Below, in pieces: positions 1 through 28,828 of a stretch of DNA of 28,828 nt. Source of the DNA: a virus; the IMG/VR virus record IMGVR_UViG_3300003321_000207, positions 1-28,828 of that record; one strand, given 5' to 3'. The notes beneath the pieces are model-generated. The model saw nothing but the letters and a program-made list of their open reading frames with translations. It was not told the origin of the DNA and did no database searches. The stretch's first letter is position 1. Each line of letters starts with the position of its first letter. The translations under genes were made by a program, and so were the position numbers.

Positions 1-14
1 GTAGAAGACTCAGA

Positions 15-28
15 AGCCAACCACGGCT
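15..28 (+). other. Small hairpin with loop AACCAC
   Basis: A 4-bp stem (AGCC with GGCT) closes the loop AACCAC. It lies in the untranslated stretch 1-87 before the first gene. The motif GCCAACCAC recurs just before the capsid start codon (7840-7848), and AACCA-containing hairpins recur around the scaffold and capsid genes. Alone this hairpin is weak; it is listed because of the recurrence. Nothing else is recognisable in 1-87. Confidence 0.3.
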
Positions 29-87
29 GGAGAGAGATTCATCCCGTAAGCAGCGTGGTAGCTAACTAGCAGGCGATTCGTCCCACC

Positions 88-483
88 ATGATCCCCAAAG
101 ACCCCAAGCCTGAGAACAGGCCCCCAAAGAAGCACAAGCTGACCCCAGAAATGGAGGCAGCGCAGTGGAAGCCCGGACAATCTGGGAATCCAGGCGGCAG
201 ACCCAAGAAAAAGCCTGTTACGGATGCCTATGCTCGCTTGATGAGCAACCCAGCAGAAGCTGACAAGATGGCCAGAGCGTTACTGGACCAGGCTTTAGCG
301 GGAAACGTGCAGGCGGCCAAGGAGCTGCGCGAAGGTATAGAGGGAAAAGCCATGCAGGCGATCCGCATGGACGGAGAGTTGGGCCTTACCAGCATGGAGG
401 AACGTAAGCAGCGGATGGTTGAGTTGCTTAGAAAGGCTGCAAGCAGAATCGAAAGCTCGCCGATTGGGGATCAATCCCAGTGA
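88..483 (+). CDS. DUF5681-domain protein, probable small-terminase-like packaging protein
   Basis: The 131-residue protein has a basic N-terminus followed by the DUF5681 signature KPGQSGNPGGRPK (about residues 29-41) and a helical C-terminal part. DUF5681 proteins are usually found directly upstream of phage large terminases, as here, so a DNA-recognition role in packaging is inferred from family context; it has not been shown. The stop overlaps the start of the next gene (GTGA at 480-483), which suggests translational coupling. The ATG at 88 is the first good start in the frame. Confidence 0.8.
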   Translation: MIPKDPKPENRPPKKHKLTPEMEAAQWKPGQSGNPGGRPKKKPVTDAYARLMSNPAEADKMARALLDQALAGNVQAAKELREGIEGKAMQAIRMDGELGLTSMEERKQRMVELLRKAASRIESSPIGDQSQ

Positions 484-1319
484 GCGCAGTCGCCGAGATC
501 CTCAAGGAATTCTCGCCTGACATGCTCCCAGTGCTTATTTCTCAGTTAGACGAGGAAGAGCAGGGCGAGTTTCTAAGGCTGATTGAGGAGGAGGACCACG
601 AGTGCATAGTAGCGCGGTGCTCAGAGCGGGTGGTTGCTCACGACCGTGGCCCGATGTACTGGCTGCGTACCTTCACCAAAACCGAAAACTACCACTGGGA
701 GAAGCAGGGACTTCCGCCAAAGGCACCGTTTCCACATAAGCCGTATCCCAAGGAGACGCTGGTCGCATATGGCATCCCTGAAGAAAAGCTGGACTGGGAC
801 TACCTTGACTGGCTGATGAGCTTCCTTCTTGAGTCCTACGAGTCCGGTAAGCCTCTGAATATTCCCAAGACGCGGGAGATGATAACGAGCTGGCTGGTGG
901 TGGGTTACATAACCTGGTCATGCCAGTTTTTTCAGAACGTGCAGGCGGTCGGACAGTCGGAGAAGGATGACAAAGCTAAGGGCTTAATCAAGTACTCCAA
1001 CATCCTGTACGAAAATCAGCCAGCATGGTTGAAAGCTAGATTCCCTCTGAGACGTGGAGAGGCTGGGACGCTGCACTCAATCGAGTGGGCGCATGGATCA
1101 AGTTTTACTGGAGTGCCTCAAGGGGAAAGACAGACTGCCAGCCACCACCCTACGATCTACTTCAACGACGAATCGGCTCATCAACCGGGATGGAAGGCTA
1201 CCGTCGATATCGTAAAGCCGGTCGCCAAGCAGATTATCTCTGTGAGTTCGGCAGCGTTTTCAGACTTTGGAATTGCGTGTGATCCGCATGAAGGAGCAAC
1301 AACCGATGGCAATCAATGA
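480..1319 (+). CDS. Large terminase, ATPase half (split gene)
   Basis: The 279-residue protein holds the ATPase domain of a phage large terminase (TerL), the motor that pumps DNA through the portal. A deviant Walker A of the TerL type (IPKTREMITSW) starts at about residue 128. A Walker B with catalytic Glu (TIYFNDES) lies at about 225-232, with D230 and E231. A motif III-like SSAA follows at about 256-259. The protein then ends some 20 residues later without the RNase H-like nuclease domain found in intact TerL proteins. That nuclease is encoded separately at 2521-3546. The GTG start at 480 overlaps the preceding stop. The last residues (from about 264 on) are probably not original TerL sequence, because the next gene already starts at 1306. 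Confidence 0.82.
   Translation: MSAVAEILKEFSPDMLPVLISQLDEEEQGEFLRLIEEEDHECIVARCSERVVAHDRGPMYWLRTFTKTENYHWEKQGLPPKAPFPHKPYPKETLVAYGIPEEKLDWDYLDWLMSFLLESYESGKPLNIPKTREMITSWLVVGYITWSCQFFQNVQAVGQSEKDDKAKGLIKYSNILYENQPAWLKARFPLRRGEAGTLHSIEWAHGSSFTGVPQGERQTASHHPTIYFNDESAHQPGWKATVDIVKPVAKQIISVSSAAFSDFGIACDPHEGATTDGNQ
1265..1273 (+). repeat. 9-nt direct repeat CTTTGGAAT flanking the terminase interruption (second copy 2510-2518)
   Basis: CTTTGGAAT occurs at the point where the ATPase half of the terminase runs out (1265-1273) and again at 2510-2518, just before the ATG of the nuclease half. The copies bracket the 1.2-kb intervening block. Exact recombination between them would remove 1245 nt. That would join the upstream frame to the frame of the small gene 2202-2528, which meets a stop, so simple loop-out does not restore the terminase. 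The repeat may be a relic of insertion or chance. Confidence 0.4.
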
Positions 1320-1533
1320 CATGCAGCAAGACAGCGATGCTCAGGAATACGGTGGCGATCAAGGGGATGAGAACGACTCTGGCTACGAAGAGTGCGAACG
1401 GAGAATCAATGCGCTGGCCAGTTGGGCCCAATCTGTCGGAGCAAAGTTAGGTATTCCGTTCAGCGATGGTGGGCAGGACGACGATCCTCTAAAAGCGGCA
1501 ATTGCTGGAACGAAAGGAGCGCTTGGAAGCTAG
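1306..1533 (+). CDS. Hypothetical small acidic protein
   Basis: About 75 residues, rich in Asp and Glu in the first 30, then a short segment with Trp and Gly, ending in a Gly/Ala/Leu-rich tail. No family is recognised. The start at 1306 is chosen because AAGGAG (1291-1296) lies 9 nt upstream; an earlier in-frame ATG at 1288 has no such site. The start overlaps the end of the terminase ATPase gene. It is the first gene of the block that separates the terminase halves. Confidence 0.55.
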   Translation: MAINDMQQDSDAQEYGGDQGDENDSGYEECERRINALASWAQSVGAKLGIPFSDGGQDDDPLKAAIAGTKGALGS

Positions 1534-1988
1534 GTGGCGCTATCCAATTACGAGTACGTTAAGCGGTGGCGAAGTCTCAATAAGGACAAAGTGGCGGAGC
1601 AATCTAACGCCGCAGAGAGCAGCTATACGCCTATAAGAAAAAGTGGCGGCAGGCGAATTTGAAGGAACAGAGAAAAAAGGAGGCCGCTTACGCTAGGAAA
1701 AGGCGCAATGACGTAGAAGCCCAACGTGTTAGATGCCAACGGTTCAGATTAAAGCGCGTCGCCAAACAAGAAGAAGTGGCAGGCCGAAAACGGCCGTCCG
1801 AATGTGAACTATGCAGATGCAAAGCTAGGACTGTCTTCGACCACTGCCACTCCAGCGGTAAGTTCCGGGGATGGTTGTGCGATAGATGTAACAGGACTCT
1901 TGGAAGCGTCAAGGACGACGTTTCTATCCTATTGCTAATGGTCGAATATCTCACCCGTGGAGGAACACATGGCAAAGCTAAGCGCTAG
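1534..1988 (+). pseudogene. Endonuclease VII-type HNH nuclease, frameshifted
   Basis: The C-terminal part (frame of 1659-1988) is a recombination endonuclease VII-type domain: a CxxC pair (CELC), then DHCH, a G..RG step, CDRCN and LGSVKDD. These are the zinc ligands and catalytic His/Asn pattern of this His-Me/HNH family, often seen as freestanding mobile endonucleases in phages. The N-terminal part is in another frame, starting with GTG at 1534 right after the preceding stop. It reads ALSNYEYVKRWRSLNKDKVAEQ and would run smoothly into RRREQLYAYKKKWRQANL if one base were restored near 1600-1610. The upstream frame stops at 1660-1662; the downstream frame is closed by TAA at 1605-1607. No slippery heptamer is visible, so a one-base deletion is more likely than programmed frameshifting. 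A truncated but domain-complete protein could still start at TTG 1659 (109 aa). Confidence 0.65.
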
Positions 1989-2199
1989 CCAAAGAAACTC
2001 ATTGCCATCACAGGATTTCGCTTTACCTGGAAGGAAGTATCCAATCGAAAACCCTAGTCACGCCAGAAATGCTCTGGCCCGAGTGTCTCAGCACGGTACG
2101 CCGGCGGAGAAGGCGGCTGTGCGGGCCAAGGTTCGCAAGAAGTTTCCAGGAATCGGCAAGCCCAAGAAGAACTCCACTCCATTCATCGGGGAGATGTAG
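1969..2199 (+). CDS. Small basic phage protein with HARNALARVSQ motif
   Basis: The 76-residue basic protein has the segment LPSQDFALPGRKYPI followed by HARNALARVSQHG and a basic helix ending near KKFPG. This LP-x-FA-x-RKYPI / HARNALARV pattern is familiar from small phage proteins and from short domains near phage head genes (similar to DUF6582-type segments). Its function is not known to me. The start at 1969 follows GGAGG (1959-1963) by 5 nt, in preference to the in-frame GTG at 1957. It overlaps the end of the endonuclease gene. Confidence 0.65.
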   Translation: MAKLSASQRNSLPSQDFALPGRKYPIENPSHARNALARVSQHGTPAEKAAVRAKVRKKFPGIGKPKKNSTPFIGEM

Positions 2200-2201
2200 C
2201 C

Positions 2202-2528
2202 ATGCAGAAAAGCAAATCCGGTAATCACCCGACGCGCAATCTTGGCATCTACGCGCACGCTCCAAAAGGCCGCCATCGGGAGAAGAAAGTTCCGAAGCCT
2301 ACCGATGGCAACTACAAGCCAAAGGGAGATTTACGTGAGAACCTACATTCCACGCAGAAATCAGTGGCTGGCGTGGACATGGGGCGCTCTGACGTAAAGA
2401 GCGAAAGCATCGGTCCGGACCTCGGCCCTCTCACTGGAACCCCCAAGGCCTACACGGTAAAGCCGCCTAAACGGCAGATGAAGAACAGCAAGCCCAGCGG
2501 CACCCCGTTCTTTGGAATCAATGCCTGA
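2202..2528 (+). CDS. Hypothetical basic protein upstream of the terminase nuclease half
   Basis: The 108-residue protein is Lys/Pro/Gly rich with no predicted membrane segment and little secondary structure. The start ATG at 2202 follows GGGGAG (2188-2193) by 8 nt. Its last codons (FFGINA then stop) contain the second copy of the 9-nt repeat and overlap the ATG of the terminase nuclease gene by 8 nt, so the two are probably translationally coupled. No family recognised; possibly a minor virion or nucleic-acid-binding protein, judging only by its charge. Confidence 0.55.
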   Translation: MQKSKSGNHPTRNLGIYAHAPKGRHREKKVPKPTDGNYKPKGDLRENLHSTQKSVAGVDMGRSDVKSESIGPDLGPLTGTPKAYTVKPPKRQMKNSKPSGTPFFGINA

Positions 2529-3546
2529 GATCACCAATGTTTTCCCCGGCATCCGTCGCTGGGAAAACTCACACGGTGCCATCGTAGTGGAAGTGCTCTA
2601 CAAGGCAGACCCGCACAAAGCCCTCGGCCCAGAGGAATTTATCCCTGAGCAGAACATGATGATGAGCCCATGGCTTCTCTCTGAGTACAGGGGCATGCAG
2701 GACAAGGCTCTCTTCCGGCAAGAATACCTGATTGACTTTGAGGCTACTCAGGGCGCTCGCGTGTTCTACATGGAGGATGAAGCAACGCTCGTCCGGTCGA
2801 AGGATGTTGGACCTATTCCGCATGAATGGACGCGCTGGTATGGCCTTGATCCTCATCCGAGGGTTCCACACGCTCATCTCTGGTGCGCGGTTGATCCATA
2901 CGGTGACCGATGGTATTACAGGGAGTTCTGGCCGTCAAAGATGTACGGCAAGCGAGGAGCGGTTCCTGAAGACGATACGCGGATGAAGATCAAGGAGCAC
3001 GCCACCATCGTTCACTATCTTGAGTCAGCAGACAATCCGGAGAACTGTGGCAAGCAGGAGAGAGTCTACCGGCGCGTGATTGACTACGCTGCGCGAGCGT
3101 TTGGCCAAGGCACGGTCGATGATGAACCGCAGCTCAACTTTCAGGAGCGGTATGAAAAGGTGTCTCTGGAGATAGGCAGAGAACACGGCGACAACTGGCG
3201 CATGACGTTCGTGGATTGCGTTAAAGACCACGCTGCTGGCATTGAACTGGTCAATGACGGACTCAAGCCGCTATGGGCAGAAGGTCCGAAGGGCGAGATC
3301 AGAAGGTCACGGATTCACATCCTCGAAGACAAGTGCCCGGAACTTGTATTGCAGATCAAGACGAATCGCTATCCGCAGCTCAGTCCGGTGCAGGCGGCCG
3401 TACGCGATCCGTTATCTGAGCCGTTGCAGTTGCGTCGCCACATGACAGACAACCTGCGATACATCGAGATGGACAGGCCCAGATTCATTCCAAAGCTATC
3501 GATGAAAGATGATTTTGAGCCCATCCATGCGGGCGTGAACTACTGA
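2521..3546 (+). CDS. Large terminase, nuclease half (split gene)
   Basis: About 341 residues. The N-terminus (HGAIVVEVLYKADPHK) and the following FRQEYLIDFEA match the region that in an intact TerL comes straight after ATPase motif III. Next comes an RNase H-like nuclease start, YGLDPHPRVPHAHLW, with the first acidic residue in GLDPH, followed by typical strand segments (DRWYYREFWPS). No Walker motifs are present, so this protein depends on the ATPase half at 480-1319. ATG 2521 is preferred; an in-frame TTG lies at 2512. The two halves together (roughly 600 residues) are about the size of one TerL. The stop overlaps the portal start (TGATG). Confidence 0.82.
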   Translation: MPEITNVFPGIRRWENSHGAIVVEVLYKADPHKALGPEEFIPEQNMMMSPWLLSEYRGMQDKALFRQEYLIDFEATQGARVFYMEDEATLVRSKDVGPIPHEWTRWYGLDPHPRVPHAHLWCAVDPYGDRWYYREFWPSKMYGKRGAVPEDDTRMKIKEHATIVHYLESADNPENCGKQERVYRRVIDYAARAFGQGTVDDEPQLNFQERYEKVSLEIGREHGDNWRMTFVDCVKDHAAGIELVNDGLKPLWAEGPKGEIRRSRIHILEDKCPELVLQIKTNRYPQLSPVQAAVRDPLSEPLQLRRHMTDNLRYIEMDRPRFIPKLSMKDDFEPIHAGVNY

Positions 3547-5738
3547 TGAGTACAGCCCCAACCATAACGAAGGGCGCGCCTACCCCTCTTGATCCAGGCA
3601 ACGGACTGCCCAATGACCCACAGTCTCGCTTGGGGCACATCCGGGAGTTGTTTGATATTTCCTCGAAGTGGATGCAGGACAACTACTGGGATGAATTTGC
3701 TGAAGTCTTCCGGGCATCACGGTGCCGTACGGCTCCGATCATGGTTACGGACAAGAACGGCAACAAGACGGAGGACAAGAATCGCACTAACGTCTGCATG
3801 CCGGAATTGAACCTCATCATCAAGCGCAAGACAGCGCGCCTAACGGCCAATCCTCCTACTTTGAATTACTACGTTCCCGGTGACGATCCGGAGATGCTTG
3901 CCGAAAGACTGACAGCGCGGGCCTACTACGAATATGACCGCTCTGGAGAGGCGATTGAGTTCCGCCGCGGAGTCCAGCAGGCCAATACGTTCGGCTACAA
4001 CTACTTCAAGACCTTCCATGACACGGTAGACGTAGTGCGCCAGATGCGCTATCGCACGGAAAAAATGCGCGACCGGGCGACGTTCATGCGTCTTCAGGGA
4101 GCCAACCAGGAAGAAATCCAGAATGCAGTGGAGTCTCAGGGGCAAGACCTCAGTGATGCCGAAGTAGCAAGTGCGCTTCAGCTACACGGAGATGAGCTAC
4201 GGGGTTCAATGCCCATGACGATGTACGAGGGCCCCGTAACGAAGTGCCGCTTCATAGGCGATGTTCTGCTTGAACCAGGATGCCTGACGCTCAACGATTC
4301 AGCGTTTGTCCTTGAGGACTACAAAGAGACGGCCCTCTGGCTTACGAAGATGGCCGGGAAAAGTTACACCGACCCTGAGAGCGGGTTGCAGGTTCCAATA
4401 TTCGACAAGGACGCCATTAATGACCTGATGGCGCAGGATACGGAACTGCGGCATGACAAACACGAGAATCTGAAGCGGATACTCAGGGATGCAGTACAGA
4501 TGAACCATCCCTATCTGGCGAACCGTCTGCTTCCGCAGAAGCGCTTCCGCATCACAGAATTTCACGCTCCGGACAAGGACGGGCGGTTATGGATTGAATA
4601 CATCGGCAATGATTCGGTGTATCTGGGCAAGCAGGTATATCCCTTTGACCTCTGGGGGAGATGGGTCTACACCGAGTTCGTTCCATGGCCAGACTTAATT
4701 GGAGCAATTGGGGACTCAAGCCCGCGACTGTTGAGATTCCTGCACGCCATGCACAACGCCGCAGTAGGACAGAGGAATGACCTAATCAGCAACCAACTGC
4801 GGCGGACGTACATTGCTGCCACAGAGGCCGACATTCCAGAGAAGATGCTGGAAAGGAAGTTTGGGAAGATTCTCGTTATACAGAGCGGGAATCCCGCTGG
4901 TTTCCGCCCATTAGATGAGCCAGATGTTCCGGCATCGGCATGGCAGACAGAAGCACAGATCGTATCTGAGATGATGCGCGCCGAGCCAGCCATTGGAGCA
5001 GTCGAGTCGGGCACAGAGGCCAATCCTCAGGCCGGAAAGACGGCTACCACGGCGATTCTGGCAGCGAAGTCCAGCGATGCGCTAACGCAGTTTGAACTTG
5101 ATGGCCTGAACCTATGCCTGAAGGAACTTGGCGAGAAGAAGCTGGAGATTCATCGTCAGTTGGCAGACGGTCCCATACCTGTCCCCAATCGTCCGCAATA
5201 TGTTAAGAGTGAAGCCCTTAGCCAGCGATACGGGAAGACATCCCTCATCGAAATTGATCCGTACGAAATCCAAGATCCAATGATTACGGTTGAGCCCGTA
5301 GCTGGTTCTACGCTGGCAGTGGACGACGAGTTGAGGGCGGGAAAGATTCAGAGCGTGTATCAGATGGCAGAGACAGACCCTACCATCTGGAACAAGTACG
5401 AGGTGGCAAAGCTGGTGCTGACCACGATCAAGGGAATTGGCAGCACAGACAAACTGTTGCGCGATCCATCAGAACAGGCTCCAGCAGGGCCGAAAGTCGG
5501 GGTCAACGTGTCTGTACCGTTCGACAAGTTACAGCCTGACACGCAGAACGAAATCTTGCAGATGCTTGGACTTCCTCCGAGCCAGGATGCAACAGCTAAA
5601 GGGCAGATAGATGCCGTTATCCATGCAGCAAAAGGCGCGAATGCAGCCTCGGAGCTGGCAAGCCCCGCAGAAGTTCCCGGCGATGTGCTGAGTAGAACAA
5701 CTAAGGCTGTCCAGGACAGAATCAGTGGAACCGTTTGA
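3546..5738 (+). CDS. Portal protein
   Basis: The 730-residue protein sits directly after the terminase, in the usual place and with the usual size for a podoviral portal, the dodecameric ring at the DNA-entry vertex. Visible features fit: an N-terminal helical part, a conserved block LIIKRKTARLTANPP (about residues 90-104), a helical insertion at about 165-215 with charged coiled-coil-like sequence, and an Ala/Glu-rich helical C-terminus as in the barrel of long portals. I see no catalytic motifs. The start ATG overlaps the terminase stop by one base. The assignment is from position, length and pattern. Confidence 0.8.
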   Translation: MSTAPTITKGAPTPLDPGNGLPNDPQSRLGHIRELFDISSKWMQDNYWDEFAEVFRASRCRTAPIMVTDKNGNKTEDKNRTNVCMPELNLIIKRKTARLTANPPTLNYYVPGDDPEMLAERLTARAYYEYDRSGEAIEFRRGVQQANTFGYNYFKTFHDTVDVVRQMRYRTEKMRDRATFMRLQGANQEEIQNAVESQGQDLSDAEVASALQLHGDELRGSMPMTMYEGPVTKCRFIGDVLLEPGCLTLNDSAFVLEDYKETALWLTKMAGKSYTDPESGLQVPIFDKDAINDLMAQDTELRHDKHENLKRILRDAVQMNHPYLANRLLPQKRFRITEFHAPDKDGRLWIEYIGNDSVYLGKQVYPFDLWGRWVYTEFVPWPDLIGAIGDSSPRLLRFLHAMHNAAVGQRNDLISNQLRRTYIAATEADIPEKMLERKFGKILVIQSGNPAGFRPLDEPDVPASAWQTEAQIVSEMMRAEPAIGAVESGTEANPQAGKTATTAILAAKSSDALTQFELDGLNLCLKELGEKKLEIHRQLADGPIPVPNRPQYVKSEALSQRYGKTSLIEIDPYEIQDPMITVEPVAGSTLAVDDELRAGKIQSVYQMAETDPTIWNKYEVAKLVLTTIKGIGSTDKLLRDPSEQAPAGPKVGVNVSVPFDKLQPDTQNEILQMLGLPPSQDATAKGQIDAVIHAAKGANAASELASPAEVPGDVLSRTTKAVQDRISGTV

Positions 5739-5979
5739 CCTGAAGGAGCAGGACGCTATCCTGCATGTTCTCAGAGACCCGCTATACGCTTCGGCATTCA
5801 AGAAGTTCTTCCGCAATCACGAGGTGTACTACACGGAGCGGGCACGAGTCGAACTGAACATCATTCCAGAAGATTTGCACGCCAAGGCCAAGCATGAGGC
5901 TCAGGCCAAGCAATACGCAGCCATGGCAAAAGCATGGGGCACGGCGTATGCAGAACTGGAGAAGGTGGCGGAGGCATGA
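5725..5979 (+). CDS. Hypothetical small helical protein after the portal
   Basis: The 84-residue, largely helical protein begins at GTG 5725 and overlaps the portal end by 14 nt. Its second half is an Ala/Lys/Glu amphipathic helix (HAKAKHEAQAKQYAAMAKAW). No family recognised. Its place between portal and scaffold suggests a minor head or assembly role. Its stop overlaps the next small ORF (ATGA at 5976-5979). Confidence 0.6.
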   Translation: MEPFDLKEQDAILHVLRDPLYASAFKKFFRNHEVYYTERARVELNIIPEDLHAKAKHEAQAKQYAAMAKAWGTAYAELEKVAEA

Positions 5980-6080
5980 GCGTTTTCAGGTCCCCTTACG
6001 CTGAAGGCACGATCTTCACTTGTCCCGTGTGCGCGAAGACTTTCCAGCGTAGCTCAAATGGTAGAGCAGATGCCTCGTAA
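5976..6080 (+). CDS. Very small protein with CPVC motif, 3' end inside tRNA-like sequence
   Basis: The 34-codon frame starts with ATG overlapping the preceding stop (ATGA) and contains TCPVCAKTFQR, half of a C2C2-type zinc-binding site. From about codon 25 the sequence is the tRNA-Thr-like element, and the stop TAA lies in its anticodon loop. The most likely reading is a zinc-ribbon gene truncated when the tRNA-like sequence arrived. Translation is plausible but unproven. Confidence 0.4.
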   Translation: MSVFRSPYAEGTIFTCPVCAKTFQRSSNGRADAS

Positions 6081-6119
6081 TCATCAGGTTGTCAGTTCGA
6101 GTCTGACCGGCGCCCTCCA
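6043..6119 (+). tRNA. tRNA-Thr(CGU)-like sequence with unpaired acceptor stem (possible pseudo-tRNA or att site)
   Basis: D arm: stem GCTC (6052-6055) with GAGC (6064-6067), loop holding the invariant GG. Anticodon arm: GATG/CATC with loop CTCGTAA, anticodon CGT at 6076-6078 (reads Thr codon ACG), and a C-T mismatch at pair 31-39. T arm: GTCAG/CTGAC with loop TTCGAGT. TCCA follows at 6116-6119. The weak point is the acceptor stem: 5' TCCAGCG against 3' CGGCGCC pairs at only three of seven positions, and one extra C precedes TCCA. It therefore looks like tRNA positions 6 or 7 to 76 joined to unrelated phage sequence. This may be a decayed captured tRNA or a tRNA-matching attachment site; no integrase gene is in the window. 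Confidence 0.55.
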
Positions 6120-6151
6120 ATTTTATACCGCAGTTCCAAGAGTAGACCGGA

Positions 6152-6595
6152 ATGCCCAAAGAACAATACCAAGTCTCGCGCCTCAAGAGCGGCGGCGACG
6201 TGCGCGACCTGCTTGCCGAGGTGAAGAGCTCAATCTACGTGTGCGGAGACGGGAAAATATTCTCTTCCATTGACGCCACCCTGCTCTACGTGGATCGGTT
6301 TGGCGGCACAGCGTTGGAGTACAGGCCGGATGGAAACGAGTTTAAGCCCACAGGATTCTCCGTATCTTGGCTGCGGTGCGAAAACTGTAATAAACGTTGG
6401 AGAAGCGATACTGCACCGAGTTTTGGGGAACAGGATTGTTGTTCTCCTGAATGCGCCAAGGAAGTTGAAGACTTTTATGCCGCTGGCGGGATCGGCATAT
6501 TCGGACAGTCCGTCCGGGAAGTCAAGGAGCACATCCGGAAATGCAGTGAAGCAGGGCACGACCCATATGCGGAATGCGCTGGGCGGACAGCGTGA
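6152..6595 (+). CDS. Hypothetical protein with zinc-ribbon-like cysteines
   Basis: 147 residues. The first half is a mixed alpha/beta segment (YVCGDGKIFSSIDATLLYVD). The middle holds CENC followed about 22 residues later by CCSPEC, a two-knuckle zinc-binding pattern. The C-terminus is a charged helix with a further Cys. No family recognised. The ATG at 6152 has only a weak ribosome site (CCGGA). It lies between the tRNA-like element and the scaffold gene. Confidence 0.6.
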   Translation: MPKEQYQVSRLKSGGDVRDLLAEVKSSIYVCGDGKIFSSIDATLLYVDRFGGTALEYRPDGNEFKPTGFSVSWLRCENCNKRWRSDTAPSFGEQDCCSPECAKEVEDFYAAGGIGIFGQSVREVKEHIRKCSEAGHDPYAECAGRTA

Positions 6596-6627
6596 ACTCC
6601 CTGCGACTGCTTAATCCAAAGTTTTCA

Positions 6628-6642
6628 GCCGGACCAACCGGC
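6628..6642 (+). promoter_or_regulatory. Hairpin GCCGG / CCGGC with loop ACCAA
   Basis: A perfect 5-bp stem with the short loop ACCAA in the 85-nt gap before the scaffold gene. It is a shorter relative of the AACCAAC-loop hairpin that follows at 6648. No U-tract follows, so it does not look like a terminator. Confidence 0.4.
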
Positions 6643-6647
6643 AGAGC

Positions 6648-6666
6648 ATCGGGAACCAACCCCGGT
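6648..6666 (+). promoter_or_regulatory. RNA hairpin with AACCAAC loop in the scaffold leader
   Basis: A 6-bp stem (ATCGGG with CCCGGT, one T-G pair) closes a heptaloop AACCAAC. It lies 3 nt before the ribosome site AGGAGAG (6670-6676) of the gene at 6681. The same loop occurs in hairpins with different stems at 6699, 6952 and 9079. This points to conserved RNA structure, perhaps a translational operator or protein-binding site; the role is inferred. Confidence 0.5.
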
Positions 6667-6680
6667 GACAGGAGAGAGTA

Positions 6681-7823
6681 ATGTTTGAAGAAACGGCGAC
6701 CGTGGAACCAACCCAAGGTCAAGAATCATCCGAAAGCCCTGAGGCAGTTCTTCAGTTAGATGAAAGCAGCGCCGAACCTGAAGAGCAGCAGCAGGCCGAA
6801 GATTCCACTGCTTCCGAGCAGGAACAGTCATCCGACGAGAGCGCCTACCAACTGCCCGATGAGCAGTCCAAGGTGTTTCCGGACAACGTTCTGCTGGAAT
6901 ACGCAGAGAACCGATATCAAGAGCTTGCGAAAGCACTGAAGGACTCGAATCTTCCGGAACCAACCCGGAACCAGATTCGCCAGATTCTTCACGACAAGCT
7001 CAATACCGACATTCACATTGCGAAGCTGAACGAAAGCACAGAGGAGACGGAGGAATCCGAAGAGGAAGAATCCGAAGAGCAGCAGGAGGCTAAGCCCGAC
7101 CAGGCCCAGACATGGGCTCAGGTGGAAGAACGGCTTAACCATGTGGTCGATGAGATCACCGACCCTGCTGTTGCTGTTCAGTTTGTCGAGAGGCTCGGGA
7201 AAGCAGATGCCATCAAGGACCCTAAGGAGCGGGCAATCGCTGTCACCAAAGCACTGACATTTGGCATGGCCAATGCAATGCGTGACCTTCTGCCAGCATT
7301 CCTTAACGGTCAGGATGGATATCTGAACCGGCATATCGGCGACTGGATGGAAAAGAACTTTGAAGGGTTTGGCGAGTCATACAAAAGTACCTCGTATGCA
7401 AATACGTGGAACAGCGTGCTCTCCGCTGACCCCAAGTTCAAGGACCTCCCGGCTTACGGAACCGAGGAATGGAAAGCAGCGGCTCAAGAGGCTGCTGGGA
7501 TACTTCCCGGTTTCGAGAATGCCGTCTTCACTGATCCGCGTACCGGCAAGCCACTGTCCCCAATGCAGAACTTCCGCAAAAAGGCAGAGGCTATGGCCAA
7601 CATACTGACCAACGCCAGAGGGAAGGTGGTGGCAGAGGTGGCCAAGGCTGTAGAGACCGGAAAACGGGTTGCCAAGGACAATGCTTCACGCAAAGCGAAT
7701 GCCAATCTCGGCGCTGGCCACTCCAAAGGACAGCTCGCCACCCAGACGGGCATCGATCCGCTCAAGAACGCGTTGGCGTCATTGAAATCGGATTCTGATC
7801 CGTTTGCTTCGTTGAGGGGATAA
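6681..7823 (+). CDS. Probable scaffolding protein
   Basis: The 380-residue protein has a very acidic, Glu/Gln/Ser-rich N-terminal third (about residues 1-60, and a second acidic run ETEESEEEESEEQQEA at about 120-135). A helical middle and a basic, Ala/Lys-rich C-terminus follow. An acidic disordered start with a basic helical end, immediately upstream of the major capsid gene, is the usual look of a phage scaffold, which guides procapsid assembly and then leaves. No sequence family is recognised with certainty. The ATG at 6681 has a strong site, AGGAGAG. Two AACCAAC-loop hairpins lie inside its coding sequence. Confidence 0.72.
   Translation: MFEETATVEPTQGQESSESPEAVLQLDESSAEPEEQQQAEDSTASEQEQSSDESAYQLPDEQSKVFPDNVLLEYAENRYQELAKALKDSNLPEPTRNQIRQILHDKLNTDIHIAKLNESTEETEESEEEESEEQQEAKPDQAQTWAQVEERLNHVVDEITDPAVAVQFVERLGKADAIKDPKERAIAVTKALTFGMANAMRDLLPAFLNGQDGYLNRHIGDWMEKNFEGFGESYKSTSYANTWNSVLSADPKFKDLPAYGTEEWKAAAQEAAGILPGFENAVFTDPRTGKPLSPMQNFRKKAEAMANILTNARGKVVAEVAKAVETGKRVAKDNASRKANANLGAGHSKGQLATQTGIDPLKNALASLKSDSDPFASLRG
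6699..6719 (+). promoter_or_regulatory. RNA hairpin with AACCAAC loop inside the scaffold start region
   Basis: Codons 7-13 of the scaffold gene can form ACC-G-TGG pairing with CCA-A-GGT (six pairs, one G-A mismatch) around the loop AACCAAC. It is the second copy in tandem with 6648-6666. Confidence 0.4.
6952..6970 (+). promoter_or_regulatory. RNA hairpin with AACCAAC loop within the scaffold coding sequence
   Basis: A perfect 6-bp stem, TTCCGG with CCGGAA, closes the loop AACCAAC. The stem differs from those at 6648 and 9079 while the loop is identical. Confidence 0.4.
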
Positions 7824-7833
7824 AGAGTTAGTC

Positions 7834-7861
7834 CGGAAAGCCAACCACAATGGCAAATCCG
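7834..7861 (+). promoter_or_regulatory. Hairpin enclosing the capsid start codon
   Basis: CGGA pairs with TCCG and, across a small A-rich internal loop, GCC pairs with GGC. The ATG at 7850 lies at the edge of the loop AACCACAAT. The capsid gene has no strong ribosome site apart from GGAAA in this stem, so opening of the hairpin could tune translation. The loop starts with AACCAC, like the element at 15-28. Confidence 0.35.
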
Positions 7862-9043
7862 CAGAGCTTTAATACGTTTGTCACGGAAGCATCGAACGTC
7901 CGTGATGTCGCGGAGGACATGCTGTATCTCGATGAGAACCGCACCGTCCTCTACACCCTTACCAATGCGGCCAAGCGCAAGAAGAACGCGACTGCCCCCC
8001 GCATTGAGTGGTTTGAAGAAAATGACCTTGGCATGATCGGTACCGTCTCGAACGGTACGACTGCCTATTCGTCCGTCGCTACCGGGATCTTCGTTACCGA
8101 CGTGACCTTGTTCGGCGTAAATGATGTCGTGCAAGTGGCGCGTGCGGTCGGCACCAACTCGCAGCAGGGAGAGTTCTTGCTGGTGAGCGCCGTTTCCGGT
8201 ACCACCAATGGAACGCTGACTGTATCCCGCGGCTTTGCAGGTTCAACCGCAGACACCGTTGGCGCAACCAACACGCTGAAGATTCTCGGTGTGGCCACTA
8301 CAGAAAACGGCTCCATCGACAATCCCCGCGTTCCTGCAAGGGTCAACAAGACCTCCGGCTGCCAGATTTTTGAGTGGCCGATTCAGGTAACGAGAACCGG
8401 AGCTGCCACGAAAGTCTACACGGCACCGCAGGGCGACCGTGCTGACAAGCAGAGTCTCGGCATGCGCCGCCAGAAGTTGGAAATCGAGAATGCCGGACTG
8501 TTCGGTCGGTTCTCCGAGACGCTGTCTTCCCCTGGTTCGCGTTGGACATCGATGGGTGTGCGGTCCATCATCGCGACCAACGTGACCGATGCTGGTGGCA
8601 CCCTCACCTACCAGACGTTCCTCCCGTTCAGCCGTACGGCTTTCCGGTATGGAGCCTCTGAAAAGCTGCTGATGGCTGGCCCGATTGTGAAGGAAGGGCT
8701 GGACTTCACCGCTGGCAACAAGATTCTGGCGCAGGCTGGAGCCAGCGTTCATGGCGTGCAGTTGAAGCGCTACCTGACGCCCAACGGCACCTGGAATCTT
8801 GCAACCAACTACAACATGGACGCCAACTCGGACTTGGGCGATGAGGCCATTGGAGTTGATCTGGCCTCAGTCGAGTACTGCCCGCTGGTCAACAACGGTC
8901 AGAACCTGGATACCAAGATTTTCCAGGACTACGACCCGACCAACCCCAAGCTGATTAAGGACCTGGTGTTCACGCAGGCAGGCTGGAGGATTCGCCATGA
9001 GGCGCGTCACGCCCGCCTGTACGACGTATCGTCTTACGCCTGA
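7850..9043 (+). CDS. Major capsid protein, DUF5309 / SU10 type (HK97 fold)
   Basis: The 397-residue protein lies straight after the scaffold gene. It matches the DUF5309 family of SU10-like major capsid proteins: an N-terminal helix and E-loop-like region (AKRKKNATAPRIEWFEE), a beta-rich insertion with TNGTLTVSRGFAGSTAD (about residues 120-140), a conserved middle helix QSLGMRRQKLEIE (about 200-212), and a C-terminal segment ending in GWRIRHEARHARLYDVSSY. Family members form the icosahedral or elongated shell of podoviruses such as SU10. The assignment is from recalled family pattern plus context. The start codon ATG 7850 is preceded by only a weak ribosome site. Confidence 0.88.
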   Translation: MANPQSFNTFVTEASNVRDVAEDMLYLDENRTVLYTLTNAAKRKKNATAPRIEWFEENDLGMIGTVSNGTTAYSSVATGIFVTDVTLFGVNDVVQVARAVGTNSQQGEFLLVSAVSGTTNGTLTVSRGFAGSTADTVGATNTLKILGVATTENGSIDNPRVPARVNKTSGCQIFEWPIQVTRTGAATKVYTAPQGDRADKQSLGMRRQKLEIENAGLFGRFSETLSSPGSRWTSMGVRSIIATNVTDAGGTLTYQTFLPFSRTAFRYGASEKLLMAGPIVKEGLDFTAGNKILAQAGASVHGVQLKRYLTPNGTWNLATNYNMDANSDLGDEAIGVDLASVEYCPLVNNGQNLDTKIFQDYDPTNPKLIKDLVFTQAGWRIRHEARHARLYDVSSYA

Positions 9044-9078
9044 GTTCCTGAGATCAGCAGGAATGACGGCCTGAACAT

Positions 9079-9103
9079 GGGGGCCGGAACCAACCCGGCT
9101 CCC
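9079..9103 (+). promoter_or_regulatory. Strong RNA hairpin with AACCAAC loop downstream of the capsid gene
   Basis: A 9-bp stem (GGGGGCCGG with CCGGCTCCC, one G-T pair) closes the loop AACCAAC in the 83-nt gap between capsid and the next gene. It is the most stable member of the set at 6648, 6699 and 6952. No U-run follows, so a terminator is not the best reading. An mRNA-stabilising, processing or protein-binding element is possible. Confidence 0.5.
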
Positions 9104-9126
9104 AACTTCTGAAAGGAACAGTGAAT

Positions 9127-9657
9127 ATGGAAACAATGGAATTCAAGAAGAAATGCATCGACTGCGATGCTGATGTCCAGTTTGACGGCAGCGATCAGGA
9201 ATATAACGGCTTTGGGCCGTGCAGGAAGCATCCCGGAAAGCATCGGGTAGAAGGCGTTATCTTCTATCACTCTGGCGCTTTGGACATTCAGGATCAGCGC
9301 GACCGGCGCAAATTTTCTCCTCAGATCACCCTGGTTCCGGGCCGCGAAAAGATTGATCCCGTCAGCGGTGCTCGTCTTGTTGCGGTGAAGCCCCTAATGG
9401 TGCAGTTCTTCGACGGAAAATACGAGACGGAAGACCCTGAAGTCCAGTTTTATCTCTACGCCAACCGGCAGTGCGCTACGGGACCAGAAGGCGAACGCAT
9501 GTGGCGCGAGATTTATCTGAACGAGTCGCAGAGAAATGCAATCCTGGATGCCGAGAACAAGGAACTTGAAGCCAAGCACCGCAAACTCCGCGAAGAAGTG
9601 AGCATGCTTGAGCAGGTGAAAGCCAACACCAAGGCCGGAAAGGCCGCGAGCGTCTAG
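9127..9657 (+). CDS. Hypothetical protein with N-terminal cysteine knuckle
   Basis: About 176 residues. The N-terminus has CIDCDADVQF and, some 20 residues on, GPCRKHPGKH, a possible zinc site of Cys/His ligands. A beta-rich middle (VAVKPLMVQFFDGKYETED) follows, and then a C-terminal coiled coil from about residue 140. ATG 9127 is preferred over an in-frame GTG at 9121 because AAGGA (9113-9117) is then 9 nt away. Its position after the capsid gene suggests a minor head or neck protein; no family recognised. Confidence 0.6.
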   Translation: METMEFKKKCIDCDADVQFDGSDQEYNGFGPCRKHPGKHRVEGVIFYHSGALDIQDQRDRRKFSPQITLVPGREKIDPVSGARLVAVKPLMVQFFDGKYETEDPEVQFYLYANRQCATGPEGERMWREIYLNESQRNAILDAENKELEAKHRKLREEVSMLEQVKANTKAGKAASV

Positions 9658-9658
9658 C

Positions 9659-10165
9659 GTGGCAATCTGCGGAGGCTGTGGGGCAGAAACTCGGCGAATC
9701 ACCGTCACCATGACCTCTGGCGGTGGCAAGAAATTCCTTGCCGATGGAGAGCGCAAGGAAATCTGCCCATCGTGTGCGCCAGAGCAGTTCCAAGAGCCAT
9801 TCAGCGGACCCGCTGACCGTCGTCTGTGGCACGAGCATGAGGCTGCTCCGCAGCTCTACCACCGTCGTCCAGATGGATTCCTTGAGTTAAACGACTCTCC
9901 CAAGGCCGACCTGATGGCCGCATGGGAGCAGGATCCGGATGAGGAAGTCAGAGCCAAGGCTGCAGCGAGAAAGCGGGCGCAGAGACGCACTCGCCCGCTT
10001 GAGTCATGGGAAATAGAGCAGGCGGATCGGGTCTGGCGGCCGATAGTTAAGCAGCAGGCAGATGACCTCCGCAAGCAGGCCGAAGGCGATGAACTCTACA
10101 CCCAGAACCTTATCGAGAAACTGATTCGAGATGAGCGAGACAAAGCCAAGCCAGCCATCAATTAA
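9659..10165 (+). CDS. Hypothetical zinc-ribbon protein
   Basis: 168 residues. Two CxxC pairs (ICGGCG near residue 4, ICPSCA near 37) frame a beta hairpin and form a plausible zinc ribbon. The rest is charged and helical with an Arg-rich stretch (ARKRAQRRTRP). The GTG start at 9659 is one base after the preceding stop. The end overlaps the glycosyltransferase gene by 35 nt. No function is assigned. Confidence 0.6.
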   Translation: MAICGGCGAETRRITVTMTSGGGKKFLADGERKEICPSCAPEQFQEPFSGPADRRLWHEHEAAPQLYHRRPDGFLELNDSPKADLMAAWEQDPDEEVRAKAAARKRAQRRTRPLESWEIEQADRVWRPIVKQQADDLRKQAEGDELYTQNLIEKLIRDERDKAKPAIN

Positions 10166-11822
10166 TCCATACGATCTGGAGCAGGCGCGCAAGAAAGTCA
10201 GGCACCTGCTTAGGTCCAATGAGGGCGTCATTGCCTTCAGAGAAGGACTTCTGCTGACACAGGAAGGGCGTGGGCTGGTCAAGCAGGAGTTTGGAATATC
10301 GGTAGTGCATCGGGATGAGCCGCGAAAGCCCATCGTGGCTATATGTATCCCCACCCACAAGAAGCCAGAGAACGAAACCGGAAGTGCGCTGGACAAGATG
10401 CTTCCGGTGGCACGAGAAGTATGCCATCCGACGATGCGTCCTCTGGTCGCTTCGTCAGTTGTCCACTGGGTCAGAAATCAGCTATTGGCAACGCTATACG
10501 CTTCCGATGTTCCCTTTGATTACGTCCTTTTCATGGACGACGACATGGTCCCTCCACCCGATGCGTTGAACGTCCTCTTGAGCAGAAAGGTAGACGTGAT
10601 AGGCGCAGTTTGCACCGTGAGGCAAGACCCGCCACTTCCCAACGCCAGACACTTCAATGAAGAACGGAAGTACTTCCAGACCGCAGATATTGACAGGCCG
10701 GGAGTGTGGAAGGTGGGAGCCATCGGAACGGGGTTCATGCTCATCAGCAAAAAGGCGCTGGACGATATCGGAGAGTACACCCTGTCGCAAAGGTACTTCC
10801 GTGAACGTCTCGGCATGGCAAAGCAATTTGCCGACCAGCGGGAAATGTCAGAGAGGCAGAGAGCGTCCAAAGACCACAATAAGTTCTGGTTCGAGTTCCT
10901 TAAAGACCCGTCGTCTGGGGAGCTTGGTGAAGACATTTCATTCTGCTTAAAAGCAAGAGAGTGCGGCTACGAGATTTATGCCGATTCGACTATCCAAGTC
11001 GGCCACGTTGGCAATTATGCGTACAGTCTTGAGGACTACTGGTACTACCGTGGCGAGGCCGTGCAGAGAGGGCTCGTAGTTCCGGTGGCTAGCCAGCATG
11101 TCATTGCAGAGTACACGTCAGACACTCGTATCTCGTTGCTGGTCCCAACCCGCGGCCGTCCTGACAATATTGTGCGGCTGCTGAACTCCCTGCATGAAAC
11201 GAGCCACGTTATGCCAGAGATTGTCTTCAGGATTGATGACGATGACGAAGCAAGCAAGTCTGCTCTGGATCAGTTACGGGCCTCTGGAGAGCCAGTGGAG
11301 TACGTGTGTGGGCCTCGAGGAACGATGACCACGTACTGGAATGAAGCCTCCACGATTGCGCGTGGGGATGTCATGATGTTCGCTGCCGACGATCTTGTAT
11401 TTCGCACAAAAGGGTGGGATTCGCTAGTGCGCAAGACATTTGACGAGCACCCAGACAAGCTGATTTTCGCCCATGGGGACGATGGGTATTGGGGAGCTAA
11501 GTTCGGTACGCACGGCTTCCTGCATCGCAAGTGGGTTGACGCCATCGGATATGTTCTCCCTCCATACTTCTCGTCGGACTTCGGCGACACATGGATAAAC
11601 GATGTCGCAAATGCTCTTGAGCGGCGGGTGGTTCTTCCCATCGTGACCGAACACATGCATTTCCTGTTCGGCAAAGCGCAAAAAGACCAGACATATTCTG
11701 AGAGACTGGCGCGTGGAGATAGGGACGGCGTTCAGGAGCTTTACTCCCGTATGGAGCCTAAACGCGCGGAAGACGTGGAAAAGTTGAGGGCCGCACTCTA
11801 TACGGAGGCGGTTGTTGGCTAA
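10131..11822 (+). CDS. Two-domain GT-A glycosyltransferase
   Basis: The 563-residue protein has two glycosyltransferase-like domains in a row. Domain 1 (about residues 65-310) begins with VAICIPTHKKPEN, has a DxD-type metal and nucleotide-sugar site in FMDDDM (about 136-138) and ends with the ED-like GELGEDISFCLKARECGYEIY. Domain 2 (about 330-550) restarts with ISLLVPTRGRPDNI and has FAADDL at about 418-423. Both are GT-A folds that move a sugar from a nucleotide sugar to an acceptor. The acceptor is unknown: virion protein, host surface glycan or a small molecule. Domain 2 has only DD where domain 1 has DDD and may bind rather than catalyse. Overlapping reading frames link it to the radical SAM gene downstream. 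Confidence 0.8.
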   Translation: MSETKPSQPSINPYDLEQARKKVRHLLRSNEGVIAFREGLLLTQEGRGLVKQEFGISVVHRDEPRKPIVAICIPTHKKPENETGSALDKMLPVAREVCHPTMRPLVASSVVHWVRNQLLATLYASDVPFDYVLFMDDDMVPPPDALNVLLSRKVDVIGAVCTVRQDPPLPNARHFNEERKYFQTADIDRPGVWKVGAIGTGFMLISKKALDDIGEYTLSQRYFRERLGMAKQFADQREMSERQRASKDHNKFWFEFLKDPSSGELGEDISFCLKARECGYEIYADSTIQVGHVGNYAYSLEDYWYYRGEAVQRGLVVPVASQHVIAEYTSDTRISLLVPTRGRPDNIVRLLNSLHETSHVMPEIVFRIDDDDEASKSALDQLRASGEPVEYVCGPRGTMTTYWNEASTIARGDVMMFAADDLVFRTKGWDSLVRKTFDEHPDKLIFAHGDDGYWGAKFGTHGFLHRKWVDAIGYVLPPYFSSDFGDTWINDVANALERRVVLPIVTEHMHFLFGKAQKDQTYSERLARGDRDGVQELYSRMEPKRAEDVEKLRAALYTEAVVG

Positions 11823-13269
11823 GGTCATCGTCATAGACAGTCCGAGCTGGCACCTGTTCGCTCCGGGACAGTTTCTTCATCTTGGGATTCTGTATCTGGC
11901 CGGATCGTTGAGAGCTGCTGGCCATGATGTGGAGGTACTGGATTGCCATAAGGTCACAAGCTGGGACGCTGAGTTATCACAACTCACGCTTCATCCTGAC
12001 CGGATGCCAGCATGTGACGTTCTTGGGGTTTCGGCCACGACTGCTAACGTCCACTGGGGCCGAGAAATGGCCATGGCGTGGCCAGCGAAGTACAAGGTTC
12101 TGGGAGGATCACACGCCACTAACATCCTTCGCGGGCCGCACGAGCGATTCAAGAAGCCCAGCTACTTCGAGGGCTTCGATTACATGATTATTGAAGAATG
12201 CGAAGAGTCCTTTGTCCAGTTCTGCAACGCCGTGGATAAGGGAATCGAGCCCCGATGTCAGCTTATCCCGCAGATTCCAGACCTGTGCTGGTTCGATTCA
12301 TCTGGAGCATTGCACCGCAATCAGCATCTTGGTCTTCCGGAGGTCACCAAACTTCCCCGTCCAGCATTTGATCTGTGGAACAGGAACAGCGAGTTTTATG
12401 GTGGGGGATTGTCGGCCAACGGCTATGACCGCAAGCTGGACATGAACCGCGCACTCACCGCCTCTTTGTTTACAGCACGAGGCTGTCCATACGGATGCAA
12501 GTTCTGCGCCGATGCCAGAACCAAGGTGCGAGAGGAAACGCTAGAGCAAATCATTCAGGATGTGCGGACGCTCGCCGACATGGGAGTCAGGGCAATCCGT
12601 ATTCAGGACGATGTGCTGACAATCAAGGACAAACGGTGCCGCCAGTTGGCCGACATATTCCATGACCACGGAATGACATGGCGTGGCAATACACGCGTCA
12701 ACCTCGTTGATCCCGGTCTGTTTAAGTACATGGCCAGCAAGGGATGCGTAGAGCTTGGATTTGGCGTGGAGCATGCCGACCCGCGAATGCTGAAAATCAT
12801 GGACAAGGGCACCACTCCGGAGAAGAACACGGCTGGCATAAGAATGTGTCAGGATGCCGGAATGGTGGCCAAGGCTTTTCTCTTGATTGGGTTTCCAGGA
12901 GAGACCGAAGAATCCATTGAGAACATGAAGAAATGGATTCTAGAGACACGGCCGAGTGCATGTGCATGGTCTCTCTTCCAGCCATTCCCTGGATCGGATG
13001 TGTGGAACCATCCTGAGCGGTACGGAGTAGAACTGCCCGACAATGCCTTTGACCGCTTCTGGCAGATGGGGCTTGAGGGCACTGACGATGAATTGGTCCT
13101 TGATCTTCCCGATTTCCCGAAGCACAAAGTCAGACAGGCGCGCCGCGAGATAGGCGAGCTCATCGACAGAGAGATTGGCCATCGCGACCGCCGGCGAATT
13201 GATGCGGGCGGACCATGGGGAAATGGCGTACACGCCGCGCCTGCCAGCGAACCAATGATGATCGCGTAA
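11815..13269 (+). CDS. B12-binding-type radical SAM enzyme
   Basis: About 485 residues. The N-terminal 150 form a cobalamin-binding-like Rossmann domain (FLHLGILYLAGSLRAAGHDVEVLDCH). The cluster site CPYGCKFC follows (Cys at about 224, 228, 231), then a TIM-barrel part with a Gly-rich step (ELGFGVEHADPRMLKIMDKG) and LLIGFPGETEES, both typical of class B radical SAM proteins. The DxHxxG motif that ligates cobalt is not evident, as in many family members. Such enzymes methylate, rearrange or oxidise substrates, often sugars or lipids. Between a glycosyltransferase and a sugar dehydratase, a sugar substrate is the best guess. The start is TTG: GGAGG at 11804-11808 favours 11815 over the adjacent TTG at 11812. 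Confidence 0.85.
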   Translation: MAKVIVIDSPSWHLFAPGQFLHLGILYLAGSLRAAGHDVEVLDCHKVTSWDAELSQLTLHPDRMPACDVLGVSATTANVHWGREMAMAWPAKYKVLGGSHATNILRGPHERFKKPSYFEGFDYMIIEECEESFVQFCNAVDKGIEPRCQLIPQIPDLCWFDSSGALHRNQHLGLPEVTKLPRPAFDLWNRNSEFYGGGLSANGYDRKLDMNRALTASLFTARGCPYGCKFCADARTKVREETLEQIIQDVRTLADMGVRAIRIQDDVLTIKDKRCRQLADIFHDHGMTWRGNTRVNLVDPGLFKYMASKGCVELGFGVEHADPRMLKIMDKGTTPEKNTAGIRMCQDAGMVAKAFLLIGFPGETEESIENMKKWILETRPSACAWSLFQPFPGSDVWNHPERYGVELPDNAFDRFWQMGLEGTDDELVLDLPDFPKHKVRQARREIGELIDREIGHRDRRRIDAGGPWGNGVHAAPASEPMMIA

Positions 13270-13308
13270 CACCTACCCACCTTCCAACATTAATCAGCGG
13301 AGACAAGC

Positions 13309-14298
13309 ATGAGAGTTCTTGTAACTGGAATCTCTGGATTCCTCGGCGGATACCTTGCCGAGAGGCTCATCAAAGAAGGTCATGAGGTTGCTGGCTATGC
13401 CCGGCAATCTAACCGACTAAACCATCCTGCGTTCCAGCGGCTTCTGGGGCGGGTGCGGATGTATTACGGCTCTCTGACCGACGTGCATTCGGTCAACTGG
13501 ATGCTGCGTGACCTGCAACCGGAAGCGATTTTCCATCTGGGGGCGGTCTCTCCAGTCGCCTACTCGTTTGACCACGCGCAGGAGGTTACCGAGACGAACT
13601 ATCTGGGCAGTGTGAATCTGTTTGAAGGAGCACTGCGTGAGTGTAACGGCCTCAAGAGAGTGGTATTCGCCAGCTCCATGGAGACCTACGGCCACAATCC
13701 CAAGCGAGAAGCATTTGTAGAGACTGATGCTCAGATGCCAGCGGCCCCATATGCCGTCGCTAAAGTGGCAGCTGAGAAGTACATTCAGTATCTCTATTAC
13801 GCCCACCGCTTTCCGGGAGTAGCCATCCGGCAGACCAATGCGTATGGCCGAAAGGAAAATGACTACTTCGTAGTTGAGGCAATCATCACGCAGATGCTCA
13901 AGGGGAGCGTGTGCAATCTCGGCGATCCGCGCCCGGTTCGCAACTTCATTTTTGTCGATGACCTGCTCGATCTGTATATGAAGCTGCTGTATGCAGGACA
14001 CGAAGTGGATGGAGAAGTCTTTAACACCGGACCAGACAACGGTCTGACCATCGAACAGTTGGCACAGAAAATATCCGGCCTCATTGGCTGGAAAGGGCAG
14101 ATTAATTGGGGCACGCGCCCTGTTCGTCCGGGAGAGATTTTCTATCTAAATTCATCGCCTGCCAAGGCGTACCAGTTTCTCGGATGGGAACCGCAGGTAA
14201 GCCTATCTGAAGGGCTGTCCAGAACCATTGAGATCTGGGCGGAGAATCTCGGCGTAAAGTCGGTTGTCCAGTCCTTCTACCGGGGCGAATTGGTCTGA
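13309..14298 (+). CDS. NAD-dependent sugar epimerase/dehydratase (extended SDR)
   Basis: The 329-residue protein has the complete marks of an extended short-chain dehydrogenase acting on nucleotide sugars: the nucleotide-binding GISGFLG (residues 7-13), catalytic Ser in FASSMETYG (about 122-123), YAVAK with Tyr148 and Lys152, and a C-terminal substrate region with RPVRNFIFVDD and RPGEIFYLNSSPAKA. The length is normal. It resembles GDP-mannose 4,6-dehydratases and UDP-glucose epimerases; which sugar it uses cannot be read from the sequence. Its stop overlaps the next start (TGATG). It probably supplies or modifies the sugar used by the preceding two enzymes. Confidence 0.88.
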   Translation: MRVLVTGISGFLGGYLAERLIKEGHEVAGYARQSNRLNHPAFQRLLGRVRMYYGSLTDVHSVNWMLRDLQPEAIFHLGAVSPVAYSFDHAQEVTETNYLGSVNLFEGALRECNGLKRVVFASSMETYGHNPKREAFVETDAQMPAAPYAVAKVAAEKYIQYLYYAHRFPGVAIRQTNAYGRKENDYFVVEAIITQMLKGSVCNLGDPRPVRNFIFVDDLLDLYMKLLYAGHEVDGEVFNTGPDNGLTIEQLAQKISGLIGWKGQINWGTRPVRPGEIFYLNSSPAKAYQFLGWEPQVSLSEGLSRTIEIWAENLGVKSVVQSFYRGELV

Positions 14299-14573
14299 TG
14301 GCCAAGACGCCTGCGCCGTTCAACGTAAGTTCTGCAGCATTTACCCCGTACACGGTGGCAACCGTCTGCCGCAAGATCATCGTGTGTGAGGTCAATCAGG
14401 CTGGCACGACTGATTATCTGGTGGCTTATCCGACACAGAGCGATGGGCCGCGCACACGTCCTGCGGGCAAGGAGTTCACGTTCGAGCCTGGCAGGCCAAT
14501 GCAGCCTGGAGAAGTTCCTTTTTACCTCAAGACTGTTTCGGGGTCAGTGAATTTCGACGCTGACGAGCAATGA
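14298..14573 (+). CDS. Hypothetical small beta-rich protein
   Basis: 91 residues, mostly short beta strands, with no membrane segment (TDYLVAYPTQSDGPRTRPAG; FEPGRPMQPGEVPFYL). The start overlaps the dehydratase stop and the end overlaps the fiber gene by 4 nt (ATGA), so it is part of the same transcript. A small virion component, such as a fiber-base or decoration protein, is possible but only by position. Confidence 0.5.
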   Translation: MAKTPAPFNVSSAAFTPYTVATVCRKIIVCEVNQAGTTDYLVAYPTQSDGPRTRPAGKEFTFEPGRPMQPGEVPFYLKTVSGSVNFDADEQ

Positions 14574-17500
14574 AATACATTCCCTCACCAACAATTCAGG
14601 CAGAACTGGTGCGGCACGGTCTGGAGAACCTGTGTGCTGGCGTTGATCTGGACGAGAAAGAACTGGATTCACTTGTGCAGGAATATGCCAGCCATCCATG
14701 TCATCGACATGAGACGGACCAAGAGCGGTTGGACCGGGCAGCCTATTTCATGATCTGGCGGGATTATGGCGTTCCATCTCCTGATTCTGGAGGAGCTTCT
14801 GCCACAGAGAGCGTAACGGCCAAGCGGATCACGGTCATGCATGAGGCGTTAAGGGAGATGGTGCGAGAGCACATGCCCAAGATAGCCGCCGCCTCTGCCG
14901 ATACCTGTGCGTCTGCGCTGCGACAGGAGCAGTGCGTTGCTGAAATGCGGGAAGAAACCGTCTCTGGGATTTCCGGTATAGCGTCCGAAGTTGATGAGGG
15001 ATGCGATTCGCTGGTATCTGCGATAGACCGACTCACGCTTGCGCAGACACTCTCCGAAGCGAACTGGCAGAAACGATGGAAGGCATTAGTAAAGACTACC
15101 ATCTGGTACGGAACTTTAGGTCTGGTGGCGCTCTTTGGCCTTCTGTTTATCCTGTGTTGTGTCACACTCAAAGCGCACGCCCAGATTGACGTAATCAAGT
15201 TTCAGGCGAATGACGGGAGTGCCGTAGGAACAGTCGCGGCACCGTTCACGTTCAAGGCTGGAAGCAATTGCTCATTTGCTAAATCGGGAAGCACTTTCAC
15301 GGTCAATTGTACGGGCGGTGCAGCAGCCGCTGGCGGTTCGTCTGGGCAGGTGCAGTGGAACAACGCTGGAGCTCTCGCGGGCATTTCTACGCTCACCACG
15401 ACGGGAACTATCAACACGGCACTGTCTGGCGCGGATTGGCTGTTTGCTGACCCAACGGCGCCTACCAAGAAGGCTCAGTTTGACCTGAGCAACATCACGG
15501 CGGCGAACACGCGGACGATCAACGTTCCGGACGCCAATTCAACACTGGCGCAGGCGAGTACCTGCACCAATCAAGTATTCACGTCGATGTCTGGGCAGGG
15601 GGTATTTGCCTGCTCGACCATCACCAGCGCATTCACCTCCGGAACCTTCTCCCCCTCGGCCCACAATCTGCTGTCTAGCTCGCACGGCGATACGACGGCG
15701 GGCACGGTAGCCAGAGGAGACCTAATCACCGGCCAAGGGGCATCTGCCACATGGTCGCGGCTGGCTAAGGGGACCGCTGGCCAGTGTCTCCAGATGGACG
15801 GTACGGCGACCGACATCATCTGGGGAGCGTGCGGTGCGGGCGGGGGAAGCGGGACGGTCACCAGCTTCAGCGCTGGCAACCTCTCGCCGATTTTTACGAC
15901 CTCGGTGGCCACCGCCACCACCACTCCTACTCTGTCCTTTTCACTATCGAACGCGGCGGCGCACACCTTCTTTGGAAACAACACAGGTGTCAGTGCGGCC
16001 CCGGCGTTCTCGTCCATCGGCAATGGTGACCTGCCCGGATCGGGCGCGGTCACCGTCAACACGTCGTCTCCCCTGGGCGGCGGCGGCTCGGTCTCGCTGG
16101 GAAACAGCCTCACGCTGACCTGCTCGACGTGCCTCACGAGCGTCACGGCGCATAATCTTCTGTCGGCCACGCACGGCGACACCACGGCGCACACGGTCGT
16201 GCGCGGGGACATCATCGCTGGCATCGGCGCGTCGCCGAGCTGGACGGCGGTGGCCAAGGGCGGGACGAACACCTACCCCAAGTGGAACAGCTCTGGGGAT
16301 GTGGTGGCAAGCACCAACCCCGCAAGCGGGACCGGCGCCTGTGCGACGCACAACTTCGAGACCACTGACAACGCGGACGCGGCTCCCACCTGCGCGCAAC
16401 CGGCGTTCAGCGACATCTCCGGCACGGCCACAACTGGACAGCTTCCAGCGGCCACGGTCTACAACAATCAGGCGAACACCTACTCAGGCGGCGGCCTGCA
16501 AGACCTGCACGCGATGAAGATGATCCCGCCGACCTCGACGGTCGCGGGACTGCCCACGGCGTCCACCAATACCAACGAGGTTTACGAGGTCACAGATGGC
16601 CTGTCGTCCAGCGACTGCACCAGCGGCGCTGGCACGACGCAGGTCTGGTGCGTTTCCAACGGCACCTCGTGGGTGACGCTCGGTGACGGCGGCGGGGCTG
16701 GTGGAGGAGTTTCCAGCGTCTCCGGGACCGCTAACCAGATAACTTCCACCGGAGGAGCGAATCCAGTAATCGCTCTAGCTAACCCGCTCACCTTCCCTGG
16801 CAAGGCGACCCTCGCGGCCTCGACGACCGGAGCGGCCAGTCTGAACGTCCCGTCCGGCACGGTCCCAACAAGTCCGACCGCCGGGGACGTGGCGCGAGAC
16901 AGCGGCGGCTTTCACCTGTATGACGACACCACCGGAACAGTAAATCTCCTGATCTCCGGCCCGTCAACGAACGCTATCGGTACCTGCCCGTCGAGTCAAT
17001 GGGCCATCAGCGCGAATGCCAACCTGCCAGAGGTTTGCGCGAACGGCGGATCGTGGTCCGGGATGTGGTATTTCGTCGGCAGTTCGACGCTGGGAGCAAA
17101 TGCTTCGACCATCAGCGTCACAGCATCTCCGGCCTACAAGCACTATCTTGTTCGTCTCATCATCATCGGGTACAGCGGCTCAGGTGTAGCGCGCGCGGAG
17201 TTCGGAAATACCTCAACGGTCGATACAGGAGCCACCTATTCCTTTGGCGGATTCAATATCGCCTCTGGAACTTCGACCGCGCCTACGGTCAGCGGAATCG
17301 GCTCAGGATCTACGGCGCAGGAAGGCGTTCCGGTAAGTGGCAGCACGACGACCGCTGGCCGATTCGTCCAGCTCCAGATTTCCAACTCTGGGACCAACAT
17401 CAAGTATTTCACCATTGAGACCTCTGGCGTAGGAACTTCAGCGGCGGTCACTCCCAACCTGGCACAAATAGCAGGCCTGTGGAATAACACTACCAACGGA

Positions 17501-17608
17501 GTGGGGGTTATCCAGTTCAAGGCCTGCACTGCCACCACCGGAACTTGCACCACTACAAACCTGCTGACCGGTACAAGTCTGACAGTCTGGGGGCGCAATG
17601 ACAATTAA
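14570..17608 (+). CDS. Large fiber-like protein with internal membrane segment
   Basis: 1012 residues in three parts. Residues 1-175 are a charged helical domain with coiled-coil character. At about 176-200 is a hydrophobic segment (TLGLVALFGLLFILCCVTL) followed by AHA-Q, an ideal signal-peptidase site at about 204. From there on the chain is Ser/Thr/Gly/Ala-rich and beta-repetitive, with two HNLLSxxHGDT repeats (about 363-420 and 526-582), as in phage tail fibers. The C-terminal 150 residues look like a globular tip (YKHYLVRLIIIGYSGSG). An internal GTG at 15125 would give a short signal-peptide version of the exported part. The stretch from about 15800 to 16900 is clearly more GC-rich than its neighbours, which suggests exchange. 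It is probably receptor-binding or surface-exposed; the membrane part is odd for a virion fiber. Confidence 0.65.
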   Translation: MKYIPSPTIQAELVRHGLENLCAGVDLDEKELDSLVQEYASHPCHRHETDQERLDRAAYFMIWRDYGVPSPDSGGASATESVTAKRITVMHEALREMVREHMPKIAAASADTCASALRQEQCVAEMREETVSGISGIASEVDEGCDSLVSAIDRLTLAQTLSEANWQKRWKALVKTTIWYGTLGLVALFGLLFILCCVTLKAHAQIDVIKFQANDGSAVGTVAAPFTFKAGSNCSFAKSGSTFTVNCTGGAAAAGGSSGQVQWNNAGALAGISTLTTTGTINTALSGADWLFADPTAPTKKAQFDLSNITAANTRTINVPDANSTLAQASTCTNQVFTSMSGQGVFACSTITSAFTSGTFSPSAHNLLSSSHGDTTAGTVARGDLITGQGASATWSRLAKGTAGQCLQMDGTATDIIWGACGAGGGSGTVTSFSAGNLSPIFTTSVATATTTPTLSFSLSNAAAHTFFGNNTGVSAAPAFSSIGNGDLPGSGAVTVNTSSPLGGGGSVSLGNSLTLTCSTCLTSVTAHNLLSATHGDTTAHTVVRGDIIAGIGASPSWTAVAKGGTNTYPKWNSSGDVVASTNPASGTGACATHNFETTDNADAAPTCAQPAFSDISGTATTGQLPAATVYNNQANTYSGGGLQDLHAMKMIPPTSTVAGLPTASTNTNEVYEVTDGLSSSDCTSGAGTTQVWCVSNGTSWVTLGDGGGAGGGVSSVSGTANQITSTGGANPVIALANPLTFPGKATLAASTTGAASLNVPSGTVPTSPTAGDVARDSGGFHLYDDTTGTVNLLISGPSTNAIGTCPSSQWAISANANLPEVCANGGSWSGMWYFVGSSTLGANASTISVTASPAYKHYLVRLIIIGYSGSGVARAEFGNTSTVDTGATYSFGGFNIASGTSTAPTVSGIGSGSTAQEGVPVSGSTTTAGRFVQLQISNSGTNIKYFTIETSGVGTSAAVTPNLAQIAGLWNNTTNGVGVIQFKACTATTGTCTTTNLLTGTSLTVWGRNDN
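15656..15830 (+). repeat. Fiber repeat unit (copy 1; copy 2 at about 16145-16320)
   Basis: A protein-level repeat within the fiber gene. Each copy reads HNLLSxxHGDTT, then a V-x-RGDxIxG-x-GAS segment ending in a Trp, then AKG, then a W or P-K-W step. The units are about 55-60 residues each and about 163 residues apart. Repeats of this form are common in phage fibers and are a site for recombination between phages. Confidence 0.55.
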
Positions 17609-18329
17609 GCGCCCGTTGGCTGTTTTGCTGTTCTGCTCTCCGGCCTTCGCCCAGGTCGCGCCCACCATTGTGGCGACCAGCTCGACGACCTATAACGCCG
17701 GCGCGTCCAGCAAGTCTTCGGCATCGTTTACCTGGAATATTAACGACACTTTTGTCGCTGCCTGCGGCTCGCAAGCCCCGGACACGATCACCGTGCCCAC
17801 AACGACCGGGTCAGGGCTGTCGTTCACCTCCCAGCTGTTCAACACGGCGGTGAACACCAGCGGCACCAGGCTCTCGACTGCAGTCGCTACGGGGGCGAGC
17901 TCAGGCACAATCTCTGCCACCAACTCGTCCAGCGCGACCAATGACTGGGGCTGTACGTTCTGGCAGGTGCGCGGAAGCACCGGGATAGGTGCTGCCCCGG
18001 CTGAAAGTCATACCGCCTCGTTGACGGTGTCCATGACTCCGGTCGGGACGCACAGCACTGTGCTCTGGGCCGTGTTTGACTTCAACGCCGGAGCGGTTCA
18101 GACCATCACGCCGACTCCGACAGACACGGTCCAGGCCGCCCAGATTGCCGGGACCTACACCGTCTACGTGGCCGACCAGGTCGATTCAACGACCGCAACT
18201 TCTTGGGGAATCAGCGGGACGGGAACGGGGCCTTTCTCAATCGTCGCCATCGAGCTTAAGTCCGTCGTGACAGCCACCGCCACCATTCAGGGAAACCCGA
18301 CCGTGAGTGGCCAGATGGTACTGAAGTAA
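17598..18329 (+). CDS. Exported fiber-like protein with Sec signal peptide
   Basis: The 243-residue protein begins with a clear signal peptide, MTIKRPLAVLLFCSPAFAQ, cleavable after AFA. The mature part is a Ser/Thr-rich beta-sandwich-like chain without charged helices, with single Cys residues that could form a disulfide (ACGSQ; WGCTF). It resembles secreted adhesin or tail-tip proteins in composition only. It starts inside the end of the fiber gene (11-nt overlap). A Sec signal on a phage structural protein is unusual; alternatives are a lysogenic surface protein or a co-transferred bacterial secreted protein. Confidence 0.6.
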   Translation: MTIKRPLAVLLFCSPAFAQVAPTIVATSSTTYNAGASSKSSASFTWNINDTFVAACGSQAPDTITVPTTTGSGLSFTSQLFNTAVNTSGTRLSTAVATGASSGTISATNSSSATNDWGCTFWQVRGSTGIGAAPAESHTASLTVSMTPVGTHSTVLWAVFDFNAGAVQTITPTPTDTVQAAQIAGTYTVYVADQVDSTTATSWGISGTGTGPFSIVAIELKSVVTATATIQGNPTVSGQMVLK

Positions 18330-18341
18330 AGAACTTCACCA

Positions 18342-19043
18342 ATGACAAAATCTCAGATCATAAAGCTGGTTCAGGCGAGAACCGAAAACTCTTTGGTAGG
18401 CGTGGTGGACTTCGATGACCTGCTCAATGATGTAATCCAAGAACTCTGCGCCGAGTTCAGGTTCTGGTGGCTTAAGAAGCGGTTATCTTTCTCTACCGCA
18501 GCAGGCACAGCGACATACGATCTGTCTTCTATTGTCACTTCTCCGGCGGGAGCGGGGCCTTATGTGGATGAGATTACCGGAGTAGTGCTGATAGATTCAT
18601 CTGGCAATCCATGCAAGCTGGTTGCGATATTCGATGACTTGTCGATTGCATCGGCAGTGACAGATGCCACCACGGGCCAGCCCGGTTCCTACACCATAGA
18701 AACTAACGATCTGTCTCTGTTTCAGACACTGCGGCTGATGAAGATTCCCAATGGCATCTATACAGTTCATGTGTTCTTCTGGGCAATGCCTAACCCAGAC
18801 GCAGATGCAGACTCAAGCGATGAGATTACGGTAATTCCTGCAACCAAGCACCACATTCTTAAGACTGGACTAGAGAAAGAAATTCTCCGCATTAAGTACG
18901 GTGAGCAGGACCCCAAGTACGTTACTGCTCTCAATGAATACAACAAGAAGGTCGAAGCGGCCAAGGTAAGGCCTTCCTTTTCAGCCGAGCGTGAACTGTT
19001 CTTTGAAAATATGGACGGAGAGGCTATCCGGTCCACCCGATAG
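18342..19043 (+). CDS. Head-tail adaptor protein, SU10 type
   Basis: The 233-residue protein starts with the helix MTKSQIIKLVQARTEN. It has the pattern of podoviral adaptors: helices with FDDLLNDVIQELCAEFRFWWL (about 23-43), a beta part with TATYDLSS, then the C-terminal helices HHILKTGLEKEILRIKYGE and VTALNEYNKKVEA. This matches the SU10 adaptor family, a ring of twelve between portal and nozzle. It lies right before the nozzle-like gene and fits the SU10-type capsid protein. The end is 5 nt before the next start. Confidence 0.75.
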   Translation: MTKSQIIKLVQARTENSLVGVVDFDDLLNDVIQELCAEFRFWWLKKRLSFSTAAGTATYDLSSIVTSPAGAGPYVDEITGVVLIDSSGNPCKLVAIFDDLSIASAVTDATTGQPGSYTIETNDLSLFQTLRLMKIPNGIYTVHVFFWAMPNPDADADSSDEITVIPATKHHILKTGLEKEILRIKYGEQDPKYVTALNEYNKKVEAAKVRPSFSAERELFFENMDGEAIRSTR

Positions 19044-19048
19044 ATACG

Positions 19049-21625
19049 ATGCCGCTATCAGTCTTGGAGCTGTTCAATTTCGGAGGCGTTGACTCGCGTA
19101 GCAACCCCCTGAATATGCCTCCAGGCAGAAGCCTGCGCACGAGGAATTGGGTTCCCAAGAACGGCGAAATGATGCAGTTGCGTTACGGATTCTCCACTGT
19201 GAGTTTGAGTGGAAGCGCGTCTATCGGTGCATACCATTCCCTGATTCCGTACACCTTCTACGACGACTCTGGGACTGAGACTCCCTACCTGGTGCTTGGA
19301 CAGGGAGAAGAACTTCGGGTGCTGAATATAGCGACTGGCTCCGTAAGCAAGCCCCCAGTGCGCGGGGCTGCTATTTCTTCTCCAGATGGATTTCAGTCGT
19401 ATCTTGCCAACGGGAAGATACACATCGGCAACGGTACAGACCAGAAATGGTTTGACGCAAACACGTTCAGGGACAATGGTATCCGAGCACTTACGGCAGC
19501 AGAAATAGCGAATGTGGTGCTTGGTTTTGGGGTGGTGGAACTGTCGGCCGCCCAAAATGCGTCAATAACTCTCACGCCAGCAGCGGGAGGCACGTTCTCG
19601 GCAACAACCGGAACGGGTCTGCTGTTCTATGTCAGCGAATTTGATACGCTGACAAACGAGCTCGGCCCAGCGACGATTTCCGCTGGGAGTGGCCGAATCA
19701 CACTCTCTGCCAATCAGAAAGTTACAGTTGGGTCCCTGCCTGACCTTAGTGCCGTCTCAGGCATGGCATTGGTGAAACTCGTCTCAAGGACACAGGACTC
19801 GCTGGCATCGGCCTATTTCTGCACCAACACGTCTACCGCGATTACGTCATGCTCGCGCAGTGGCACCACGCTTACTGTCATATCGGCAGCGCATGGACTG
19901 AGCAGTGGGGATATAGTATCCCTCTCTGGCACAATCAATTTCGATTCCATCTATAAGGTCACGGTGAGCGATGCAAACACCTTTACCGTGACGCTCTTTC
20001 AAGCAGTTGGACAGAACGCTACTGGTAGTAATACGACAGGCGGCACGTGTAAGCGCATCGTATCGGCAGCAGCGGCCACCGCTAGTGTAGACGTAACCTC
20101 TCCAGCGCAGGACATGACCATCGTGGCAAATGATGCAAACCGGGGACTGGCCGCATCGGACAGTTCGTTTACTGATCCCGGATACGCATTCTACGCAAGC
20201 ATCTACAATCCCGATGGCGGCGGCCATGTGGGCAATCGAATACAGATTGGGACCGGACGATTCGTGTTTACTGCTTCGGGAGACGCTGCAATCAGACGAC
20301 TTAACATGAGGATAACCGGACTTCCAGATTTGTCCGGTGTAGATTCTGAGTGGGTGTTGATGATTGGCCGCACAGGAGATGCCGCCCAGATTCCATATCC
20401 AGCCACAGATACTGCCGGCAATTTCTTCGCTACTGTGAGTGGCCAGACTGCGATCACCCTCACCACTCAAGGATCACTGTTTGGGACTGGCGAAATGCCA
20501 ACCAGAAATGGAGTCATACCGTCCGCTCTGGATATGTTCGCAGTGGTTGGCGACAGGATCTTTGGCGGCCAGACAGGAAGGCCCACGACCTACATGTCGG
20601 CCAGTGCTGCCGATGCGACGGCGGGGGACTTCGTAGGACGGCCGGAGCAGTCATGGGCTCCCGATGACATTGATACGTTTCCTACCGCCGAAGGCTTGCG
20701 TGGCATGTTTACCGAGGACCGCGGCGCATTTTATGCCACCAAGAATGATGGCGCGATTCTGGCCGATTTGGGCACGGGGTTCGCATGGCTAGGGCCATGG
20801 TACGGGGCGGGAATGGCCGGCAAGCGGTCTTGGTGCCAGACGCCATACGGACCATACTGGGTTACAGGGAACAAACAACTTGCGACCTTTGATGGTGGCT
20901 ACCCGGTGGCCGTCTCTGATGAGTATCAGGCGGCATTGTTATCAAGAATCGGGGATGCTCATCTCAGCGAGGTTGAATGCGCGTACATCGTTGATGTCGA
21001 TAAGGGCATTGACCAGCTTCTCATCAACTGCCGCGACTCAACCGGAAGTCCATTTCAGGTTATCCATGACTTCAAACTGAGAGATGCCAGAAGCCAATCC
21101 GGACAGGGCTATGAAAGCGTGTACTCCGCTCCGCTGTCGTCGCAGTTCACGATTGCTGCCGTCAGAGACGCTGCCGGAGCACTCAGGCTATGGGCTGGTG
21201 CGCAGAGCGGAAGCATCTACCAGTTGCACGACGGAGAGACGGATGGCGGAGCAGTCTACAGTGCGGATGCCATCTTCCTTATCAATGCAGGCCCCAATCG
21301 GCCTAGCGTCCCAGAGTTCCGTCTATATGGGGATCAAGGAATTGCTGTCTCCATTTCACGCAGACTCGATGCCTCTGTTGACCCTGCTGCCAGCGTTGCA
21401 TTTGTGCCTCTCCAGCAGGCGGCTGTAAGCGGGGAAGATGGAAATTCGTACTACGGATATCGTCTGGCAACGACTGAACTGAACAAAACATACATCCGCC
21501 TGCAACTTGATTCGCATGCCGCCGATGGGACGTTCGACCTTAACGATCCTCCGCATGTTCCCCTTGAGACATACGGGAAAATCTATCTTGCGCAGGGACT
21601 GGTGGGGACGCAGCGCGGAATATGA
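19049..21625 (+). CDS. Tail nozzle-like protein (beta-propeller)
   Basis: The 858-residue protein starts with NFGGVDSRSNPLNMPPGR and RNWVPKNGEMMQLRYGFS. This N-terminal pattern of NP, Gly-Arg, an RN-W-V step and G-x-L-x-R-x-G is typical of podoviral nozzle or stabilisation proteins (T7 gp12, P22 gp10 type). The bulk is beta-rich, with blade-like repeats. Residues 255-330 add a separate Ig-like or beta domain with SxSGTINFDSIYKVTVSD. It follows the adaptor gene as expected for a nozzle. The hexameric tube role is known for the family and inferred here. Confidence 0.7.
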   Translation: MPLSVLELFNFGGVDSRSNPLNMPPGRSLRTRNWVPKNGEMMQLRYGFSTVSLSGSASIGAYHSLIPYTFYDDSGTETPYLVLGQGEELRVLNIATGSVSKPPVRGAAISSPDGFQSYLANGKIHIGNGTDQKWFDANTFRDNGIRALTAAEIANVVLGFGVVELSAAQNASITLTPAAGGTFSATTGTGLLFYVSEFDTLTNELGPATISAGSGRITLSANQKVTVGSLPDLSAVSGMALVKLVSRTQDSLASAYFCTNTSTAITSCSRSGTTLTVISAAHGLSSGDIVSLSGTINFDSIYKVTVSDANTFTVTLFQAVGQNATGSNTTGGTCKRIVSAAAATASVDVTSPAQDMTIVANDANRGLAASDSSFTDPGYAFYASIYNPDGGGHVGNRIQIGTGRFVFTASGDAAIRRLNMRITGLPDLSGVDSEWVLMIGRTGDAAQIPYPATDTAGNFFATVSGQTAITLTTQGSLFGTGEMPTRNGVIPSALDMFAVVGDRIFGGQTGRPTTYMSASAADATAGDFVGRPEQSWAPDDIDTFPTAEGLRGMFTEDRGAFYATKNDGAILADLGTGFAWLGPWYGAGMAGKRSWCQTPYGPYWVTGNKQLATFDGGYPVAVSDEYQAALLSRIGDAHLSEVECAYIVDVDKGIDQLLINCRDSTGSPFQVIHDFKLRDARSQSGQGYESVYSAPLSSQFTIAAVRDAAGALRLWAGAQSGSIYQLHDGETDGGAVYSADAIFLINAGPNRPSVPEFRLYGDQGIAVSISRRLDASVDPAASVAFVPLQQAAVSGEDGNSYYGYRLATTELNKTYIRLQLDSHAADGTFDLNDPPHVPLETYGKIYLAQGLVGTQRGI

Positions 21626-22110
21626 AGTGGCCTGCCGACCCTCAGACGGGCGACTATCTGAATAAGGCCGATGCTCAATCGTGGGCGCGGCAGAATGGCA
21701 CAACGAAGAGACCTGATGCTCCGCGCAATCTCCAAGCACAATCTGGGGCAAGAAAAATTCTTGTCACATGGGATGCCCCGGAAGTAGCAGATGGGGTCAT
21801 AGGCTACAAGATATACGTCGATAGCGAGAGCAGCTTGCTCGATACGCTTTATGACGCGAATGTAAGGCAGTACAACGTGCCAGCATCGTCTGGCTCAACC
21901 CCGCCAAAAAAGAATGTGTTCATCTCGGCATTCAGCAAGAGGTTCGAGTCAGTGAAGGTTCAGGTGCAGGGCTCCGCTACGGCTGAAGCCGCAGCTCCGT
22001 CCGATCCTTCTCCTCCTGCTGGTTCAGCAGCGTCTGGGCAGACAGGAGGAAGCTTTGCAGTTGATGGTGGCTCTGGGCCTGCAAAGGGTGGCGATCAACC
22101 AGGAATATGA
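21622..22110 (+). CDS. Fibronectin type III domain protein, probable virion surface protein
   Basis: 162 residues. A fibronectin type III domain spans about residues 30-115: PDAPRNLQAQ, then KILVTWDAPEVADGVIGYKI with the Trp of strand B, and YNVPASSG at the end. The C-terminal 45 residues are a Pro/Ser/Gly/Ala linker (SDPSPPAGSAASG). Phages commonly carry such domains on virion surface proteins. The start is coupled to the nozzle stop (ATGA) and has GCGGAAT as a modest ribosome site. Confidence 0.72.
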   Translation: MKWPADPQTGDYLNKADAQSWARQNGTTKRPDAPRNLQAQSGARKILVTWDAPEVADGVIGYKIYVDSESSLLDTLYDANVRQYNVPASSGSTPPKKNVFISAFSKRFESVKVQVQGSATAEAAAPSDPSPPAGSAASGQTGGSFAVDGGSGPAKGGDQPGI

Positions 22111-22553
22111 AGCGATTGTCAGTTGTTCCAATTGATTTCGTTCGCTGTGCGGAAGGAAGCAAGCCTGCCGATCAGAATCTGTTTGACATGGTCATCGCTT
22201 ACTGCAAGGAGAACTTGCGAGAACAACCTAAGCTTACCGATCTGGCAAAGACGTGGGCGGTGGTGGAGTTTGATGGTGACTCCATCGTGGCAGTTCATGG
22301 CGTGGCAGCCTATGGCGGAAACGTCCCGGACATTCCTGTCTTTCGCGTGACCGGCGAGAATGCAAAGCGCGCAACTCAGATGCTTTATGACCGGATGAAC
22401 GGTTTCTTTGCCGACAACGGTATGCGTGGGAAGCAGGTGTTTCTCTACATCAGCGACAAGGAAAAGCCAGAGCAGCGATGCCCAGCATGGGAGGAATCGA
22501 TTAAGGATGTTGGGGCTATTCCGGCTGAGAGATTCGCGGTGGCCGTGCGGTAA
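22107..22553 (+). CDS. GNAT-like small protein
   Basis: 148 residues, alpha/beta. The order fits a GNAT (acetyltransferase-like) fold: TWAVVEFDGDSIVAVHGVAAY as strands 2-4, then FRVTGENAKRATQMLYDRMN as the long helix, then KQVFLYIS as a later strand. It lacks an obvious acetyl-CoA loop (Q/R-x-x-G-x-G/A), so enzyme activity is uncertain. The conserved C-terminal block DVGAIPAERFAVAVR is similar to small GNAT-like proteins I recall near phage tail genes. The start is ATGA-coupled, with AGGAA upstream. Role unknown; possibly modification of a virion or host protein. Confidence 0.55.
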   Translation: MKRLSVVPIDFVRCAEGSKPADQNLFDMVIAYCKENLREQPKLTDLAKTWAVVEFDGDSIVAVHGVAAYGGNVPDIPVFRVTGENAKRATQMLYDRMNGFFADNGMRGKQVFLYISDKEKPEQRCPAWEESIKDVGAIPAERFAVAVR

Positions 22554-22797
22554 GAAGCTCGGCTTCCCGAGCAGAAACCAATCGCTCACGTTCCACGTAT
22601 TCAAAAGGTTCGGCGGTAACGGTAAATCCAGAATGCTTCAGAACTATGACTGGGGTGACGGCGTAAGGAGATTTAATTTCACGCCAATCACCATGGCCGA
22701 TTTTGCGAAAAAACCTATTGTCCTCAGTCCATCGCTCTGTAACTGTGACGAAGCCCATGCCTAAGGAGTCTACCACTATGAAGATTGCCACTCGCAT
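22516..22797 (-). CDS. Possible antisense small protein
   Basis: A minus-strand frame of up to 93 codons fills the only gap (22554-22777) in this part of the + strand operon. Its middle has a protein-like composition (DNRFFRKIGHGDWREIKSP; EPFEYVERERLVSAREAELL, an amphipathic helix), while the + strand frames there are short. There is no convincing ribosome site; possible ATG starts are at 22797 and 22758. It overlaps the end of the GNAT-like gene. Real, decayed or coincidental: undecided. Confidence 0.28.
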   Translation of the reverse strand: MRVAIFIVVDSLGMGFVTVTERWTEDNRFFRKIGHGDWREIKSPYAVTPVIVLKHSGFTVTAEPFEYVERERLVSAREAELLTARPPRISQPE

Positions 22798-23431
22798 TGA
22801 ATTTCAAATGACGGACTCTGGGCTGATAGAGCTCTCACGCGAAGAGTTTGAATACTCTGGCCCTGTAGCTCTCTGTGGCGGAGGCCCTGACCCAATCCAG
22901 AAGCAACAAGAGGCTGCACAGGCCAAACTGACAAATGAGGAGGCCGATGCCGCTCAACGTGCGGAGCAATTTAAGGAGGACCAGCAGGCGAAGGTCAATC
23001 CCTTCTACGGGAACCTGATGGAAAATGGACCGGATTACACGAATGATGCTCTCGACTACGAGAGCGGCGTCAACGCTCGGGCGTACGCACCAGCAAAGGC
23101 TGCATTGATGCGAAGTCTTGGGACTGAAACCGGTCTACCGTCTGGCTACCGTGACCAGGCCATCAGCGACTTCGATGAGCAGCGTGCCCAAGGGTATGAC
23201 AATGGCATCATGGGCATTCTGGCCGACAAGCAGGCTGCAAAAGAACGGGGAGCAGCCGGCCTGTTAGGGCAGGCGCAACTCGCCGATCCGGCAGCTCTCT
23301 ACGGCGGGGCGACTCAGGGAACACAGACAATATTCAATGCTCCGCGCCGTCCGGGATTCGCCGGCACCCTCGGTGCGCTGATTGGGGCAGGTGCGCAAGT
23401 GGGGAGCGCATATATCAACAAGCCATCCTGA
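22778..23431 (+). CDS. Internal virion-type protein (hypothetical)
   Basis: About 217 residues from ATG 22778, chosen because AAGGAG (22763-22768) is 9 nt upstream; the frame is open further upstream but without a site. The protein has an N-terminal beta segment, a helical Gln/Ala/Glu-rich part (KQQEAAQAKLTNEEADAAQR) and a Gly/Ala-rich hydrophobic C-terminus (FAGTLGALIGAGAQVGSAYI). Amphipathic helices with a Gly/Ala membrane-friendly end are typical of podoviral internal virion (ejection) proteins. It lies before two larger proteins of that sort. Confidence 0.6.
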   Translation: MKIATRIEFQMTDSGLIELSREEFEYSGPVALCGGGPDPIQKQQEAAQAKLTNEEADAAQRAEQFKEDQQAKVNPFYGNLMENGPDYTNDALDYESGVNARAYAPAKAALMRSLGTETGLPSGYRDQAISDFDEQRAQGYDNGIMGILADKQAAKERGAAGLLGQAQLADPAALYGGATQGTQTIFNAPRRPGFAGTLGALIGAGAQVGSAYINKPS

Positions 23432-23453
23432 GAAGAGCGAAGGAAATAAGAAA

Positions 23454-25037
23454 ATGGCCCTTTCGATCAAAGTAGATACTGGCGAAGTTCCCTCAATTCT
23501 GAAGATCCTTGGCATCGGCGGCATGCCTGCGCAGGCCAACGATACTGGCGGTGTATCTGGGAATCCTCCCGCAGCAGGTAGTCCTGCACCGCAATCCTCA
23601 CCGTCTGCCACAGCACCCTCTTCTGCGGATTCATCGTCGACTCCAAAACCTCCGACAAAACTGCTGCGCCTGCAGCAGACACTCGGGGCCGTCGCAGGTG
23701 GCGATTATCCGGCTCCTGACTTGAGCACTGCGGCGCCCCCTCCGTCCGTGCCCCCTCCAGGCTTAGCCTCGAGTATGGCCGCTGACGCGAGCACGCCGAG
23801 AAAGGCTACATTCGCAGAACGCCACCCTGGATTCATCAAGCTACTGACCGGAGCCACACAGTTTGCTCAGGATGCGGGGCCGGGCATCGGAGCCCGAACA
23901 TTTGGAGAGGGATTCCAGACAGCAGCCGAACAGCCGGCTCTGCGGCAGCAACGAGCTCTGGCCATACAGCAAGGACAAGCTCAATTGGCGCACACCAAGG
24001 CCCAGACCCAGCAGCTACAGACGCAGGTTACATTGCCCAACGGCCCCACGGTTCCCTTGGTCCTGGCGCAGAAGCTCTATCCGACACTGTTAACAGAGCA
24101 AGGCAAGAACTCCCGCAATGAAGCGACCATCAACAGCCGGGAATCAATTGCGGCCGATAAGAATGCGCTGAACCTGCGCAGGCAGGGACTGAAGCCGAAT
24201 CCCGATGATCCCAACGGTGCACCTGTACCGCTTACCTATGAGGAACTGTCGCCGTCAGAACAGGCGCACTACGATCTGCTGCAATCTCAACAGGACGCGG
24301 CTCAGGCAAGGGCTGATTTGGATAAAGCGAAGAACGATCCAACTTCGGCAGCGTACAAAGCTGCTTACGGTCGGCTGCAGGTGGCTCAGCAAAACGCGAA
24401 TACGGCGGTCAAGCGTCTCGGACTGGATCAGGAAAAGTTCAAGGCTGACTATTTCGGAACGGACAAGGACGGGAATCCATTGCCGGGAACTCCGACCGAT
24501 GAGAACGGCAATCCCATCGGGCCAAAGGTAGCGAATGCCGGCAAGCCATCAGCGGACCGGATAAGAAGGGGCGATCTGGCGGCAAATGCCATTCACAATC
24601 TAAACAATATCGCAGAGATCGTGAACCGCAGGCCAGAATTGTTTGGAACGCCGGGAGGCCTCTTAACTTCGGTGCAGGACATGATCGGTTCTGACGATGC
24701 CGATATTCGTTCACTAGGCGTGGAGATTCACAACTATGCTCTCGCAAGTAACGGAGCCCATGGAGTACGGTCACAGCAAGCCATCCAGAAAACGGAGGAT
24801 GAGCTTCTGCGCAACTTCCGTGCTGGCCAGCATGGAATTATCGGAGGAATAGCAGCGGCCAAGGGCAGCCTCCAAGACTTCGTGAATGACCAGCAGCTCG
24901 GCAATCGCGCGCGCCCCGGAGCAACAACTACGCAACCCCAGAAACCGGCCGCGGCCAAGGGCAAGCTAACGCCACAGCAGCAGCGCGATCAGAAGCTCGG
25001 AGTGGTGTACATCAGTGGACAACGTCCTCAGGAATGA
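23454..25037 (+). CDS. Probable internal virion/ejection protein
   Basis: About 527 residues from ATG 23454, which has AAGGA (23440-23444) 9 nt upstream. Residues 1-110 are low-complexity and rich in Pro/Ser/Ala. Residues 115-260 are Gln/Ala-rich helices (LRQQRALAIQQGQAQLAHTK), 275-335 a coiled coil, and 380-490 a helical domain (RRGDLAANAIHNLNNIAEIV; DIRSLGVEIHNYAL). The end is again Gln/Pro-rich. No enzyme motif is visible. Size, composition and place fit a core or ejection protein; the precise family is not recognised. The stop falls in a hairpin shared with the convergent lipoprotein gene. Confidence 0.6.
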   Translation: MALSIKVDTGEVPSILKILGIGGMPAQANDTGGVSGNPPAAGSPAPQSSPSATAPSSADSSSTPKPPTKLLRLQQTLGAVAGGDYPAPDLSTAAPPPSVPPPGLASSMAADASTPRKATFAERHPGFIKLLTGATQFAQDAGPGIGARTFGEGFQTAAEQPALRQQRALAIQQGQAQLAHTKAQTQQLQTQVTLPNGPTVPLVLAQKLYPTLLTEQGKNSRNEATINSRESIAADKNALNLRRQGLKPNPDDPNGAPVPLTYEELSPSEQAHYDLLQSQQDAAQARADLDKAKNDPTSAAYKAAYGRLQVAQQNANTAVKRLGLDQEKFKADYFGTDKDGNPLPGTPTDENGNPIGPKVANAGKPSADRIRRGDLAANAIHNLNNIAEIVNRRPELFGTPGGLLTSVQDMIGSDDADIRSLGVEIHNYALASNGAHGVRSQQAIQKTEDELLRNFRAGQHGIIGGIAAAKGSLQDFVNDQQLGNRARPGATTTQPQKPAAAKGKLTPQQQRDQKLGVVYISGQRPQE

Positions 25038-25063
25038 TCCCTGTCACTTTGTGCCAGGGTCAT
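25034..25063. terminator. Hairpin between convergent genes (possible bidirectional terminator)
   Basis: ATGA-T-CCCTG pairs with CAGGGTCAT: nine base pairs with one bulged T and an 11-nt loop. It covers the stop of the + strand gene ending at 25037 and the stop of the minus-strand gene ending at 25044. There is no long U-tract on either side, so it is a weak terminator candidate, supported by its position between convergent genes. Confidence 0.4.
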
Positions 25064-25349
25064 TGGTGGAAGGGTAGTCCCTATAGAGGTCTACGCATTC
25101 CGGAGAGCCTTCGCCATCCACTCGTGCAGAGCTATGCGGATCAACAACCCAGTCCCATGTCCTGCATATCTGCCCCGTCTGCTTGTCGAAAGCTAAGTCC
25201 GTCTGCCTGTTAACCAATACGAATCTGTCGGCTGGAACGGTAATGGCTCGCGTCTGTTGTGGATTTGGAGCAGTAGCAGCAGGAGTTGAACTGGAGCACG
25301 ACGTAGCCACAATGGGCAATACAAGAATGCAGACCGCGATGTTACGCAA
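25044..25349 (-). CDS. Small lipoprotein (moron candidate)
   Basis: The 101-residue protein starts at TTG 25349, with AGGA 6 nt upstream. The N-terminus RNIAVCILVLPIVATSC is a lipoprotein signal peptide with lipobox ATSC; Cys18 would be lipidated. The mature part has a Ser/Thr/Pro linker, then RFVLVNRQTDLAFDKQTGQI followed by CRTWDWV, and a second Cys (SPECVDLY) that could pair with the first. Segments with a DxxTGxxCRTW pattern recur in small phage and bacterial lipoproteins. It begins 8 nt after the membrane-protein gene, so the two form an operon against the direction of the virion genes. Possible roles: lysogenic surface protein, superinfection exclusion, or outer-membrane spanin. Confidence 0.6.
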   Translation of the reverse strand: MRNIAVCILVLPIVATSCSSSTPAATAPNPQQTRAITVPADRFVLVNRQTDLAFDKQTGQICRTWDWVVDPHSSARVDGEGSPECVDLYRDYPSTNDPGTK

Positions 25350-25357
25350 GAGGATTC

Positions 25358-25639
25358 CTATGCCGCCCGGTTCTTCGCTGCGGTGAAGGTAGCAGCACGC
25401 AAGAACTGGCGCACAGCCCAGAGAGCTACTCCGGGAACAAACGGAAGACATCCGACCATCAGACGCTCGCCATAGTAAGGAGAAGACAAGTCAAAAAAAA
25501 CCGCGAAAGGCAACGCGTACCAAAAGAAGCTCTGTCCCCACGTAAACGGAGCACACACCAGCGGAACAATCAAGTAAGAACCGATGGCGTACCAAGGAAG
25601 TGAGCGGATGGCCTTGCTGAACTCTTCTTTGCCGTTCAA
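25358..25639 (-). CDS. Small integral membrane protein (moron or holin candidate)
   Basis: The 93-residue protein starts at TTG 25639, with AAAGG 9 nt upstream on the minus strand. It has three hydrophobic segments at about residues 17-34 (AIGSYLIVPLVCAPFTWG), 36-50 (FFWYALPFAVFFDL) and 60-78 (LMVGCLPFVPGVALWAV), and a basic C-terminus. Size and topology fit a holin or a small exclusion protein, but no family is recognised. It is followed by the lipoprotein gene. Confidence 0.55.
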   Translation of the reverse strand: MNGKEEFSKAIRSLPWYAIGSYLIVPLVCAPFTWGQSFFWYALPFAVFFDLSSPYYGERLMVGCLPFVPGVALWAVRQFLRAATFTAAKNRAA

Positions 25640-25673
25640 ACGCTGTCGCCTTTCAGGAAACGGGTGAAATTAT

Positions 25674-28600
25674 ATGTCAACTACCCCCATGATTCCAATG
25701 TTTTCACCGGAAGGCAATCTGGCCAAGGTCCCGGGCGAAAACTATGCGAATGCTCTGCAGCAGGGTTTCACCCCGGCAACAGTGATGACTTCCCCAGAGG
25801 GGAAGGATGCCTACGTTCCCCACGAAAAACTCTCGGATGCCCTGAAGGCGGGATTCAAAGTAGGGCCAGCCAGCCAACAGGCAATAGGGGAGGCGCCGGC
25901 TAAAGGCTACAGCAGCAACGCTCCTGGCTCATCCTTCGCATTGGGAGTTGCGTCAGGACTGGGCATTCCCGAGAGTGAACAGCCAGTCAGCGATCTGGCG
26001 GCAAGCATCCTCGAACCCCAGAACGCAGTTGCATCCTCATCGGCTCCGAAACCAATTCCAGAGTTGCAGCCAGGAGATCAAGAAGCGTACGACAAGGCGC
26101 TCGCTAAGCGTAGCTTGTTGCAGAGGATGTTTGGCTCAAACGGCGACCTTGATCCAGCAATAGCGAAGAGGGTGCAGGCCCACGATGCGGCCATGCTTGA
26201 GGATGCATACAGAAATTATGCTCCCGGTATTCCTGTGGTTTCTCCTGCCATTGCCGCCGCTGGCAACGAGGCAGACAAATCGGTCGATGCCTTCAGGGGA
26301 GGTCGTCCATATGAAGGAATCGTGCGCGCCGCCGGGGCAGCCGTTCCTCTGGTGGGACCGGCAGCAGTAGAAGCCGGAAATGAGATTGGCCAAGGGGCCG
26401 AAGACAAAAATGTTGACGAGATGGCGCACGGCGCTGGAAACGCCACGGGGATCATCGGCGGACTCCTGCTCGGAACAAAGAAAGGGCAGGCGCTTGCAGA
26501 CGCAGCCTTAGAGAAAACGGTCAGGCCAGCGGCCCGTGTCCTACAAGGAGCCGCTCCCCGCGCTCTTTCCGGTGCTCTTGGTGGCGGCGCGAAAGCCATG
26601 GCAAAGCGTCCCATCCCGCAACAGACAGCCGCTGGCGTGGCGTCCAATGCAGAAGTGGATGCATATGCAAAAGCCCATGGGATTGATCTTCTGCCAGGAC
26701 AGGCTACTGGAGCGAAGGGCCTCCAGACTTTGCAGGCGATAGGCGAGCGCGCAGTTGTCGCGCCGGGTGTCCTACCCGACGTCCTGGATCAGCAGAAAGC
26801 CAACTTCGGTGGCTTGGTGGATGATTTCAGGGGACGGGTAGCAAAGGGAGCCATCAACGACACCGAGTCGGCAGGAACTAGCCTGCAGAGCCAGGCACGA
26901 AATGCTTTGGAGAAGCTCAAGTCGTCAGCACAGGGGGATTACGCAGCATTTCAGCAGGCCACCGGCGACATCCCTGTTGACCTGTCGGAAGTGAAGGAAA
27001 AATACGGCCAGCAGCTTGCTGACCAAGCCGAAGCGCTCAAGAACGTCCCGTCAAAATACTCCGCTCCGATCCGCAACGTTCTGAACAAGCTTTCGTCAAT
27101 CGAGGCGGGAGGAGAAATAGATCCAAAGCTTCGCGAAGCATTCGACCAGGCGGTGAAGGATTACAACCTGGGGCCTGAAGCGCAGGCCAGCTTACGGGAA
27201 AGTTTGGGGATTCCAGATTCCAATACCGCGCAGGTGCGCATGAGCACGGCGCAGCAACTCCGCTCCGCCTATTTGGATATCGCGCGTGACTACTCAGGCA
27301 ACGTTCCTAAATCTGTGCAGAGAATCGCATCTCAGGCTGCCAAGGACATTGATGCAGCCATGGGAAAGGCTGCGGATAGCGTAGGAGCTACCGACCAATG
27401 GCGCCAAGCCAACGCCAAATGGAAGCAACTGCAGGAGACATTCAACAATCCAGACCATCCGCTCTATAAAATCTTGCAGGCGAGCGATCCATCGCAGGTT
27501 CCCGGTAAAGTACTCGGCAAGGGAACCTCTGGAGGAAGCCCACAAACCATCCGCCAGTTGAAGCAGGCCGGGATTGATCTGGCACCGCTCAAGCACGAGG
27601 TGGTGCAGCAGATTGCCGACAAGAACTTTGCACTCACCAATGGCGGTCGTGGACTGGCTGGATATACGACGCCTTTCCTGCAGGAGCTGTTCACGCCGGC
27701 AGAACTGGATGAACTCACAAAGATGGGGAGGGTGGGCCGCGCCATTCGGTTCGAGATGAATCCATCCGGAACGTCCAATGTGCAGCAAGGAGAAAGACAA
27801 ATTCACGGCATTATTGCCAGGTCATCGGCTGCCGTAGTCGGCCCCGCGGCATCGAGGTTAACCACAAGCTCCGGCCTCGCGCGGGCGGCGCGAGGAGGAG
27901 TTCTGCCTGGAGAGGCCAGCGCATCGAGGCCTTTTCTCGGCTTAACCGGGTTAAGGGGTTCAGTAGGTGGCTCAGGGCCATCGCCTTCAGGCGGAAATGC
28001 CCCTTCTGGCCCTTCCGGAGGAGGTCCTGCTACTAGAGGCCCATCGTTTCTCAGGAGTGCCCCTGAGAGGCGGCAAAACGTTGATTTAAGGGCTGCTGTG
28101 GATGCCATGACTCCGGAGGAACGGGAAGCCGCTATCTTTACCAACGACAAGACTGGTCTTCCAAATGGCAGGGCCTTCCAAATGGCCCAATCTCAACTTG
28201 AGACAAGTCATCCGCATGTAGGATTTGCGGATGTGGATGACTTCAAGAGCTTCAACACGAAGCTGGGCCACACAAGCGTCAATTCCACGGTGTTCCCGGC
28301 CATTGGAGACGCAATTAAGCAGGCGATTGACGCAGAAAACGGGGCTGTCCATGCCTTCCACGTTCACGGCGATGAGTTCCAGTTTCTTGGATCAGATCCA
28401 GATGCAATCGGCCGCGTTGTTGACCGCGTAAATTCGCAGCTAAAGAATGCTGAATTTAGGGTTCAAAATCCGGATGGCAGTGTTATAACTGTGAAAGGAG
28501 CAGGGCTGTCCTATGGCACAGGAAAGACGCTCGCAGAAGCAAATGCCGCCGAGAAGCTCAGTAAGCAAACGCGCAAAGAAGCCGGCCTCCGCGTCGGGGA

Positions 28601-28814
28601 GCGCGACCAGGCACAAAATACAGCTCCCGGCAGCGCTCAAGTCGCTCCCTCCGGGCAGCAAAATACTGTCGGTGACAATGCCCAACGGCAAGGTGTACAA
28701 CCACCCGTCACTGAAGCCAGTGACCGACCGCGTTCAATAGCGGACATCCTCGGCAATCGGTCCCAAGAAAAGATCGACCTCAACGCTCCTAAGAGCAAGC
28801 GCAGGGAGCTTTGA
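25674..28814 (+). CDS. Large internal virion-type protein with C-terminal GGDEF-like domain
   Basis: 1046 residues. The N-terminus has two copies of a MxSPEGxxxxVPxExxxxALxxGF motif (about residues 8-33 and 39-64). A Gly/Ala-rich, membrane-prone part follows (about 210-310), then a long helical core (about 340-700) of ejection-protein type, and a Gly/Ser/Pro linker (about 760-800). The last domain (about 812-975) is a GGDEF fold: DKTGLPNGRAF, ADVDDFKSFN (D853, N861), GHTSVN (865-870), HGDEF (898-902) and GLSYGTGKTLAEANAAEKLS. Relative to active diguanylate cyclases, the first Gly of GGDEF is His898 and the Asp of GHxxGD is Asn870, so substrate choice or activity may be altered. The ATG at 25674 starts just after the divergent moron pair. 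If the protein is ejected, this domain reaches the host cytoplasm with the DNA. Confidence 0.75.
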   Translation: MSTTPMIPMFSPEGNLAKVPGENYANALQQGFTPATVMTSPEGKDAYVPHEKLSDALKAGFKVGPASQQAIGEAPAKGYSSNAPGSSFALGVASGLGIPESEQPVSDLAASILEPQNAVASSSAPKPIPELQPGDQEAYDKALAKRSLLQRMFGSNGDLDPAIAKRVQAHDAAMLEDAYRNYAPGIPVVSPAIAAAGNEADKSVDAFRGGRPYEGIVRAAGAAVPLVGPAAVEAGNEIGQGAEDKNVDEMAHGAGNATGIIGGLLLGTKKGQALADAALEKTVRPAARVLQGAAPRALSGALGGGAKAMAKRPIPQQTAAGVASNAEVDAYAKAHGIDLLPGQATGAKGLQTLQAIGERAVVAPGVLPDVLDQQKANFGGLVDDFRGRVAKGAINDTESAGTSLQSQARNALEKLKSSAQGDYAAFQQATGDIPVDLSEVKEKYGQQLADQAEALKNVPSKYSAPIRNVLNKLSSIEAGGEIDPKLREAFDQAVKDYNLGPEAQASLRESLGIPDSNTAQVRMSTAQQLRSAYLDIARDYSGNVPKSVQRIASQAAKDIDAAMGKAADSVGATDQWRQANAKWKQLQETFNNPDHPLYKILQASDPSQVPGKVLGKGTSGGSPQTIRQLKQAGIDLAPLKHEVVQQIADKNFALTNGGRGLAGYTTPFLQELFTPAELDELTKMGRVGRAIRFEMNPSGTSNVQQGERQIHGIIARSSAAVVGPAASRLTTSSGLARAARGGVLPGEASASRPFLGLTGLRGSVGGSGPSPSGGNAPSGPSGGGPATRGPSFLRSAPERRQNVDLRAAVDAMTPEEREAAIFTNDKTGLPNGRAFQMAQSQLETSHPHVGFADVDDFKSFNTKLGHTSVNSTVFPAIGDAIKQAIDAENGAVHAFHVHGDEFQFLGSDPDAIGRVVDRVNSQLKNAEFRVQNPDGSVITVKGAGLSYGTGKTLAEANAAEKLSKQTRKEAGLRVGERDQAQNTAPGSAQVAPSGQQNTVGDNAQRQGVQPPVTEASDRPRSIADILGNRSQEKIDLNAPKSKRREL

Positions 28815-28828
28815 ATCCAGATCACATT

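Follow-up and report, generated by a model that had tools for sequence, protein, structure and literature searches.

Large proteins of phages and plasmids that are predicted to enter the cell together with DNA have been found to carry GGDEF domains. Such polyvalent proteins, with GGDEF and RelA/SpoT domains among their components, were reported in 2017, and interference with host nucleotide signals was proposed for them (Iyer et al., PMC5512222). In the literature searched, no test of the activity or delivery of a phage GGDEF domain, as proposed in 2017, was found, and neither was an activity, virion proteomics or a host phenotype for any polyvalent-type member. A second form of the domain stands alone in proteins of about 156 amino acids (aa), including YuA gp44, MP1412_43 and CN1 gp42 (Yuavirus, Vojvodinavirus), which are encoded away from the virion genes. 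For Bordetella phages, a role of GGDEF in biofilm after lysogeny has been suggested without a genetic test (PMC8471281).

Studies of bacterial enzymes offer further points of comparison. The first Gly of GGDEF is dispensable in some of them: the Vibrio protein VCA0965, with AGDEF, makes c-di-GMP, and engineering HGDEF into it gives an active enzyme (PMC3974145). The position of PleD Asp344 sets base choice, Ser being found in the Hypr cGAMP synthetases and Asp in diguanylate cyclases, and the Ser that leads to cGAMP goes with GGDEF rather than GGEEF (PMC6456294). More distantly, mCpol/OptS of the Panoptes system has a related palm-type cyclase fold and makes cyclic dinucleotides in the conflict with phages (PMC12657218), although it is a bacterial defence enzyme nearly devoid of the GGDEF motif, whereas the subject of this report is a phage GGDEF protein.

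Here we describe P0001, the product of the last gene in a virus record of 28,828 bases, the whole of which constitutes the window analysed. We consider it probable that P0001 ends in a retained and probably active cyclic-dinucleotide synthetase, belonging to a phage-specific GGDEF clade and carried by a DNA-delivered protein at an ejection position. GGDEF domains in phage proteins predicted to enter the host are already published; our additions are a better-defined phage clade and a cassette of RelA/SpoT-like, 2H and GGDEF domains. Relative to the proteins described in 2017 (PMC5512222), P0001 is shorter and has a single recognisable domain, and the [S/K/H]GDEF pattern, the missing inhibitory site and the recurrent base-contact Asn have been worked out in the present analysis. 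If the domain is both active and delivered, the host second-messenger pool would be rewritten before any phage gene is expressed. The clade comprises about 30 sequences, including the 156-aa versions of laboratory-grown Pseudomonas phages, and makes activity, product and effects on CBASS-type defences directly testable.

The GGDEF domain of P0001

The P0001 open reading frame (ORF) starts with ATG and closes with an in-frame TGA, 14 bases short of the end of the record (Table 1). Its N-terminal 790-800 aa or so have no relatives in phages, in viral contigs or in the proteins that carry related GGDEF domains; GGDEF is the only domain recognised in P0001, and a search of a known-defence library gave no match. 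The Gly/Ser/Pro-rich segment ahead of the domain bears out the flexible linker described in the initial annotation, which had placed the domain at 28086-28620, very close to the span found here.

Profile searches identify the domain and point to its divergence. Pfam PF00990 (GGDEF) scores 28.2 bits on the whole protein and 30.9 bits on its C-terminal part, against a gathering cut-off of 23.8 bits (E 2.1e-9, against its own record), while the NCBIfam domain model TIGR00254 gives a weak 18.5 bits, below its cut-off of 37.4, so that the domain must be regarded as divergent. A Pfam multicopper oxidase match overlapping the domain (15.6-18.8 bits, cut-off 20.4) was dismissed. The top matches of a PDB sequence search are GGDEF proteins (3icl, E 9e-4; WspR, E 0.017), and the named significant matches among viral models are either GGDEF or diguanylate cyclase proteins, with that of Bordetella phage CN1 the nearest, or Gp350 of phage G.

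An AlphaFold model of 196 residues, computed from a 34-row alignment, has a mean pLDDT of 91.0 and a pTM of 0.83, and places GDEF in the turn of a beta-hairpin between strands at model positions 99-105 and 108-113. Foldseek returned 91 PDB chains at E<=0.001, and the best 50 of the 91, with E-values from 1.3e-8 to 5e-7 and a probability of 1.00, are all entries for GGDEF domains or diguanylate cyclases; T. maritima, SiaD, WspR and PleD entries are among the fold matches. The TM-scores shown, by shorter normalisation, range from 0.45 to 0.68 (mostly 0.5-0.68 for single-domain targets), moderate values that probably reflect, in part, the helical extension at the N-terminus and the floppy tail. 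The C-terminal domain of P0001 is a genuine member of the GGDEF superfamily: the Pfam match above cut-off, the GGDEF fold modelled at pLDDT 91 and the GGDEF entries among the PDB matches confirm what the initial annotation had recognised and had proposed to check by structure modelling.

Table 1. Positions of P0001, its domain and residues, and other genes in the window (residue counts over 30 distinct phage members)
Feature	Position	Strand	Basis or conservation
Terminase large subunit, two ORFs (480-1319, 2512-3546)	480..3546	+	Homologous to L091, L052 and L053 terminase genes
Major capsid protein, SU10 type	7850..9043	+	Pfam PF17236, 90.7 bits
858-aa protein, tentative tail nozzle; counterpart of L091 883-aa gene	19049..21625	+	Gene order, weak hhalign match
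242-aa protein, tentative ejection-module; counterpart of L091 193-aa gene	22703..23431	+	Gene order only
Gene before P0001, tentative ejection-module; like L091 542-aa gene	23457..25037	+	Gene order, size
P0001, 1046 aa: first ~735 aa with no known domain, then linker, GGDEF domain and a basic tail of low complexity	25674..28814	+
Gly/Ser/Pro-rich linker, about aa 735-797	27876..28064	+	Sequence
GGDEF domain, about aa 802-973	28077..28592	+	Pfam PF00990, family HMM (802-973), AlphaFold, PDB fold matches
Asp853, metal-binding Asp (PleD Asp327 position)	28230..28232	+	Invariant, 30/30
Asn861, guanine contact (PleD Asn335 position)	28254..28256	+	Invariant, 30/30
Asn870, base specificity (PleD Asp344 / Hypr Ser348 position)	28281..28283	+	Asn 7/30, Asp 23/30
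HGDEF signature, aa 898-902	28365..28379	+	G-D-E-F invariant, 30/30
Lys964, phosphate contact (PleD Lys442 position)	28563..28565	+	Lys 29/30

A phage clade and its active site

Relatives gathered from viral contigs and phages amount to about 30 distinct sequences. In a maximum-likelihood tree, in which the deeper order within the clade is undecided, the bootstrap had yet to converge completely and some of the bacterial rows sit on long branches, the phage rows split from 15 bacterial-type rows with support 95/99, and the window groups with L091 and L095 with support 99/100. A further close relative, L098, matches at 42% identity over 210 aa, and the solo proteins of YuA, MP1412 and CN1 fall in the same clade, with about 27-31% domain identity, SGDEF and no inhibitory site. 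The P0001 domain shows the pattern of this group (a helix before TGLPN, xGDEF, no inhibitory site and a short C-terminal end) and belongs to a phage-specific GGDEF clade. Recent capture of an ordinary host diguanylate cyclase gene by the window phage was rejected as extremely improbable, because the tree sets the domain within the phage clade, beside L091 and L095 and away from the bacterial rows, and because the phage pattern is common to it, even though GGDEF proteins are abundant in bacteria and bacterial-type ones are carried by the viral-collection records L066, L070, L072 and L073. When genome contigs were searched for close relatives, the GGDEF proteins obtained were of bacterial type and not of the phage clade, and the single plasmid match inspected was also bacterial-type; a terminase-based search found no further genomes of the window's phage lineage.

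The roles of individual residues are those of PleD, which we take to apply at the corresponding P0001 positions, and conservation was tallied over 30 distinct phage sequences, row L043 being excluded from the counts. The canonical metal Asp, guanine Asn and phosphate Lys are all present in P0001 (Asp853, Asn861, Lys858, Lys964), Lys858 also being Lys in 29 of 30 members. The invariance of the metal Asp, Asn861 and GDEF, together with the near-invariance of the two lysines, argues for sustained selection on the catalytic site, and decay of the domain was rejected on these grounds; random loss of metal-binding residues, which the initial annotation had named as a pattern that would speak against it, is not seen, the metal Asp being retained in all 30.

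The residue numbering given earlier (Asp853, Asn861, Asn870, His898, Asp-Glu-Phe 900-902) was right, and the two altered sites pointed out there are real: the first Gly is His898, so that P0001 has HGDEF in place of GG[D/E]EF, and the Asp of PleD position 344 is Asn870. Two more substitutions were found, His896 at the place of a canonical Arg (the same Arg-to-His change, two residues before the signature, occurs in 26 of 30) and Thr862 for the Asp of 'ND', in a region that forms part of the nucleotide pocket, as does Asn870. Across the 30 phage members the first signature position is Ser in 12, Lys in 12, Gly in 3, His in 2 and Gln in 1, and the central position is D throughout. Since the closest relatives, L091, L095 and L098, have Asp at position 870 and the motif SGDEF, the window's own lineage is the most likely origin of both Asn870 and His898.

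An RxxD inhibitory site (I-site) upstream of the signature is common in diguanylate cyclases, though not universal. It is absent from the P0001 domain and from all 31 members checked, so that the c-di-GMP sensing entertained in the initial annotation is unlikely to proceed through such a site. P0001 shares with PleD, WspR, DgcZ and SiaD the fold, the metal Asp, Lys, Asn, GDEF and the phosphate Lys; unlike them, it has His for the first Gly, Asn for Asp344, no RxxD, no sensory input domain and, apparently, no final strand. The changed first Gly and Asp344, the missing I-site and the low TIGR00254 score weaken its membership among the canonical diguanylate cyclases, but do not speak against its working in a similar way.

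The two altered sites carry different weight. With Gly rare at the first position in the clade and HGDEF active in VCA0965 (PMC3974145), His898 is no argument for lost activity or altered specificity; the active cyclases VCA0965 (AGDEF) and ECA3270 (SGDEF) likewise have the first Gly replaced, although these are bacterial proteins with other partner domains. Asn870, in contrast, recurs in the phage clade (7/30) and occupies the very residue that separates Hypr enzymes from diguanylate cyclases, so the altered specificity suggested earlier for both sites is a fair hypothesis for this one, and a plausible idea as judged from sequence. The Hypr enzymes GacA and Bd0367 also combine a changed base-contact position with D in GGDEF (PMC6456294), but have Ser or Thr there where P0001 has Asn. 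The default product would be c-di-GMP, and a mixed or adenine-containing product owing to Asn870 is possible; the replacement of Asp344 by Asn and of the 'ND' Asp by Thr may also mean that GTP specificity or activity has been lost in P0001.

An alternative is a catalytically dead domain that binds either a nucleotide or another protein, for instance as a sponge for host signals. We regard this as rather unlikely: the noncanonical His898 and Asn870, Thr862 and the TIGR00254 score below cut-off all fit it, as does the frequent conversion of degenerate GGDEF domains into receptors (reviewed in PMC3974145), but the whole clade keeps the metal site and the catalytic Asp/Glu unchanged, an RxxD site at which c-di-GMP could be bound is missing, and HGDEF can be active.

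Large and solo proteins that carry the domain

Most clade relatives lie inside proteins of 1,400-4,500 aa. In Pfam searches, L003 contains SLT transglycosylase, InPase, helicase and LPD1 domains, and in L098 GGDEF is joined to an SLT transglycosylase at the N-terminus and to an N6-methylase/SNF2 pair of the DarB type, so that both share a combination of transglycosylase with DarB-type methylase/helicase. A 2H phosphoesterase was found in L011, L012, L087 and L091, and LPD22, LPD5, RadC, ART-PolyVal and sigma-70 region 4 in other relatives. HMMs built here detected 2H immediately before GGDEF in six proteins and InPase in four; in total, 11 relatives have a 2H or pyrophosphatase domain. On this domain content the large relatives fit, as far as sequence can tell, the definition of polyvalent proteins given in 2017 (Iyer et al., PMC5512222): at least two disparate effector domains are present in L091, L095, L098 and others, whereas P0001 has only the one.

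In three of the six proteins with adjoining 2H and GGDEF, RelA/SpoT-like, 2H and GGDEF domains follow one another: L012 (640-1125 aa), L020 (653-1137 aa) and L095 (582-1110 aa). Pfam gives the RelA/SpoT domain a weak score (24.8 bits against a cut-off of 27), and the row may represent a nucleotide-signalling cassette within polyvalent proteins. One could extend this to the xGDEF clade as a whole, as early-entry cyclases whose base choice has drifted and which, with the 2H and RelA/SpoT-like cassette, would make cGAMP-like or mixed cyclic dinucleotides that serve cyclic-dinucleotide defences as decoys or antagonise them; we consider this improbable.

The initial annotation had suggested a search of related phages for the same fusion. 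The domain indeed recurs in large multi-domain proteins in most relatives, but it is solo in the YuA-type phages. Because these members also lie outside the virion module, delivery with DNA does not extend to the entire clade. They differ from P0001, too, in standing beside an antirestriction gene: the solo GGDEF gene adjoins one in L004, L005 and L096 (MP1412, YuA and CN1), which is KlcA in MP1412. This neighbour hints at a counter-defence role.

Gene order and probable ejection

The P0001 gene comes last in a record that also contains the terminase, a capsid protein of SU10 type and the virion module, a setting expected of polyvalent proteins. The sizes of the proteins preceding it (858, 242 and 551 aa) match those in L091 (883, 193 and 542 aa). 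Between the neighbouring ejection-type genes of the window and L091, iterated HMM searches found no similarity, and profile comparison found it, weakly, only for the 858-aa gene, whose collinear hhalign match to the 883-aa protein (E 0.018) is the best pair and exceeds the mismatched-pair controls. In L091, L052 and L053 the terminase genes lie downstream of the polyvalent gene. Gene position and order, together with the domain content of relatives, make it likely that P0001 is ejected with the DNA; with an N-terminal part of about 800 aa that has no relatives, an ejection function for P0001 itself rests on position.

A cyclase that is expressed late in infection and acts then or during assembly, rather than arriving with the genome, would be in keeping with the small YuA-type members outside the virion module and beside an antirestriction gene, and with the lack of a recognisable ejection domain in the N-terminal part of P0001. 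We judge it unlikely, given that P0001 closes the virion module and that the close relative L098 couples the domain to its SLT transglycosylase and methylase/SNF2 pair, which are functions suited to entry.

Under the favored reading, a synthetase delivered with DNA, P0001 would be the last protein of the virion module of a short-tailed phage, at the position held in related phages by large ejected polyvalent proteins, and would be packaged in the virion and enter the cell together with the DNA. By forming oligomers, the ejection protein could pair two GGDEF domains, as cyclases require, and the paired domains would make a cyclic dinucleotide, most likely c-di-GMP, from host GTP. Its product would presumably not inhibit the enzyme, and a pulse of this kind might, during the first minutes after infection, perturb host nucleotide signalling or a defence based on nucleotides.

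Several other features of the window were observed. Its two terminase ORFs are separated by about 1.2 kb containing an endonuclease VII-type HNH ORF (1659-1988, PF02945, 54.9 bits); the terminase of L091, L052 and L053 is likewise split into two ORFs, which are directly adjacent in L091 and L052. Just ahead of P0001, among the virion genes, lies a minus-strand ORF (25044-25451) with a lipoprotein-like signal (ILVLPIVATSC), and in L091 the equivalent place is taken by a minus-strand ORF of 136 aa (7549-7959). A tRNA-like gene at 6048-6109 scores 43.9 bits with Rfam and was missed by ARAGORN. Finally, positions 10131-14298, midway through the virion module, hold genes for glycosyltransferase 2, for a radical SAM protein that also matches B12-binding weakly, and for a nucleotide-sugar epimerase; the radical SAM protein has a homologue in L081, encoded on the other strand (17419-18846).
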